64,000 nucleotides of DNA from Fodinibius halophilus. Its GTDB lineage: Bacteria > Bacteroidota > Rhodothermia > Balneolales > Balneolaceae. The position numbers were made by a program, and so were the translations under genes. Shown one piece after another: positions 1 to 64,000 of this stretch. The notes beneath the pieces are model-generated. The model saw nothing but the letters and a program-made list of their open reading frames with translations. It was not told the DNA's origin and ran no database searches. Position 1 is the first letter of the stretch, and every line of letters starts with the position of its first letter. The DNA is taken from the NCBI RefSeq assembly GCF_011059105.1, contig NZ_JAALLS010000008.1:62001-126000 (forward strand), read 5' to 3'.

Positions 1-1
1 A

Positions 2-1501
<1,500 letters not shown>

Positions 1502-1510
1502 CTCAAATAG

Positions 1511-1544
1511 TTTGGTAATATGAATTCGGGTTGGTATAATTTTG
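1511..1544 (+). promoter_or_regulatory. Candidate Bacteroidota-type promoter for the 7TM-HD gene
   Basis: TAATTTTG at 1537-1544 fits the Bacteroidota -7 box TAnnTTTG, with TTTG at 1511-1514 as a possible -33 box. The 22-nt spacing is slightly longer than the usual 19-21. It lies in the 121-nt gap before the start at 1623. Prediction from motif only. Confidence 0.35.
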
Positions 1545-1622
1545 TATTCGAAGTATCTTAGCATCATTAATCAACGTTTTGCGGGATCTTTTATCTCCCA
1601 ATAAACGGACCTAATTGATATT

Positions 1623-4058
1623 ATGAACATTCTTGAAAAGCTGGGACTGGCCCCCAAAAAGCGACGGGGCGCCCCTGTAATTGGCGAAAAGAAGAAAGAG
1701 CAGGAAAAAGCCTCTTCACTAAGCCACAATAACTATATACAGGCCTTGGTATTACTAGGGTTTCTTGTTGTCCTCATTTTTTCGGTCCCCCATGCCTCTT
1801 TTAAAGAACCCATAAATTACAATGTCGGGGAACCGTGGCGTGCCGAAGATCTTACTGCCCCCTTTACTTTTCCTATCCAGAAAAGCAGTGAACAGATCGA
1901 AAAAGAGCGACAAACAATTCGTGAGACCACTCCCCCTATTTTCCACACGGATGATAATGCAAAAGTAGAAATTCAGGCCACACTGGATTCTTTGTTTCAG
2001 CAGATGAAACCGCTTGCAGAAAGCTATAAACAGTGGCAGACCGCTAAAGAAAATAACCAAAATGCGAGTCGCGACAGTATTCGGTTTAACAGGATTAAAA
2101 ACCAAGCACCAATTCAACTGCCTGATAAGAGCTGGGAAATATTAATTGAAAATTATTATGCTCTTCAAAACAACTCACCGGCAGTAAATAACAGCGGCGA
2201 CCAGTTTACGGCTGTCAACCTGGAAAAGCAGCTGAATAACCTCACAAATGAGATGCTTAATGATGGCATCATCAGCATCACTAAAAATGAGCTCTCTAAT
2301 GATGAAATTACCGTTCGAGATCTCCGAAATCGGACTGAGCAAACGCTAAACCTGGTTAACGTGCGTGACATGCCCGAAGCACGGGAGTATGCTAAATATC
2401 GTATCTCCAGAAACTTTTATGAGGAACTGGCTAATGTAGCAACACAGATTGTTAACCGGGTTATCCAACCCAATTTGATCTACAACAAAAATGAGACCCA
2501 GCAGCGTATTGAAGAGGCAATGGCTGATATCTCTACCTCCAAAGGGGCTGTAGCCCAGGGACAGGTAATCATTCGCCGGGGCGATATTGTCACTGAGAAA
2601 AAATATAATATGCTGCAGAGTCTTGCCAAAGCAAGAGCTCAAAATGCCAGCACTACCGAGCTGTGGCTGCGTTACGGGGGAGATATCCTGGTTATCATGG
2701 CCATCCTTACAATATTTTTTTTCTACCTGTACCTGTATCGGCGCCATATCTTTTCCAATAATGCCATGTTACTATTGGTTGTTATTGCTATGTCGCTCAT
2801 CTGTGTGGGGAGTTCCATTGTTTACGAAATTGAAAATATCTCTCCCTATATCGTACCTGTAGCCGTTGCTCCCATCATCTTAACAATCATCTTTGATTCC
2901 CGTGTGGGATTACTGGCTACTTTTACCCTGGCTCTGCTTACCGGCCTCATCAACGGCAATAATTTTGAATACATCACTGCCACTACGGTAGCCTGCAGCC
3001 TTGGTTTGTTTTCTGTACGAGATATTAAAAAACGATCGCAATTTTTCTTTACTACGCCCGGTATTGTTTTCACCGCATATGCGGTGGTCATTCTCGGTTT
3101 TAATATGACCTCTTTCAATGGTTTGGGTCCACTATTAAATGAGCTGTTCTATGTGGGAATCAATGCTATCTTTATTCTCTTTACCTATCCTCTGATTCTC
3201 CTATTTGAGAAGACTTTTAAAGTTACTACTGATTTTACGCTTATTGAGCTGAGCGATACAAATCTGCCCCTTCTCAAACAACTTATGACAAAAGCACCGG
3301 GCACCTTTCATCACAGCCTGCAAGTTTCTAACCTGGCCGAAGCAGCTGCCGGTGCTATTCGGGCCAATGCCCTGCTATGTCGTGTGGGAGGATTATATCA
3401 CGATATCGGCAAAATGGAGAATCCCGGCTACTTCACTGAAAATCAAACCGAGGCCAATGAGCATGACAAGTTAAAGCCCCGCATGAGTGCCCTGGTTATC
3501 AAGGCACACGTTTCTAACGGCGTGAAGCTGGCTGAAGAAGAGGGACTGCCCGATGTTGTTATTGACTTTATTAAAACGCATCACGGTACCTCTCTTATCA
3601 AATTCTTTTGGGACAAAGCCAAAAAACAAGCTGACGAGGACAAAAAAGAGATTCGAGAAGAGGATTTCCGGTACGACGGTCCCCTGCCGCAATCCAAAGA
3701 AACGGGCATATTATTACTCGCCGACTGTATTGAAGCCTCATCCCGGGCGATGAAAGACCCGAACTACCAGAAGCTTGAGAACCTTATTGATAAAATGGTT
3801 GATGACCGTGTTAATGAGGGACAGCTTAGCAAAACACCTCTAACATTCCAGGATATACACGCTATTAAAGAGACCTTCCTCAACATTCTGGTGGGTATTT
3901 ATCACAGCAGAGTTGAATATCCCGATGATGAAGAAAAAGAAGAGGCAAAGAAAACAGGTGTCAAAGAGCTACCATCTGCAGATTCCGATGAAGAGATTCC
4001 CAAACATCCCGAGGCCCCGGAAAGCCCACCCCCGGTTGATGAATATTACAATTCCTGA
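1623..4058 (+). CDS. PgpH-type 7TM-HD phosphohydrolase (likely c-di-AMP phosphodiesterase)
   Basis: 811-aa membrane protein of the 7TMR-HDED / 7TM-7TMR_HD / HD family, whose characterised member PgpH hydrolyses cyclic di-AMP. Layout: cytoplasmic basic N-terminus, TM1 near residues 36-56, a large extracytoplasmic domain to about residue 345, about seven TM segments (345-540), then a cytoplasmic HD domain. HD residues visible: FHHSLQ, GGLYHDIGK and KTHHGT (metal ligands). The C-terminal 40 residues are acidic and proline-rich. The next gene starts 9 nt downstream, so co-transcription with xer is likely. c-di-AMP as substrate is inferred from the family. Confidence 0.88.
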   Translation: MNILEKLGLAPKKRRGAPVIGEKKKEQEKASSLSHNNYIQALVLLGFLVVLIFSVPHASFKEPINYNVGEPWRAEDLTAPFTFPIQKSSEQIEKERQTIRETTPPIFHTDDNAKVEIQATLDSLFQQMKPLAESYKQWQTAKENNQNASRDSIRFNRIKNQAPIQLPDKSWEILIENYYALQNNSPAVNNSGDQFTAVNLEKQLNNLTNEMLNDGIISITKNELSNDEITVRDLRNRTEQTLNLVNVRDMPEAREYAKYRISRNFYEELANVATQIVNRVIQPNLIYNKNETQQRIEEAMADISTSKGAVAQGQVIIRRGDIVTEKKYNMLQSLAKARAQNASTTELWLRYGGDILVIMAILTIFFFYLYLYRRHIFSNNAMLLLVVIAMSLICVGSSIVYEIENISPYIVPVAVAPIILTIIFDSRVGLLATFTLALLTGLINGNNFEYITATTVACSLGLFSVRDIKKRSQFFFTTPGIVFTAYAVVILGFNMTSFNGLGPLLNELFYVGINAIFILFTYPLILLFEKTFKVTTDFTLIELSDTNLPLLKQLMTKAPGTFHHSLQVSNLAEAAAGAIRANALLCRVGGLYHDIGKMENPGYFTENQTEANEHDKLKPRMSALVIKAHVSNGVKLAEEEGLPDVVIDFIKTHHGTSLIKFFWDKAKKQADEDKKEIREEDFRYDGPLPQSKETGILLLADCIEASSRAMKDPNYQKLENLIDKMVDDRVNEGQLSKTPLTFQDIHAIKETFLNILVGIYHSRVEYPDDEEKEEAKKTGVKELPSADSDEEIPKHPEAPESPPPVDEYYNS

Positions 4059-4066
4059 TTTTCTGT

Positions 4067-4975
4067 ATGCATTACAAAAAGGAGTTAAAGAGATACCTGC
4101 AGTTTATCAAACTGGAGAAAAATCTCTCCGAAAATTCAGTCGTCTCTTATGAACGGGACCTACGGCGGTACCTCAAGTTTATTGCAGATGATCTTCGAAT
4201 AAAGAAGCTGAGCGGAGTTACACTGCATCATATTGAGAAATATCTCGAAGAGCTTTCGGCCATGGATCTGGCTGTCAGTTCTATAGCTCGCAACATCTCC
4301 AGCATCCGCAGCTTCCACGAATTTGCCGTTGTTGAAGGTATCGCCAGGGCAAACCCCGCCGAACTGGTTGAGCTGCCTAAGAAGGCACAGAATTTGCCTG
4401 AGGTATTAGATCAAGATGAAGTTGCAGCCATTATTGACACTCCCAACCGTGAGTCGGATGCCGGTATTCGTAATGCCGCCATCCTTGAAACGCTCTATGC
4501 CACCGGCATGCGTGTTAGCGAACTGACAAGCCTGGAAGTGGATAACCTCATTTTTGAAATTGGTTTTATACGGGTCATCGGCAAAGGGAATAAAGAACGA
4601 CTGGTTCCGGTGGGCGAAGTCGCTCAATCGGCCCTGGAACATTACATTGAAGTGGTACGACCAAAATTTCTGAGTGATAAAGATCCCCACAAGGCAGAAA
4701 ACAAAGTTTTTTTAAGCCAAAGAGGAAACCCTTTGTCTCGAATGAGTATCTGGAATGTAGTCAATGATGCCGCAGAACGAGCCGGCATAGAAAAGAATGT
4801 ATATCCCCATATTTTCCGGCACTCATTTGCCACCCACCTGCTCGAAGGCGGGGCCGACCTGCGCGCCGTACAAGAGATGCTGGGGCACTCTTCTATCCTA
4901 ACAACAGAGATTTACACCCATGTAGACCGTTCACTGCTGCATCAAGTGCATAAAGAATTTCACCCAAGAGCCTAA
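4067..4975 (+). CDS. XerC/XerD-type tyrosine recombinase
   Basis: 302-aa tyrosine recombinase, the normal length for XerC/XerD, which resolve chromosome dimers at dif. N-terminal SAM-like core-binding domain (residues 5-90) and C-terminal catalytic domain. All catalytic residues are visible: R149 (ATGMRVSEL), K173, H248 and R251 (HIFRH), H274 (LGHSS) and nucleophile Y283 (IYTHVD). No integrase-specific extension and no att site or phage genes nearby, so a housekeeping Xer is favoured. XerC and XerD cannot be told apart safely here; the sequence looks more XerD-like. Follows the HD gene by 8 nt. Confidence 0.92.
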   Translation: MHYKKELKRYLQFIKLEKNLSENSVVSYERDLRRYLKFIADDLRIKKLSGVTLHHIEKYLEELSAMDLAVSSIARNISSIRSFHEFAVVEGIARANPAELVELPKKAQNLPEVLDQDEVAAIIDTPNRESDAGIRNAAILETLYATGMRVSELTSLEVDNLIFEIGFIRVIGKGNKERLVPVGEVAQSALEHYIEVVRPKFLSDKDPHKAENKVFLSQRGNPLSRMSIWNVVNDAAERAGIEKNVYPHIFRHSFATHLLEGGADLRAVQEMLGHSSILTTEIYTHVDRSLLHQVHKEFHPRA

Positions 4976-5008
4976 AACTTTCATTTCAGCTAAAGATCTT
5001 GTAATTAG

Positions 5009-5037
5009 TTGTAAGATTATCTGCAGACATAAATTTG
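5009..5037 (+). promoter_or_regulatory. Candidate housekeeping promoter of the sigma-kinase operon
   Basis: TAAATTTG at 5030-5037 is an exact match to the Bacteroidota -7 box TAnnTTTG, 50 nt before the sigma gene start; a weak TTG sits at 5009-5011. The GTCCCC-N16-CGYA motif of the lipoprotein genes is absent here, so the sigma gene does not look autoregulated. Confidence 0.4.
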
Positions 5038-5086
5038 TATCATTTGCGATATAGCTAGTGCTATTAACATTTCATCTTATTTACCG

Positions 5087-5644
5087 ATGGGGAAGAAAAA
5101 AGTTACCAGGCTGTTAAAAGACCTAAGAGATCCCGAAAATAAAAGTTATGATGAACTATTTTCCTTGATATATGGGGAGCTCAAGAGGTTAGCTTATTCA
5201 AAGCTTCAAAAAGAACGGAAAGATATTACGTTTACTGAAACGGAGCTGGTGCATGAAGTATATCTAAAGATGATTGATCAGACTCAAATACAGGCCAATG
5301 ATAAAAACCACTTTATGGCCATAGCTGCGCGATGCATGCGCCAAATACTTATCGATCATGCCCGCAAAAAGAAAGCTGAAAAACGAGGTGGTAATAAAAA
5401 AGACGTCACCTATATTGATGAGCTTCTTAAACAACACCATAAGACTGAAGAACTCATTAATCTTGATAAGGAGATCAATAAACTCGCAGAACTTGACCAG
5501 CGAATGGCCGATGTTGTAGTACTTCGGTTCTTTGGACAAATGAGTGTGACAGCCACCGCAGAGGTATTGGACATATCAGAGCGAACGGTCAAAAGAGATT
5601 GGGCCAAAGCGCGAGGTTGGCTTTATAAAGAATTAAAAGGGTAA
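5087..5644 (+). CDS. ECF-family RNA polymerase sigma factor, kinase-linked
   Basis: 185-aa sigma-70 family protein of ECF size. Region 2 spans about residues 20-95 (LVHEVYLKM, FMAIAARCMRQILIDHARKK) and region 4.2 about 125-180 with an HTH (SVTATAEVLDISERTVKRDW). The acidic stretch that usually precedes LVQEVF in ECF region 2.2 is replaced by a Thr-rich T48-F-T50-E-T52-E segment. The kinase gene begins 23 nt downstream and no anti-sigma gene is present. In studied sigma-kinase pairs such as EcfP/PknT of Vibrio the kinase activates the sigma by Thr phosphorylation; the same control here is inference. Probable targets are the eight units at 8.6-18.9 kb that share a promoter. Confidence 0.9.
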   Translation: MGKKKVTRLLKDLRDPENKSYDELFSLIYGELKRLAYSKLQKERKDITFTETELVHEVYLKMIDQTQIQANDKNHFMAIAARCMRQILIDHARKKKAEKRGGNKKDVTYIDELLKQHHKTEELINLDKEINKLAELDQRMADVVVLRFFGQMSVTATAEVLDISERTVKRDWAKARGWLYKELKG

Positions 5645-5667
5645 TTTCTTAAAAGCTTCACTATTCT

Positions 5668-8487
5668 ATGAAGCAACATCAATGGAAAAAGGTTAACAAG
5701 ATCGTTGATACCGCACTTGATCTTGATAAAAAAGAAAGAGCAACCTACATAGAAGAACGTTGTAAAGACGACAAAGAGTTAAAACAGCAAGTTACTCAAC
5801 TGCTTGCCTCTATTGAGAAGTCGGGTACTGAAAATTTTTTAGGAACTCCTGAAACCTATCTCAGCGATATAGCCGGTGAACTATCTCCCGGCGATGCGCC
5901 TATGGCTTCGTCTATGATTGGCCAACAAGTGGGCAACTACAGCCTTCATGAACTTATTGGCCATGGTGGAATGGGATCTGTCTTTAAAGGCGAGCGCGCC
6001 GATGAGGCCTATAAAAAGGAAGTAGCTGTTAAAATATTGCGGCGTGGCATGGACACCCCTTCGAACATTGCTCGGTTTAAACGCGAGCGTAATATCCTGG
6101 CAAATCTGGACCATTCCAATATTGCACGTTTGCTTGATGGAGGGCTTACCGAAGAGGGACTGCCCTACCTTGTCATGGAATATGTAGATGGAACACCCTT
6201 GCTTGAGTACTGTAATAAACATCAACTTTCAGTTGAAAAACGTTTAGCTTTATTTGAACAAGTCTGCTTTGCCGTTCAACATGCCCACCAAAATGCGATT
6301 ATCCATCGAGATCTAAAGCCTTCAAACATTCTGGTGAATACCCAAGGAGATGTCAAAGTGCTGGATTTCGGTATTGCTAAACTTATAGAACCGGATGATG
6401 AGGGAGCCTCCTTTCAAACCCGCACCGGTGCCCGTATGCTAACACTGGGCTATGCAGCACCCGAGCAGTTAGCAAGCCAAACCATAACAACGGCTACCGA
6501 TTCGTATGTACTTGGCATTCTATTATATGAACTCTTAGCCGGGGTGCATCCATTTGAGATGGATGAGAAGAGCTTTGTAGAGATCGAAGAACAGATACGA
6601 GAACAACGTCCATATAGCCCTTCTCAAAGGTTTTCTGATTTATCTACCAATAACCAGCAGCAAATTGCAGAAAAACGTAAGACTTCGCCTGCAACTTTGG
6701 TTAAGACTCTGAAAGGCGATCTTGATGCCATTGTGATGAAAGCCTTGCGCAAAGAGCCAAACAGCCGGTACAGCTCGGCCGAGCAGCTGCTGGAAGATCT
6801 TAACAGGCAAAAAACGAATCTTCCTATAATTGCCCGGGAAGATACCTTTCGCTACAATGCCTCCAAGTTTATAAAGCGACACAAAACCGGGCTTTCTGTA
6901 GCAGCAGGTTTTGTACTACTACTTATTGGCTTTACTGCTTTTTATACCTGGCAAATTGCACAAGAACGTAACAAAGCACAGTTAGAGGCCCGAAAATCCC
7001 AAGAGGTAAGCACCTTTCTTACGGATATGTTCAGGGCCAGTGACCCCACATTTAATCCTAAAGATACTGTTACCGCCGCAACCTTTTTAAAGCGAGGACA
7101 AGAACGTGTAGAACAACTTGATGGGCAACCTGAAGTGCAGGCAGAACTACTGCGGGTTATTGGCAGAGCACATATACATATTGGAAACTATGATAAAGCA
7201 AAAAAACCTTTATATCGAAGCCTATCTATCCGTAAAAGAATTTTTCAAAACCCACATAGCGAGATTGCTTCGAGCCTACGTGAAGCCGGGTATTTACAGC
7301 GGAAGATAGGAAATTTTGCTGAGGCAGAATCTCTTAGTAGAGAAGCTTTAGATATCCAGCTAGCAACACTGGGCCCTGATCATAAGAATACCGTCAAAAC
7401 TCAGAGCCAACTTGCCTTTGTACTAAGTCGGCAAGGGAAATATAAAGCTGCCGACTCCCTTTATGCGGAAACCTTACCCAAGCAACGTAAACTCCTCTCC
7501 ACTTATCATCCCAATATCGGCACAACCCTCAGTGATTGGGCCCTTACCCTACGACAACTTGGCAAATTCCAAAAAGCAGATACCCTGAAACAGCAGGCTC
7601 TGGAAGTTTGGGAACAGAACTATGGTCGTATTCATCCTCAAATATTACAGGGCTTAAACGACCTTGCAGTAGTCAAAGAAAAGATGGGGAACTTTGCGGC
7701 TGCCGATTCTTTGTATCAAGAAGCACTAGAAATCAATGACAAACTGTACGACAAAGCTACTCCCTCAACTGCACAGCTTCTAAATAATATTGGTACTACA
7801 AATATTAAAGCCGGACGCTATGAAGATGCAGAACCCTATCTTAAAAAAGCTTTAGATATGCGAAAAGAGCTCTTGCGTCCCAACCATCCATCGATGGCTG
7901 AAAGCTATATCAATTTGGGCCGGCTTTATGTTGATCAAAACAAATTTGCCAAAGCCCAACCTTTAATTCAGAAAGCCCTGAAAATTGATACAGAACAGCA
8001 TGGCAAGAATCATCCTTATGTTGCCGGTGACCTGAGAAACCTGGGTTTTATTGCCAAACAGCGCGGACAATATGAGCTGGCAGAACGCCATTTCAAGAGA
8101 AGCCTTGAAATCATGAAAAAAACGCTCTCATCGGATCATCCCTCAGTGGCCGTTTCACTGGCATCGTTAGGTAAAGTTTATCTACTGCAAGGCAACCACG
8201 AAAAAGCAAAACCACTGCTACAAGAAGCACTGGAAATCAGGCAAAAAAAGTTTGATCAGGGTGATGTTAGAATCGCTCAATCTCAAGTACCGCTGGGAGC
8301 AACTTTCATAAAAAGCAATAATTATGAAGAGGCAGAAAAGCTACTTAAAGCAGGGTATCAAACCCTTAAAAAAGAACGGGGACCACAGCATGATGCGACT
8401 AATGATGCCAAAGAATACCTTGTTGAACTTTATAACAGTTGGGGAAAACATGACTTGGCAAACGAGTACAAAGTAAAAAGTCCATAA
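5668..8487 (+). CDS. Membrane Ser/Thr protein kinase with C-terminal TPR sensor domain
   Basis: 939 aa. Residues 1-60 form a short helical domain (W6, C32, LL motif) also found alone in the protein at 18689. Residues 91 to about 380 are a Hanks-type kinase: glycine loop GHGGMGSV (98-105), K122, HRDLKPSN with D215, DFG at 233, APE at 264. One TM helix (about 405-430) follows, then roughly ten tetratricopeptide repeats to the end, predicted to be outside the cytoplasm and to sense a ligand or partner. Kinase motifs are intact, so activity is expected. Paired with the ECF sigma 23 nt upstream and ended by a strong terminator. Confidence 0.93.
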   Translation: MKQHQWKKVNKIVDTALDLDKKERATYIEERCKDDKELKQQVTQLLASIEKSGTENFLGTPETYLSDIAGELSPGDAPMASSMIGQQVGNYSLHELIGHGGMGSVFKGERADEAYKKEVAVKILRRGMDTPSNIARFKRERNILANLDHSNIARLLDGGLTEEGLPYLVMEYVDGTPLLEYCNKHQLSVEKRLALFEQVCFAVQHAHQNAIIHRDLKPSNILVNTQGDVKVLDFGIAKLIEPDDEGASFQTRTGARMLTLGYAAPEQLASQTITTATDSYVLGILLYELLAGVHPFEMDEKSFVEIEEQIREQRPYSPSQRFSDLSTNNQQQIAEKRKTSPATLVKTLKGDLDAIVMKALRKEPNSRYSSAEQLLEDLNRQKTNLPIIAREDTFRYNASKFIKRHKTGLSVAAGFVLLLIGFTAFYTWQIAQERNKAQLEARKSQEVSTFLTDMFRASDPTFNPKDTVTAATFLKRGQERVEQLDGQPEVQAELLRVIGRAHIHIGNYDKAKKPLYRSLSIRKRIFQNPHSEIASSLREAGYLQRKIGNFAEAESLSREALDIQLATLGPDHKNTVKTQSQLAFVLSRQGKYKAADSLYAETLPKQRKLLSTYHPNIGTTLSDWALTLRQLGKFQKADTLKQQALEVWEQNYGRIHPQILQGLNDLAVVKEKMGNFAAADSLYQEALEINDKLYDKATPSTAQLLNNIGTTNIKAGRYEDAEPYLKKALDMRKELLRPNHPSMAESYINLGRLYVDQNKFAKAQPLIQKALKIDTEQHGKNHPYVAGDLRNLGFIAKQRGQYELAERHFKRSLEIMKKTLSSDHPSVAVSLASLGKVYLLQGNHEKAKPLLQEALEIRQKKFDQGDVRIAQSQVPLGATFIKSNNYEEAEKLLKAGYQTLKKERGPQHDATNDAKEYLVELYNSWGKHDLANEYKVKSP

Positions 8488-8520
8488 TTGGTAAAATATT
8501 ACCACAACCAGATGACTTAA

Positions 8521-8557
8521 AACAAAAGCGCTACCCCCCTCGGATAGCGCTTTTGTT
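8521..8557. terminator. Bidirectional terminator between kinase gene and minus-strand lipoprotein gene
   Basis: Perfect 13-bp stem, AACAAAAGCGCTA (8521-8533) with TAGCGCTTTTGTT (8545-8557), flanked by A and T runs on both sides. It lies between two convergent genes and can serve both. Confidence 0.85.
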
Positions 8558-8591
8558 AGTTTTAGTGCTCAAGTTTAAATAAAAATCCACT

Positions 8592-9179
8592 TTAGTTTTC
8601 ACTAAAGACAATACCATAAGGCTGCGTAAGCACTTCGCGTTCAGATTCACCCGGCAAGTGAGGGTAAATGACTACCAGTGTCTCTCCTGCTGATAAATCG
8701 TTTTGCGACAATGCCTTATTCTCTATTTCAGAAGGTGCCCACATAGACCCGGGATACCATTGGGTAGAAGGAACCCATATAGGACTGTCGTTCGCCCACT
8801 CTGAGCCACGAAACCAGGGTGAGTCGGGATACATCTCTGCAGTAGAGAGACCCGCCGACAGCTCCTCCAGATTGGTACCCACTGGATCGCTGGTTAAGCG
8901 ATTGGTTACTTCGCCATTTTGGACTTGAAATACCGACAGAACTATCTCCCCTTCGAAAGAGTCCGGCTTGGGTTCCAAACCCAAAAGGATATTATCATTA
9001 TAAAAATCCCAGGTGAAATCGCTGGGGGTATTATTAACAATCTGGCTGAGCTCTGATGTCGGGGACGTCGTAAAATCCAATGGTTTCAACTCATCTTCTG
9101 CACCCGTTCCTGAATCCGAGCAAGCCCCTGCCAGTAATGCACTACACAGTAAAAAAGTTATAAGTATCGATTTGTTCAT
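8592..9179 (-). CDS. Small secreted lipoprotein, function unknown (regulon member)
   Basis: 195 aa. SpII signal peptide with cleavage before Cys20 (ALLAGACSDS). The mature protein is acidic; Trp/Pro-rich segments follow in the second half (YPDSPWFRGSEW, IWVPSTQWYPGSMW). No family recognised. It has its own ECF-type promoter at 9220-9248 and shares the terminator at 8521-8557. The shared promoter and cell-envelope location link it to the six lipoproteins upstream on the same strand. Confidence 0.8.
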   Translation of the reverse strand: MNKSILITFLLCSALLAGACSDSGTGAEDELKPLDFTTSPTSELSQIVNNTPSDFTWDFYNDNILLGLEPKPDSFEGEIVLSVFQVQNGEVTNRLTSDPVGTNLEELSAGLSTAEMYPDSPWFRGSEWANDSPIWVPSTQWYPGSMWAPSEIENKALSQNDLSAGETLVVIYPHLPGESEREVLTQPYGIVFSEN

Positions 9180-9219
9180 AACAGTAAAAATTTTTCATTA
9201 ATGGTTGTGCATAGTACCC

Positions 9220-9251
9220 TGCGAAAGAGCAACCAAAAAGGGGACAAATAA
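9220..9251 (-). promoter_or_regulatory. ECF-type promoter (regulon copy 1)
   Basis: On the minus strand TTTGTCCCC (GTCCCC at 9245-9240), 16 nt, then CGCA (9223-9220), 40 nt before the start codon. Same layout as the six other minus-strand copies and the one plus-strand copy. Confidence 0.8.
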
Positions 9252-9284
9252 AAAACCCGCAGCATTTGAACCACTGCGGGTTTT
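9252..9284 (-). terminator. Terminator of the IPT/PD40 lipoprotein gene
   Basis: Stem AAAACCCGCA (9252-9261) with TGCGGGTTTT (9275-9284). On the minus strand the T-run continues straight into the TATTTGTCCCC promoter box of the next gene. Confidence 0.8.
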
Positions 9285-9313
9285 ACAATTACAGATCTGA
9301 AAGAGAACAATTT

Positions 9314-10981
9314 CTATTTAACCATCCCCCAATAAGGACTGCCATCAGTCTTGTTATTAGATAAGCTTGTAGCAGTACCGCTCCCGTCACTGGCTATCTT
9401 ATAGATTCTTCCATTTCTGCTAAATACTAGTCTTGTTCCATCTGGTGACCAGCTGGGATATGAATCATAGGGCGAAGAATTATCTGTAATTCGTTGAGCA
9501 CCTCCTCCCTGGGCCCCGGCAACATAAATTTCGAAATCATTATCCGCATTATTATTACTTACAAACGCAATCTTAGAGCCATCGGGCGACCAACGAGGCT
9601 CAGTATTCTCTGCATCATTTTCAGTAATCGCTTGAATACTATGCCCTTGCACTGTTACCGTAAAGATATCATCTCCCTTTGGAGGATCATTTTTATCATA
9701 CAACCGATCACTGTAAAATACTATTTTTGTACCATCCGGAGACCAACTGGGATACTTATCATTCCCTTTATCATCTGTTAAAGGCGTCTGATTGCTACCG
9801 CTGCTACTCATGGTATAAATATGTAGATATCCATGCTGCCCAACCGCATCAAAAGCAATTTGGGAATCGTCCGGCGACCAACTGGCATGCATCTCATAAA
9901 GATTACTGACGTGGGTTAACCGCTGGATATCAGAACCATCAGCATTCATTTTATACAGATCATAATCTCCATTCCTGTCGCTGCTAAACACAATCGTTTT
10001 CCCATCATTAGATATAACCGGACTACCATCGATGGCACTATTGTTTGTCAACCGGGTATGATTACTACCATCAGCATCCATGATATATATTTCCTGGTTT
10101 CCATCCCGGTCACTTTCAAAGACAATCTTACTCTTGGCCTTGGCCTGGCAACTTACCTCAAAAGTGGTTTTCGTAGTATCTCCGGCTGCAATGCTTAATG
10201 TTCGTGGATTGTTACCACTTAAACTACAGTTGTTTGCCAGTCCGGTGAGCTCCAGGTCATGTGTCCCTTCCTCAATATCTGTCATATACCGTTCTGTATT
10301 AATGCCTATTGTTTGACCGGAAGAACCATCCAACGATACTGTGTACCCGTCACTATCTTTATCACTGCCTGATGTCTGTGTTATTATTTGGATCGTTCCA
10401 TCGGTTATCACATCAAAATCGGGGCCAGTGGTTGACTTCTGCTCTACCGTCACTTTTATGGGACCGTCAGCAGCTCCCTGGGGCACCTCGGTCAGCAGCT
10501 GATCTTCAGTCGCTCCTTTCACCGTTGCACTGGTACCATTAAAAGAGATACTATTTTCCGAAGTCGTTGCACTAAAGTTCATCCCCTTAATGGTTACCTC
10601 GGTACCCACCGTACCGCTGTCAGGGTTTACCGAACTGATGCCAGGGGCTTTTGTCTCAACCGTAAACTGGGGTCCCGTAGCTGTTTCCCCGCCTACCGTT
10701 ACTTTTACCGGTCCGCTGGAGGCTCCTTCCGGTACTTCAGCTTGTATCTGGTCTTTGGTGGCACTTATGACCGTGGCTGAAGAGGAACCAATACCCACGC
10801 TCATATCTGAGGCATGCGGCTGGAACCCTTTTCCTTTGACAGTTAGCATGGTGCCCGGCGGACCACTGTCGGGTTGAATATTTGTGATCTCAGGCTTAGG
10901 CGTACTATTTCCATTACCTCCGCACGATATAACGGTTATAACCATGATGAATAGTATGGATAATTGTAATAGTCGTCTCAT
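9314..10981 (-). CDS. IPT/TIG-domain lipoprotein with TolB-like PD40 beta-propeller
   Basis: 555 aa. SpII signal (VITVISCGGN, Cys20). Two IPT/TIG immunoglobulin-like domains at about residues 33-112 and 113-195 (PDSGPPGT, GKGF; PDSGTVGT, GMNF), a spacer with two cysteines, then about six PD40/WD40-like TolB repeats (residues about 285-555; recurring SPDG/SPDD and ITDN/LTNN motifs). A surface-anchored propeller on a stalk, probably a binding protein; the ligand is unknown. The first 195 residues closely match those of the protein encoded at 16323-18446. Single-gene unit with its own promoter and terminator. Confidence 0.87.
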   Translation of the reverse strand: MRRLLQLSILFIMVITVISCGGNGNSTPKPEITNIQPDSGPPGTMLTVKGKGFQPHASDMSVGIGSSSATVISATKDQIQAEVPEGASSGPVKVTVGGETATGPQFTVETKAPGISSVNPDSGTVGTEVTIKGMNFSATTSENSISFNGTSATVKGATEDQLLTEVPQGAADGPIKVTVEQKSTTGPDFDVITDGTIQIITQTSGSDKDSDGYTVSLDGSSGQTIGINTERYMTDIEEGTHDLELTGLANNCSLSGNNPRTLSIAAGDTTKTTFEVSCQAKAKSKIVFESDRDGNQEIYIMDADGSNHTRLTNNSAIDGSPVISNDGKTIVFSSDRNGDYDLYKMNADGSDIQRLTHVSNLYEMHASWSPDDSQIAFDAVGQHGYLHIYTMSSSGSNQTPLTDDKGNDKYPSWSPDGTKIVFYSDRLYDKNDPPKGDDIFTVTVQGHSIQAITENDAENTEPRWSPDGSKIAFVSNNNADNDFEIYVAGAQGGGAQRITDNSSPYDSYPSWSPDGTRLVFSRNGRIYKIASDGSGTATSLSNNKTDGSPYWGMVK

Positions 10982-11026
10982 AATATTTTTCTTGGAGTAT
11001 GATTAAAAATCCTTGACTTAGCACTC

Positions 11027-11056
11027 TGCGTATTACATTGCAAAGAGAGGCCAAAT
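11027..11056 (-). promoter_or_regulatory. ECF-type promoter (regulon copy 2)
   Basis: Minus strand: TTTGGCCTC (GGCCTC at 11052-11047), 16 nt, CGCA (11030-11027), 45 nt before the start of the gene ending at 9314. The -35 box is the most divergent in its centre, but the spacing is exact. Confidence 0.75.
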
Positions 11057-11061
11057 AAAAA

Positions 11062-11083
11062 AGGGCCACAATCAAGTGGCCCT
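11062..11083 (-). terminator. Terminator of the first collagen-like gene
   Basis: Stem AGGGCCAC (11062-11069) with GTGGCCCT (11076-11083), loop of six, followed on the minus strand by TTTTTTATTTG, which is also the upstream edge of the next promoter. Confidence 0.75.
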
Positions 11084-11101
11084 AAGAATTTCCATAAACA
11101 A

Positions 11102-11255
11102 GGGGGCTTTGCAAAACTATTCACATCTTGTCATGCTGAACCATGTACTGAGCCTGTCGAAGTATCTCTTCCAGCATCTCATAAACAGTTATTAATCTTA
11201 AAACCGAGATTCTGAACTGAATTCAGGATGACATGTCCGGTTTTACAAAGCTCCC
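11102..11255. repeat. MITE-like element with nested inverted repeats
   Basis: 154 nt flanked by imperfect terminal inverted repeats, GGGGGCTTTGCAAAAC (11102-11117) and GTTTTACAAAGCTCCC (11240-11255). A second inverted pair lies inside, CTTGTCATGCTGAA near 11128 and TTCAGGATGACATG near 11222. No coding capacity. It sits 9 nt beyond the stop codon of the collagen-like gene and before its terminator, so it is transcribed as a 3' UTR hairpin. Confidence 0.65.
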
Positions 11256-11264
11256 AAACAAGCT

Positions 11265-12146
11265 TTACTTTGGTATTCCAAAGTACCTCTTTACCTGTTC
11301 ATAATCATTCAAATCAATTGGTAGTTCTCCGGCCTTGGCTTTAGTTTTCAGATGTTTTCCTCCGGGAATAAGCACATAACGAAATTCACTACTCGTTCCA
11401 AGAGCATTAGGAAGCGTACCGGTAGCATCAGGATTCATATAGGCAATCCGCAACTGTTGAGGATTTAGCTGAAAAAAGTAACTGTAATTGGGATTTCCGG
11501 GGCTACCTGCCTTAGCTAACGGTAAGGAATACACCGATGGGGTATTAAAATTGGTATACACCTTAACAATTCCCTTATCAATAATATCCTGAGTCATCGC
11601 ATTTGCGGAAATATCAAAATAGCGATATTTAGTTGTGGTTTGGGTACTCCCATTCCATTGCGGTGGATTTACCCAACTAGAATACATTACATTTGCAGTA
11701 CCTTTTAAATTGATGGGCGTTCCCCAACTGTTAGCTGTTTTGGGACCATACAGGTCGAAAGTGCTTTTATTTAGGTAATAATCCCCTTCTTTACCCAATG
11801 AGGATTGGGGAGCCGAACTACCGGAATAGATTTGGCTGCCATCTTTGCCATCTTGGCCGGCAGGGCCCTGCAGACTTATAGGGGTGCCCCAACCCTGATC
11901 ATTCTTCGGACCATACATTTCACCGGTACTAATATCTAAATAGTAATCCCCATTACTCCCTTTACTATTGCTTGGTGTTCCCTGTCTGGAATAGATCTTA
12001 CTTCCGTCATCGCCCGCCGGGCCTACGGGGCCTTGCTCTCCTTTGGGCCCCTGCGGACCTTGTTCACCGGCCGGACCTTCACAACCAACAAACAGAGTTA
12101 AAATTGTGATTAAAAATAATGTTAACACTCGTGACAATCGTCTCAT
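11265..12146 (-). CDS. Collagen-like lipoprotein (paralogue 1 of 3)
   Basis: 293 aa. Signal peptide ending at the lipobox LFVGC; the mature N-terminus is itself the first collagen triplet ([17 protein letters not shown]), about ten Gly-x-y repeats. Two copies of a roughly 45-residue module follow (GDYYLD...YGPK...GWGTP) joined by a second short Gly-x-y run (GPAGQDGKDG). The last 130 residues are a unique beta-rich domain. Probably a trimeric surface stalk; ligand unknown. It shares its N-terminal half with the two genes upstream but has its own C-terminal head. Single-gene unit. Confidence 0.85.
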   Translation of the reverse strand: MRRLSRVLTLFLITILTLFVGCEGPAGEQGPQGPKGEQGPVGPAGDDGSKIYSRQGTPSNSKGSNGDYYLDISTGEMYGPKNDQGWGTPISLQGPAGQDGKDGSQIYSGSSAPQSSLGKEGDYYLNKSTFDLYGPKTANSWGTPINLKGTANVMYSSWVNPPQWNGSTQTTTKYRYFDISANAMTQDIIDKGIVKVYTNFNTPSVYSLPLAKAGSPGNPNYSYFFQLNPQQLRIAYMNPDATGTLPNALGTSSEFRYVLIPGGKHLKTKAKAGELPIDLNDYEQVKRYFGIPK

Positions 12147-12191
12147 AGTTATTATCTCTTTTATTGTTATTAAAGCTTCTACCTAGCATAA

Positions 12192-12221
12192 TGCGGGAGA
12201 TCACTCAAAGAGGGGACAAAT
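12192..12221 (-). promoter_or_regulatory. ECF-type promoter (regulon copy 3)
   Basis: Minus strand: TTTGTCCCC (GTCCCC at 12217-12212), 16 nt, CGCA (12195-12192), 45 nt before the start codon. Confidence 0.8.
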
Positions 12222-12223
12222 AA

Positions 12224-12253
12224 AAAAGGCCCTGCAAAATTGCAGAGCCCTTT
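12224..12253 (-). terminator. Terminator of the second collagen-like gene
   Basis: Hairpin around CCTGCAAAATTGCAGAG with flanking AGG/CCT pairs (one bulge), followed on the minus strand by T6 that runs into the next promoter. Confidence 0.65.
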
Positions 12254-12274
12254 AGAATCAAGTTTGAAACCTAA

Positions 12275-13138
12275 TCACTTAAAGTTATAATACTCAAGAA
12301 AGGATTGTTGACCTAACACCTCCATCCCTTTAAGAGTCAAAGTTCCGGTATCAGCAACCTCTGTATTGTCTTGGGTATTATTGGCCTCTGTACGAATGAT
12401 CTCAATTTGGTCATAAGGGATACCCGTTTTATTCGGCTCAGTATTTATGCGGAAATACCCACTCCCATTAACAAAATTGTGCTCAACAGAATACTGGATA
12501 TTTCGAGCACGCCCTGGCACCGAATAATAAATCTGGTTGCTCCCGGTATCATACATTAAGTACACCGTCCAAGAACTCTGTTTCATTTCTGTTTCTGTTA
12601 AACTGCTAAACACCGCAACAAACTGTGGATCTGTACTAAAGTCATGCTGAGGATAAATGTATCGCGTAACATTGGCATTGCCGTCGGCCCCTTTCAAGTT
12701 TACCGCGGTGCCCCACCCCTGATCCGTTTTGGGACCGTACATGTCATAGTTGGATTTGTCTAAGTAAAAGTCGCCATTCGCTCCCAATGAAGGGTCTGGT
12801 GCACCGGATCCCCCATGAAATTGGCTGCCATCTTCACCGTCTTGGCCCATCAATACCATAATTGGATTTCCCCAACCATTGTTCTCTTTGGGGCCATAAT
12901 ATTCACCCGTAGTAGTGTCTAAATAGTAATCACCCTCACTGCCAATATCAGAAGCGGGGGCTCCAGAACCGGCATACATCATACTCCCGTCATCGCCGGC
13001 TGGGCCTACCGGTCCTTCTGGACCTTCAGGGCCTTCAGGACCTTGAGCTCCTTGCTCCCCCGCCGGACCTTCGCACCCTAAGAATAGTGGCAAAGTTGCT
13101 ATTAAAAACAATATTAACACTCGTGACAATCGTCGCAT
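12275..13138 (-). CDS. Collagen-like lipoprotein (paralogue 2 of 3)
   Basis: 287 aa with the same architecture as its neighbours: signal peptide, lipobox (LFLGC), collagen run with GPEGPEGPEGPVGP, two GDYYLDTTTGEYYGPK-type modules, then a unique C-terminal domain of about 130 residues beginning [14 protein letters not shown]. The first part of that domain (NVTRYI.P.HDFS) is shared with paralogue 3, so these two are the closest pair. No enzyme motifs. Its own promoter and terminator make it a separate unit. Confidence 0.85.
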   Translation of the reverse strand: MRRLSRVLILFLIATLPLFLGCEGPAGEQGAQGPEGPEGPEGPVGPAGDDGSMMYAGSGAPASDIGSEGDYYLDTTTGEYYGPKENNGWGNPIMVLMGQDGEDGSQFHGGSGAPDPSLGANGDFYLDKSNYDMYGPKTDQGWGTAVNLKGADGNANVTRYIYPQHDFSTDPQFVAVFSSLTETEMKQSSWTVYLMYDTGSNQIYYSVPGRARNIQYSVEHNFVNGSGYFRINTEPNKTGIPYDQIEIIRTEANNTQDNTEVADTGTLTLKGMEVLGQQSFLEYYNFK

Positions 13139-13181
13139 AGTTGTAAAGCTTTATTCAGATTTTGTAGTCCTACATAGTAAA

Positions 13182-13211
13182 TACGAAATGCAACAGAGAA
13201 GGGGCTCAAAT
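13182..13211 (-). promoter_or_regulatory. ECF-type promoter (regulon copy 4, variant)
   Basis: Minus strand: TTTGAGCCCC (13210-13201), 15 nt, CGTA (13185-13182). The C-run is shifted by one base, but the TTTG-to-CGYA distance (21 nt) equals that of all other copies. Confidence 0.65.
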
Positions 13212-13216
13212 AAATA

Positions 13217-13250
13217 AAGCCCGCGACATTTCTCAGTCACGGACTCAAAT
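13217..13250 (-). terminator. Imperfect terminator-like hairpin
   Basis: GCCCGCGAC pairs with GTCACGGAC with two mismatches, and a T-rich run follows on the minus strand. It lies 3' of the gene remnant at 13285-13368, at the place where a lost gene's terminator would be. Confidence 0.4.
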
Positions 13251-13284
13251 TACCACTAAGGCATCTTTTCTATTCTACCGGGCT

Positions 13285-13368
13285 TCAGGAAGGGGATCCC
13301 TGAACACCGTTGCTTGCAGAACCATCGGCATTTATAATAAAATTATCGAGATCTCTACCACGATTAAA
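13285..13368 (-). pseudogene. C-terminal remnant of a lost lipoprotein gene
   Basis: On the minus strand a short open stretch ends with RGRDLDNFIINADGSASNGV plus a few residues and a TGA stop at 13287-13285. It has the composition of a secreted beta-rich repeat protein (compare NADGSD in the PD40 protein) but no start and no upstream body. It is followed by a terminator-like hairpin and then a regulon promoter, as every intact gene in this array is. I read it as the tail of a deleted array member. Confidence 0.45.
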
Positions 13369-13369
13369 A

Positions 13370-13399
13370 AACGGCCCTGCCTTGTAAGACAGGGCCGTT
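13370..13399 (-). terminator. Terminator of the third collagen-like gene
   Basis: Perfect 10-bp stem AACGGCCCTG (13370-13379) with CAGGGCCGTT (13390-13399), followed on the minus strand by T6. Confidence 0.85.
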
Positions 13400-13424
13400 A
13401 CTACAATAACGCTGCTAGTCTATA

Positions 13425-14303
13425 CTATTTACTATTAAACCCAAAATATTCAGCTATGGCTTGATAGTCAGAAGTGTCAAGATCCTCCGGAATGGTAGCT
13501 CCCGGCTTTGCCTTGGGCAGATTTTCATTATTATTTGCTCTGACCTGTACAAACTCTATCCGATCATAGGCTTCACCCACCGCATTTTGATCGCAGGCAA
13601 GAGCAAAGACAACTTCTTGTCTGCTGTCGTAATAATAATGCTGGCTAAAGTAATAAGTTTGGTTGTTCTTACCATACCCTGGTACCGACCAATAGGCTTC
13701 ATCCACATTGGGACTTGATTGTCCAACAAAGTAGATTAACCAGGCACTTTCTTTCATTTCAGTTTCACTTTGAACGGGAATATTCAACGGATGGTAATTC
13801 TGGCTGCTAAAGTCATGTCCCGGAAAAATATAGCGTGTGACATTGGCATTGCCGTCGGCTCCCTTCAGATTAATCGGTGAACCCCATCCCTGATCTGTTT
13901 TAGGACCATACATATCATAGTTGGATTTATCCAGATAAAAATCACCATTTTGGCCTTTTGAAGAAGATGGTGCACCGGTTCCGGCATAAATCTCGCTGCC
14001 ATCTTCACCGTCTTTTCCCATTAATACCATCAGGGCATTACTCCCCCAACCGTTGTCATCCTTGGGGCCATACATCTCACCGGTATTGGTATTAATATAG
14101 TAATCACCATTGCTGCCGGTATTACTGGCAGGCGCTCCCGTTCCGGAATAGATCATACTCCCGTCATCGCCGGCCGGACCTACCGGACCCTGTGGCCCTT
14201 CCGGGCCTTGCGGACCTTGTTCGCCGGCCGGGCCTTCACATCCCGCAAACAGCGTCAAAGTCGCAATCAAAAATAACGTCATTACTCGTGATAATTGTCT
14301 CAT
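13425..14303 (-). CDS. Collagen-like lipoprotein (paralogue 3 of 3)
   Basis: 292 aa. Signal peptide [20 protein letters not shown], lipobox before Cys22, collagen run [20 protein letters not shown], two [16 protein letters not shown] / [16 protein letters not shown] modules and a unique C-terminal domain ([20 protein letters not shown] onward). It ends with the motif [11 protein letters not shown], similar to DYEQVKRYFGI at the end of paralogue 1, so the heads share a terminal helix even where the rest differs. Single-gene unit in the promoter-sharing array. Confidence 0.85.
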
Positions 14304-14346
14304 AGTTACTATATATTTTATTTAGTATTACTCTTACTTTGAAAAC

Positions 14347-14376
14347 TGCGTATTACTTTTCAAAGAGGGGACAAAT
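14347..14376 (-). promoter_or_regulatory. ECF-type promoter (regulon copy 5)
   Basis: Minus strand: TTTGTCCCC (GTCCCC at 14372-14367), 16 nt, CGCA (14350-14347), 43 nt before the start codon. Confidence 0.8.
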
Positions 14377-14380
14377 AAAA

Positions 14381-14408
14381 TAGGACTCTGTAAAATTACA
14401 GAGTCCTA
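14381..14408 (-). terminator. Terminator of the HExxH lipoprotein gene
   Basis: Perfect 12-bp stem TAGGACTCTGTA (14381-14392) with TACAGAGTCCTA (14397-14408) and a four-base loop; TTTTATTTG follows on the minus strand. Confidence 0.85.
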
Positions 14409-14456
14409 TACCAAAAAGTTGGGAAAATACTCACTAATTAAGCAGCATCTTACTGC

Positions 14457-16202
14457 TTAATTACACTGAACACTATCAAGCATATTACTGGGTGCCGGTG
14501 TACTTGCGTCAGTTTCGGTAAGTGACCAACTGCCGCGGCCACTTTTGCCAATCCATCCCCAGCTTCCAGAATCAAATGTGCCGTTTGAAGAATAAAAACT
14601 AAAGTCAAACCAACCGGTCTCATCCTCATTTGTGAAGATCCCTACATACGAATTGCCATCCCATATACCGGCAAAGACACCTCTACTGGCATAATCACCA
14701 ACCAAAAACAAGTCTCTTGCCAACAATTTAATCTCCCCATACGAACTATCATATGTACCATCATAAACTGTCCGGTTGTTATCAATAATTTGAGTCTTAG
14801 AGCCATCTCGAGTAAAATTAGATAACTGTGTGACAGATTTTGATGTTCTGGATCCATTCCAAGACCCGCTTAGAGGATCTCCATGCCATGCCCATTCACC
14901 ATTAAATTGGCCAAATTGTGGGGCGTTAAAACGAAATATCCCACTGCGATCTCCATTTGTAAAAATTCCAGATACACAATTCTCTTTTACTTTACCCAAC
15001 ATAATACCTTGGTCGGCATAGTCGCCCACCACATATTTATCAAATTGATGCAACCGGAGCTCCCCAAAATCGGTATCCCACTTTCCGGAAAAATCAACAG
15101 CCCGAGAGGTGATGGTAAACTGGACCTGGTTGCTTGTTTTGCCATAAGAAGACGTTACTGTTAATGGCCCTGTAGTTGCACCAATGGGCACTCTCATCTC
15201 TATCCAGTTACAATCGCTTTGGACAATATTAGTTGGTTCGGTCACGTATGATGCTTTTGTACCGTTAAAACTAACTTCCGGAGTCGACCAGTTTAAACTG
15301 GAACTGCATTTAAACTGATATCGAAATCGTTGTCCCTCTAAGTAAATGGTATCTCCCACAGCAGCTTGCATATGCGGTTGCCCGGGCCACTTATGCTTTA
15401 ATGATGTTTCAAAAATAGTGGGCTCTACATTCATCATCTGGGTAGTTATAACTCCAGCCTGTTGTAGATCATTAATGGAAGTTCCTACCGGCAGGCGATG
15501 AAAAAGAGTCCATGCTGCTTTTTCATAAGCTGGCAGTGGTGGCTGTACACTTTTTTGAGTCATTATAGCATCGGGAAAACTGGGATGGCCACCAGCACCT
15601 AACATCACATGACCAAGTTCATGGACAGGTACTCCCTCATTCCATTGATTTATACCACTCTTAAAGCTATTACTTAAAACAATATATCCCCCGGTAATAA
15701 TAAGTCCCCCTCCGTTGGACCAGTTAGCTGATTGCGGTCTGGAACTGCCATAGCTCGTGTTACCAAACTCTACCGTAATTACAGTATCTTTATCTCCTTG
15801 GAATGTTGTACTGTTATGGAACCTGGCAGTGAATTTACCACCGGTATAATCCTGTACGGCCTGCTGTAGCAAGCTCTCAACTTCTTGTTTACCTTGTGTT
15901 CCATGTCCATTTTTGAACCAAAAGATAGGATCTTTGGTAATCCTGCTTGTTTTTAGAAAACGGCTACCATCAAAATCAGCATGAAGCATCATCGCGAGGA
16001 AATATTCCCCGGCCTTTTCATTAAAACCTGAGGGTATGGTAACTTGCTTACCATTTACCGTAACGACCTGTTGTGAACCGGATGACATCGGTACAGCTTC
16101 TACCCCTTCAGACTGTACTGGCGTTGTCGGTTCACTATGATTTGAGCTGCATGAAATTACAATTAGAATTATTAATGGAAATAAAAAAAGTAGTTTTCTC
16201 AT
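14457..16202 (-). CDS. Lipoprotein with HExxH metallopeptidase-like and IPT/TIG domains
   Basis: 581 aa. Lipobox ILIVISC (Cys18). An N-terminal domain contains HELGHVMLGAGGHP near residue 195, a zinc-metallopeptidase HExxH with a downstream His, close to the metzincin/matrixin pattern but with two extra residues before the third His. An IPT/TIG domain follows (about 280-370; residues VTEP, TGPLTV). Two tandem copies of a beta-rich module end the protein, each opening GxxD..[FY]GE(L/I).L and containing VGDYA and GIFTN (about 373-450 and 475-550). Probably an envelope-anchored protease or binding protein; activity is unproven. Own promoter and terminator. Confidence 0.8.
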   Translation of the reverse strand: MRKLLFLFPLIILIVISCSSNHSEPTTPVQSEGVEAVPMSSGSQQVVTVNGKQVTIPSGFNEKAGEYFLAMMLHADFDGSRFLKTSRITKDPIFWFKNGHGTQGKQEVESLLQQAVQDYTGGKFTARFHNSTTFQGDKDTVITVEFGNTSYGSSRPQSANWSNGGGLIITGGYIVLSNSFKSGINQWNEGVPVHELGHVMLGAGGHPSFPDAIMTQKSVQPPLPAYEKAAWTLFHRLPVGTSINDLQQAGVITTQMMNVEPTIFETSLKHKWPGQPHMQAAVGDTIYLEGQRFRYQFKCSSSLNWSTPEVSFNGTKASYVTEPTNIVQSDCNWIEMRVPIGATTGPLTVTSSYGKTSNQVQFTITSRAVDFSGKWDTDFGELRLHQFDKYVVGDYADQGIMLGKVKENCVSGIFTNGDRSGIFRFNAPQFGQFNGEWAWHGDPLSGSWNGSRTSKSVTQLSNFTRDGSKTQIIDNNRTVYDGTYDSSYGEIKLLARDLFLVGDYASRGVFAGIWDGNSYVGIFTNEDETGWFDFSFYSSNGTFDSGSWGWIGKSGRGSWSLTETDASTPAPSNMLDSVQCN

Positions 16203-16234
16203 AATTGATGCTTAGTTAAATTTAGATAGTAACC

Positions 16235-16264
16235 TGCGTAATCCATTACTAAAACAGGACAAAT
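16235..16264 (-). promoter_or_regulatory. ECF-type promoter (regulon copy 6)
   Basis: Minus strand: TTTGTCCTG (GTCCTG at 16260-16255), 16 nt, CGCA (16238-16235), 32 nt before the start codon. Confidence 0.75.
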
Positions 16265-16269
16265 AAAAA

Positions 16270-16299
16270 ACCCACTGCAGTACGAGAACCACAGTGGGT
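16270..16299 (-). terminator. Terminator of the three-IPT propeller gene
   Basis: Stem ACCCACTG (16270-16277) with CAGTGGGT (16292-16299), followed on the minus strand by TTTTTTATTTG. Confidence 0.75.
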
Positions 16300-16322
16300 G
16301 AGAATAGTTGAATTATGAGCTT

Positions 16323-18446
16323 TCATTGCTGTTCACACTCTAGGGTCATACCGGTAATCCACATATCTTTGCCCCCCTTGGGATCAATATTGTCATCATC
16401 GCTGCGGCCCGGCCAACTTGAAGTTGTCACACCCAATGTAAACAGATGCACTTCGCCATTTGCATCACGATACGTTTCAACTGCCGAAGGAAAGCCTCGT
16501 CCTTTCTTATCATTCTCAAATTCAAAGAACGTAGACTTTTTACTACCATCTATAAAAAGTGGTCTCCCGCCATCTGCATAAATGCCAAGATATGGGAGTC
16601 CCCCGATCTCAGATGCATTTTGGCCTACAAGAACAACTCCTCCACCGGGTATTCGCACGCCACCGTTGTATTTGGTGGATCCGCTATCATCAAACTTTTG
16701 CTGGTGGACCCATTGCTCAGCCCCACCAGAGCCCAACCGCTGCACATAGGCATCCTTGATGTATACATTTTTATTTGCTTCAAGGGAGGTACCTGTATTT
16801 CCATATACAACCGCTCCGCCATCTGGCATAGGAATAGGCTGTTTGATTTGTCGCGTCACCTGTTCACTCGATGCTTCAATCTGTAAACTACTGCTAAGTC
16901 TGGCGAACACGGTATTGCCATCATCATTTCTTGCTCCCAGGAATACTTGGCTTTGGTCATCGGTAGCTATGCTATAAGGTGCCGTATAAGCCTCTATTTG
17001 TTGTACGCTCTGCAGGGTCCCATTTTTCTGGAATTTGGCAATAGCCACATCATGAGATCCCTTATCGGGCTCTTTATTAGTTGGTGTGAAAGGACCACTC
17101 ATTCTGGCAGAGACCAATATTTCACCCGAAGGAAGTACTGCAACTGTTTCATGATTGAGCTCATCAAGATCAGGCGATCCAAATTGCTGGGCCCATCCAA
17201 GACTTCCGGAACCGGCATCCAGGCGGGCTAACACAATATCCCTGCCTCCTGTATTAGAATTCCCGTCTTTAAGCGTTGAAAAGTGATACTTCAGTTTTGC
17301 TTCTCCCAAGTCCTGATCAGAAACTCCCCGCTCTCCAACAATATACACGCTATTGGCATCCACTTCGATACCTCTCCATGTTGTGGATTTGAGCTTTGTA
17401 TCAAAATTTGATTTCCAGACCTCATCCCCATTGGAATCATATTTTGCTGCAACTCCTCGATCACGCAGTACCACGTATAGATTTCCATTGGAATCTATTG
17501 CCATATCCTGTGATTTATCATCTTTATCTGAGGTCGTCAACCCTTGGCTAACCCACTGCAGATTAGCATCAAGCTGTATATCATTACCATAACAAGCCTG
17601 GAGGTTCGTAATAATATCCAAAGGCATACCTTCGGATATCTGTTCCCCGACAATAACCTTAACAGGACCGCCGGTTACCCCCTTGGGTATAACCGTATAA
17701 AGCGTATCACTCTTGGCACTGTCAGCATTGGTCATAGTACCGCCAATAGAGATCTTATTTTTTGAAAGTTCATCCGCAAAATACTTCCCCTTTATAGCCA
17801 AAGTAGCTCCCTGTACAACCGTATCGGGCTTTATAGCCTTAATCTTTGGTGCCAACACATTGAAATCAGGTCCCATAGCAGATTTTTGATTTACGGTAAC
17901 CTTCACCGAGCCATCACTGGCATTATCGGGCACCGTTGTCTTTAGCTGATCATCCGAAGCATCATTAACAGCGGCATCGGCTCCATTGAACGATATAGAA
18001 ATGTCTGCAGGGTTTGAACTAAAGTTCATCCCTTTGATAGTTACGTCAGTCCCAATCATACCACTGTCCGGCTCTACCGAACTGATGCCCGGCGCTTTGG
18101 CTTCAACGGTAAACTGTGGGCCTGATACCGTCTCCTGACCAACGGTAACCTTTACCGGTCCGCTGGATGCCCCTTCCGGTACTTTCGTTTTTAACTCAGA
18201 TTCACTGGCACTTTCGACAGGAGCACTCGTGCCCCCAATAGAAATAGTATTATCAGTATTCTGTGGACTAAACCCTTTCCCCTCTATTGTCAGCAACGTA
18301 CCAGGCGGCCCACTGTCTGGCTGAATACCCGTTATTTCAGGATTGGGCGTACCGTTGCCCCCTCCCCCGCACGAGGCGACAAACAGCATCACAATAAAAA
18401 AAGCAACTGGTCTCAATGAATGTTTGATATCGTATAGTCTTTTCAT
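16323..18446 (-). CDS. IPT/TIG lipoprotein with C-terminal SBBP-like beta-propeller
   Basis: 707 aa. Signal peptide with lipobox LFVASC and a Gly run after the Cys. Three IPT/TIG domains at about residues 36-115, 116-196 and 198-275 (PDSGPPGT, PDSGMIGT, PDTVVQGA). The C-terminal 420 residues form a beta-propeller-like repeat region (DSNGNLYVV, LDAGSGSLGWAQQFG, PSGEILVSARMSG) of the SBBP/PQQ-like kind. The first two IPT domains are nearly the same as in the protein encoded at 9314-10981, but the head is different. Longest leader of the regulon (about 105 nt after the promoter). Confidence 0.85.
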   Translation of the reverse strand: MKRLYDIKHSLRPVAFFIVMLFVASCGGGGNGTPNPEITGIQPDSGPPGTLLTIEGKGFSPQNTDNTISIGGTSAPVESASESELKTKVPEGASSGPVKVTVGQETVSGPQFTVEAKAPGISSVEPDSGMIGTDVTIKGMNFSSNPADISISFNGADAAVNDASDDQLKTTVPDNASDGSVKVTVNQKSAMGPDFNVLAPKIKAIKPDTVVQGATLAIKGKYFADELSKNKISIGGTMTNADSAKSDTLYTVIPKGVTGGPVKVIVGEQISEGMPLDIITNLQACYGNDIQLDANLQWVSQGLTTSDKDDKSQDMAIDSNGNLYVVLRDRGVAAKYDSNGDEVWKSNFDTKLKSTTWRGIEVDANSVYIVGERGVSDQDLGEAKLKYHFSTLKDGNSNTGGRDIVLARLDAGSGSLGWAQQFGSPDLDELNHETVAVLPSGEILVSARMSGPFTPTNKEPDKGSHDVAIAKFQKNGTLQSVQQIEAYTAPYSIATDDQSQVFLGARNDDGNTVFARLSSSLQIEASSEQVTRQIKQPIPMPDGGAVVYGNTGTSLEANKNVYIKDAYVQRLGSGGAEQWVHQQKFDDSGSTKYNGGVRIPGGGVVLVGQNASEIGGLPYLGIYADGGRPLFIDGSKKSTFFEFENDKKGRGFPSAVETYRDANGEVHLFTLGVTTSSWPGRSDDDNIDPKGGKDMWITGMTLECEQQ

Positions 18447-18559
18447 AAGAAAAAAATTTAATTAGCCGTTTAGCAATTGAATGTAATAACTAATAAATGC
18501 CACATTGTCCCTGTATTCAACCACTAAATGCGTTTTTAATTATCACCTTACATACAACA

Positions 18560-18589
18560 TACGTGCTGATTTATAAAGAGGGGACAAAT
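18560..18589 (-). promoter_or_regulatory. ECF-type promoter (regulon copy 7)
   Basis: Minus strand: TTTGTCCCC (GTCCCC at 18585-18580), 16 nt, CGTA (18563-18560), 113 nt before the start codon. It lies back to back with the plus-strand copy at 18627-18655. Confidence 0.75.
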
Positions 18590-18626
18590 AAAAATAATCT
18601 CTTATAATCTCTTGTTTTGGAAGAAA

Positions 18627-18655
18627 TTTGACCTCTGTTCGTTCAAGTTCCCGCA
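18627..18655 (+). promoter_or_regulatory. ECF-type promoter (regulon copy 8, plus strand)
   Basis: TTTGACCTC (GACCTC at 18630-18635), 16 nt, CGCA (18652-18655), 33 nt before the start of the 60-aa gene. Spacing is identical to the minus-strand copies. Confidence 0.7.
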
Positions 18656-18688
18656 TGTAATAGTAAAGAGGACAAACTATTTGTACTT

Positions 18689-18871
18689 ATGGAAAAACAA
18701 CGTTGGCAACGGATAGAAAGAATTATTGAAGAAAGTTGGACATTTGAGACTTTACAAGAGAAGAAAGCACATGCTAAAAAAGCATGTAATAACAATACGC
18801 AGCTTTACAAAGAGGTGATAGCACTATTAAAAGGAATACGACATGCAGAAAGAGATGGGTTCATGGAGTAG
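18689..18871 (+). CDS. Stand-alone copy of the kinase N-terminal domain (60 aa)
   Basis: 60-aa charged helical protein that aligns along its whole length with residues 1-58 of the Ser/Thr kinase encoded at 5668. Shared positions include W6, I12, the Cys at 33 (kinase C32), LxxxVxxLLxxI and a final F[LM]. It has no kinase domain or TM segment. A regulon-type promoter lies 33 nt upstream. Because the kinase domain N-terminus may be where the sigma or another partner docks, this could be a feedback or decoy protein; that role is inference. It could also be the remnant of a second kinase, but no kinase sequence follows the stop. Confidence 0.7.
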   Translation: MEKQRWQRIERIIEESWTFETLQEKKAHAKKACNNNTQLYKEVIALLKGIRHAERDGFME

Positions 18872-19061
18872 GGTCGTATTCACATTAGAATAGCATTTCT
18901 TTCAATTGTCTTAATTACGTCCTTACCCCTTTACCAACTTTTGGATAGTCCAAAACTCATGTAATTGGCATCCCTTCTATTTAAAATAGAGATAGACTTT
19001 CTTTACAGTAAATATTCTACTTTCTTACTACAGAATTACAACTCAAAAACAGATTTAACAT

Positions 19062-20780
19062 ATGCTAGTAGGTAAAAAGATGACAAACCGTTTTCTAACT
19101 TCCTTCTTTGTAGTATGCCTTTTCCTTTTTTTGCCCCTGCAAAGTAATGGGCAGGTTGGCTCAGCCAAATCATATAAAAATGGGGTTATTGTCTCAGCAG
19201 AACAACGAGCCTCTGCCATAGGAAAAGAGATTTTGCAACAGGGTGGAAATGCTGTTGATGCAGCAGTGAGCATACAGTTTGCCCTGGCTGTAACACTACC
19301 GCGAGCCGGCAATATTGGCGGTGGTGGCTTTATGGTATTACACACTGCTGATGGTAATACACGTGCCCTTGACTTCCGTGAAGAAGCTCCCCGAAAAGCC
19401 TCCAGCGATATGTATCTTCGAAATGGGGAATATATCCCTGAATTAAGTCGACGTGGAGCATTGGCTGTAGGCGTTCCCGGCGTTGTTGACGGGATGATTA
19501 AAGGCCTGGAATACTATGGACGTCTTCCCCTGGAAACTGTTATGCAACCGGCAATTGAACTTGCTCAAAAAGGATATGCTCTGTCATGGGCACAAGCTCA
19601 AAGTCTGAACAGTAAGGGCGAAGCTTTTAAACAGTTCAAAAGCTCATCTGATTATTTCTTAAAAGAAAACAATGCACCTTGGCAAGAAGGTGATCTATTT
19701 GTGCAAAAAGATCTTGCTAAAACTCTGGAACGGATTGCTAATCGCGGGCGTGATGGTTTTTATTCCGGTAAAACAGCCGACCTTATCGTCGAAGAGATGC
19801 AAAACCAAGGCGGCCTTATCACTTATGACGATCTGGATAACTATGAAAGTGTCTGGCGAACTCCTGTGAAAGCCTCTTTCCGAGGGTATGACCTCCATAT
19901 TATGCCTCCTCCCAGCAGTGGTAGCATAGCGGTACATCAAATTTTAGAAATGCTCAAACCTTTTGAGCTTAAAAAAATGGAATTTAATTCTACAAACTAC
20001 GTGCACTTGGTTACTGAAACCATGCGACGCGCTTTTGCCGACCGGGCATACTTTCTGGGAGATCCCGACTTTGTAGATATCCCGCAAGAACGATTACTGA
20101 GTGATAGCTATAACAAAAAACGAATGCAAAGCTTTAACAATGATAAAGCAAACTCCAGTGATGAGATAGGCCACGGGGACATTCCTTTTTTGAAAGAGTC
20201 AAGTCAAACTACTCACTACTCAATAGTAGATAAAGATGGAAATGCGGTATCAGTGACTACTACCCTTAACGGAAGCTTCGGCAGTAAACTAGCCGTAGGC
20301 GGTGCCGGTTTTGTCCTCAACAATGAGATGGATGATTTTACTGCAGAACCAAGTGAGCCCAACATGTATGGACTCATCCAGGGCAAAGCCAATGCAGTGC
20401 AGCCCCAAAAACGAATGATTAGTAGTATGACGCCCACCATTGTAACCAAAAATGGGAGTATTTGCATGGTACTAGGAGCGGCCGGCGGCCCACGGATTAT
20501 TACTGCCACTCTGCAAAACTTTCTGAATTTAGCAGTCTTTGGGATGGCACCCCAGCAAGCCATCTCTGCCCCACGCTTCCACCACCAGTGGATGCCTGAC
20601 AAACTCTATTACGAAGAATTTGGATTAAGTCCCGATACGCGCAATAAACTTTCCAATATGGGGCATAATCTCCAACCACGCGGCCACATAGGCCGTGCCC
20701 ACTCCATCTTTATAGACGAAGATGGACTAAAATATGGCAGTGCCGATCCCCGGGCCCATGGCTCTGCCGAAGGCTACTAA
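19062..20780 (+). CDS. ggt: Gamma-glutamyltransferase (glutathione hydrolase)
   Basis: 572-aa periplasmic enzyme that cleaves or transfers the gamma-glutamyl group of glutathione and related peptides, made as a precursor that self-cleaves into two subunits. Signal peptide at the N-terminus (FLTSFFVVCLFLFLPL); the start may be the ATG at 19080 rather than 19062. The cleavage and catalytic threonine is T383 in QTTHYS; substrate-binding GGGGFMV, SSMTPTIV and LGAAGGPRI motifs are also present. The length is normal and the C-terminus ends GSADPRAHGSAEGY, typical of the family. Not part of the lipoprotein regulon: no matching promoter is seen. Confidence 0.95.
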   Translation: MLVGKKMTNRFLTSFFVVCLFLFLPLQSNGQVGSAKSYKNGVIVSAEQRASAIGKEILQQGGNAVDAAVSIQFALAVTLPRAGNIGGGGFMVLHTADGNTRALDFREEAPRKASSDMYLRNGEYIPELSRRGALAVGVPGVVDGMIKGLEYYGRLPLETVMQPAIELAQKGYALSWAQAQSLNSKGEAFKQFKSSSDYFLKENNAPWQEGDLFVQKDLAKTLERIANRGRDGFYSGKTADLIVEEMQNQGGLITYDDLDNYESVWRTPVKASFRGYDLHIMPPPSSGSIAVHQILEMLKPFELKKMEFNSTNYVHLVTETMRRAFADRAYFLGDPDFVDIPQERLLSDSYNKKRMQSFNNDKANSSDEIGHGDIPFLKESSQTTHYSIVDKDGNAVSVTTTLNGSFGSKLAVGGAGFVLNNEMDDFTAEPSEPNMYGLIQGKANAVQPQKRMISSMTPTIVTKNGSICMVLGAAGGPRIITATLQNFLNLAVFGMAPQQAISAPRFHHQWMPDKLYYEEFGLSPDTRNKLSNMGHNLQPRGHIGRAHSIFIDEDGLKYGSADPRAHGSAEGY

Positions 20781-20861
20781 TTAAAAAATACAAATCCCCT
20801 TTCTTTCTGCGCGTTAATTTGGTTCCTTAACTAAGTAAAGGAAATTGAAAAATATTGATTT

Positions 20862-21917
20862 ATGAGTAATACAGATACCATAGTAGAATCCATAGAATGG
20901 CGCGACGATCATGTCCGCATTCTTGACCAGACCTACCTGCCCAACCGCGAAGTCTACAGCGACATCCGGGATGTTGGCCGCATGTGGGAAGCGATAAAGA
21001 AATTGCGCGTTCGCGGGGCCCCTGCCATCGGCATAGCCGCAGCCTACGGTTTTTACCTGGGGATTAAAGAGCTGCCCGAAAATGCCTTTGAAAGCTTTTG
21101 GGTAGAAGTCGAGCGCGTCGCCGATTACCTGGAAACCGCACGACCTACCGCAGTAAACCTGCACTGGGCCCTGGAACGACTTAAAACCACCATCCAAGCT
21201 CATAAAGACAAAGATATTTCCGAAATCAAGGATATCGTGCTGGAGACCGCTAAAACCATCCATGCCGAAGATAAACGCACCTGTAAAAAAATTGGAGAAA
21301 ACGGCGTTGAGTTGGTCCCAAAAGAGGCCCGGATATTAACGCACTGTAACACCGGCAGCCTTGCGACCGGTCAATACGGTACCGCCCTTTCTGTGATCTT
21401 CCATGCTCACGAAGAAGGGAATAAACTACAAGTATGGGTAGACGAAACCCGTCCACTGTTGCAAGGTTCTCGACTCACCTCTTGGGAGCTGATGAATGCT
21501 GAGATCCCCATGAAACTTATTACTGACTCTACAGCCGGTTCTCTAATACGACGGGGAGAAGTTGATATGGTCATTGTCGGCGCCGATCGCGTAGCTTCGA
21601 ATGGAGATACAGCCAATAAAATCGGCACCTATCCACTGGCAGTATTGGCAAACGAAAATGATGTCCCCTTTTACGTAGCCGTTCCTCTTTCTACCATTGA
21701 TATAGAACTGGAGAACGGTGAAGATATCCCCATCGAAGAACGAGACGGAGATGAAATTGCTAGCTTTAACGATTCAAAGGTGGCCCCCAAAAAAGTAGAG
21801 ACCTATAATCCGGCTTTTGATGTAACACCACACCGATATGTTACAGCATTTATCACCGAAGAAGGGATTATCAAGCCAGACTTTGATGAAAATTTCAAAG
21901 CATTATTTGAAGACTAA
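20862..21917 (+). CDS. mtnA: S-methyl-5-thioribose-1-phosphate isomerase
   Basis: 351-aa aldose-ketose isomerase of the methionine salvage pathway (eIF2B-alpha-like fold). Catalytic residues fall where expected: C162 in HCNTGSLATG and D242 in VGADRVASNGD; RVRGAPAIGIAAAYG marks the substrate site. No other mtn genes are adjacent, so it is a stand-alone copy, and no SAM riboswitch is visible in the 81-nt gap upstream. The C-terminus includes TPHRYVTAFITEEG, typical of MtnA rather than of eIF2B regulatory subunits. Confidence 0.95.
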   Translation: MSNTDTIVESIEWRDDHVRILDQTYLPNREVYSDIRDVGRMWEAIKKLRVRGAPAIGIAAAYGFYLGIKELPENAFESFWVEVERVADYLETARPTAVNLHWALERLKTTIQAHKDKDISEIKDIVLETAKTIHAEDKRTCKKIGENGVELVPKEARILTHCNTGSLATGQYGTALSVIFHAHEEGNKLQVWVDETRPLLQGSRLTSWELMNAEIPMKLITDSTAGSLIRRGEVDMVIVGADRVASNGDTANKIGTYPLAVLANENDVPFYVAVPLSTIDIELENGEDIPIEERDGDEIASFNDSKVAPKKVETYNPAFDVTPHRYVTAFITEEGIIKPDFDENFKALFED

Positions 21918-21934
21918 TTTTTAACTTAATGTGT

Positions 21935-21957
21935 CGGGCACCACGGTCAGGTGCCTG
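21935..21957 (+). terminator. Probable weak terminator of mtnA
   Basis: Stem CGGGCACC (21935-21942) with GGTGCCTG (21950-21957, one G-T pair), followed by ATTT. The T-run is short. Confidence 0.45.
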
Positions 21958-21993
21958 ATTTCAAAAACCGCTTTAAATTAGATCATCTCTTGC

Positions 21994-22389
21994 CTAGGCA
22001 ATGCCCTCCAACTCCTCTAAGATAACATCAGTTTCAATACTGCCGTGTGAGGCGTGCCAAGCCACCTGCTTATTATCAATAATAATAACTTGCGGCGACT
22101 CGTGACGCACTTCCAGTTCTTTTTCTATATGATCAGAAGCAGGACGATTACGCACAACATTCAAAAAATGCATATCGGCGACATTCAGAATATCTTCCGC
22201 CGCTTTTTCTAAGTTGCCCCTACTCATAAAGCAGACACTACACAGGTGACTGTGCTTGTAAATAAGCTGCGGTCTACCTACAGACTCTTCCAATATCATT
22301 GTCAGATGATCCGGCTCAGAAATATTATTCCAAATATCATCGGGGGTAACGCCCGACAACTTTTTCTCTAATGCGTCAAATAACCCCAT
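21994..22389 (-). CDS. ytxJ: Monothiol bacilliredoxin (YtxJ/BrxC family)
   Basis: 131-aa thioredoxin-fold protein of the bacilliredoxin C family, which removes bacillithiol from mixed disulfides in the cytoplasm. The active site is KHSHLCSVC, with the family Cys at C50; here C53 makes a CxxC, whereas many YtxJ proteins have CxIS, so it could act as a dithiol. The C-terminal SPQVIII is the usual cis-Pro loop. It lies 39 nt downstream of pfkA on the same strand and may be its last cistron. It suggests the cell makes bacillithiol. Confidence 0.85.
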   Translation of the reverse strand: MGLFDALEKKLSGVTPDDIWNNISEPDHLTMILEESVGRPQLIYKHSHLCSVCFMSRGNLEKAAEDILNVADMHFLNVVRNRPASDHIEKELEVRHESPQVIIIDNKQVAWHASHGSIETDVILEELEGIA

Positions 22390-22428
22390 ACTGTTATTCC
22401 TTTTTAAATAATCTTAACAAAAAAAGAC

Positions 22429-23505
22429 TTAATCGCCAAGACAGATACCAATATCTCTGGCTGTTTGCACCGTATCACTATCCAGAGGTACCGATTTCAT
22501 CTTTCCTTCAATACTTGTTATTGGGATCCGCGTCAGTTCATTATCCTGCAACACCACCAGCTTGTTATAATCACGCTGTTGTACACACCTGATCGCTGCA
22601 GCACCATACCGCAGTGAAATCAGCCGGTCATAGGTAGAGGGCGATCCTCCACGCTGAAGATGACCAAGAACCACCGAACGCGACTCTTTACCGGTCCGTT
22701 CAGAAAGTTCATCCGCTACCTGTTTTGCAATACCGCCAAGCTGTACTTGCTGCCCCACGGTTTTGCCTTTGGTAACAAGTTCACCATCTTTCTTTTTAGC
22801 CCCCTCTGCCACTACGATCATCGTATACTGCTGGCCACTTTCTTCGCGCTCCTCAATTTTTTCTACAATAGTATCGTATGAAAATGGGATTTCCGGGATT
22901 AATACTACATCAGCGGATGATGCTATACCGGCATACAAAGCGATCCATCCGGCATACCGTCCCATCACTTCTACCGCCATAATACGATGATGCGATGCTG
23001 CCGTAGTTGTAATACGATCTAACGCTCCGGTCGCAATATCAATGGCTGTATCAAAACCTAAAGAAACATCACAGTTAAAAATATCATTGTCGATCGTTTT
23101 AGGAACTCCAACAACGTTGAGCCCTTTCTTTATCAGGCGACTGGCAATACTCATAGAGCCATCCCCGCCTATGGCAACAAGAGCATCAATTTCATGCTCC
23201 CTGAAAGTCTCAATAAGCTGATCCGAAACATCACGGGTATCCCAGCTGCCGTCATCTTTCTGGTAAGGCATATCAAAGGGATTGCCCCGATTAGCGGTGC
23301 CCAGTATGGTACCGCCCTGCAAGGTAATACCGTGAACGGCTTCTGCATCAAGCTTTATAAAAGGCTCGTCGGTATAAATTGAACCATAGCCGTTCTTGAT
23401 GCCAAATACTTCCCAGCCTCTTTTAAGAGCTGCCAGCGTGGCGGCCCGTATTGCTGCATTTAAACCGGGAGCATCACCGCCCCCGGTATTTATTGCTATG
23501 CGCAT
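22429..23505 (-). CDS. pfkA: 6-phosphofructokinase
   Basis: 358-aa PfkA-family enzyme of glycolysis, phosphorylating fructose 6-phosphate. GGGDAPGLN at the N-terminus binds nucleotide, GGDG at 113-116 has Gly at the position that favours ATP over PPi (Asp in PPi enzymes), and VPKTIDND has K136 where Escherichia coli ATP-PFK has Gly. The G/K combination places it in the group III, mixed-type clade, where ATP use is the usual finding; PPi use cannot be excluded by sequence. EVMGRYAGW and the C-terminal HLQRGGSPS motifs are intact. Four nt downstream of the YciO-type gene, so one operon. Confidence 0.93.
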   Translation of the reverse strand: MRIAINTGGGDAPGLNAAIRAATLAALKRGWEVFGIKNGYGSIYTDEPFIKLDAEAVHGITLQGGTILGTANRGNPFDMPYQKDDGSWDTRDVSDQLIETFREHEIDALVAIGGDGSMSIASRLIKKGLNVVGVPKTIDNDIFNCDVSLGFDTAIDIATGALDRITTTAASHHRIMAVEVMGRYAGWIALYAGIASSADVVLIPEIPFSYDTIVEKIEEREESGQQYTMIVVAEGAKKKDGELVTKGKTVGQQVQLGGIAKQVADELSERTGKESRSVVLGHLQRGGSPSTYDRLISLRYGAAAIRCVQQRDYNKLVVLQDNELTRIPITSIEGKMKSVPLDSDTVQTARDIGICLGD

Positions 23506-23508
23506 ATA

Positions 23509-24177
23509 TTATTCTTCCTCCAGTGGTTCACGTTCCATCCGAAATACCTCTTCGAGCTCTTTAGCTCCTAAATCCCGACGCAAAATTTTTGTGTTGTCAT
23601 CGGTCATATCCAGAATTGATGTTTCATTTGAGGGTAACGGCTGCTGATTATCGATCGTGACATCCACCAGCTTTTCAAACTCACGTAAGAATGGCTCCCG
23701 TTCATATTCAGCAAGGGCATTACCATTCATGCTGGGCTTCTTTGCAGTGATTGCCAACATCGGATTTCCCAGTTCGCGCACCAAGCCTTCAGTTATAGGA
23801 TAATCAGGCACACGAATACCCACGGTCTTTTTCTTGGGATGAACAAGCAGTTTAGGCACTTCTTTTGTAGCCGGCAATATAAATGTATATGGGCCGGGAA
23901 TAAGGCGCTTAATCAGCTTAAAATTGTGATCAGAAATATGAGCAAATTTAGAAATACCGGAGAGCGAGTCGCATAATATCGTAAGGTGATCGTCTTTTCC
24001 TAATGCCCGTATTTTACGGATGCGTTCAATACCCTTTTTATTTTTGTAATCACAGCCGATTGCATACTGGCTGTCGGTAGGAAATAGCACAACGGCGCCA
24101 TCTCGAATTTTATCAGTAATTTCAAAAAGTCGTTTAACATGTGGTGTTTCCGGATGCAGTTTAATTCGTTCTGCCAT
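23509..24177 (-). CDS. YrdC/Sua5-domain protein, YciO type
   Basis: 222-aa protein of the YrdC/YciO/Sua5 family; YrdC and Sua5 make threonylcarbamoyl-AMP for tRNA t6A, while YciO-type members have a less certain role. Visible motifs: VVLFPTDSQYAIGCD (nucleotide/threonine pocket), ALGKDDHLTIL (YciO-like; Sua5 has KRxxxPL) and VGIRVPD. The acidic C-terminal 20 residues are not part of the fold. No Sua5 C-terminal domain. First gene of the operon with pfkA and possibly ytxJ. I favour a YciO-type label over TsaC. Confidence 0.82.
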   Translation of the reverse strand: MAERIKLHPETPHVKRLFEITDKIRDGAVVLFPTDSQYAIGCDYKNKKGIERIRKIRALGKDDHLTILCDSLSGISKFAHISDHNFKLIKRLIPGPYTFILPATKEVPKLLVHPKKKTVGIRVPDYPITEGLVRELGNPMLAITAKKPSMNGNALAEYEREPFLREFEKLVDVTIDNQQPLPSNETSILDMTDDNTKILRRDLGAKELEEVFRMEREPLEEE

Positions 24178-24294
24178 GTTTAAAACCTCAAAATATTTTG
24201 ACTATTAAAACTGTTTCAGATAAGCAAAAAAATGTGTGGGAATGTTCTCCGTTTGGCTGTTGTGATTATGAATGAAATAACATATTACCTATTA

Positions 24295-24314
24295 TCATCA
24301 TGAAAACATGATGA
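24295..24314. promoter_or_regulatory. Inverted repeat in the divergent intergenic region
   Basis: Perfect 8-bp inverted repeat TCATCATG-AAAA-CATGATGA in the 228-nt gap between the YciO gene (minus) and the hydrolase gene (plus). It has no T-run, so it could be an operator rather than a terminator. Nothing else is recognisable in the gap. Confidence 0.3.
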
Positions 24315-24405
24315 ATCGTTTCACAGTTATGAATTTCATTAATAACACATTGATTTCGGATAATCAATTCAATTTTCAATAATCATTAATTAAATCATTC
24401 GATCT

Positions 24406-25113
24406 ATGGATACATCAGTAAAAGCACAGTGGTTAGGACACTCAGCTTTTAAACTTGTAAGTCCTAACGATAATACAATTTTGATCGATCCGTTTTTATC
24501 ACAAAACCCGGCCACACCTGATGAATACAAACAACAGGATGATGTAGATTATATTTTACTTACTCACGGCCACGAAGACCATGTGGGTGATACTCTTGAA
24601 ATTGCCCAAGAAACCGGCTGTACGGTTGCCACCATGGTTGAACTTTCGCGCCTGCTTGTTGGTAAACACGGGCTCAACGAAGACCAAGCCGTGGAGTTTA
24701 ATAAAGGTGGAACAGTCGATTTTGATGATTTCTCGGTTACGATGGTTTCTGCCAATCACAGTTCTTCTTTTAAAGGCGACTATGCCGGTGATCCTGCGGG
24801 ACTTGTTATCTCGTTCGATGATGATATCACTTTTTATCACTTCGGTGACACCAACATCTTTTATGACCTGGAACTTTACGGGGAGCTCTATGAACCAGAG
24901 GTCATAGCGGTTCCAATGGGCGATCATTATACTATGGGTCCCGAAGAAGCTGCAATGGCTTGCGAACTTATTGAATCTGATTATGCTGTACCTATCCATT
25001 ATGGTACCTTCCCGGTCTTGACGGGTGACCCTGAGATCTTTAAAGAAGAGACCGAAGATCTTTGTGATACCAAAGTGTTGATTCCGGAAGCGGGCGAGCA
25101 GTTCCTGGATTAA
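24406..25113 (+). CDS. UPF0173-family metal-dependent hydrolase (metallo-beta-lactamase fold)
   Basis: 235-aa cytoplasmic protein of the UPF0173/UlaG-like family. Metal ligands are visible: LTHGHEDHVGD (HxHxDH), a further His in ANHSSSF, FGDTN (Asp) and PIHYGTF (His). The N-terminal QWLGHSAFKL strand is typical. The substrate is not known for the family. Single gene with a strong terminator, divergent from the pfkA operon. Confidence 0.9.
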   Translation: MDTSVKAQWLGHSAFKLVSPNDNTILIDPFLSQNPATPDEYKQQDDVDYILLTHGHEDHVGDTLEIAQETGCTVATMVELSRLLVGKHGLNEDQAVEFNKGGTVDFDDFSVTMVSANHSSSFKGDYAGDPAGLVISFDDDITFYHFGDTNIFYDLELYGELYEPEVIAVPMGDHYTMGPEEAAMACELIESDYAVPIHYGTFPVLTGDPEIFKEETEDLCDTKVLIPEAGEQFLD

Positions 25114-25157
25114 CGGAGGTCCAATAAAATCCCTTTTTATTAATAATAGATTATATT

Positions 25158-25185
25158 AAAGTGGCACGGCAGCCCGTGCCACTTT
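25158..25185 (+). terminator. Terminator of the hydrolase gene
   Basis: Stem AAAGTGGCACGG (25158-25169) with CCGTGCCACTTT (25174-25185), then CTATTTTT. Confidence 0.85.
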
Positions 25186-25296
25186 CTATTTTTCCTGCCC
25201 TGTTATATTAATTAACTGTTACCATCCCACTCCAAGGTCTCATCGGCGCAAAAAAAGTGCTATATTTTTACGTCAATAGTAACAAAATCGGCAATA

Positions 25297-27711
25297 GTGA
25301 CCGAAAATATACCACAACAAATAGCAGTTTGGCTGATCAATCGGATTAAAAACAAAGGGGTTTTAAAGCAGGCTGCAGTGATACCACAAATTGAATCTAC
25401 CTTTGGCGAAGAGTATTCCGAGCTGACGACCAAGGGAAATAAAACCCTGCATCCTGATATAAAACAGAGCTTTCGGAATCTTAAAGACGATTCAATTTCC
25501 TGGAATGTGGGCAAGCAAGCCTGGATATTAAATGAGAATGAAGATCAAGACCATTCTTCGGCCTATAAAAATAAAGAAGATCTACAGGCATTACCCTGTG
25601 CGGTTGAAGCGCAGGAGGTTCCAAACAAAGCTCCTCTAGACCATCCATCCCTATTCTTAAATCGAGAACTGGGATGGCTCGATTTTAATTGGCGGGTATT
25701 ACACCAGGCAATGGATCGCAGAATGCCACTGCTCGAACGCCTCCGGTTTATTGCTATTACAACCAGTAACCTTGATGAGTTTGTGCAAAAACGTGTGGGC
25801 GGGCTGAAAAGGCAACAGGCGGCAGGTGTTTTTGATCTGAGTCCCGACGGACGTACCCCGGATGTGCAGATCGAACTCGTACAAAAAGAAGCTTCTAAAA
25901 TGCTTCAAAAGATCTCCAAGGTCTGGAACCTGCTACTGAAGCAGGAGCTGGAAAATGAAGCTTCTATTGCTATTTCCAGCTACGACGATCTAACTTCTGA
26001 CCAACGAGAAACCCTTAACGAATATTTTGACGACCACATCTACCCAACACTCACCCCTTTAGCGGTAGACCCGGGACATCCCTTCCCTTTTATTTCAAAC
26101 CTGAGCCTCTCGCTTGCCGTTAAGCTTAAACGACCTGATCGCGACGGTTTTAATTTTGCACGGGTTAAAATACCTACGAATCAACCCCGTTGGCTCCCCA
26201 TTGAAAGTGATACTCATGCATTCCACTACGTACCTACCGAAGAGATAATACGACAAAACATCCACAAGCTTTTCCCAGGCATGACGGTTAAAAGCTCTTG
26301 TGTTTTTCGCATCACAAGAAATGCTGATTTGCGACGCAATGAAGAAGAAGCAGAAGATCTGCTCGCGATGATCTCTGAAGAGCTCCGGGAACGTCGTTTT
26401 GCCGAAGTTGTACGACTGGAGATCGAAAAGAATGTAGATCCGAAAGTACTTAAGCTCCTTAAAACCGAGCTTAATCTCACCGACAAAGATATCGTTTATA
26501 TAGACGGTCTCCTGGAGCTTTCTGATTTTTTCGATATATCCGACAAAAACCTGCCCAACCTGCGATTCAAAAAATGGAATCCTGTTGTTCCCAAGGCCCT
26601 CTACCATGAAGGGGAAGCCGAGGATCGTAAGAACATCTTTGATATTATAAAGAGCGAAGATTTGTTGGTACATCATCCTTACGAATCCTTTTCCGGCAGC
26701 GTACGTCGCCTTATCGAAGAAGCCGCTGATGACCCAGATGTGTTGGCCATCAAACAAACCCTGTACCGTACCTCCGATGACTCGCCTATCGTAAAAGCGT
26801 TAATACGAGCCGCTGAAAAAGGCAAACAGGTGGCTGTTCTTGTTGAAGTGAAAGCCCGCTTCGATGAAGCCAGTAATATCGAATGGGGTAAAAAACTGGA
26901 GAATGCCGGGGTACATGTTGCCTATGGATTGGTCGGATTAAAAACACACGCTAAGGTTGCACTAATTGTCCGGCGTGAAGGCGACGAGCACGTTACCTAT
27001 TGCCATATTGGTACCGGCAACTACCATATACATACTGCCGAAATATATACTGACCTCGGGCTGCTCACCAACGATCCCGACCTTGGCTACGATGTTACTA
27101 ACCTGTTCCATTTTCTTACAGGCTATGCCCCCGATCAACAGTACCGAAAGTTATTGGTTGCCCCCAACAAATTGCGGGAATCTTTTTATGAGCTGATTGA
27201 AAATGAAATGAAGATTGCTAAAAATGGCGGTAATGGAAGAATTATTGCCAAAATGAACGCCCTTGACGATGTGGACCTTATCCAAAAGCTCTACGCTGCA
27301 TCGCGTAAAGGAGTAAAAATAGATCTCATTGTTCGGGGACATTCACGTTTGCGTCCACAATTAGAAGGATACAGTGAAAATATCCGCATCATAAGTATTA
27401 TTGGCCGCTTCCTGGAACACGATCGTATTTATTACTTCGGAAATGCCAGTAATGCCAACATCTTTATTGGCAGTGGTGATTGGCGATCCCGAAATCTCAA
27501 TAAGAGAGTAGAAGCACTAGTTCCCATCATGCAAGAGACGCTCAAAAAACGGATTAGTCGTATCTTGAACGAGGCATTATCGGATAACCGTCTGGCTTGG
27601 GATATGCATGCTGATGGAACCTACACGCTTCGGTATCCTGATAAAGAAGAAACGACCAACAACTTTCAACAAGAGATGATGGCAGATTCACGCAACCGTG
27701 CCTTTAGTTAG
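25297..27711 (+). CDS. ppk1: Polyphosphate kinase 1 with an extra N-terminal domain
   Basis: 804-aa enzyme that makes polyphosphate from ATP. The canonical PPK1 begins near residue 110 (LFLNRELGWLDFNWRVL) and is complete: SNLDEF, phospholipase-D-like C-terminal domains, autophosphorylated His551 (LKTHAKV) and second His570 (CHIGTGNY), 19 residues apart as in E. coli. The start is GTG at 25297; there is no in-frame ATG before the PPK core, so the first 105 residues are part of the product. That segment (QIAVWLINRIKNKGVLKQ..., ending with a Trp-rich SWNVGKQAWIL) looks like a small winged-helix DUF6953-type domain. Convergent with ppx, 35 nt apart. Confidence 0.95.
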   Translation: MTENIPQQIAVWLINRIKNKGVLKQAAVIPQIESTFGEEYSELTTKGNKTLHPDIKQSFRNLKDDSISWNVGKQAWILNENEDQDHSSAYKNKEDLQALPCAVEAQEVPNKAPLDHPSLFLNRELGWLDFNWRVLHQAMDRRMPLLERLRFIAITTSNLDEFVQKRVGGLKRQQAAGVFDLSPDGRTPDVQIELVQKEASKMLQKISKVWNLLLKQELENEASIAISSYDDLTSDQRETLNEYFDDHIYPTLTPLAVDPGHPFPFISNLSLSLAVKLKRPDRDGFNFARVKIPTNQPRWLPIESDTHAFHYVPTEEIIRQNIHKLFPGMTVKSSCVFRITRNADLRRNEEEAEDLLAMISEELRERRFAEVVRLEIEKNVDPKVLKLLKTELNLTDKDIVYIDGLLELSDFFDISDKNLPNLRFKKWNPVVPKALYHEGEAEDRKNIFDIIKSEDLLVHHPYESFSGSVRRLIEEAADDPDVLAIKQTLYRTSDDSPIVKALIRAAEKGKQVAVLVEVKARFDEASNIEWGKKLENAGVHVAYGLVGLKTHAKVALIVRREGDEHVTYCHIGTGNYHIHTAEIYTDLGLLTNDPDLGYDVTNLFHFLTGYAPDQQYRKLLVAPNKLRESFYELIENEMKIAKNGGNGRIIAKMNALDDVDLIQKLYAASRKGVKIDLIVRGHSRLRPQLEGYSENIRIISIIGRFLEHDRIYYFGNASNANIFIGSGDWRSRNLNKRVEALVPIMQETLKKRISRILNEALSDNRLAWDMHADGTYTLRYPDKEETTNNFQQEMMADSRNRAFS

Positions 27712-27746
27712 TACCGATGTTTATTGTTTTCGCTTTCCGAAAAAAG

Positions 27747-29372
27747 TTATGACTTGTGCTCCGGATAGGGAGTTGGCTGTTCAACTGCAATAACCTTTCC
27801 ATCTTCTTTTGGAAAAATCTGCAGCTCTTTATCCGTTACTTTCTCAAAAAGGTGAGACTTTCGCATGGCTCCCCAAATTTCCAATTGCGGATCTGATTCT
27901 GTGGTGATAATTAATTGAATCTTATTGTTTCCTTTTTTAATCTCGAGTTCTTGCACATTTTGATAGTGACTGCGATCCAGACCATCCGCGACACGTAACA
28001 AGGCAGACAACTTTTTAACCCGCTTTCGCAATGGCTTATCTAACTTTCGATATCGCTTATGTCGCTTTTTGGGAGTTGATCGCCTGTGGTAACGAGCAAC
28101 GTTTGCAATAATATTTATTTCATTTTCTGTAAAGCCCTTTAGATCGGCATGGCGAATAATATATAAGGCGTGCTTGTGGTGTTTACGGTGAGAGATGTAA
28201 TAGCCGATATCATGCAGATATCCGGCGTATTCCAGTAACTCCCGATCCTCATCCGGCAGATTTAGCTCTTCCCGGAATTCATCAAAAAGCTGCAGCGCCA
28301 TTTCAGTCACATGTCGGGAATGGGCCTCATGCCAATTGCACTTACGAAGCAGCTCGAAAACACTGCGGCGTCTCGGGTTAGGGTATTGCTCAAGCAGGTC
28401 CAGCTCCAGTTCATCCTGTTTATCATTTATATAATCCAAAACCATACCCTCTCGCAGTGCCGATTCCGAAATACGAACCTGTCTAATTCCGCATTGCTCG
28501 ATTAATAATTTGAGCAGCACCAGGCCCGGGGTTATAATATCAACTCTTTTTTCATCCAAGCCCTTCTGATCTAATCGGGAATCCCGATCCAGCTTAATAA
28601 AATAATCATAAAACTCCTGGAAACAGCTCGTTGGGTATTCCAGACCATTTAAGGTAACCGAAGCCGTGATAGATTCCTCATTGGCAATCATATCTGCAAT
28701 ATTTTCCATAGTCCCAGACGAACCGATAATAGTCTTTATATCGTAGGCATCTACAGCTTCAAATACATCTGAAAGCTCTTTCTTAAAATGATCGCAAAGC
28801 TGGTCAATTTCGGTCTCAGTAATCGGATCATTGTCAACAAAAAGGCCGGCCATTCGGGCCACCCCCAACTTTTTACTGGTGCTAAAAGTAATGGTCTCGT
28901 TATCACCTATGATTAGCTCTACGCTTCCGCCCCCGATATCAACCATTAAAACCGTTTCATCTTCAAAAGAAACCGCATGCTGAATAGCACGTCCAATTAA
29001 CTCTGCTTCTTTACCACCGGATATTGCCAGTGCTTTAATACCCACCTCGTCAATCATACGCTGGATAAACACGCCCCCATTTTCAGCCTCCCGTATTGCA
29101 CTGGTAGCACAAGACAACATTTTTTCGACACCTTTACTATCACAGAGTATCTTAATTTTATGCAACGAAGATATTGCCCGGTCCATCACATCATCAGTAA
29201 GCCGGTTATCTACCACTCCTTCTCCAAGCCGAACCATCTCTTTTAATTTATCGACTGTCCGGAAACGACCATCACTATAAACATCCACAATTACAGCATG
29301 AAAGGAGTTCGTTCCCAGGTCTAAGGCAGCAATACGTTTTTTTGCAATATTATTTTGAGAGGCCATACCCAT
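27747..29372 (-). CDS. ppx: Exopolyphosphatase / pppGpp phosphatase (Ppx/GppA)
   Basis: 541 aa. The N-terminal half is an ASKHA-fold Ppx/GppA domain: ALDLGTNSFH (phosphate loop), SCATSAIREA, MVDIGGGSVELII, GSSGTMEN. The C-terminal half is an HD-like helical domain (residues about 335-500: ARHVTEMAL, YAGYLHDIGYYISHRKHHKH) as in longer Ppx proteins. It would degrade the polyphosphate made by the convergent ppk1, or (p)ppGpp; these cannot be separated by sequence. The start may be the second Met (MASQNN). No terminator is obvious in the 35-nt gap. Confidence 0.92.
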   Translation of the reverse strand: MGMASQNNIAKKRIAALDLGTNSFHAVIVDVYSDGRFRTVDKLKEMVRLGEGVVDNRLTDDVMDRAISSLHKIKILCDSKGVEKMLSCATSAIREAENGGVFIQRMIDEVGIKALAISGGKEAELIGRAIQHAVSFEDETVLMVDIGGGSVELIIGDNETITFSTSKKLGVARMAGLFVDNDPITETEIDQLCDHFKKELSDVFEAVDAYDIKTIIGSSGTMENIADMIANEESITASVTLNGLEYPTSCFQEFYDYFIKLDRDSRLDQKGLDEKRVDIITPGLVLLKLLIEQCGIRQVRISESALREGMVLDYINDKQDELELDLLEQYPNPRRRSVFELLRKCNWHEAHSRHVTEMALQLFDEFREELNLPDEDRELLEYAGYLHDIGYYISHRKHHKHALYIIRHADLKGFTENEINIIANVARYHRRSTPKKRHKRYRKLDKPLRKRVKKLSALLRVADGLDRSHYQNVQELEIKKGNNKIQLIITTESDPQLEIWGAMRKSHLFEKVTDKELQIFPKEDGKVIAVEQPTPYPEHKS

Positions 29373-29668
29373 CGGATCTACTAATTTATATAGCTAAAGT
29401 TCGCTTTTCCGTTTCTTGAAAGCTCTAATAAGAAGGGTACTAAAAATATGAGAGTATTAGAACCACAGGGCAAAACCAGCATCATCTGGCAAATGCTCAC
29501 ACGACTTTCGCGAATCCCCACTTAGGATGGCATCTCCCCTGTTCTTTACCAGCTATATAAAAAGAGGTTTGGCAGTTAACAATATCTTAAAATAGAATTG
29601 CTCCAAAAATGAGCGTCTAAAATAATCAAGCCCCCTCTCTCTACCCTTTATGCTGTTACTATAACCAG
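29373..29668. other. Gene-free stretch upstream of ppx
   Basis: 296 nt between two minus-strand genes. No open frame with a plausible start, no strong hairpin, no tRNA fold and no clear promoter box seen. Confidence 0.5.
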
Positions 29669-30235
29669 TTAGGAATATGCTCTCAGTAAAAAGAACACCG
29701 CCACGCCCGTTACCGAAACATATAGCCACACCGGCAAGGTTACTTTAGACACTTTCCGATGTAATTTCAGTTTTCCTGAAAAAGCCAGATAAAAGCTGGT
29801 CAATATTAAGGGCATCACTAACGCTGACAGTATAATATGGGTAATGAGGATAAAGAAATAGAGCGGCCGAATAAGTCCCTCTCCTGTAAAAGGCGTACTA
29901 CCATGAAAGTTATGGTAGATAACATAACTGATAAGAAAGAAAGCTGAAGTTACAAAGGCAGTAAGATTAAATTTCATATGCCGTTGGAAATCGCGCTTGC
30001 GAATCGCTTGGTATCCAAACAGTAACAAAACGGCACTGGTACTATTTAATAAGGCATTCAAAGCAGGCAGGCTATCGATCAAGGTAGAACCATACTCACT
30101 TCCCCCTTTAAAATAGATGAGCCAAAACAAGAATCCCAGGGCTCCTGCACTTATTAATAGGATAACCCCAATAGCTTTTGCCAAACTTATATCTTTAAGC
30201 AGATCAATAGTGAACGGTTCACCAGAATTCATCAC
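29669..30235 (-). CDS. DUF420 membrane protein
   Basis: 188-aa membrane protein with about five TM helices (AIGVILLISAGALGFLFWLI, ALLNSTSAVLLLFGY, FNLTAFVTSAFFLISYVIYH, YFFILITHIILSALVMPLIL, VTLPVWLYVSVTGVAVFFLL). Conserved His residues at IYHNFHG, ITHIIL and KLHRKVSKVTLP fit the DUF420 (YozB/CtaM-like) family. CtaM is needed for haem-A oxidase maturation in Firmicutes. Its place next to the complex III/caa3 operon (divergent, 366 nt away) fits a role in oxidase assembly; that role is inference here. Confidence 0.85.
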   Translation of the reverse strand: MMNSGEPFTIDLLKDISLAKAIGVILLISAGALGFLFWLIYFKGGSEYGSTLIDSLPALNALLNSTSAVLLLFGYQAIRKRDFQRHMKFNLTAFVTSAFFLISYVIYHNFHGSTPFTGEGLIRPLYFFILITHIILSALVMPLILTSFYLAFSGKLKLHRKVSKVTLPVWLYVSVTGVAVFFLLRAYS

Positions 30236-30601
30236 ATCGTATTATTAATCGTTAAATATTGCAGATGCTAAAGGTACTAATTTTACTATAGATATAGCAG
30301 TCGTATATGAAGACTATAAATCGATGGTAATATTGCTTGCCGTCAAGAGAACCTGTCAAGATTTCATAATGATTTGCCAACTATTTTGGATTCTTATTAA
30401 GCATTTGTGAAAAATAGATTTTATCTTAGCCCACTTACTTTTGGGCTGAGAAATGGAGCGATTGGTGCTATTTAGAATCGGTATAAATATATGCCTTGTC
30501 TTTTTTTAGGGTTCTAAAATCGCCGGAATTTCCATACATTCAGGCCGAAACTTTTTATGAGAATATCTGGAATACAAGCAACGATAAATTCTACATAACC
30601 T
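30236..30601. other. Divergent gene-free region before the respiratory operon
   Basis: 366 nt between the DUF420 gene and actA. One small hairpin, AGCCCA (30428-30433) with TGGGCT (30442-30447). The operon promoter must lie here, but I see no clear TTTG/TAnnTTTG pair. No coding frame or structured RNA recognised. Confidence 0.5.
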
Positions 30602-31252
30602 ATGGCTCAGATCTTTCCCAAATGGGCAAATGAAGTCCCGCACCAGATTTTGCTCGGGCTAACCATTTTAGCAACAGTAACAGTAGCAGGAGTTTGGTAC
30701 TACTTTTCCCCTGAATACACCGATGTCGGCTATGCCCCCGAGCAGCCCATTGCGTATAGCCATAAACTGCATGCCGGTAAGCTCGACATTGACTGCCAAT
30801 ACTGTCACACAAATGTTGAAAAATCGAAGCACGCAAATGTGCCGGCTACGCAAACATGCATGAATTGCCACAGCCAAATTGATTCCAACAACCCTGAAGA
30901 GGTTGAGAAAATTCGCGAAAGCTGGAAATCTGATGAGTCTATTGAATGGGTTCGTGTGCACAACCTCCCCGACTACGCTTACTTTAATCACGCAGCACAC
31001 GTTAATGTGGGCGTTGGGTGCGAAACCTGCCATGGTCGTGTAGACCGAATGGAGGTTGTTTCACAAAAAGAACCTTTAAGCATGAGCTGGTGTCTCGATT
31101 GCCATCGCAATCCTGAACAGTACGTTCGCCCGGTGGAAGAAGTCACCACAATGGGCTATGAGCCTAAAAAAGAGCAGCTGGAACTTGGGCGCGAACTTGT
31201 TGCAAAACATAATATTGCACCGCCAACATATTGCCAAGGCTGCCACTACTAA
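30602..31252 (+). CDS. actA: Alternative complex III subunit ActA (pentahaem cytochrome c)
   Basis: 216 aa. One N-terminal TM anchor (ILLGLTILATVTVAGVWYYF) and a periplasmic domain with five CxxCH haem sites: CQYCH, CMNCH, CETCH, CLDCH, CQGCH. It carries electrons from the quinol-oxidising core toward the terminal oxidase. First gene of the actABCDEF-sco-cox operon; the last CxxCH is at the very C-terminus (CQGCHY), as in other ActA proteins. Confidence 0.93.
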   Translation: MAQIFPKWANEVPHQILLGLTILATVTVAGVWYYFSPEYTDVGYAPEQPIAYSHKLHAGKLDIDCQYCHTNVEKSKHANVPATQTCMNCHSQIDSNNPEEVEKIRESWKSDESIEWVRVHNLPDYAYFNHAAHVNVGVGCETCHGRVDRMEVVSQKEPLSMSWCLDCHRNPEQYVRPVEEVTTMGYEPKKEQLELGRELVAKHNIAPPTYCQGCHY

Positions 31253-31292
31253 TTTTTATTAAACGAATCTGAACTAACTCAATCGTAACCGA

Positions 31293-34200
31293 ATGAGCGA
31301 AGACGTAAAAAATCCCAACTACTGGAAAAGTCTGGGCGAACTTGCCAGAAATGATGAGTATGAGAAGTTCGTCGAGCGCGAGTTCCCGGAAAATGCTACA
31401 GAACTTAATGATGAGGTATCCCGACGCAGCTTTCTGCGTGTAATGGGTGCTTCCATTGCCCTGGCAGGTTTTGCTGCCTGTCGGCGTCCCGTTCAAAAAA
31501 TAATGCCATATAGTAAGATGCCGGAAGATGTTGTTCCCGGCAAACCACTATACTATGCATCAGCAATGCCTTTTCAAGGTGCATTAGATGGTATTGTTGT
31601 AGAAAACAATGAAGGACGCCCAAGTAAAATTGAAGGAAATGAACTACATCCTTCAAGTAACGGGAATACCAGTATTTTTGGGCAAGCTGCGATCCTTAAC
31701 ATGTTTGACCCGGATCGTTCACGCAAAGTCCGAAAAGACGGAGAACAATCTTCGGTTAGCGCTTTTGCAAAGTTTTGCAGCGAACATTTCGCCGATACAT
31801 CGCAAAATATCGCCTTTATCTCAGAAGCCAACTCTTCTCCTACTTATAATAGGCTGAAAGAGCAGGCTCTCGACAAGTTTTCAAATGCCCAGTGGGTAAC
31901 ATACGAAGCTTTTGGCGAAGACAATGCCCTGGAAGGAACAAATATTGCATTTGGTCAGCGCCTGCGTACGGTTAACCACTATGATAAGGCTGAAACAATT
32001 GTCAGCTTTGATCATGATTTTCTAAATCCGGCCGGAGATAATAATAGTGTCCAGAACACGAAGCAATTTACTGATGGACGCGATGTAACTTCTCCCGAGG
32101 ATGAGATGTCTCGCTTTTATGCTATTGAAAGCACATTCTCCCTTACCGGATCCAATGCTGACAACCGCCTGCGTGTTAAGTCGGGCGAAATAGACCTCTT
32201 TATATATGCACTTGCTGCTGAATTGGCCAAGTCCGTTAACGGATTGTCGGCATTTAGCGGTTACACAAACAAATTTTCTGATCATGAGTGGATTCCTGTT
32301 CTCGCTGAAGAACTATTGGAGAATCAGGGTGAATCCATTCTTACGGTCGGACGAGATCACAAGCCGGCTCTTCATGCAGCGGTAGCAGCAATGAATGTTG
32401 CACTGAATAACGCTGAAGAAACCGTTACCTACCACGATGTACCACATATTGATAACCACAATAACAATGAAGCATTTGCTGAAGTTGTTGAAAGTCTTGA
32501 AAACGGTAACATTGATACGGTAGTACTTGTGGGAACCAATCCTGCATTTACGGCCCCGGCTGATCTTAACTTCTCTGATGCCCTATCCAATGCCGGTCAG
32601 GTTATACATCTCTCTGAATATTATAATGAGACGTCTAAACTGGCCAATTGGCACATCAACCGTGCCCACTTTCTTGAAGCATGGGGCGATGGATACTCTT
32701 ACAGTGGCACACGATCTATTATACAGCCACAAATTGAACCGCTTTATTCCGGCGTCAGTGAAATCGAATTTTTAAGTACAGTCCTTAATGGCGAAAAGCC
32801 AAAGGGATATGATCTCGTTCAGCACACCTGGAAAGATTTTTACTCTTCTGATTTCAAAGCCCAATGGAGAAAAGCGCTGCACGATGGTATTGCAGATGAT
32901 ACGGGCTTCCCTACTAAATCAGTAGATATTTCACGAACATTTAACAACCGTGTAAGCGACTTTTTAGGTAATGCCAGTACCGCAGAAGGTATGGAACTGG
33001 TTATTCGCACGGATTCTACCGTTTTTGACGGACGTTTTGCCAATAACGGCTGGCTGCAAGAGCTTCCTAAGCCAATGACCAAGATTACTTGGGACAACGT
33101 TGCCCTTATGAGCAAGAAGACTGCTGATGAGCTGGGCGTTGAAGAAGCCGGTTTGGGCAAAGCGGAAGTAGAAATGATTGCTATCACTGTTGACGGCACT
33201 ACCGTTGAGATGCCCGCTTGGGTCCAGCCGGGACATGCCGATGACAGTATTACAATTACAGTGGGTTACGGACGCGAAGGGGTCGGACGTGTTGCGAACA
33301 AGTCCGGTTTTGACACCTATCCGCTCCGTACCACCGACAACATGCACTTTGCGAGCGATGTCTCTGTGGAAAAAACAGGCCAGATGTATGAAGTTGCCTG
33401 TACGCAAGACCATAATACCATGGAAGGGCGTTCTTTGTTAAGACACGCAACCCTTCAAGAGTATCGCGAAGATCCCCATTTCTCTTCTTATGAATCATCT
33501 TATGATGCAGAGATGCCGGGAGTGGCATTTGCCGAAGAGCATGGCGAAGACGATCCACTGTCGATCTTTAACCCAATTGATGAACAAGAGTACCCGGATG
33601 ACCAACCGCAATGGGGCATGTCTATTGACCTGAATGCCTGCACCGGTTGTGGAGTCTGTACTATTGCCTGTACGGCAGAAAACAACATTCCGGTTGTTGG
33701 TAAGCGTGAAGTAAACCGCGGCCGTGAAATGCACTGGATTCGAAATGATCGTTATTTCGACGGTGATGTTAATAATCCAAAGGCGTTGCACCAGCCTGTA
33801 CCCTGTATGCATTGCGAAATGGCGCCTTGCGAGCAGGTATGCCCTGTTGCAGCGACTACCCACAGTGAAGACGGCATGAACCAAATGGCCTACAACCGCT
33901 GTATTGGTACGCGTTACTGCGCTAACAACTGTCCGTACAAAGTTCGTCGTTTCAACTTCTTCAATTATACGAAGGAGTTCTTGACGGGCGGTGATGATCC
34001 TGAAATCATCCAGATGGCAATGAATCCGGAGGTTACCATTCGTTTCCGCGGTGTGATGGAGAAATGTACATACTGCGTACAGCGTGTTAACCGAGCAAAA
34101 ATTAATCGCGATATCGAAACGGACGGTGCTACCCAGAAACCGGAAGACGGAGCAGTAGAAACAGCTTGTCAGCAAGCTTGCCCTGCTGATGCGATCTATT

Positions 34201-34343
34201 TCGGTGATCTTACCGATCCGGAAAGTGAAGTAGTGAAAACGAAGAAGAATAATCGTAACTACTTGCTACTCGAAGAACTTAATACACGTCCTAGAACGTC
34301 GTATCTCTCAGAACTTAGTAACCCCAATCCGAAATTGGCTTAA
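31293..34343 (+). CDS. actB: Alternative complex III subunit ActB (Mo-oxidoreductase-like plus Fe-S)
   Basis: 1016 aa, the fused ActB type. TAT signal [21 protein letters not shown] near residue 45. Residues about 70-720 are a molybdopterin-oxidoreductase-like domain, which in ActB proteins is known to lack the cofactor. Residues about 770-970 are a ferredoxin-like domain with four cysteine clusters ([35 protein letters not shown] and CTYCVQR...CQQACP), which hold three [4Fe-4S] and one [3Fe-4S] clusters in characterised complexes. Gap of 40 nt from actA and 17 nt to actC. Confidence 0.93.
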
Positions 34344-34360
34344 TTTCCAACAATTTTACG

Positions 34361-35794
34361 ATGAGCACAGATTACCAATACGTACCAGAGCCAAAACTCG
34401 TAAAAGGTGACCATACCTTTGGGAGTATTACTGATATTATTGCTAAGACTCCCTTATCCCCCACACCTAAATTGTGGTACCTGGCATTTGGTGTTGCCAA
34501 CGTCTTACTGATCACCCTTTTAGGAGCAATAGGCTATCTTGTTTGGGATGGAACCGGAATTTGGGGCCTTAACAACCCGGCAGGTTGGGGTTGGGCTATT
34601 ATCAACTTCGTTTGGTGGGTTGGTATCGGCCACGCCGGAACACTTATTTCTGCTATTTTATTCCTCTTTAGACAGGGCTGGCGTACAGCCATTAACCGCT
34701 TTGCGGAGGCTATGACCATCTTCGCCGTAATGTGTGCAGGTATTTTCCCTGCTATCCACGTTGGTCGTATCTGGGTTATCTACTGGGTTTTCCCTATTCC
34801 GAACCAAATGGCAGCTTGGCCGAACTTCTCCAGTCCCCTGTTGTGGGATGTTTTTGCAGTAAGTACCTACTTTACTGTTTCTCTGCTCTTCTGGTATGTT
34901 GGTTTAATCCCCGATCTTGCTACCCTGCGCGATAAAGCAAAAAGCAAAGTGGCGAAAATTGCATATGGAATTGGCGCTCTGGGCTGGACAGGCAGCTTTA
35001 AGAACTGGTGGCACTACGAAAAGGCCTATATGATTCTGGCCGGTCTTGCCACTCCCTTGGTACTTTCTGTACACACTATTGTATCTTTTGACTTCGCCGT
35101 TTCGGTTATTCCGGGCTGGCACAGTACCATTTTCCCACCTTACTTTGTTGCCGGTGCTATTTATTCCGGTTTTGCCATGGTATTAACCCTGATGTTGATC
35201 GCTCGCAAGATATACGGTCTTGAAGACATCATGAACATCGATATCATGGAAAAAATGAACCTCGTGATGATGGTAACAGGTAACTTAGTTGCCTTTGCAT
35301 ACCTGATGGAAGGGTTTGTTGCCTGGTACAGTGGATATATCTATGAACAAGGAATTTTCTGGCTATACGTCGTTGGTCCCTACGCATGGGGCTTCTGGAT
35401 ACTGATGTTCTGTAACGTTGTAACCCCTCAGTTCCTCTGGTTTAAGAAAATTCGACGTAATGTAGCCCTTACTTTTGTGATTTCAATTATTGTAAATATC
35501 GGTATGTGGTTTGAGCGATTCATGATTTCTGTAGCATCGCTCGCTACCGACTTTATGCCCGCAAACTGGGATTATTATTCCCCAACACTGTGGGATATCC
35601 TCACCTACGTGGGCACTTTCGGGCTTTTCTTCACCTTCTTCCTCCTCTTCCTGCGGTTCTTACCAATGGTTGCGATTGCTGAGGTTAAAGGTGTTATGCC
35701 CCAAGCCGATCCACACAACTATGACGAGGAAACAAAAGAATTCGACGTATCAAAAACTGAACCTGTTGTGGTTCAACAAGAGCAAACTGTTTAG
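34361..35794 (+). CDS. actC: Alternative complex III subunit ActC (NrfD-like membrane subunit)
   Basis: 477-aa polysulfide-reductase NrfD-family protein with about ten TM helices. It binds menaquinol and couples its oxidation to the Fe-S subunit ActB. Family features seen: [21 protein letters not shown], the conserved HAGT in TM2, [19 protein letters not shown] and MWFERFMI. The C-terminal 30 residues are a polar cytoplasmic tail. Twelve nt upstream of actD. Confidence 0.93.
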
Positions 35795-35806
35795 TAACTG
35801 ATATCT

Positions 35807-36355
35807 ATGGAAGCAGAAAATAAAGACGTTTACGGCGTATTAGCCGAGTTCCGCAATCCAAAGGAACTTGTTGATGCGGCAGAATCTGTAAAAAAGTCCG
35901 GCTACCAGGATTTTGACACCTATGCCCCTTTCCCGATCCACGGAATGGAAAAAGCTATGGGGATCAAAGAATCTCCCCTTGGCTGGATTGTCCTTGGTGG
36001 TGCCCTAATCGGTATGGTTGGTGCACTTACCCTCATGGTTTGGGTTATGGGCTACGAATACCCGATGAATATAAGCGGTAAACCATTTATCAATATACCG
36101 ATCTATATCCCCATTACTTTTGAGTTGACCGTCTTATTATCTGCTTTTGCAGCGGTATTTGGAATGATAGGCCTTAATAAACTGCCTCGTTTCCACAATC
36201 CACTGTTTAACGTAGATCGCTTTGATAAGGCATCGGATGATGGCTTCTTTGTTTGCATTGAAGCAACCGACAGCCTTTTTGCCGAGGAAAAAGTTACCAA
36301 GCTGTTCCAAGACAACGGGGCAACACATATTGAAACTGTTTACGATTCGGAATAA
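35807..36355 (+). CDS. actD: Alternative complex III subunit ActD (DUF3341)
   Basis: 182-aa DUF3341 protein: N-terminal cytoplasmic ferredoxin-like fold (FRNPKELVDAAESVKKSGY, YAPFPIHGMEKAMG), two TM helices (WIVLGGALIGMVGALTLMVWV and ITFELTVLLSAFAAVFGMIG) and a C-terminal soluble part with FDKASDDGFFVCIEA. No cofactor. A structural subunit next to ActC in solved complexes. Confidence 0.92.
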   Translation: MEAENKDVYGVLAEFRNPKELVDAAESVKKSGYQDFDTYAPFPIHGMEKAMGIKESPLGWIVLGGALIGMVGALTLMVWVMGYEYPMNISGKPFINIPIYIPITFELTVLLSAFAAVFGMIGLNKLPRFHNPLFNVDRFDKASDDGFFVCIEATDSLFAEEKVTKLFQDNGATHIETVYDSE

Positions 36356-36390
36356 TCACCATAAAAATCTTTAGTTTGCACAACGATCCG

Positions 36391-37380
36391 ATGAAAGCTT
36401 CTAAGTACTTATTTTTTGCAGCTATTGCTCTACCACTGGTACTATCTTCTTGCCGTGGTGAACGGTTTAAGCATCAGCCTGTCCACCCTAATATGAATAT
36501 GGACCAGCAAGAACGATTTGAACCACAGGAGAAGAACGAATTCTTCGATGACAATCGCGCTATGCGTAAGCCCGTGGACGGAACAGTGGCTCGCGGAAAA
36601 CTGAAAGCCGATAAGGCCTTTTATAAAGGTGTCAACAAAGATGGAGACTACATTGATAATATTCCCGTAGACCTAACAAAGTCTTTTTTATACCGGGGTA
36701 AAAAGCAGTATGAGGTCTTCTGTACTCCATGTCACGGCATCAAAGGCGATGGCAATGGTATTATCATGGCTAATAACTATGGTTATGTTCCGGCTCCGGA
36801 TTTTCATTCAGACTTTGTTCGTGACCGCAATGATGGCTACTACTACGCTGCCATTGCTAACGGCGTTCGAACTATGCCTTCTTATGCTACCCAAATTGAT
36901 GTAAAAGACCGATGGGCTATAGTGGCTTATATTCGCGCGCTTCAAAAGAGTCAAAACGTTTCTGAAGAGGAGATTCAACAGTACGATGTTAACGTAGACT
37001 CCTTAAATCAAGATTTTGCTGAAGCTCAAAAGGCTGAGGAAGCCAAAAAAGCAAAGCAGAAGCAAAAAGGCGGCGGTGAGGTATCTGTTGAACGTGGTAA
37101 AACGATAGCTACAAATAATGCATGCAATACTTGCCACTCTACCGATGGTTCCCGTTTAGTAGGACCAACCTGGAAAAATCTCTACGGCAGTGAACGTACA
37201 CTTACCGACGGAGAAACCGTAGTGGCAGACGAAGAATATTTACGCACAGCTATTGTGGAACCATCGGCTCAAGTTGCTGAAGGGTTTGCCCCTTCTATGG
37301 TACCTTATGACCACCTAAGTGATAGCAAAATCAATTCCTTGATTGCTTATATCAAGTCACTAAGCGAGAACGCAGAATAA
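36391..37380 (+). CDS. actE: Alternative complex III subunit ActE (dihaem cytochrome c lipoprotein)
   Basis: 329 aa from the ATG at 36391; the frame also has a TTG at 36376, but the signal peptide and lipobox (LVLSSC) favour 36391. Two haem c sites, CTPCH and CNTCH, where the common ActE has one. The first domain is the usual ActE cytochrome; the second (residues about 235-329) follows an Ala/Lys-rich linker (EEAKKAKQKQK). It closely matches the cytochrome domain at the end of CoxB (TCHS.DGS..VGPTWK..(F/Y)GSE). Gives the complex an extra haem that could pass electrons to CoxB. Confidence 0.9.
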   Translation: MKASKYLFFAAIALPLVLSSCRGERFKHQPVHPNMNMDQQERFEPQEKNEFFDDNRAMRKPVDGTVARGKLKADKAFYKGVNKDGDYIDNIPVDLTKSFLYRGKKQYEVFCTPCHGIKGDGNGIIMANNYGYVPAPDFHSDFVRDRNDGYYYAAIANGVRTMPSYATQIDVKDRWAIVAYIRALQKSQNVSEEEIQQYDVNVDSLNQDFAEAQKAEEAKKAKQKQKGGGEVSVERGKTIATNNACNTCHSTDGSRLVGPTWKNLYGSERTLTDGETVVADEEYLRTAIVEPSAQVAEGFAPSMVPYDHLSDSKINSLIAYIKSLSENAE

Positions 37381-37435
37381 TTACAGAATTTCTTTTAAAA
37401 CGTATTTTACGAATACAAATAATTTGGTTTAATCT

Positions 37436-38620
37436 ATGAGCAAGCCCAAAATAACCGATACACTGGAGTTCCCCTCTGACTTAAATATAACCAAATCGTT
37501 ATTTGGTGTGGGTATCGTGGGACTCTTGGCTACGGGTGTAGGATATTTCTTACAACACGATCAGTTCTTCTTTTCTTACCTGGTAAGCTTCTCGTTCTTT
37601 TCCAGTATAGCTTTGGCCAGCTTGTTTTTTGTGATGTTACAGCATTTAACTCGCTCGCATTGGAGTACTGCTATACGTCGTATCCCCGAGGCGATCTCAT
37701 CAAACTTGTGGATTTGGGCCATCTTTATTATTCCAGTACTTCTGGGTATGCACTCCCTTTATCACTGGACCCATGCTGATGCTGTTGCCCATGATCCGGT
37801 CATGAAAGGCAAAGTGCCCTATTTGAACACGAGTTTCTTTATTATTCGACAATTTATCTACTTTGCCCTTTGGAGCTTTTTGGGCTACCGCATGTACTCT
37901 AAGTCTGTAGAGATGGATGAAAGCGGCGATTGGGGCATCCAAACATTATTACGACGCACCAGTGGTCCCGGATTGTTCTTCTTTGGAATTACTCTTGCAT
38001 TTGCTTCTTTCGACTGGTTAATGACTCTTGATCCGCACTGGTACTCCACCATTTTTGGAGTCTATTACTTTGCAATGAGCTTCCAGGGACTTTTTGCTAC
38101 CCTCATTCTCATTGTGATGTATTTGTGGAAGCAGGGATTACTTACCAATACGATTAAGAAGGGGCATATTTATGATCTGGGCGTTCAGATGTTCGGATTT
38201 ACCGTATTCTATGCTTATATCGCCTTCAGCCAGTTTTTATTGATTTATTATGCGAACATCCCGGAAGAGACCGTGTGGTTTTTAGAGCGTCTCAACGGTG
38301 GCTATGAGTACTTGGCCTATTTGTATATGTTCGGCCGCTTTGTAATTCCGTTTGTTGTTTTACTTTCAAAGCGCGCAAAATCGAATTACAAAATTGTAAC
38401 CAGCATTTCTGTATTAATCCTGATATCTCACTTGGTTGAGCTCTACTGGATTGTAATGCCGGTATTGAATCACCATGGTTTCCACTTAAGTTGGATGACC
38501 ATCACAAGTTTCATTGGACTCGGCGGAATCTTCTTTGGACTCTTCTTCCATCGCTTTAAGCAAAGCAAGATGGTTCCCATTAACGATCCTACGCTCGGTG
38601 ATTCACTAAACAAACACTAA
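37436..38620 (+). CDS. actF: Alternative complex III subunit ActF (second NrfD-like subunit)
   Basis: 394-aa membrane protein with ten TM helices, homologous to ActC but lacking its quinol-site residues in known complexes; a structural and possibly proton-conducting subunit. Seen: RSHWSTAIRRIPEAIS near residue 75, the periplasmic loop SLYHWTHAD and FDWLMTLDPHWYSTIFGVYY, strongly conserved in ActF. Separated from actE by 55 nt and from the next gene by 70 nt. Confidence 0.92.
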   Translation: MSKPKITDTLEFPSDLNITKSLFGVGIVGLLATGVGYFLQHDQFFFSYLVSFSFFSSIALASLFFVMLQHLTRSHWSTAIRRIPEAISSNLWIWAIFIIPVLLGMHSLYHWTHADAVAHDPVMKGKVPYLNTSFFIIRQFIYFALWSFLGYRMYSKSVEMDESGDWGIQTLLRRTSGPGLFFFGITLAFASFDWLMTLDPHWYSTIFGVYYFAMSFQGLFATLILIVMYLWKQGLLTNTIKKGHIYDLGVQMFGFTVFYAYIAFSQFLLIYYANIPEETVWFLERLNGGYEYLAYLYMFGRFVIPFVVLLSKRAKSNYKIVTSISVLILISHLVELYWIVMPVLNHHGFHLSWMTITSFIGLGGIFFGLFFHRFKQSKMVPINDPTLGDSLNKH

Positions 38621-38690
38621 AAAACAATCAACAGCTAAAACGTTGAACGCAGTCAGGGTCTGCCCGCTGCGAACTAAGCTTTAAATTCTC

Positions 38691-39251
38691 ATGGCAAGCG
38701 AAGACAAAAATTATACTTCGGAGTTTAAAAGAGAAGTTGCCCAAAAGGCACTCGATCAACAAAAGCAAGACTTAGACAAGCTCTCTGATAAATATGAGCT
38801 GCCGGTCTCTGTTATCTTAATGTGGGCTACCGAACTGGAAAACGCCATTGATAACAATGCAGATCTTGATGAAGTATTTGCTTCCGAAGAAGAAGCAGAA
38901 GAGGCTACAGAAGCTCCTCAAGAAGTTGACATAGAAGCAGATGACAGAGTAGCAGAATCTGTAGCGCATGGCGTTATGGATGACAAGCTTAACTATAAGC
39001 GCCTCGTTTTCTGGAGTGTTTTAGGAACTATTCTTGTTATCATCTTCGTGAAGGCGCTCCTTGAAATGTATCAACTTAATGAGCGGCAATTGAAAGATAG
39101 TGTATCTGCAGACAGTGAATACTATCAAGTAAATAAGATGAACCGTGAAGCTGAAGAAGAGCTGAATAGCTTTGGTGTTGTAGACGCCGAAAATGATGTT
39201 TATCGAATTCCTATCGACAGTGCAATTAATAAAGTAGCTGCCGATAAATAA
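38691..39251 (+). CDS. Membrane protein with a transposase-like HTH N-terminus, unknown function
   Basis: 186 aa. Residues 7-52 (YTSEFKREVAQKALDQQK, then KYELPVSVILMWATELE) resemble the homeodomain-like HTH of IS3/IS911 OrfA transposases, followed by an acidic stretch and one TM helix (KRLVFWSVLGTILVIIFVKALL). The C-terminal 60 residues are hydrophilic, probably periplasmic. No transposase catalytic domain and no IS ends nearby. It lies inside the act-sco-cox operon, 16 nt before sco, so a structural or assembly role for complex III-oxidase is likely; the exact job is unknown. Confidence 0.7.
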   Translation: MASEDKNYTSEFKREVAQKALDQQKQDLDKLSDKYELPVSVILMWATELENAIDNNADLDEVFASEEEAEEATEAPQEVDIEADDRVAESVAHGVMDDKLNYKRLVFWSVLGTILVIIFVKALLEMYQLNERQLKDSVSADSEYYQVNKMNREAEEELNSFGVVDAENDVYRIPIDSAINKVAADK

Positions 39252-39266
39252 TGAGTATGTAGTATA

Positions 39267-40103
39267 ATGAAATATGTTGGGCTAATAGCGGCAATATGCC
39301 TGTTACTACATCCGGTAACAACACGTGCTCAACTGAACAAACAAAAGCCGCGTAACTTAAAGGATGTTGGCGTAACAGAGCAATTAGGCGAAAAGATACC
39401 GCTGGATCTGCGCTTTGCAACAGCAGAAGGCGACTCAGTAAGATTAGGCGATTTATTTACTGATGGCAAACCGGTACTCTTGAACCCGGTTTACTATGAA
39501 TGTCCGCAACTGTGCTCCATGGTAAAAGAAGCGATTTATAAAGGTGTTGAAGACCTAAAATGGAGTCCCGGATCAGAATATAATATTGTTACTTTTAGCT
39601 TCGATCCCGATGAAGGACCTAAACTTGCCGCCGATAACAAACAACGATTTTTAAAAAAACTGGATCGGGAAGGCGCTGCACATGGTTGGCACTTCCTCAC
39701 CGGTAATAAGAAGAATATAAAAAAGCTTACTGATGCTATTGGGTTTGACGTCCGCAAATTAGAAGACGGACAGTATGCTCACGGCGCAGCAATCACTTTT
39801 TTGAGCCCCAACGGGGTAATAACACGTTACCTTTATGGTCTCAAATTTGAAGAATTTAATATGCGGAATGCCTTATATGAAGCAGCAGACGGTAATATCG
39901 GCAGCACCGCAGAACAAGTATTACTCTACTGCTACCAATACGATGCAGATGCCAATACCTATGTACCCGTTGCCTGGCGAATAATGAAAATTGGTGGCTT
40001 TGCTACCATGCTTATTCTGGGTATTTTTCTTAGTTTCATGTGGGTACGACATAGATATTCAAATAACGAACAGCAAATAACAGATACGAATGGACGCGCT
40101 TAA
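39267..40103 (+). CDS. sco: SCO1/SenC copper chaperone for cytochrome oxidase
   Basis: 278-aa thioredoxin-fold protein that delivers copper to the CuA site of CoxB. Signal peptide at the N-terminus, copper motif CPQLC (YYECPQLCSM, residues about 83-87) and the partner His in HGAAITFL. A C-terminal TM helix (GGFATMLILGIFLSFMWV) anchors it, an arrangement seen in SCO proteins of this operon type. Its end overlaps the coxB start by 14 nt, indicating coupled expression. Confidence 0.92.
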   Translation: MKYVGLIAAICLLLHPVTTRAQLNKQKPRNLKDVGVTEQLGEKIPLDLRFATAEGDSVRLGDLFTDGKPVLLNPVYYECPQLCSMVKEAIYKGVEDLKWSPGSEYNIVTFSFDPDEGPKLAADNKQRFLKKLDREGAAHGWHFLTGNKKNIKKLTDAIGFDVRKLEDGQYAHGAAITFLSPNGVITRYLYGLKFEEFNMRNALYEAADGNIGSTAEQVLLYCYQYDADANTYVPVAWRIMKIGGFATMLILGIFLSFMWVRHRYSNNEQQITDTNGRA

Positions 40104-41040
40104 CGATTTATTTCTTCCACCGGCAAAATCAACGCTGGCAAGCCAGACCGACACGCTCTTCTGGTTTGTTCATTTAAGCAGCCTTGCATTAACGATCGGC
40201 CTTATTGCCGTAATTGTATACTTTGTATATAAATATAGGCGTAAGTCTGAAGATGAAGTTACACCGCTTATCACCCACAATAATAAGTTGGAGGTAACCT
40301 GGTCGGTGATCCCCCTTATTTTAGTACTTATCGTATTTGGCTGGGGATACCAGGTATTCATGAACCAGCGAGTAGTGCCCGATGATGCTTATGAGGTCAA
40401 TGTAACGGCTCAAAAATGGATCTGGCAGTTTCAATATGAAAATGGGGCTCGAACAACCGGTGAACTACACGTTCCGGCCGGGCGACCCATTAAACTTGTC
40501 ATGAGCTCTAATGATGTTATTCACTCCTTTTTTGTACCGGATTATCGCCTGAAGCAAGATGTTGTTCCGGGCCGTTATACCGAGATGTGGTTTAACGCTC
40601 CCGACCCCGGTGAATCGATTGTGTACTGTACCGAATATTGTGGTACTGACCATTCTAATATGTTGGCCAATATCATTGTTCACGAACAAGACGATTTTGA
40701 AAACTGGCTAGCCGAAAATGCAGGCGGTGCTTCAAAACCCGACGATATGCCTCCCGCTGAATGGGGTAAGCAGATTGCTCAGGAATATGCATGTTCTACC
40801 TGCCACTCTGCCGACGGCAGCCAGATGGTTGGACCTACCTGGAAAGGAACGTTTGGCAGCGAAGAACCTCTTGCCGACGGTTCTACCGTTACTGTGGACG
40901 AAAACTATATTCGTGAATCTATTTTAGAACCGAATGCCAAAGTTGTTGAAGGCTATCCTGCCGTGATGAATACTTACCAGGGACAGCTCAATGATGAACA
41001 GATCAACGCGATTATTGAATACATCAAAACACTGAAGTAA
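40090..41040 (+). CDS. coxB: Cytochrome c oxidase subunit II with fused cytochrome c (caa3 type)
   Basis: 316 aa. Two TM helices ([23 protein letters not shown] and [17 protein letters not shown]), a cupredoxin domain with the CuA ligands in [12 protein letters not shown] (residues about 181-192) and a C-terminal haem c domain with CSTCH and the axial Met in YPAVMN. It takes electrons from the complex III cytochromes and feeds CoxA. The haem domain is the sister of the second domain of ActE. Start overlaps sco; the stop is 1 nt before coxA. Confidence 0.95.
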
Positions 41041-41041
41041 T

Positions 41042-42781
41042 ATGGATACAGCAGAATCTAGCTCAACTCTTAACAAAATACAGGTACAGCGGTTTAAACC
41101 CGATGACAATCCTGATAAACACTACCTGAATGAGGAAACCGGGTTGTGGTCGTGGTTAACGACTGTCGATCATAAAAAGATCGGTATTATGTATCTGGCG
41201 TCCATCACCTTCTTCTTCTTTATTGGTGGATTGATGGCCCTACTGGTACGTACTGAACTTTGGACACCGGCCAAAACATTTATTGAGGCAAACACCTATA
41301 ATCAGCTGTTTACGCTGCACGGTGCTGTAATGATTTTCCTCTTCCTGGTGCCCTCGGTTCCCGCTGCTCTCGGTAACTTTATACTGCCGTTGCAGCTCGG
41401 AGCCAAAGATGTGGCCTTCCCCAGGTTAAACTTACTGAGTTATTACTTGTACCTGGCAGGCTCTTTTATTGCTGTCTACGCAATTTTTAGCGGGGGTATC
41501 GACACTGGCTGGACCTTCTACACCCCCTACTCATCGTCAACAGGCGGTGCGGTAACCACCATGACCTTTGGGGTATTTGTAATTGGATTCTCCTCTATCC
41601 TGACCGGAGTTAACTTTATTACCACCATCCACAAGATGCGTGCGCCCGGTCTCACATGGGATAAATTGCCACTTTTCTGCTGGGGACTTTATGCAACAAG
41701 TATTATCCAGATTTTAGCAACACCCGTACTTGCTATTACTCTTGCTCTTGTAGCTATGGAGCGAATTCTGGGAATCGGAATTTTTGATCCTGCTCTCGGT
41801 GGAGATCCCGTTCTTTATCAACACTTCTTCTGGTTCTACAGCCACCCCGCAGTATATATTATGATTGTTCCCGGTTTCGGAGTAGTCTCAGAAATTATAT
41901 CTACATTTTCCAAGAAGCATATTTTCGGATACTGGGCCATTGCCCTTTCATCCCTGGCCATTGCCTTTATCGGTTTCCTCGTTTGGGGGCACCACATGTT
42001 CGTATCCGGGCAGGCCACACTCGCTTCTATGGTATTTTCATTCTTAACATTTCTCGTAGGTATCCCAACAGGAATTAAGATGTTCAACTGGACAGCCACC
42101 CTTTATAAAGGTTCTATTAAACTGGCTTCTCCCCTGTTATATATCTTCGGTTTCTTCTTCCTTTTCCTCGTTGGCGGACTTACAGGAATCGTTCTCGGAT
42201 CTATTGCACTCGACGTGCACCTGCACGATACCTACTACGTAGTAGCACACTTCCACTTTGTAATGGTTGGGGGTATGGTGATGGCATTCTTAGCCGGGCT
42301 GCACTACTGGTGGCCTAAAATTACCGGTAAGATGTATAACGAAACCATGGCTAAAATTGCCTGTGGTATCATCTTTGTAGGCTTTAATGTGACCTTCTTG
42401 CCCCAGTTTGTTATGGGCTCGCAGGGTATGCCGCGACGTTATTTCAACTACATTGAACAGTTTCAGCCTTTCCACCAGGTTTCTACTATCGGCTCCTATA
42501 TTTTAGGACTCGGATTCCTGATGGTATTCTACTATTTGGTTAAATCAATCTACAGAGGCAAACAAGCACCGGCCAACCCTTGGGGCAGCCGTGCACTGGA
42601 ATGGCAAATATCTGCAATGCCCCCGCTGCATAACTTCCATCACACTCCCGTTATTATTAACGGTCCCTATGATTATCATAAACCGATGGAAGAGTTCCAG
42701 CTTGGACTCGCAGAGTCGGGCAATGGACACGGTCACGATGTGGAAGTAACTAAAGAAGGCGAAGACCTTTCTGCCGAATAA
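41042..42781 (+). CDS. coxA: Cytochrome c oxidase subunit I, A2 (YSHP) type
   Basis: 579-aa haem-copper oxidase catalytic subunit with 12 TM helices. Haem a ligand in [13 protein letters not shown], CuB/Tyr motif [19 protein letters not shown], and the [13 protein letters not shown] stretch holding both remaining haem ligands. The D-channel glutamate of A1 oxidases (GHPEVY) is replaced by the YSHP pattern, which marks the A2 subfamily known from Rhodothermus marinus and Thermus caa3. Length normal; the His-rich C-terminus (GNGHGHDVE) is a tail. Confidence 0.96.
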
Positions 42782-42816
42782 CTGAAACTCAATTTCTAAA
42801 CTAGCACAATCTGATT

Positions 42817-43473
42817 ATGGCAAATCATTCATCATCCGCATCAGAATCCAGGTTTATGCAGCACCATTTTGTGGATGCAGACCAGCAGTTCGATGCTGCT
42901 AAAATGGGTATGTGGATATTCTTGGTAACAGAAATACTCTTTTTCGGTGGACTCTTTGCGGCCTATGTCGTTTACCGTTTATGGTATCCTGAACTCTTTA
43001 CACTGGCCTCAGAGGAGCTTAACACGCTCTGGGGTGGTGTTAACACGGTAGTTCTTATTGGTAGTAGTCTTACCGTTGCAATGGCCATTAAATCGGCTCA
43101 GCTCAATCAAAAGAAAAATATTGCCATTAATTTGGGGATCACCCTGGCCTTGGCCGGTGTATTTATGGTCATTAAATATTTTGAATGGACCCACAAGTTT
43201 CACCTGGGCATCTTTCCGGGAGAGTTCTACTCTTTCGAAGGCATCGACCATCCAAAGGCAAACATATTCTTTAGCCTCTATTATCTGATGACCGGCCTTC
43301 ACGGCATTCACGTAGTGATAGGAATGGGATTAATGGCATGGCTGCTATGGCGCTCCTTAAAAGGCCATTTCAACAGTGAGTATTATACCCCTGTTGAGAT
43401 CACGGGCCTGTATTGGCACCTTGTCGATATCATCTGGATATTCTTATTCCCACTCTTCTACCTAATTGATTGA
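42817..43473 (+). CDS. coxC: Cytochrome c oxidase subunit III
   Basis: 218-aa subunit III with five TM helices. Typical features: the HHFVDADQQFDAAKMGMWIFLVTEILFFGGLF opening, a middle TM with GITLALAGVFMVIKYFEW, LTGLHG-like MTGLHGIHVVIGMG, and YWHLVDIIWIFLFPLFYL at the end. It stabilises proton uptake in the oxidase. Thirty-five nt after coxA. Confidence 0.95.
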   Translation: MANHSSSASESRFMQHHFVDADQQFDAAKMGMWIFLVTEILFFGGLFAAYVVYRLWYPELFTLASEELNTLWGGVNTVVLIGSSLTVAMAIKSAQLNQKKNIAINLGITLALAGVFMVIKYFEWTHKFHLGIFPGEFYSFEGIDHPKANIFFSLYYLMTGLHGIHVVIGMGLMAWLLWRSLKGHFNSEYYTPVEITGLYWHLVDIIWIFLFPLFYLID

Positions 43474-43495
43474 TAACTTAAAATTTCTTTAGCTC

Positions 43496-43798
43496 ATGAG
43501 CGGACATCATATATCAACTGACAAAACATTACTCGGCGTTGCGGGGGCACTACTTTTCCTCACAATCCTTACTGTAGGAGTACACTATATTCATATCCCC
43601 TCACCCTGGAATATCATTGTGGCAATGGGGATCGCAATTTTTAAAGCGACATTGGTAGCAATGTTCTTTATGAATCTTTACTGGGATGAACAGTTCAACT
43701 CCCTGCTACTTATTTCGTCTATCGCATTTTTTGCGCTTTTAGTAGCCTTTACATTGTTAGATACCTTGTTCAGGCCTGAAATTATGCCAGGCTTCTAA
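43496..43798 (+). CDS. coxD: Cytochrome c oxidase subunit IV (prokaryotic type)
   Basis: 100 aa, three TM helices (LLGVAGALLFLTILTVGVHYI, IIVAMGIAIFKATLVAMFFMNLYWD, SLLLISSIAFFALLVAFTLLD). IFKATLVAMFFM is the signature of the COX4 prokaryotic/CtaF family. Last gene of the operon, 22 nt after coxC, followed by a strong terminator. Confidence 0.92.
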   Translation: MSGHHISTDKTLLGVAGALLFLTILTVGVHYIHIPSPWNIIVAMGIAIFKATLVAMFFMNLYWDEQFNSLLLISSIAFFALLVAFTLLDTLFRPEIMPGF

Positions 43799-43813
43799 AA
43801 GCTCGCTATTTCC

Positions 43814-43851
43814 ATAAAAGCCGATTGGAGGAGACTCCGATCGGCTTTTAT
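43814..43851 (+). terminator. Terminator of the act-cox operon
   Basis: Long stem ATAAAAGCCGATTGGAG with CTCCGATCGGCTTTTAT, one mismatch, GAGA loop, T4 in the descending arm and TTATTTAT after it. Confidence 0.9.
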
Positions 43852-43859
43852 TATTTATA

Positions 43860-44463
43860 GGCTTCCCGACTATACTTTGTAATACCAATAAACTCCCAGC
43901 GCAATCATAACCAACCCCTGTAGTTCTCACAAGAAGTGTACTCTTTTTTAGTTATCCAAAAACACTAGAAGAGCTCCTTCCCAAGAAAAAACCTTAAAAG
44001 GGTAAACAGTAAACTGATCACAGAACAAATTGAGCGTAACTCACAAAGTTATATAGCCCCCCCTTATCAACCTTGTTTTTTTGATAAAGTCCAGAATGTT
44101 CCTTTGATATACTCGACAGGTATACGGGTTATAGTAAAAGTAGATTAGGTGGGTGAACATTCTGCCCCGGTCATATTACCTCATACTTTAATCTCACTAA
44201 ACTACATTTTATCTCGAACTCCTTGTCTCGTATATTCGGGAGCAAGTTGATTGCATTCAACCAACAGGAGAGCTTTTTTGCGAGGCACTTGTCCAGAGAA
44301 TCCAGACAGAAACTGCATCATTTTATAGCTCGCAAATGGAACAAATAACAATAATGATACTATCAATATTTGATACAGAAATCTATCTTATCAAGACAGG
44401 GGTAAGCAACCGCCTTTAAGATCTCTGTCGTTATAACATCAAAGCAATATTACAGATCAAATA
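43860..44463. other. Gene-free stretch between coxD and the accessory genes
   Basis: About 600 nt. At 43870-43925 the minus strand reads LQGLVMIALGVYWYYKV then stop, preceded by an in-frame TGA: possibly the tail of a lost membrane-protein gene. Elsewhere I see no coding frame, repeat or RNA fold. It is the left edge of the accessory block. Confidence 0.45.
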
Positions 44464-44943
44464 ATGAAGCATTCTTCTAAGAAAATCGGCTACGGTGCTG
44501 GGCTCGAATACAGCAGTGAGCTCCGGGAAAAACTGGATCAGTGTAGGTATTTCTATCTCAAGTCCCCCCGAGGCGGACACTTCAACGACGGCTATGAACT
44601 TATTGCAGATATCGTTTATGAGAACAGTTCACAGTTATTAACCATGCTTGATATCTTAGAAGCTGATTATTCATTATCCGCTACGAAACCTTCGATCGCT
44701 GAAAATGACAAATACTGCTATTGCAGACCGGTTGAAATCTCCCTCGATAAAGAAACACAGTGGCTACTGGTCAGACACTTTCCTACCAACAAAGATCCCT
44801 CTATCTACATAAACTACGTCACTGATGAGCTCATCAGACTCATTGGCAATCAGTCAAGCTGGTACAAAGTCACCCTATACGATATCGAGGTGGCCTTACA
44901 ATACGATACCAAGCTCGAAGCCTTAAAAAAAGTTCCTCAATAG
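44464..44943 (+). CDS. Hypothetical protein, SUKH-neighbourhood
   Basis: 159-aa soluble protein, no signal peptide or TM helix, no family recognised. It contains PRGGHFNDGYELIADIVYE, a CYCRP cysteine pair near residue 82 and a helical C-terminal half (DELIRLIGNQ, DIEVALQYDTKLEAL). It is followed at 21 nt by an M23 peptidase gene and then by a SUKH protein, so it may belong to a toxin/immunity set. The function is unknown. Confidence 0.65.
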   Translation: MKHSSKKIGYGAGLEYSSELREKLDQCRYFYLKSPRGGHFNDGYELIADIVYENSSQLLTMLDILEADYSLSATKPSIAENDKYCYCRPVEISLDKETQWLLVRHFPTNKDPSIYINYVTDELIRLIGNQSSWYKVTLYDIEVALQYDTKLEALKKVPQ

Positions 44944-44964
44944 CAACGGATCCTCCATAATTGT

Positions 44965-45486
44965 ATGAAAGAACTTTATAAGATCGCCCGATTCCCTCTC
45001 ATAGGCTTGTCAACGATAATCGTTCTCGGCTTCCTGATACCCGAAGAGCCTGTAATCCCGGCTCGCGGAGCCTCCTTCAGTGACTGGAATTCTCAATCAT
45101 TTTGGTACGAACCGTGGGGTACCTCCGGCGTGCATAAGGGCATCGATATTTTTGGGACAGAGAAAACGCCCATCGTAGCAGCAACACGCGGAATAGTAAT
45201 ATATGCCGGTAAAATCGAAAAAGGAGGCAAGGTAGTGGTTGTGCTAGGACCCAAATGGCGCGTGCACTACTACGCCCATTTGGAAACTAAAGGCGTTTCT
45301 ACGACTGATCTAATACCCGCAGGTGAAGTACTGGGTTCAATGGGCAATACCGGCAACGCTGCGGGCAAACAGCCCCATCTACATTATGCTATTTTATCAC
45401 TGGTACCCTACCCCTGGCGTGCTACCGGAGAAACACAAGGTTGGAAACGTATGTTTTACCTGGATCCGGATGAATTCTTGAGGTAA
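44965..45486 (+). CDS. M23-family (LytM-type) metallopeptidase
   Basis: 173-aa protein with an N-terminal membrane anchor or uncleaved signal (PLIGLSTIIVLGFLIP) and an M23 peptidase domain from about residue 40. Zinc ligands H57 and D61 (HKGIDIF) and H140 (PHLHY), with H105 (YYAHL) as the catalytic His, are all present. It is likely to cut cross-links in peptidoglycan. The short size, almost bare domain, fits a cell-wall hydrolase of accessory type rather than a NlpD/EnvC activator. Probably co-transcribed with the gene before it. Confidence 0.88.
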   Translation: MKELYKIARFPLIGLSTIIVLGFLIPEEPVIPARGASFSDWNSQSFWYEPWGTSGVHKGIDIFGTEKTPIVAATRGIVIYAGKIEKGGKVVVVLGPKWRVHYYAHLETKGVSTTDLIPAGEVLGSMGNTGNAAGKQPHLHYAILSLVPYPWRATGETQGWKRMFYLDPDEFLR

Positions 45487-45673
45487 GCGACCTACCATTA
45501 CAAAAAACATGAATAAAAACTGTTTGTTAAGGTCCAAGAGATAGCAAGCATGACTAAAAACTAAATCGCTTTTAACACCAAGTTTGTTGCTTACTGTTTT
45601 TCACTTGAGTAAATACAATTTTAAAATAAAGACGTCATACTCTTAACTACCAACTAGAATACAGATTCATCAT

Positions 45674-46201
45674 ATGTCGAATATTTTTAATGATTTTGAC
45701 CTGAGCAGTTTCTGGGATGAATGTGAATATGCTCTCAGCACCTATCGACTCGAAGAGGCAGATGAGGCCACTATAAGTGAGGTTGAAACCAAGCTAAGCT
45801 ATAAACTCCCGGATTCCTATATCGAACTAATGCAATACAAAAATGGAGGCATACCCTGCAATACCGCTTTCCCTACCCAAGAGTCTACCACCTGGGCCAC
45901 CAGCCACGTTGCCATAGCAGGAATAATGGGCATAGGCAGCAGCAAATCCTACTCCCTGTGTGGAAGTATGGGCAGCCAGTTTATGATTGACGAATGGGGC
46001 TATCCCAATATCGGGATCTATTTCGGAAACTGTCCCTCAGCCGGCCACGATATGATCGCCCTGGACTATCGAAAATGTGGTCTCTCAGGTATCCCCCAAG
46101 TCGTCCACGTAGCTCAGGTCAGTGACTATAAAATCACTTTTCTGGCACATACTTTTGAAGAGTTTGTCAAAGGGCTAGTGCCTGACCATGTCTTTGACTA
46201 A
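45674..46201 (+). CDS. SMI1/KNR4 (SUKH-1) family protein, immunity-like
   Basis: 175-aa SUKH fold: ATISEVETKLSYKLPDSYIELMQYKNGG is the classic start (E.LP..Y...L...NGG), then IMGIGSSKSY, WGYPNIGIYFGNCPSAGHDMIALDY and a final helix TFEEFVKGLV. SUKH proteins are mostly immunity proteins against secreted polymorphic toxins. No matching toxin gene is adjacent, so it may be an orphan immunity gene. Function is inferred from the family. Confidence 0.88.
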   Translation: MSNIFNDFDLSSFWDECEYALSTYRLEEADEATISEVETKLSYKLPDSYIELMQYKNGGIPCNTAFPTQESTTWATSHVAIAGIMGIGSSKSYSLCGSMGSQFMIDEWGYPNIGIYFGNCPSAGHDMIALDYRKCGLSGIPQVVHVAQVSDYKITFLAHTFEEFVKGLVPDHVFD

Positions 46202-46279
46202 CTAACGGGCGGTTAAGGCAACCACCAGGCACAAACGCTAGTAATAACATAAATTCTCAACCTGTTTCTCATAACAATA

Positions 46280-47551
46280 ATGGCAAATTCGACTAATCAC
46301 TCCAACCATCAGTTTCCCACGGAAAGTGATGAAGGGCACATGTATATTGCCGATAACAAGATCGTATACAACAATAGGCAATTGTCAGGAAGCTCTGAAG
46401 TTAATATTGACCAAATTCAGTATGCTTACGTAACTGTTGATGCCAATAAGCAGGTTTCTTTATTCCTTTTCGATCACCATCAACACTACTTGCCTATCAC
46501 TTATAGTGGCTTCAAAAAGGTCTACCGGGCGCTTTCCTCCAAGCTGGGGTTTAACGACAAAATCTTTTTTACCTATATAAACAGACAACAAAATAAGGGG
46601 AAGAAAGAGATCTGGAGACGAACACATAGTACCAGCTATAAAATTTTAGATTCAAATTTTAATGACTACGACCAAGGATTTGAGCTACTATCTACTCAAC
46701 CAGAGTTTATACTTTGGGATACTACTTATGAAGAGCTGAGATCAAACCCCAACACCTATTTTGAAGAATCCCCCTACGACCAAACTCTACTAAAATTTCG
46801 ATATCCGGTAAGAGTCGGAAATATCCAGTTAATGAATTTACGTGCTTATTTTAACAATGCCCGAACCGATGTTCCCGTACTCCACTTTCATACCCACTGC
46901 CGGGACAAAAGCTGTTCGGACACCAGTTATTATGAGCTCAAAAAGCAGCTTACCCAAGACTTTCTCCCCAAACAACAGAACCTGAGATATGAAAGGGTAG
47001 ATCAAAACAATTTTTGTTTCGATGCCAACAATATGCTCCTTTCACTGGTGTACACCTACGACAGCGATTGGCAGTTTGATCGAGGTTATACCTCCTTCTC
47101 CATCAGAAACCAACGTGAGTATCCCAAACTGCTGATCGATAAAGAATATGAAGACAACCTTGAAGTAACATCCCGCCTATTGATTGAAGAGCCCATTAGT
47201 ACTTCTTCTCACTATAAAAAGAATCCGCGTGTCAGACGCCGTCCACCAGACCTCATTTCAAATGATCCGGTTTGCCCGGTCATCTGGTTCGATTCAAAAA
47301 ACGATAAAATTGGGTTTGCAGATCGATCTCACTGCCAAGTTTTCAACTGGGGTAAAATTGAATCATTTTCCATACAAAATGTACTGCCCGCCCGCGGAGC
47401 CGGCAGAGCACACTTAGAATTAAAACTTAGGGGCGGTCAATCCCATTCTATATTCAGAGGCCAATGCCATGTTTTCGATCCCTATAAAGAAAAAATAGCT
47501 GAGTTTACCAACAAGGTTGTTACCACGGCTCCCGAATCATATGACTGCTAA
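46280..47551 (+). CDS. Hypothetical protein with two similar beta-rich ends
   Basis: 423-aa soluble protein, no signal peptide. The first 90 residues (YIADNKIVYNNRQLSGSSEV, then DQIQYAYVTVD and ...FLFDHHQHYLPITYSGFKKV) and the last 110 (WFDSKNDKIGFADRSHCQVF, KIESFSIQNV, LELKLRGGQSHSIF, YKEKIAEF) have the same strand-turn-strand-helix pattern, like bacterial PH-like domains. The middle (about 130-300) has HFHTHCRDKSC but no enzyme motif I recognise. Seventy-eight nt after the SUKH gene; probably part of the same accessory set. Confidence 0.65.
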   Translation: MANSTNHSNHQFPTESDEGHMYIADNKIVYNNRQLSGSSEVNIDQIQYAYVTVDANKQVSLFLFDHHQHYLPITYSGFKKVYRALSSKLGFNDKIFFTYINRQQNKGKKEIWRRTHSTSYKILDSNFNDYDQGFELLSTQPEFILWDTTYEELRSNPNTYFEESPYDQTLLKFRYPVRVGNIQLMNLRAYFNNARTDVPVLHFHTHCRDKSCSDTSYYELKKQLTQDFLPKQQNLRYERVDQNNFCFDANNMLLSLVYTYDSDWQFDRGYTSFSIRNQREYPKLLIDKEYEDNLEVTSRLLIEEPISTSSHYKKNPRVRRRPPDLISNDPVCPVIWFDSKNDKIGFADRSHCQVFNWGKIESFSIQNVLPARGAGRAHLELKLRGGQSHSIFRGQCHVFDPYKEKIAEFTNKVVTTAPESYDC

Positions 47552-48018
47552 GCTGTAGTAGCTTTCTCTGGCTCGATCTTCCCCCCAACCTATCACAGCT
47601 CAGTATTACTTGATCTTTGTTACTTCCCAGTCCGAACGGTCTGGTGGTGGCGATGACAGACGACACTGCCAAGATAAATTACCGGATACCGATGCTTTAT
47701 GTCCCGGGCACGACCTCCGTACAGCAAACGGCTCGGGGATTGTCGAAAAGAACTCGGTCTAAAGGGAGCAACAGCTATTGCATTAACACTCGACTGATTG
47801 CGATCGGACATGATACTTAACGCCTACGACCTGACAAAAACAACTGGCGCAAATTCTAAGGGGCAAAATACGCCATGATTACAAGGTAGACTCATCTATT
47901 GGTTCTTGGACACCAAATAGCTACAAGAGCCTACCTATACTGCATAAATATGCTATTCCTGTGACCATACTCCAGGGAACTAAGTTTAATCGATCCCAAG
48001 GTCGGCCCAAAAATCTAT
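47552..48018. other. Gene-free, degenerate region at the right edge of the accessory block
   Basis: 467 nt. Short open stretches exist on both strands (for example 47617-47820 plus), but none has a convincing start, composition or family. At about 47812 a 22-codon run MILNAYDLTKTTGANSKGQN ends at a stop and looks like a piece of a larger gene. No hairpin terminator is clear for ctaA, whose 3' end is at 48019. I read this as decayed sequence. Confidence 0.45.
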
Positions 48019-48957
48019 TCACTTATTTGCCTTCGCAGCCGGGTTGCTCTTCACCATTAACAACAGTAAAAACTCGAATCCAATAAGAAATGCGATGCCC
48101 GTCAGGTGAACAACTTGGTAAACCGGTGGCAAACTCAGATAGTATAATCCTACCCCGGTGGCAATTTGCAAAAGTATAAGACCGAATACTACCGTCCCAA
48201 CTTTCTTGATGATCTGCGAGCTATTTCTCCATCGGGATAAATAGAATAAAGCCGCACCAGAAATTAACACTATCCAGGAAAAGCTGCGATGTACCTCATC
48301 CATTAAGCCAACTTTTGAAATCCAGTTTTCTCTTGGGGGAGGTTCGGCAAGATTCTTTAATACATCAATAACTTCGCGAACCTGGGTTCCTAACATTAAC
48401 TGTACAAAGGTACTTACTATTACTATAACAAGAACTATAAATAACGCTTGTTTCGAATCGGATGAAAGCTGTACAGTGAACCTATCAGCCGATGCATTAT
48501 ACACTGCATAAATTAAGGCCATCATAATGATCATCGCCAAAAGCATGTGCAACGTAATTAACCACTCATCCAAGCCCGTAATTACTACTTGTCCGCCTAA
48601 CCAGCCCTGCACCAATACCAATACAAAAGCAGCACCAGAACTGTACATTACTTCTGGCTTAGATTGGCGATATCTAAATGAGAGTGCAAAAGTAGCAGTA
48701 ATCAAAAGTCCAATAACAACCCCGATAAGCCGATTGATATACTCGGTCCAGGTTTTATACACGTTAAATTGGGACAAATCATAACCGGAAGGCAGTTCTG
48801 CCGGTGAAGTAGGAGGAATCCACATCCCAAAACATTTGGGCCAATCGGGACATCCCAGCCCCGCCCCGGCTGCTCGTACAAGTCCCCCTACAAAAATGAG
48901 AAAAATAGTAGCACCCAACGTCGTAAGTGCTACTTTTTGATAGGTATTTAGTTTCAT
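48019..48957 (-). CDS. ctaA: Haem A synthase CtaA (COX15)
   Basis: 312-aa membrane enzyme that oxidises haem O to haem A for the caa3 oxidase. Eight TM helices; the two-fold symmetric four-His layout is visible (TEYINRLIG, ITLHMLLA, DEVHRSFSW, QVVHLTGI). Disulfide cysteines C36 and C42 are in GLGCPDWPKC. The N-terminal TM ends FVGGLVRAAGAG. Divergent from ctaB with a 113-nt gap, so the pair probably share a control region. Confidence 0.95.
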   Translation of the reverse strand: MKLNTYQKVALTTLGATIFLIFVGGLVRAAGAGLGCPDWPKCFGMWIPPTSPAELPSGYDLSQFNVYKTWTEYINRLIGVVIGLLITATFALSFRYRQSKPEVMYSSGAAFVLVLVQGWLGGQVVITGLDEWLITLHMLLAMIIMMALIYAVYNASADRFTVQLSSDSKQALFIVLVIVIVSTFVQLMLGTQVREVIDVLKNLAEPPPRENWISKVGLMDEVHRSFSWIVLISGAALFYLSRWRNSSQIIKKVGTVVFGLILLQIATGVGLYYLSLPPVYQVVHLTGIAFLIGFEFLLLLMVKSNPAAKANK

Positions 48958-49070
48958 ATTTCGCCTTTCCTTCTTTCTATTTAGCCGGTGGAGTATAAAA
49001 TTGAATTATACGCTTGGAGAGTAACAATTTTCATTTAAAATTGGTAACTTAAGCCGTTCTAAAATCACAG

Positions 49071-49982
49071 ATGCGCATGAAGTTAATTACAGATTCTACC
49101 CTTTCAAAGTTTCTTAATACAGAAGTAATTTCGGCTTATTATGAATTAACCAAGCCCGGGATTACCCTTACTGTATTAGCCAGTATGATCATTGGCTTTG
49201 TATTGGGGTCAGGAAGTGAAATAAACTACATCCTGATGCTTCATGCTGCGCTTGGTACCTGGCTTATTGCCTCGGGAACCGCAGCCCATAACCAGTTTAT
49301 GGAGTGGCGGTACGACGGACAGATGAAACGCACCCAGAGCCGACCGGTACCGGCCAGCAAGATCTCTCCCAAGCAGAGTGTAATATTCTCGATGACACTC
49401 ATTGCGACCGGTCTTATCTACCTGATCTCTGTTGTAAATATTGTAGCCGGTGCTGTTTCACTGCTTACTACGCTTATTTATCTCGGTGTGTATACTCCCA
49501 TGAAACGCGTATCGGTTGTTAATGTATTTATTGGAGCTGTGCCCGGTGCCTTGCCCCCTGTAGGCGGGTGGGCCGCTGCTACCGGTCACTTAGGGAGTAC
49601 CGCAATGTGGATTTTATTTGCTATCGTTTTTCTTTGGCAAGTGCCACATGTCATGGCTATCGCCTGGGTTTGCAAGGATGATTACAGCGGTGCCGGCTTC
49701 AAAATGCTTCCCAAAAATGATCCCAAAGGATATAAAGCATCAGCTCTTATTCTGCCTTGTCTCATTGTGCTCCTTCCTGTTTGCTACGGATTATATCATG
49801 TAGACATGAATAGTTGGCTGTACCTGGCAGGATCACTCATCTGTAGCCTCTTCTTCCTGTATTACGGCGTCATCTTTACAATCAAGCGAGACAAACCATC
49901 AGCCAAAAAATTGATGTTTGCCTCTTTTGGGTACCTCCCTCTTATCTGGGTTTTTGTGATTTTAGACCTGCTCCTTCTGTAG
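49071..49982 (+). CDS. ctaB: Protohaem IX farnesyltransferase (haem O synthase)
   Basis: 303-aa UbiA-superfamily prenyltransferase that adds the farnesyl tail to haem B. The two Asp-rich sites are NQFMEWRYDGQMKRTQSRPV and CKDDYSGAGFKML; nine TM helices. The start may be the ATG at 49077. The partner ctaA lies divergently upstream, and the oxidase it serves is 5 kb away across the accessory block. No terminator hairpin is obvious downstream; an imperfect palindrome lies at 50084-50117. Confidence 0.94.
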   Translation: MRMKLITDSTLSKFLNTEVISAYYELTKPGITLTVLASMIIGFVLGSGSEINYILMLHAALGTWLIASGTAAHNQFMEWRYDGQMKRTQSRPVPASKISPKQSVIFSMTLIATGLIYLISVVNIVAGAVSLLTTLIYLGVYTPMKRVSVVNVFIGAVPGALPPVGGWAAATGHLGSTAMWILFAIVFLWQVPHVMAIAWVCKDDYSGAGFKMLPKNDPKGYKASALILPCLIVLLPVCYGLYHVDMNSWLYLAGSLICSLFFLYYGVIFTIKRDKPSAKKLMFASFGYLPLIWVFVILDLLLL

Positions 49983-50083
49983 TTTTTCCCTTTCGCCTGA
50001 GCTTATCAAAACCGTTTAAGCAACTTTTCTTTTTCCTTTCAGTGCCCTGACCAAACAATAGTGCGGGCAAAACAGACCGAATT

Positions 50084-50117
50084 CCCCTCCATCCGTCGCT
50101 CCGCTGAGGATGGCGGG
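50084..50117. repeat. CCTCCATCCG palindromic repeat (copy 1)
   Basis: CCCCTCCATCCGTCGCTCCG then CTGAGGATGGCGGG: an imperfect palindrome matching copies at 61714-61745 and 62160-62190. It lies in the 249-nt gap after ctaB. Confidence 0.6.
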
Positions 50118-50231
50118 TATAGTGATTCACTTCTAATACCTTACTATTAGACTTTTCTAATCTGTGTAACAAATATCTTCCAAATTTCTCTTGATTCTAG
50201 AAAACATCATCTATCGGGAAAGTTTTGATCA

Positions 50232-50576
50232 ATGAGACATTACTTAGTAGTACTGATCCTTTTGTCGAGTATCGGGGGACAAATATCAAAAGCGCAACAT
50301 TCATCTTCGGTGATATATACAGAAGGGGAGCTTATTAATTCAGGAACTACTCAACGTCCTGTTCAAGAAATGCCTTTTTCTCATATGCTCCTAAATATGA
50401 GTTCTTATCAAGATATTAAATATAAACTAAGTAAGACCCGGCAAAGAAAAACAGCAGTACGCACCTTAAAAGAGGGTAACACTCTTTCTTTCTATGTTCG
50501 GGATATTTTACAAACCGACAAATGGAATAGCGTTAAAGCTGAATGTATTTATGTATCAGATAAACTGGCTATATGA
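50232..50576 (+). pseudogene. Truncated secreted protein (5' part)
   Basis: 114-residue frame with a clear signal peptide (MRHYLVVLILLSSIGGQISKAQ). The sequence runs into AECIYVSDKLAI and stops just where peptidase-like secreted proteins of this type continue (a strand followed by IWVD). A second frame, 50494-50814, overlaps it and carries a different C-terminal segment. I read it as the N-terminal end of a larger secreted protein that was cut by deletion or frameshift. A genuine small secreted protein is possible. Confidence 0.45.
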
Positions 50577-50814
50577 AACCTACACCTATACCAAGCGGAT
50601 ACCCCTGAAAAACGATGGCGCCCTTTCTCCACACTACGGCGTTTGGGACCAGGGCGATAGCCCAAATGATAGAGAGCATAACTGGGGCGGCTATAATGCC
50701 CTCGAACTCATGCGCTACCGGCGTACCTATACCCAGGGTAACAACAAAAAAGGTGATCTGGCCAAGCCGATGGATGATACCAGGAAATGGTTAGAAGACG
50801 AGGTATTGAAATGA
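50494..50814 (+). pseudogene. C-terminal fragment, out of frame with the preceding gene
   Basis: Frame +1 relative to the preceding gene. From about 50560 it reads NWLYETYTYTKRIPLKNDG, DQGDSPNDREHNWGGYNALE, then DLAKPMDDTRKWLEDEVLK: hydrophilic, like the tail of a secreted repeat or toxin-like protein. Its stop (TGA, 50812-50814) overlaps the ATG of the next lipoprotein gene (ATGA), so it was translated in the past or still is. No family recognised. Confidence 0.4.
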
Positions 50815-51950
50815 AAACGTTTATTTTTCCAGCAAGCCTCATTCTTGTTTGTCTAAGCGTATTGGTTTCTTGCACCTCGTGCTCAACCCAACCGGAAAAT
50901 GAAAATCCAGAGGAGGAGTTAAACCTCCTCTGGTCTTTTGAATATACCCAAGAGATTGATGGACTATCTTCTGTTTCGGTCCGTCCTGCATTAGTCCCGG
51001 ACGGAAAAGTTATTACAGCACTTGACCATCAGTATAATAGCCTGTCCCAAGAAGATGGGTCCTTAAGCTGGCAGCGTCCTTTACCTGACAATATGTATGA
51101 ATCGGTTAACCGGCTTACTCATGACGAACAGTATCTTTATGGAAAAGGCAATAGAAATGCCAACTACTTTGCCATTAACTTACAGAGTGGTGAAATGGTA
51201 TGGGAAAAAACCAATGCAAAAGGAACTCTTGATGACTATGTACATGCTGCCGTGGATGAGAATTATGTGTATCTGGCCGGAGAAGATTCCGTACTATATG
51301 TTTTTGACAAACATACCGGAGATTATCAAGATACGATACCCTTACGAAGCTATGCACGAGCTATAGTTAGCACCGGCAAACAGCTGTATATGACCCAGGC
51401 CTGGAAACCGGACAGCACCGAAAGTGCCTATGGCAGAATTGTACGTTTAGATGCTGAGACCTACGAGCAAAAATGGGCCTATGAGACTACCAAAGGTGGC
51501 TTTTATTATGCTGATCTTGTGCTTAAAAACGAGGTATTGTATTCGGGTACTACCTCCGGCCCCTCGGTCTTCGTGGCCTTGGATGCAGCCACCGGTCAGG
51601 TAAAGTGGGAGCATCACGGGCTGCTAACCTTTCGTTTTACCCTTGGAGATGGAAAAGTCTTCGTTAATGATGGGCAGTATATTGTTGCTTTAGATCAACA
51701 AACAGGAAAAGAGCTCTGGCGACAGGATTTTACCTATGCCACGACTTCAAACGTCGCCTATCTCGACGGCTATGTATATCATGCTCATAATGGCAGATTA
51801 TATGTAATGGATGCCCAAACCGGAGAACTGGTCGCCGGCCCTATCGAATCGCCCGACGGTTCGGGCTTCTACAACCTCAACGCCGGCAACGGCAAGGTGT
51901 TCGTCCAAAGCGACTATCACTTGTATGCTTATGAGGCGTGGAGTAATTAA
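50811..51950 (+). CDS. PQQ-like beta-propeller lipoprotein
   Basis: 379 aa from the ATG at 50811, chosen over an in-frame ATG at 50787 because it starts the signal peptide and overlaps the upstream stop (ATGA). Lipobox LVSC. About seven PQQ/BamB-like blades: DGSLSWQRPL, SGEMVWEKT, AETYEQKWAYE, TGQVKWEHHG, TGKELWRQDF. It could be an outer-membrane or periplasmic scaffold or sensor; BamB itself is unlikely because the genomic context (broken secreted genes) and the spacing differ. Confidence 0.8.
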   Translation: MKTFIFPASLILVCLSVLVSCTSCSTQPENENPEEELNLLWSFEYTQEIDGLSSVSVRPALVPDGKVITALDHQYNSLSQEDGSLSWQRPLPDNMYESVNRLTHDEQYLYGKGNRNANYFAINLQSGEMVWEKTNAKGTLDDYVHAAVDENYVYLAGEDSVLYVFDKHTGDYQDTIPLRSYARAIVSTGKQLYMTQAWKPDSTESAYGRIVRLDAETYEQKWAYETTKGGFYYADLVLKNEVLYSGTTSGPSVFVALDAATGQVKWEHHGLLTFRFTLGDGKVFVNDGQYIVALDQQTGKELWRQDFTYATTSNVAYLDGYVYHAHNGRLYVMDAQTGELVAGPIESPDGSGFYNLNAGNGKVFVQSDYHLYAYEAWSN

Positions 51951-52013
51951 ACCAAATAGAACCCGATTTTAAGATTTCTAAAAACGAAAGAGAAACAGAC
52001 CCCAATTTTAGTT

Positions 52014-53091
52014 ATGAATACATATACCCTGCAAAATCAGTTCAAATTTCTAAGGTCCCTTTCCTACTTGATGATAGGGTTCTGTATTCTTTCTATGGCT
52101 TTAACAGGATGTAAAGACCATTCAACTACAGTCAAAGACGAGGATAAAAAAACAACCTATTATAGCATCAAATATTATGATTTTACCTCAGATAAAGAGA
52201 GCGTACAGGTTCATAAATGGATATACCCCATCAATTTTGTATATCACGACTCAACTAAAGGTCAATTTTCCTGGCACTATTTTGACAAAAAAAAATAAAC
52301 TTTATTACCTGAACTTTTTTCAATCGGACGGAAGTGATGGTTTTATAACAATGAATTTTTACCCCTCTTCCAGTGATGCCCTTGATCTAAAATATTCTCA
52401 CCCATTTATTTTGTTTAGTGTAGAGGCTCAAATAGCAAACTATCAAAACTTCAAAGAGGTTAATTTCCTCACTAACTATTCAAACGAATATATCGCCTCC
52501 AGTCCCCAGCTTGCACCCGATCAATCATTCATTGTTTTCGACCTATTTCAAAAGTCGGAAAACAGACATTCCCTAGTCAAAATTGATACAAGCGGTGCCA
52601 ATAAGCAGCTAATCAGTGAATATACCTTTTCAGAAAAAACGACAAATGCAGAAAATTTCAGAATTTCCCGTGATAGCCAAAGGATATTTTTTGTCCATCA
52701 AAAAGAGATATGGAAATTAAATGTTGATGATCAAAACCCAACCAAAATAGCAACCTTACCTTTTAATCCCCAGTATCTCTCTTTAAGTCCAGACGAACAT
52801 AAAGTCACTTTTATAACTGATGACAAAAAATATTCAGGCGTCTATTATTTTAACATGAATACAAATGAGTTAATTGAAGTTAAGAAAGAGAAAAAGAAAT
52901 TCGGAGCAGTCGGATTCCGAAATAACCACCAACTTGTTTTCAGTCAACCGGGACAAGAAGGAGGCCTGTATAGCTATGATCTTTCAACCAAAAATCTGGA
53001 AAAACTGATTGTCGATGACCTGTATAATAAAGGCGTGCCTGTATTTAATAAAGATCACTCACGAATCTATTACCTTGTTGCAGAACAATAA
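52014..53091 (+). pseudogene. Lipoprotein beta-propeller gene interrupted at an A9 tract
   Basis: Two frames, 52014-52298 (94 aa, signal peptide and lipobox MALTGC) and a second that continues to 53091. They join at a run of nine A's (52287-52295): with one A fewer, FDKKKstop becomes FDKKNKLYYLNFFQSDG and gives one protein of about 358 aa. The second part has PD40-like blades (SPQLAPDQSFIVFDL, ISRDSQRIFFVH, LSPDEHKVTFITDD). The break is a single-base indel in a homopolymer, so it may be phase-variable, slippage-corrected, or a sequencing error. Confidence 0.75.
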
Positions 53092-53253
53092 ATACATTAT
53101 AGTTAAATCTCATGCCTTCAATTATCCTCTACAAATAAATCGCCTACAGTTCGTATTTAACTTTCTTGGTATTACATATTTTATGGCTGACATTCTAAAA
53201 TTTCACCTATAACATGAATATCAAAAAATAACTCTTTTCTAACATATTTCAGC

Positions 53254-54246
53254 ATGAATAAGATCATACGGATACCTACAACAATACTATTCCTGGGGTG
53301 TCTGCTGGTGCTGGCGGGATGTCACATTTTCGGTAATCAAAAAGAAACCGAACCGGAATATATTTGGCAAAAAATGGATGGATTTGCTGACCAAGAGATA
53401 CGTGAACTTGCACTACGGGATGACGAAACCCTGGCAGTTGCAACGGACTCGGGAATATATATAAATCAATCATTAGATCAGCCCTTACAAAGGGCTGATC
53501 TTCCAGCCTCTTTGGATTTTTCCATTGTCAGGGAAATTATAACCTCAGATACACTTTTTTATTTCTCTACCTTCACTTTTGTCAATCAGATGTGGTCTTC
53601 AGTTGACGGACAAAAATGGGAGTTACTCTTAACGAAGAAAAAACCGATGTTCAATATCTGGATTACCCCGCAAGGCAATCGTATTATTGGCACCTGGCAT
53701 GGAGTGTACCGCCAGCTTGGCGGCACCTCTGACGTTGAACTGGTTACCTTTCTCTATACGGATCATTTTGCCGGACTAGACCGGATCACAAGCGTGACAC
53801 AAACCTCCTCAGGAGCCCTGTTTTGCGGTTCCCACGACGGGGTGTACCGCTCACTGGACGATGGGCTAAAATGGGTAAAGGTTAGCCACGACATTCATAA
53901 AAGTAAGGATTTTGTAGTAGCATTATATACAGATTCAAACAATCATATTTATGCACAAACCCTATTTGGAGAGTTGTATCGGTCTGAAGATGATGGGGAT
54001 AGCTGGGAAAAAATGGGGGGCTTCGATGGGCTGGGAGTAAAAGAGGCAACGTTTCCCGGTAATGAAACTGTTGTAGCAATGACGAGCGAAGCGGTTTGGA
54101 AGGCCTCGCTGACCGACGGTAAATTCCGTAAAGTTGGACCGGACCACTCCCCTGAATACAAAAAAATGGGAGCAATAGAGAATGGCAAGATTGTGGTTGC
54201 AACCGATTCTTCTCTATTTATCGGGGTCCCCAATCCCTCGTACTAA
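53254..54246 (+). CDS. BNR/Asp-box beta-propeller lipoprotein
   Basis: 330 aa. Signal peptide and lipobox (LVLAGC, Cys23). Repeated blades with Asp-box/BNR-like motifs, S.DDG..W (SLDDGLKWVKV, SEDDGDSWEKM) and SVDGQKWELL, and LAVATDSGIYI / VVATDSSLFIG at the two ends, which probably close the propeller. The sialidase/photosystem-stability type of fold does not define a substrate. Gap of 162 nt from the broken gene upstream; no terminator is apparent apart from REP-like repeats downstream. Confidence 0.78.
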   Translation: MNKIIRIPTTILFLGCLLVLAGCHIFGNQKETEPEYIWQKMDGFADQEIRELALRDDETLAVATDSGIYINQSLDQPLQRADLPASLDFSIVREIITSDTLFYFSTFTFVNQMWSSVDGQKWELLLTKKKPMFNIWITPQGNRIIGTWHGVYRQLGGTSDVELVTFLYTDHFAGLDRITSVTQTSSGALFCGSHDGVYRSLDDGLKWVKVSHDIHKSKDFVVALYTDSNNHIYAQTLFGELYRSEDDGDSWEKMGGFDGLGVKEATFPGNETVVAMTSEAVWKASLTDGKFRKVGPDHSPEYKKMGAIENGKIVVATDSSLFIGVPNPSY

Positions 54247-54320
54247 ATAATAAGTGTGATCACAGTTTTGAAGCTGGATAAGTGCCCATTTCCATCCTAT
54301 AGTGTGAATCTACACCAAAG

Positions 54321-54393
54321 AATAGCGCAAACGTCCTACTCCTGTAATAAAGTAGCCCTAACTATCGTACAATCGGGACACTTGCGCGATGAT
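54321..54393. repeat. Degenerate REP-like inverted pair
   Basis: AGCGCAAACGTCCTACTCCTG near 54323 and CGGGACACTTGCGCGATGAT at 54374-54393 are in opposite orientation and resemble the better pair at 54549-54613. Confidence 0.4.
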
Positions 54394-54548
54394 AGGGTCT
54401 TAAAAATCATCTCCGACGGCATCCATAGCCCTTCTATTACGGGAGTACAACTCCCTTAGAGCTTGAGAGTATAATTACTTTGTAGATCGATTGTGAGTGG
54501 AGCGAGAATTGCTTTTACCATTTAAGAATGGAATTACAACAAAACAAT

Positions 54549-54613
54549 AGCGCGAGCGTCTCGCTCGTGCTAAAAACTGGCACCAAATATCGCACAAGCG
54601 AGACGCTTGCGCG
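54549..54613. repeat. REPIN-like pair of GCGAGCGTCTCGC palindromes
   Basis: AGCGCGAGCGTCTCGCTCGTGC (54549-54570) and CGCACAAGCGAGACGCTTGCGCG (54591-54613) are two REP-like palindromes, inverted, 20 nt apart. A related single copy is at 61887-61909. Confidence 0.6.
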
Positions 54614-54660
54614 ATGACTAATGATCTTCCAGCTCGTGATATAATTTCCAAAACAAAATC

Positions 54661-54683
54661 CCCGGCACTTTGAAAGTGCCGGG
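54661..54683 (-). terminator. Terminator of the RDD gene
   Basis: CCCGGCACTTT and AAAGTGCCGGG form a perfect 11-bp stem; GATTTTGTTTT follows on the minus strand, 8 nt after the stop at 54691. Confidence 0.85.
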
Positions 54684-54690
54684 AGTTCAC

Positions 54691-55410
54691 CTAGCCATGA
54701 ATCACATTATAATCTTTAACAACCGTGCGCAGAAACTGTAACACACCCTTTTCCCTAGCCTTCTCGATTCCCATCTTTTCCTGGATAGCATTGCGGGTTT
54801 TCATAGCCATTATTTTATAGGTTTGCCGATCATACGCTTTTCTCTCGTTCAATACCTCCTTAATTATTGAAATATCCTTATCAGTTAACACCGAGACCTC
54901 AGGGTAAACCGGCTCGTAATCCTCTTCAAAATCGGTATATAAGGTATCCGACAGGCTGGTTTTCTTTTTGCTTTCTACTACCGCAGTACCCGCGGCCAGA
55001 TCACCCAGCCGCTGCCCTTTGCCATTAATCAAAATGGTAATAAAAGCCACCGTACCCGATGTGGAAGTAATTTCAATAAGACGAAAAACCCAGCGCATCA
55101 CGTAATTCCCAAAGGTTGCAGGAGTCCCGTCCGTTTTTATCACCTTGATCCCCGCTACTTTTTTCCCGGGAGATTGCCCTTCCATAAAAAGCTCAAAAAT
55201 GAGGTGATAAGACATTAGTGGAAGTACCAAAACAAGAATGATCATCCACGTGGGTGGTTTTACAGCATCAAAAACGAAAGCATATAAAACAACAAAATAG
55301 ATTGTCATTATTATAATATCCAGTGCATAAGCGCCAAGGCGTGCCCCAATACCAGCCGGCGAATAATCTATTTGTACGTGATGGGAGGTCTCTATATTCA
55401 AATGTTCCAT
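54691..55410 (-). CDS. RDD-family membrane protein
   Basis: 239 aa. RDD domain with three TM helices: SPAGIGARLGAYALDIIIM (Arg-Asp pair), PPTWMIILVLVLPLMSYHLIFELF, and WVFRLIEITSTSGTVAFITIL with GQRLGDLAAGT. The last 90 residues are soluble and helical. Divergent from the spoIIM-DUF4129-moxR-DUF58 operon, an arrangement common in Bacteroidota. Transport or assembly role unknown. Confidence 0.85.
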   Translation of the reverse strand: MEHLNIETSHHVQIDYSPAGIGARLGAYALDIIIMTIYFVVLYAFVFDAVKPPTWMIILVLVLPLMSYHLIFELFMEGQSPGKKVAGIKVIKTDGTPATFGNYVMRWVFRLIEITSTSGTVAFITILINGKGQRLGDLAAGTAVVESKKKTSLSDTLYTDFEEDYEPVYPEVSVLTDKDISIIKEVLNERKAYDRQTYKIMAMKTRNAIQEKMGIEKAREKGVLQFLRTVVKDYNVIHG

Positions 55411-55539
55411 ATACCAAGGCTAAGTAACTATATAATTTTTGATGAGTTTGAGAAATTCTGTTTATTAGGTTAAAATATCAAAAGCTTTTCACATCAACAC
55501 AGTCGTTTCAAACTCACGAGCGCTTCCAACTAACATTTT

Positions 55540-56487
55540 ATGCGAGAGGTTAAGTTTTTACGTACGAATGCTCCTCACTGGAAAAAGTTTGAGCAACTAC
55601 TTGAACAGCCCGAAAAGGCCGATGCAGATGAACTCGCTGATTTATATACCCGGCTAACGGATGATCTGGCGTGGGCGCAAACCTACTATCCCAATAGCGA
55701 GACTACAGCTTATCTTAATGAGCTAACTGCTAAAGTACATGAACAGATCTATGAAAACAAGAAAGAGGATAAAAGTCGTATCCTCCATTTCTGGAAGCAA
55801 GAACTGCCCCAACTCTACTACAAGCATCGCCAAATGCTTACGGTTGCATTCACCGTGTTTGTCATAGCCCTGGGCATAGGTATTATATCGGAACTCAACG
55901 ATCCCGATTTTAGCCGCATGATACTGGGCGACCAGTACGTAAATATGACCATTCATAATATCGAGCAAAACGACCCAATGGCGGTCTATAAACAGGAACA
56001 CTCGATGGATATGTTTCTGGGAATCACCTTTAATAATATAAGAGTCTCTTTTATGGCGTTCATAACCGGGATTCTCGCTTCCGTTGGTACCGGTTTATTA
56101 CTCATGTACAATGGTATTTTTATCGGGGCTTTTCTTGGCATGTTTAGCAAATATGGTTTGGTTTCAGAATCATTGCTTGTAGTTTTTATTCATGGTACAC
56201 TCGAGCTATCAGCAATTATCATTGCCGGGGCAGCGGGGCTGGTCATGGGTAGTGGTATCCTTTTTCCGGGCAGTTATAAGCGCTCTACTTCTTTTAAACG
56301 AAGTGCCCGAGAAGGCCTTAAAATGACAATCGGCCTCGCTCCTATTTTCATATTAGCCGGTTTCTTAGAATCTTTTGTTACACGCTATACCGAAATGCCA
56401 CTATTGTTAAGCTTATTTATTATAATAGCTTCACTATTTTTTGTACTGTGGTATTTCGTTTTTTATCCTCGTCATCTTCAACAATAA
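55540..56487 (+). CDS. Stage II sporulation M (SpoIIM)-family membrane protein
   Basis: 315 aa. N-terminal cytoplasmic helical part (residues 1-95) and a C-terminal SpoIIM domain with about five TM helices (TVAFTVFVIALGIGIISEL, NIRVSFMAFITGILASVGTG, FIHGTLELSAIIIAGAAGLVMGS). FIHGTLELSAI is the family signature. In non-spore-formers its role is unknown; here it heads an operon with a MoxR ATPase. Next gene starts 9 nt downstream. Confidence 0.9.
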   Translation: MREVKFLRTNAPHWKKFEQLLEQPEKADADELADLYTRLTDDLAWAQTYYPNSETTAYLNELTAKVHEQIYENKKEDKSRILHFWKQELPQLYYKHRQMLTVAFTVFVIALGIGIISELNDPDFSRMILGDQYVNMTIHNIEQNDPMAVYKQEHSMDMFLGITFNNIRVSFMAFITGILASVGTGLLLMYNGIFIGAFLGMFSKYGLVSESLLVVFIHGTLELSAIIIAGAAGLVMGSGILFPGSYKRSTSFKRSAREGLKMTIGLAPIFILAGFLESFVTRYTEMPLLLSLFIIIASLFFVLWYFVFYPRHLQQ

Positions 56488-56496
56488 TTCATCATT

Positions 56497-57363
56497 ATGC
56501 CTAACACTTTCAAGATAAAACAACCTCGAGACTTTGGTGCACTTATTACCGCGCCTTTTACATACATCCGTAAACACTATGAAGTACTTGGTAAAAGTCT
56601 GCTTTATTTTATTGTTCCTCTTATTGCTGTCACAAGTATTTTAATGACCCAATATTTTACTGCTACTTTTGAGATGGGGATGAATCCGGAAGCCCTGGAA
56701 ACAGGCGGTGGTTTGTCAAATATGTTTTCAATGTACGGGGCCAGTACACTTTTCTCGATGATTACAATGACAGCCCTTGCTGCTTTAATTTACACTCATA
56801 TGAAGCTGGTAGCTAATGAAACTTTTGCTAATTCCAGGATCGCAGTAGATCATATTTGGCAAGGGATTAAATCAAACTTTGTTGGGATATTACTTATCTC
56901 CATTGGTATCTTTTTCGCAACCATGCTCGGTTCATTATTTTTTATCCTTCCCGGCATCTTTATTGCTATTAAACTTACTCTGGTTACCGCAGCATATGTA
57001 TTAGAAGATAAACACTCTATTAGTGATGCTTTTTCCAGGTCATGGCATTTAATTACCAATCACTGGTGGTTTACATTAGGGCTAGTTATTGTGCTATCAA
57101 TTCTTATTGGCCTTCTCTCTCAAGCCCTTAGCCTGCCTTTTATAATAGCTACAGCTATTAGCGGGTTCTCAGGATTTACCGATCCCAATTCAGCAGGAAC
57201 AATCATCGCTATTTTTTATGGCTTTGTAACCTCATTAAGCTATATCTTCTACAGTATTATATACCTGGCCCTTGGTTTTCATTTTTACAACCTGGTAGAA
57301 CGCAAAGAAGGAGAAGGACTGCGCCAGCGTATTAATGAAATCGGAAACTCTGCAAACGCTTAA
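56497..57363 (+). CDS. Multi-spanning membrane protein, unknown function
   Basis: 288 aa with about six TM helices (SLLYFIVPLIAVTSILMT, FSMITMTALAALIYTHM, ILLISIGIFFATMLGSLFFILPGIFIAI, WWFTLGLVIVLSILIGLLSQAL). FILPGIFIAIKLTLVTAAYVLED resembles membrane domains of the glycerophosphodiesterase-like/DUF4013 kind. Its position between spoIIM and DUF4129 genes suggests a membrane-complex part. Confidence 0.75.
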   Translation: MPNTFKIKQPRDFGALITAPFTYIRKHYEVLGKSLLYFIVPLIAVTSILMTQYFTATFEMGMNPEALETGGGLSNMFSMYGASTLFSMITMTALAALIYTHMKLVANETFANSRIAVDHIWQGIKSNFVGILLISIGIFFATMLGSLFFILPGIFIAIKLTLVTAAYVLEDKHSISDAFSRSWHLITNHWWFTLGLVIVLSILIGLLSQALSLPFIIATAISGFSGFTDPNSAGTIIAIFYGFVTSLSYIFYSIIYLALGFHFYNLVERKEGEGLRQRINEIGNSANA

Positions 57364-57376
57364 GTACTGCCCTTCT

Positions 57377-58084
57377 GTGAAGCATCACTATTTTCTTTTT
57401 TTAATTCTTATAACTGTTATCCCGTTTGTTGCTTCCGGGCAACAAACGGATCAACAGTACTCTGTTCCTGATGTTCGGCAACCGACCGAACAAACCATAG
57501 ATTCTTTTGCCCAACAAGAAGATTTCATCTATCGCTCTTTGCCCAAAGAAGAACAATCTTTTATGGATAAAGTTTGGGAGTGGATTTTAACACAAATAGG
57601 AAAACTACTGGCCAATCCTACAGCCAGTACCATCCTTGAATACGCATTTATACTGGTCTTTGCTGGACTTTTGATACTACTTATTAACCAGTTTATGAAA
57701 GGAAATATTAGCAACATTATCCGCAGTAAAAATATTAAAAAACAGCCCATATCCTTTAACCAACAAGATTTTGATACCCTTGATCTAAACAAGCTCATCA
57801 ACAATGCGATTGCCGAGAACAACTATGGCCTGGCGGTGCGATACCTGTACCAACAAAAACTGCAACAGCTGCAAGAGGGCGGCTATATTGACTGGAAAAA
57901 AGAAAAAACCAATCGCACCTATCTCTATGAAATAGATGAACCCAACCTCCGTACTCACTTTCGTGAATTGACGCGCTATTACGAACTGATTGAATATGGT
58001 AATTTTTCTATCACTGATACCGATTTTCAATCTATTCATAAACAGTTTAAAGAAATGCGAACTCTTATTCGGCGTTCATCGTGA
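57377..58084 (+). CDS. DUF4129-domain membrane protein
   Basis: 235 aa from GTG 57377, which starts directly with a signal peptide (VKHHYFLFLILITVIPFVASG); an in-frame ATG at 57335 would overlap the preceding gene by 29 nt and add a non-signal tail. A central TM helix (TILEYAFILVFAGLLILLINQF) is followed by the DUF4129 domain (residues about 145-230: LAVRYLYQQKLQQLQEGGYI, TRYYELIEYGNF). In transglutaminase-linked and MoxR-linked operons it is a conserved partner of DUF58 and DUF4350. Stop overlaps the next start (GTGA). Confidence 0.85.
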   Translation: MKHHYFLFLILITVIPFVASGQQTDQQYSVPDVRQPTEQTIDSFAQQEDFIYRSLPKEEQSFMDKVWEWILTQIGKLLANPTASTILEYAFILVFAGLLILLINQFMKGNISNIIRSKNIKKQPISFNQQDFDTLDLNKLINNAIAENNYGLAVRYLYQQKLQQLQEGGYIDWKKEKTNRTYLYEIDEPNLRTHFRELTRYYELIEYGNFSITDTDFQSIHKQFKEMRTLIRRSS

Positions 58085-59274
58085 AAAAGAAGCACCTCTA
58101 CATATCAATTTTAATAATCACGGTAGTGGGTTACCTGTTAGTTCAATGGGCCCAACCCAAACCTATTGACTGGTCTCCCAGTTATTCGGGACTTGCCAAA
58201 AAACCCTACGGCTGCTTTATAACCCGTAATGTATTGGATAATATTTTCCCGGATCACCCTATCCACTATCGCAACAAGCCTATTTTTAAAAGTCGTGATA
58301 CGGCTTCGTACCAAAATGAAATTTATATCAACAGTAGTTTTTCTCCCGATCGGTATGAAGCTGAAATCTTGCTCGAACGCCTACGCTCAGGCAAAACCAT
58401 TTTTATTTCTGCACATAAGCTGGAGGGACCATTAGCCGACAGCCTTGATTTAAAAGTATCTAGGCCACACCTTTTCTCAGCCCCTGCCCTGGATACAAAA
58501 CTGGATTCTCTGGGGGTGAAGTTCGCTCATAGCAAGAGTTCTTATCAGGGGCAGTGGTACTTCCCTAAAATGCTTGCAAGCTCTTATTTCACCGACTTTG
58601 ATTCCTCTGCAACTACCATTATGGGTAGAAATGAAAACAAAGAAACCAATTTTATTAAGGTTGAAGAAGGAGAAGGTGAACTTTATGTGCATTCGGTTCC
58701 CTATGTATTTACAAACTACTTTATGCGTGAATACCCAAGTGCACAGTATGCCGCCCGTGTACTTTCTCACTTGCCACCGGCCCCTACCATTTGGGATGAG
58801 TACAATAAAGACGGGCGCATGATTAATACCTCTCCCCTGCGATACGTCGTATCGCATCCTTATTTAAAGTGGGCCTGGATTACTGCACTTTTCGGCTTAA
58901 CACTATTCCTTCTGTTCCGCGCAAAACGTCGTCAGCGAATTATTCCTGTTATAAAGCAACCCCAAAATACGACGGTAGAGTTTACCAAAACTATTGGTCG
59001 TCTGTATCACCAAAATGGCGATCACAAGGGACTCGCTTCTAAAAGAATTAGGTATTTACTGGAACATATCCGAGAAGATCTTAACCTGGATACTCAAAAT
59101 ATCAATGATGAGTTTTTAAAGCATCTTAGCCGGCGATCGGGTGCAGACAGTGACACTGTACAAACCCTTTTCGACTTTATTGATCGTATTCAGCATAAGA
59201 AAGAGATCTCTTCTGACCACCTTTGGCACTTAAACAAACATATTGAAACTTTTTATCAACAATCTTCGCGATGA
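58081..59274 (+). CDS. DUF4350-domain protein
   Basis: 397 aa, GTG start overlapping the DUF4129 stop. N-terminal TM helix (YISILIITVVGYLLVQWAQ), a periplasmic DUF4350 domain (YGCFITRNVLDNIFPDHPIH, RLRSGKTIFISAH), a second TM near residue 262 (WAWITALFGLTLFLLFRA) and a cytoplasmic helical tail. A binding or regulatory partner of the MoxR system by context; function unknown. Overlaps moxR by 4 nt (ATGA). Confidence 0.85.
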   Translation: MKKKHLYISILIITVVGYLLVQWAQPKPIDWSPSYSGLAKKPYGCFITRNVLDNIFPDHPIHYRNKPIFKSRDTASYQNEIYINSSFSPDRYEAEILLERLRSGKTIFISAHKLEGPLADSLDLKVSRPHLFSAPALDTKLDSLGVKFAHSKSSYQGQWYFPKMLASSYFTDFDSSATTIMGRNENKETNFIKVEEGEGELYVHSVPYVFTNYFMREYPSAQYAARVLSHLPPAPTIWDEYNKDGRMINTSPLRYVVSHPYLKWAWITALFGLTLFLLFRAKRRQRIIPVIKQPQNTTVEFTKTIGRLYHQNGDHKGLASKRIRYLLEHIREDLNLDTQNINDEFLKHLSRRSGADSDTVQTLFDFIDRIQHKKEISSDHLWHLNKHIETFYQQSSR

Positions 59275-60287
59275 GTAAACAACCTGACAAAAATTCTACA
59301 AACTCCAACACCTTTGCCCCGGCGGTACAAGATCGAACTGACCTTTCGGGCATTAAAACACTGGCTGACAATCTCCGCAGCGAAATTGGAAAAATCATTG
59401 TCGGTCAAGAACGCATGGTAGATCTGTTAATTACTGCTCTGCTAGCAAATGGTCATGTGCTCGTTGAAGGCGTCCCCGGGGTTGCTAAAACCCTTACGGC
59501 CCGACTATTTGCGCGTACCTTGTCAACCGATTTTTCACGCATCCAGTTTACTCCCGATCTCATGCCGGCAGATGTTATCGGTACTTCCGTATTTAATCCC
59601 GAAACCACGGAATTTAATTTCAAAGAGGGACCGGTGTTCTCCAATGTTGTTCTTATTGATGAGATCAACCGATCACCGGCAAAAACACAGGCCGCCCTTT
59701 TTGAGGTAATGCAAGAACGCCAAATCTCAGTAGATGGTACCACCTACACGATGGAGGAGCCTTTTATTATCCTGGCTACGCAGAACCCCATAGAGCACGA
59801 AGGCACTTATAAATTACCGGAAGCACAGCTGGATCGTTTTCTTTTTAAAATTAATGTGGGTTACCCCGAGCAAAAAGATGAAACAGCTATTTTAGAAGGA
59901 GTCCACCAGCGTAAAAATCAAAATGATCCCTCCCAATTGGATGCTGTAGTTAAAGCTGACAAGTTGATTCAAAATCAAGCCTTGGTTTCTGATATCCACG
60001 TTGAAAAATCGCTAATGCATTATATTACCAGCATCACACAACACAGCCGAAATCATCCGGCTATTCACATTGGAGCCTCACCGCGAGCTGCTGTATTTAT
60101 GATGCGCGCTGCTCAAGCGTGGGCTGCTATTAATGGACGCGATTTCGTTATCCCCGATGATATTCAGGATATTGCCCAACCGGTATTACGACACCGTCTT
60201 ATCTTGACACCCGAAAAAGAGATGGAAGGTACCTCTACGGATGAAGTGATAACCCGAATTATTAAACAGATAGAGGTCCCGCGATAG
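59271..60287 (+). CDS. MoxR-type AAA+ ATPase
   Basis: 338 aa. Walker A GVPGVAKT, Walker B VVLIDEINRSP, sensor 1 ATQNPIEHEGTYKLPEAQLDRFLF, C-terminal lid with RAAVFMMRAAQAWAA and DDIQDIAQPVLRHR. MoxR ATPases act as chaperones for vWA-domain partners; the DUF58 protein that follows is the likely partner. Its stop TAG (60285-60287) abuts the DUF58 reading frame. Confidence 0.93.
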   Translation: MSKQPDKNSTNSNTFAPAVQDRTDLSGIKTLADNLRSEIGKIIVGQERMVDLLITALLANGHVLVEGVPGVAKTLTARLFARTLSTDFSRIQFTPDLMPADVIGTSVFNPETTEFNFKEGPVFSNVVLIDEINRSPAKTQAALFEVMQERQISVDGTTYTMEEPFIILATQNPIEHEGTYKLPEAQLDRFLFKINVGYPEQKDETAILEGVHQRKNQNDPSQLDAVVKADKLIQNQALVSDIHVEKSLMHYITSITQHSRNHPAIHIGASPRAAVFMMRAAQAWAAINGRDFVIPDDIQDIAQPVLRHRLILTPEKEMEGTSTDEVITRIIKQIEVPR

Positions 60288-60334
60288 TACGTTTCTTAAA
60301 AAATATCTACCTCACAAACCGGTTTTTCATTTTC

Positions 60335-61618
60335 GTGGGTTCCGTATGTGTACTTTTTGTACTGGGATATTTTTTCCCCGTCTTCGGGGCCTTGGCTAAA
60401 ATACTATTACTGGCTCTTGCCGTCTGTATGTCGACAGATGTCCTGTTGCTGTTTTATCCCGGGCAGGCAGTAGAAGCCTCAAGAGAACTCCCTAAACGGT
60501 TATCGAACGGTGATCCTAACCCTATCACTATCTCCCTGCAGCACTATTATCCGTTCGAAATTGGTCTTAATATTATTGATGAACTGCCATTTCAATTTCA
60601 GAAAAGGGACCACAATTTTGAAGGCAGCCTTGCGCCTAAGAAAAGGACTGAAATCAGTTATAAGCTAACTCCAACCCAGCGAGGCAGCTATTCGTTTGGT
60701 GCCCTCAATATTTATGTTTCTTCTCCTTTGGGGCTAACCGAACGGCGATATCGTTTTGATGAAGAACAGGAAGTGCCGGTGTATCCCTCGTTCATTCAGA
60801 TGCGCCAATTTGAACTGTATGCCATCTCAGATCGGTTGCAAGACATAGGCATTAAAAAGATACGTCGCATTGGCCATACCATGGAATTTGACCAGATACG
60901 CGAATATGTGCGAGGCGATGATGTGCGATCCATCAACTGGAAGGCCACCGCTCGCGCCGGCGATCTTATGGTGAACCAGTACCGGGATGAACGCTCCCAG
61001 CAGATGTACAGCGTTATTGATACAGGACGGGTTATGAAGATGCCTTTTGAGGGACTGCAACTGCTTGATTATGCGATAAATTCCAGCCTGGCTATTTCCA
61101 ATATTGCCCTCACCAAGCAAGATAAAGCCGGACTCATCACTTTTGGGGATCAAGGTTGTAAGATTATACCTGCTCAGAAAAAACGCACCCACTTGTACAA
61201 TATTCAAGAAGCGCTCTATAATGTTGATACCGATTTTATGGAGTCGAATTTCAATCGACTGCTCACGTTTATGCATAGCAAAATCTCGCAACGGAGTCTA
61301 ATCTTGCTATACACGAATTTTCAGACCATCGAGAGCATGAAACGGAAGCTGCCAATCCTTCAGCAGCTTGCCTCTAAACACCTATTGGTTAGTATATTTT
61401 TTGTCAATACGGAACTGGATGATCTATTGCAGAGCACCCCGGAAAGTGAAGAGGAGATCTATATTAAAACCATTGCAGAAAAGTTCAACTATGAAAAGAA
61501 GGGGATCGTCAAAATGTTGAATCGCCATGGAATTCAAACCATTCTTACCCGCCCCCAGGATCTCTCGATTAATACGATCAACAAATACCTGGAGCTAAAA
61601 GCCCGCGGGTTGATTTGA
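60335..61618 (+). CDS. DUF58 (vWA-like) domain protein
   Basis: 427 aa from GTG 60335, the first ordinary start. The frame is open further up, and residues before it (VRFLKNIYLTNRFFIFV) match the usual N-terminus of the family, so translation probably begins at 60284-60287 (see findings). Two TM helices at the N-terminus, then a soluble part with the DUF58 signature DDVRSINWKATARAGDLMV and a vWA-like domain (SVIDTGRVM). Substrate or partner of the MoxR ATPase. Confidence 0.88.
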   Translation: MGSVCVLFVLGYFFPVFGALAKILLLALAVCMSTDVLLLFYPGQAVEASRELPKRLSNGDPNPITISLQHYYPFEIGLNIIDELPFQFQKRDHNFEGSLAPKKRTEISYKLTPTQRGSYSFGALNIYVSSPLGLTERRYRFDEEQEVPVYPSFIQMRQFELYAISDRLQDIGIKKIRRIGHTMEFDQIREYVRGDDVRSINWKATARAGDLMVNQYRDERSQQMYSVIDTGRVMKMPFEGLQLLDYAINSSLAISNIALTKQDKAGLITFGDQGCKIIPAQKKRTHLYNIQEALYNVDTDFMESNFNRLLTFMHSKISQRSLILLYTNFQTIESMKRKLPILQQLASKHLLVSIFFVNTELDDLLQSTPESEEEIYIKTIAEKFNYEKKGIVKMLNRHGIQTILTRPQDLSINTINKYLELKARGLI

Positions 61619-61713
61619 AAAGCTTTTAGCAACTGAACGATCTGGTTCTATAAAGCTTTACGCACCCATTACATTAGTACAATAACAGCCCTGTTCGCCT
61701 TCTAATGCTCTTT

Positions 61714-61745
61714 CCCTCCATCCGCAGCAGAGCGACGGATGGAGG
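61714..61745. repeat. CCTCCATCCG palindromic repeat (copy 2, inverted core)
   Basis: CCCTCCATCCGCAGCAGAGC then GACGGATGGAGG; an 11-bp stem. The core is the reverse complement of that in the 62160 copy. Confidence 0.65.
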
Positions 61746-61886
61746 ATATAACCTCTAACCTCTTATGCAGGAGTACCCCCCCTTTGAGTTTGGTAAGGGT
61801 AATCCAAATCCCCTCTTGGGATAGATACTTGGCTAGGTCGGGGTGGGATGGGTTGTTAACATTACTTTTGCTAATATAACAATAAT

Positions 61887-61909
61887 AGTGCGAGTGTCCC
61901 GCTCACGCT
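61887..61909. repeat. REP-like palindrome
   Basis: AGTGCGAGTGTCCCGCTCAC then GCT: imperfect palindrome of the same family as the pair at 54549-54613. Confidence 0.5.
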
Positions 61910-62159
61910 CTATTGGATCCCCCTCCCACATCTGCACTATCAGCTTTGATATGGAGTTACTTAGCAGATTATAAAGTTTCGGTTTACAGGCTTGCTCCCT
62001 CCCTACAAGTATAGAGGGAAATTTCCTCACAATACTTAAAACCACTAAAGAAAATATTATTGCGAGGAAATGAAGCAAGTTCTCATCTTCCAGTGCCTGC
62101 TCTGGAAAAGAAATGCTCGACCATCCACTGCAGAGCAAAAAAATCCCTCAACAATCTCT

Positions 62160-62190
62160 CCTCCATCCGTCGCTCCGCTGCGGATGGAGG
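62160..62190. repeat. CCTCCATCCG palindromic repeat (copy 3)
   Basis: CCTCCATCCGTCGCTCCGCT then GCGGATGGAGG; close match to copy 1 and, inverted, to copy 2. Confidence 0.65.
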
Positions 62191-62207
62191 TAAGTGCTCT
62201 AAAAACA

Positions 62208-62240
62208 AAACCCCCGGCACTTTTGAAGTCCCAGAGGTTT
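62208..62240 (-). terminator. Terminator of the E1 dehydrogenase gene
   Basis: AAACCCCCGGCACTT pairs with AAGTCCCAGAGGTTT with three imperfect pairs; TTTTGTTTTT follows on the minus strand. Confidence 0.6.
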
Positions 62241-62265
62241 TAGCGTAGACTATAACATGAAAATA

Positions 62266-64000
62266 TTACTCGTAAATAGGCGGGTATTTCGCCGGATTGG
62301 CTTCGCTCATCAGGGCATACACCGCCTCGAAGATATCCTCTTCGTTAGGCTTGGAGAAGTAATCTCCATCGGAACCATAGGCCGCACGGTGCTCTTTGGC
62401 CGTCAGGCACTGCGGCTCAGAATCAAGGTAGTAATAGCCTTTCTGCTCCTGCAGCACCTTGTTCATCATGAAGGCGGATGCGCCACCCGGCACGTCTTCA
62501 TCCACAAAAAGTATGCGGTTAGTCTTCTTGAGCGACTCTACAATATCGTGGTTGCGATCAAAAGGCAAGAGCGTGCGCACATCAATAAGTTCAGCAGAGA
62601 TACCCACCTCTTCGAGTTCCGATAATACCGACTCGCAAATATTACATGTAGATCCGTAAGAAACGATCGTGATATCCGATCCTTCTGAAACTACATTTGG
62701 AATACCCAGCGGTACGGTAAACTCGCCTAAGTTCTCAGGCTTATCTTCCTTCAGGCGATACGCATTGAGCGGCTCAATAACGAGAGCCGGATCATCGCCC
62801 TGCAGCAGTGTATTGTACATACCAGCTGCATCGGTTAAGTTGCGCGGCACACAAACGTGCACACCGCGTATCCCGTTAATAATCGTACCCATAGGCGATC
62901 CGGTGTGCCAGATCCCCTCGAGACGGTGACCACGTGTACGGACAATAAGCGGCGCTTTCTGCCCGCCCATACTGCGATAGCGTACCGTAGCAAGATCATC
63001 ACTGAGTCCCTGGAAGCAATACAGCAGGTAATCCAGGTACTGGATCTCGGCTATAGGACGCAAGCCCCTTAGCGCCATTCCTATACCCTGCCCAAGTATC
63101 GTTGCTTCACGGATACCGGTATCACGAACGCGGAGCTCTCCGAATTTATCCTGCATATTTTCGAGCCCTTTATTTACATCCCCCAGCTTTCCGGTGTCTT
63201 CACCAAAAACCAGTGTTTCGGGATATTTCTCAAAAATCTTATCAAAATTATCGCGCAGCACCAGTCGGCCGTCAACCTTTTCCGGATCATCTGAATACTC
63301 TGGTTCTACCTCTTCGATATTAAGCGGCGACTGGTCCGTTTCGCTATACAAATGACTGTGGTATCGCTCGGCATTCTCTTCATTATTTTCATCAAGCCAC
63401 TGTTGAAGCTCACTTCTGCTATCCAGCTGTTCATTGCGCGTAATACGAAGTGCTTTACGGGCACCGGTCACAATATATTTTCGAAGCGGAATTAAGGGAG
63501 CCCCCATATTCTTTTTAATCTTCTTTAGGGCTTCGGCATGACTACTTTCAGCAATTAGGTTATCCAATATGCCTTCTACTGTTTGCAGCTCTTCTTTAAG
63601 CTCATCCTTAAACGATTTCCATGCCGCTTTCTGAGCCTCTTTTACATCTTCCTTGGCCTCATCTTCAAGAGCCTCGAGCTCTTCTTCTGAGGCAATACCT
63701 TCATCAATCAGCCAATTGCGGGTCTTATTGATACAGCAAAATTCCTCTTCCCATTCGAGTCTTTCATCAGACTTATAGCGTTCGTGCGAACCGGAGGTTG
63801 AGTGCCCCTGAGGCTGCGTTACTTCCTGAACATGAATCAGTACCGGCACATGCTCTTCACGAGCAATCTGTTCTGCCTGGCTGTAGGTCTGCATCAGCGC
63901 AGGATAATCCCAGGCATTCACGGTCAATATCTCGAGCCCCTCTTTATCTTCGGTACGCTGAAAACCTGATAATACCTCAGAAATACTCTCTTTGGTAGTC
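62266..64000 (-). CDS. 2-oxoacid dehydrogenase E1, alpha/beta fusion (5' end outside window)
   Basis: Thiamine-diphosphate E1 component of a branched-chain or pyruvate-type 2-oxoacid dehydrogenase, with alpha and beta domains in one chain as is common in Bacteroidota. The frame is open to the window edge (TTKESISEVLSGFQRTEDKE before the ATG-less VNAWDYP), so the ThDP-binding GDGxxN part is missing. Seen: end of alpha with VTQPQGHSTSGSHERY, a charged helical linker, then beta: VFGEDTGKLGDVNKG, DTGIREATILGQGIGMA, PALVIEP, IVSYGSTCN, DVRTLLPFD, VDEDVPGGASAFM. The substrate (pyruvate, branched-chain acids) cannot be fixed from this part. Confidence 0.9.
   Translation of the reverse strand, partial: TTKESISEVLSGFQRTEDKEGLEILTVNAWDYPALMQTYSQAEQIAREEHVPVLIHVQEVTQPQGHSTSGSHERYKSDERLEWEEEFCCINKTRNWLIDEGIASEEELEALEDEAKEDVKEAQKAAWKSFKDELKEELQTVEGILDNLIAESSHAEALKKIKKNMGAPLIPLRKYIVTGARKALRITRNEQLDSRSELQQWLDENNEENAERYHSHLYSETDQSPLNIEEVEPEYSDDPEKVDGRLVLRDNFDKIFEKYPETLVFGEDTGKLGDVNKGLENMQDKFGELRVRDTGIREATILGQGIGMALRGLRPIAEIQYLDYLLYCFQGLSDDLATVRYRSMGGQKAPLIVRTRGHRLEGIWHTGSPMGTIINGIRGVHVCVPRNLTDAAGMYNTLLQGDDPALVIEPLNAYRLKEDKPENLGEFTVPLGIPNVVSEGSDITIVSYGSTCNICESVLSELEEVGISAELIDVRTLLPFDRNHDIVESLKKTNRILFVDEDVPGGASAFMMNKVLQEQKGYYYLDSEPQCLTAKEHRAAYGSDGDYFSKPNEEDIFEAVYALMSEANPAKYPPIYE

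Follow-up and report, generated by a model that had tools for sequence, protein, structure and literature searches.

The closest described counterpart of the locus analysed here is the EcfK/PknS pair of Xanthomonas citri, an ECF43 system whose sigma gene adjoins that of a kinase which has a comparable helical region at its N-terminus, a Hanks domain, a transmembrane (TM) segment and a TPR-rich periplasmic part (PMC13147305). The same paper gives QTTA, QATE and STTA as variants of the ECF43 region 2.2 motif, and EcfK (QATE) itself retains the fourth-position Glu, likewise 15.8% of ECF43 (PMC13147305). EcfP of Vibrio parahaemolyticus, also of ECF43, is reported to be inactive until one Thr at the DAED-equivalent position is phosphorylated (PMC8999054, PMC8103513). 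How kinase-activated ECF sigmas find their kinase, stay off and get shut down again is poorly known. In a 64-kb stretch of DNA from the salt-loving soil bacterium Fodinibius halophilus (the window, meaning the whole stretch analysed), our data point to a phosphorylation-switched ECF sigma module with a lipoprotein array and a microprotein, a reading of the whole locus that we consider reasonably likely. What is new here is the recognition, by profile homology, that the kinase N-terminal domain is also encoded on its own, by a 60-aa gene at the array's distal end; the preliminary description of this DNA had overlooked this relationship, by which the locus becomes a circuit that probably includes feedback and is no longer a plain ON switch.

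As that description had reported, an ECF sigma factor gene of the STPK-linked type (5087-5644, plus strand; PF07638 E 4e-44, TIGR02999 E 3e-55) and a Ser/Thr kinase gene with TPRs (5668-8487, plus strand) adjoin the array, and searches with PF07638 and PF04542 found no other sigma gene in the window. The predicted transmembrane kinase consists of an N-terminal helical domain (KNTD, residues ~1-60, 5668-5847, plus strand, no Pfam family), a Hanks domain (residues 91-376, with VAVK119, HRD213 and DFG233), a TM segment (residues 407-425) and, past it, TPRs to the C-terminus, the same layout as PknS, which is also its best PDB match (9eed, residues 5-380). The genome encodes nine high-scoring sigmas of the PF07638 family, and all seven Pkinase genes over the cut-off adjoin a PF07638 sigma. 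We take ECF43 to belong within the PF07638 and TIGR02999 models, and the window sigma shares with that group its membership in these models, the adjoining Hanks kinase gene and a Thr at the phosphorylated position: residues 50-57 read TETE-LVHE, placing Thr52 at the EcfK/EcfP phospho-Thr position, and its TETE has the xxTE form of EcfK. All 52 readable sigmas of our set, the window sigma included, have this Thr. ECF43 is characterised by the replacement of both DxxD acids by uncharged residues, whereas the window sigma has lost the first and has Glu at the fourth position, where 38 of the 52 also carry an acid; EcfP, with STTA, has no acid there. Since EcfK and a minority of ECF43 keep the same Glu, the sigma is better described as working like ECF43 than as being ECF43. 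F. halophilus further differs from the EcfK/PknS system in its nine paralogous sigmas with promoter variants by clade, in its apparent targets (lipoproteins, as against the type VI secretion system) and in the stand-alone domain copy, of which the accessible account of EcfK/PknS describes none.

The window contains 11 matches to TTTG-N21-CGYA, where 100 dinucleotide shuffles gave 4.6 +/- 2.1 and never as many as 11, and when the eight upstream regions were base-shuffled 20,000 times no more than two units ever had a site (8/8 observed), so that a chance origin of the motif in the array was rejected. Eight of these matches are the sites that the preliminary description had assigned to the units at 8.6-18.9 kb, and its GTCCCC-like box 16 nt ahead of CGYA was likewise recovered; the remaining three (14647, 41247 and 47825) have no called gene of at least 100 aa within 160 nt downstream. 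Among the 52 called genes of that size in the 64 kb, seven have an exact site no more than 160 nt upstream and all seven are array lipoproteins, while any other spacing from 12 to 31 was found ahead of 0 or 1 of the same genes and hence was not enriched.

The array runs on the minus strand from a 195-aa lipoprotein of no family (8592-9179), with its putative promoter TTTGTCCC..CGCA at 9220-9248 (TTTG 69 nt ahead of the start), and a lipoprotein with two TIG/IPT domains and a PD40/TolB-like propeller (9314-10981; TTTGGCCT..CGCA at 11027-11055) to three paralogous collagen-like lipoproteins. The first of these (11265-12146; weak Scl/Lcl matches, below the cut-off) lies behind TTTGTCCC..CGCA at 12192-12220, the second (12275-13138) behind TTTGAGCC..CGTA at 13182-13210 and the third (13425-14303) behind TTTGTCCC..CGCA at 14347-14375. 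They are followed by a 581-aa lipoprotein of no family with an HExxH motif (HELGH; 14457-16202; TTTGTCCT..CGCA at 16235-16263) and by a paralogue of the TIG lipoprotein with three TIG/IPT domains and an SBBP propeller repeat (16323-18446; TTTGTCCC..CGTA at 18560-18588, TTTG 142 nt ahead of the start). On the plus strand, TTTGACCT..CGCA at 18627-18655 would serve the microprotein gene (18689-18871). No N21 site was found upstream of the window kinase, and none was seen ahead of the sigma when the sequence was inspected, so this motif does not subject the pair to autoregulation.

The sigma-kinase pair and the motif are both kept in related genomes, where the preliminary description had suggested looking for them. 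An N21 site precedes 29 of 80 lipoproteins of relatives (other spacings, 0-3). It is present at 19 of 25 lipoproteins in the seven orthologous regions and at 13 of 66 in the other 39 fetched regions (own genome included), where 53 have no exact site; the latter figure replaces an earlier partial count of 13/43 from 18 hand-picked non-orthologous regions. These counts cover genes of 100 aa or more in the automatic calls and identify lipoproteins by a simple lipobox criterion, under which some were overlooked (e.g., L103 6542 and L105 11037, scored 'other') and at least one cytoplasmic-looking gene was admitted (L086 2828). Genome-wide scans gave counts above the reversed-pattern control, if only modestly: in F. 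halophilus 22 versus 13 for TTTGNNCC-N17-CGYA and 6 versus 4 for TTTGTCCCCTCTTTG-N10-CGYA with up to three mismatches (five of the six in the array), and over 12 genomes 43 versus 20 for TTTGTCC..CGCA and 53 versus 17 for TTTGAGC..CGTA. Where 3-kb loci around such sites were examined, 12 of 30 (TTTGTCC..CGCA, 30 of the 43) and 8 of 30 (TTTGAGC..CGTA, 30 of the 53) lay upstream of a lipoprotein by the simple rule. Many exact matches are thus background, and the motif alone is insufficient to define the regulon.

It could be argued that the motif is a mere relic of the duplication of a cassette of gene, terminator and spacer rather than a promoter, as the array holds paralogous collagen-like and TIG lipoproteins and a T-run precedes 12 of 32 sites against a background of 10.7%. 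Yet the motif also stands ahead of genes that are not homologous, among them the microprotein gene and, at other loci, some kinase genes, and across species the distance from -35 to -10 is constant although the bases in between differ, so we regard this explanation as extremely improbable. Control of the lipoprotein array by the sigma and kinase is, judging from sequence and from the analogy with EcfK/PknS and EcfP/PknT, probable.

The identity of the sigma that reads each site is a separate matter. The -35 and -10 elements are coupled (TGTC with CGCA 26 to 2; TGAG with CGTA 13 to 0; Fisher p 6e-7 in a 47-site subset), and the variants track the clade of the sigma nearby. At clade-A loci 24 sites are of class A, 5 of class B and 1 is unclassed; at clade-B loci none is of class A, 8 are of class B and 3 are unclassed; clade-C loci are mixed, with 4 C, 1 A and 3 B sites and 3 that are unclassed. 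These figures come with the caveat that the classes were set after inspecting the sites, those fitting none being unclassed, and that orthologous loci are non-independent. The exceptions to the coupling are the window site at 18560, which combines -35 and -10 elements from different classes (TGTCC with CGTA), and the G011 microprotein (TGAGC with CGCA). The preliminary description had proposed a self-contained regulon with one strict promoter; its ECF-type promoter, cognate-looking sigma-kinase pair and surface lipoproteins as targets hold up, and the TPR part of the kinase, lying past the TM segment, is placed as its model would have it, but neither the strictness nor the self-containment is supported. 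The site at 13182 is a TGAGC..CGTA variant found beside another sigma clade (clade B), and its gene clusters with single genes from three other species, all four having a CGTA promoter, so that this gene probably answers to a different sigma clade. Exact TTTG-N21-CGYA sites also lie upstream of lipoproteins at two further sigma loci in this genome, C12 and C1, that of a collagen-like lipoprotein at C12 being TTTGTCC..CGCA, and exclusivity of the motif to the adjacent sigma was rejected since paralogous sigma loci show the same spacing. These sites, together with 13182 and the C12 locus, where three collagen-like genes have promoters of the A, B and C types, would fit paralogous sigmas that share one broad promoter type, several of them serving the array and the adjacent sigma not being its main reader. 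Against this stand the clade-tracking coupled variants and the fact that four of the genome's six TTTGTCC..CGCA sites fall within the array, and we judge such sharing unlikely. These loci hint at a natural promoter code in which each of several sigma clades is matched by a particular combination of -35 and -10, always equally spaced, and which would serve collagen-like and TIG/propeller surface lipoproteins in a phylum that has received little study.

The link between microprotein and kinase rests on a profile of 45 kinase N-termini, with no microprotein included, which retrieved the microprotein at E 3.2e-11 among 6,169 small ORFs (hmmsearch); plain BLASTP of microprotein against kinase found no link, the homology being detected by the profile alone. 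The window microprotein has no Pfam match at E up to 10 (other members match weakly, best E 0.0041), and its PDB sequence profile gave a best E of 0.029, which is not significant. Its predicted structure is a three-helix model (pLDDT 83.5), for which Foldseek returned nothing below E 0.001 (best 2.9) and VIA-align a best Z of 4.8, common among helical bundles, with no anti-sigma protein among the 27 matches listed. The zf-HC2 anti-sigma family was found in 0/7 genomes of the genus and in 3/14 controls, and an assignment of the microprotein to that family was rejected on this count and on the lack of a Pfam match. Our literature searches brought up no mention of such a stand-alone domain or of Balneolota sigma-lipoprotein regulons.

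In the mechanism that we propose, the kinase would sit in the inner membrane, its TPR half on the non-cytoplasmic side, and hold the sigma through its N-terminal domain. On a signal it would phosphorylate Thr52 in region 2.2 of the adjacently encoded sigma, which, by analogy with EcfK/PknS and EcfP/PknT, could then bind RNA polymerase. The sigma would read TTTGTCC (-35) and CGCA (-10) 21 nt apart, a recognition suggested by the motif and its association with the locus, and so turn on the neighbouring lipoproteins, one promoter apiece, and from the same promoter type the 60-aa copy of the domain. We infer from the distribution of the KNTD that it is a sigma-docking domain; if so, the free copy would compete for the sigma and terminate the response. 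For negative feedback by the microprotein on the sigma we put the chances at a little below even. The fuller version, in which sigma-linked kinases use the KNTD as a sigma-binding (anti-sigma-like) domain that has gone unrecognised, each kinase restrains as well as activates its sigma, and the solo copy is a feedback brake that in some loci is paired with a kinase-less sigma, is more tentative still.

Three kinase-less sigma genes are each directly followed by a solo domain (L247, L249 and, in the own genome, L050), with an N21 promoter in the gap in L247 and L249 and, read by eye, only a CGCC variant in L050. The first two share the layout of class I (zf-HC2) sigma/anti-sigma operons, with a small protein straight after the sigma and a family promoter in the gap, and differ from them in that the solo domain has no match to zf-HC2 or another Pfam family and has a sequence common to kinase N-termini. 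Domains split off from a receptor are able to act on that receptor, and the microprotein, being homologous to a part of the kinase, might instead bind the kinase, domain to domain, tuning its dimerisation or activity or serving as a positive adaptor, all the more as the solo-domain genomes examined carry full kinases elsewhere too. The solo domains behind sigma genes with no adjoining kinase argue against this, and we consider it rather unlikely, if less so than shared reading of the array by several sigmas. A domain with no Pfam name, common to Balneolaceae kinases and, by alignment, PknS, also occurs by itself, downstream of the type of promoter associated with the sigma that it most likely binds. 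Given this arrangement, and the presence of the domain beside kinase-less sigmas, a protein of 60 residues is enough to put docking and feedback to the test, and, if true, the presence of a similar domain in PknS means that the sigma-binding rule could extend to ECF43-type systems generally.

The microprotein gene might also be what is left of a kinase gene after decay, its promoter kept by chance. In G001 and G011 the solo domain stays in this slot with no sigma, kinase or lipoproteins, where others have the full module, and there it may serve other sigmas or do another job; one A. salipaludis kinase is split; and decayed pieces of the domain are seen in G002, which has the sigma array and, in the expected place, a 47-aa piece with no promoter, and in G010. 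This origin seems very improbable, though not quite to the degree of the duplication relic: the stand-alone domain is found in 10 of the 12 genomes of the genus at a length of 60-63 aa (a 47-aa match, L085_1870, profile E 4.6e-6, and a G010 fragment with a stop, C1:1366510, being left out), and an N21 promoter lies 62-95 nt upstream in all ten; by the same loose NNTG pattern, 40 of 485 non-lipoprotein genes have one. The microprotein is under purifying selection, with dN 0.105 and dS 0.87 relative to G010 (dN/dS ~0.12, from the one pair with unsaturated sites).

The array comprises an ECF sigma gene (5087-5644, plus strand), a TPR Ser/Thr kinase gene (5668-8487, plus), seven lipoprotein genes on the minus strand and, at its far end, a gene for a 60-aa microprotein (18689-18871, plus), and it lies in a 4.19-Mb draft genome with a tyrosine recombinase (4067-4975) as its upstream and a gamma-glutamyltranspeptidase (19062-20780) as its downstream neighbour. 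The slot between these two neighbours (window 4975-19062; regions L222, L223, L226 and L224) has species-dependent content, holding the full module, the microprotein alone (genomes G001 and G011 of the same genus) or the kinase alone (G009). A single array in Aliifodinibius salipaludis (Balneolaceae; now Fodinibius salipaludis, the name used in PMC12260241), an isolate with the full module, contains two sigma-kinase pairs, the second kinase being split into 465- and 363-aa frames (L183:374-13147).

The preliminary description proposed a self-contained sigma-kinase regulon with one strict promoter, TTTG followed after exactly 21 nt by CGYA (N21). The shared motif is real and stronger than that description could show: an exact N21 site precedes 8/8 array units, base shuffles of the eight upstream regions produced at most 2/8 sites in 20,000 trials, and none of the other called window genes of at least 100 aa has a site within 160 nt upstream. 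Around homologous sigmas of other genomes (40 regions of ~20 kb each), N21 was present before 29/80 lipoprotein genes, with 0-3 for the other spacings from 10 to 35; before non-lipoprotein genes in the same regions it numbered 10/485, inside the 0-13 range of other spacings. Split by locus, it preceded 19/25 lipoprotein genes in L084-L090, the seven orthologous regions, and 13/66 in the remaining 39 regions, which include six of the window's genome, other spacings giving 0-3 in both. The excess of the motif genome-wide over a reversed-pattern control was modest.

The self-contained, single-promoter reading proved too simple. TTTGTCC..CGCA (class A) occurs six times in the window's genome: four lie in the array, a fifth precedes a collagen-like lipoprotein at the sigma locus of contig C12 and the sixth lies within a coding frame. 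The site at 13182 (TTTGAGCC..CGTA), formerly taken as an exceptional eighth, is of class B (TGAGC..CGTA). The two bases after TTTG are coupled to the third -10 base: among 58 loose sites before lipoproteins, TC was found with CGCA rather than CGTA at 26 to 2, and AG with CGTA rather than CGCA at 13 to 0 (Fisher p 6e-7, 19/1 vs 6/21, for a 47-site subset having C in third place). These variants track the clade of the sigma. Near clade A, to which the window's sigma belongs (SERTVKRDW), there are 24 A-type, five B-type and one unclassed site; near clade B (mostly SESTVKRDWMKARGWL), no A-type, eight B-type and three unclassed; and near clade C (RTxDRDW or RTxNRDW), four of the TGTCG type (class C), one A, three B and three unclassed, counts that describe a pattern and are no independent test, since the classes were defined post hoc from the sites and the orthologous loci share common descent. 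A further combination, TGAAC..CGCA, was found at three loci with a SVSTVKRDWAKARGWL sigma (L046, L092 and L109) and once at L099, a clade-B locus; L107, also with a SVSTVKRDWAKARGWL sigma, is without it. Next to sigmas with recognition helices outside clades A-C, class A, B or C sites preceded 0/21 lipoprotein genes, and TGAAC..CGCA preceded 1/21.

In a tree, the collagen-like gene behind 13182 clusters with L084_14149, L085_5615 and L088_1017, which likewise have CGTA promoters, the -35 elements being TGAGC, TGGGC and TGATC; two other CGTA genes (L183_16228 and L090_3570) are placed elsewhere in this tree. Class A sites further resemble one another in T-rich positions of the spacer and in conserved sequence 3' of the -10. 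At L045:5546-11666 (G000:C12, the window's genome), three collagen-like lipoproteins beside one sigma-kinase pair have promoters of classes A, B and C. A T-run (at least 4 T, within 14 nt) precedes 12/32 sites against a background of 10.7% (window 9220-18588; L084-L086, L088-L090, L183); those in the window are tails of terminator-like hairpins, so that terminator and promoter are nearly fused.

The window sigma matched PF07638 and TIGR02999 in a profile search. Its region 2.2 motif is TETE-LVHE; the relevant passages of PMC13147305 give QATE with phospho-Thr51 for X. citri EcfK and QTTA as the ECF43 consensus. Thr occupies the phospho position in 52/52 readable sigmas of our set, and the fourth motif position is Glu or Asp in 38/52, above the 15.8% given there for ECF43 (PMC13147305). 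Loss of both DxxD acids was found neither in the window sigma nor in EcfK; because of this, and because formal membership rests on the published group profiles, we do not file the window sigma as ECF43. The kinase has VAVK, HRD, DFG and APE motifs and a single transmembrane segment at 407-425 followed by TPRs. Its best PDB match was PknS (9eed; E 6e-54), in one alignment over residues 5-380 with low identity in the N-terminal part, and the next, PknB, aligned only from residue 88. PknS residues 1-81 are described as invisible and predicted to form three to four helices, in a passage that names no function, and its periplasmic part is called TPR-rich (PMC13147305). In the window's genome, 7/7 Pkinase genes over the cut-off adjoin a PF07638 sigma, and 2/9 high-scoring sigmas lack a kinase (C1:364094 and C67:6289); the former (L046:9089-9661) also has no called solo domain beside it.

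The unexpected part of the locus is the 60-aa gene. A profile of 45 kinase N-termini from these loci, containing no microprotein, was used to search 6,169 small ORFs from the regions concerned and recovered the window protein at E 3.2e-11, six more proteins of 60-62 aa at E 1.6e-11 or better, an 86-aa protein behind a kinase-less sigma (L050) at E 6e-14 and a 47-aa frame (L085) at E 4.6e-6. Stand-alone copies occur in 10/12 genomes, one each, besides L050 and a stop-containing fragment in G010; none was found in G002 and G009. The 47-aa L085 frame, which is from G002, sits in the expected microprotein place, flanked by the gamma-glutamyltranspeptidase and the first lipoprotein, and looks like a decayed copy. 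An N21 family promoter stands 62-95 nt before the start of 10/10 stand-alone copies, seven beginning TTTG and three NNTG (background before non-lipoprotein genes 10/485 and 40/485, respectively). In G007 a B-type microprotein promoter accompanies a clade-B neighbouring sigma, and in G011 TGAGC is paired with CGCA. Comparison of the window's microprotein gene with that of G010 gave dN 0.105 and dS 0.87. The structure model has three helices (pLDDT 83.5), and a fold search gave no significant match to it.

Our best guess is that this domain binds the sigma, because kinases linked to sigmas carry it, apparently PknS included, because it stands alone directly behind kinase-less sigma genes, and because some domain-bearing genes lie under the sigma's promoter type. 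Sigma followed by solo domain without a kinase was seen at L247:9052-9908 (68 aa) and L249:9280-10100 (59 aa), both from a sister genus and both having an N21 promoter between the two genes, and at L050:6289-7181 in the window's genome (86 aa), where the gap reads by eye AATGACC-N18-CGCC; a fourth solo frame, unplaced, lies at a contig end in G096. At clade-A loci the microprotein carries the promoter, and the sigma-kinase gap of 13-43 nt has 0/12 sites; the kinase itself is preceded by a site at 4/15 clade-B, 4/15 other and 0/6 clade-C loci. Across all 48 sigma-kinase gaps, N21 sites number seven and N22 sites four, any other spacing reaching at most two. In negative feedback, a sigma commonly drives up the level of a protein that binds it. 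Here it would do so for the domain-bearing protein, which may inhibit it. Contrary to inhibition, the solo domain persists in the slot of G001 and G011, where no sigma, kinase or lipoprotein was called, and G009 has just a kinase in that slot; these genomes have other family sigmas, so that action in trans is possible.

In its mode of action the window system probably resembles EcfK/PknS and EcfP/PknT, whose ECF sigmas are activated by a kinase (PMC13147305, PMC8999054, PMC8103513, PMC6653060). Unlike these, it is of a kind with clade-wise promoter variants, lipoprotein arrays and a stand-alone kinase N-terminal domain, of which our literature searches found no description. In G006, two pairs of identical 29-nt promoters precede similar lipoproteins far apart (C1:971173, C2:122, C3:197197 and 198656), one at a contig start, reflecting either recent cassette copying or an assembly repeat. 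At G010:C1:1366211-1366632, a piece of a sigma gene beside a piece of a kinase N-terminal domain, with a TAA reported inside each, is a decayed pair.
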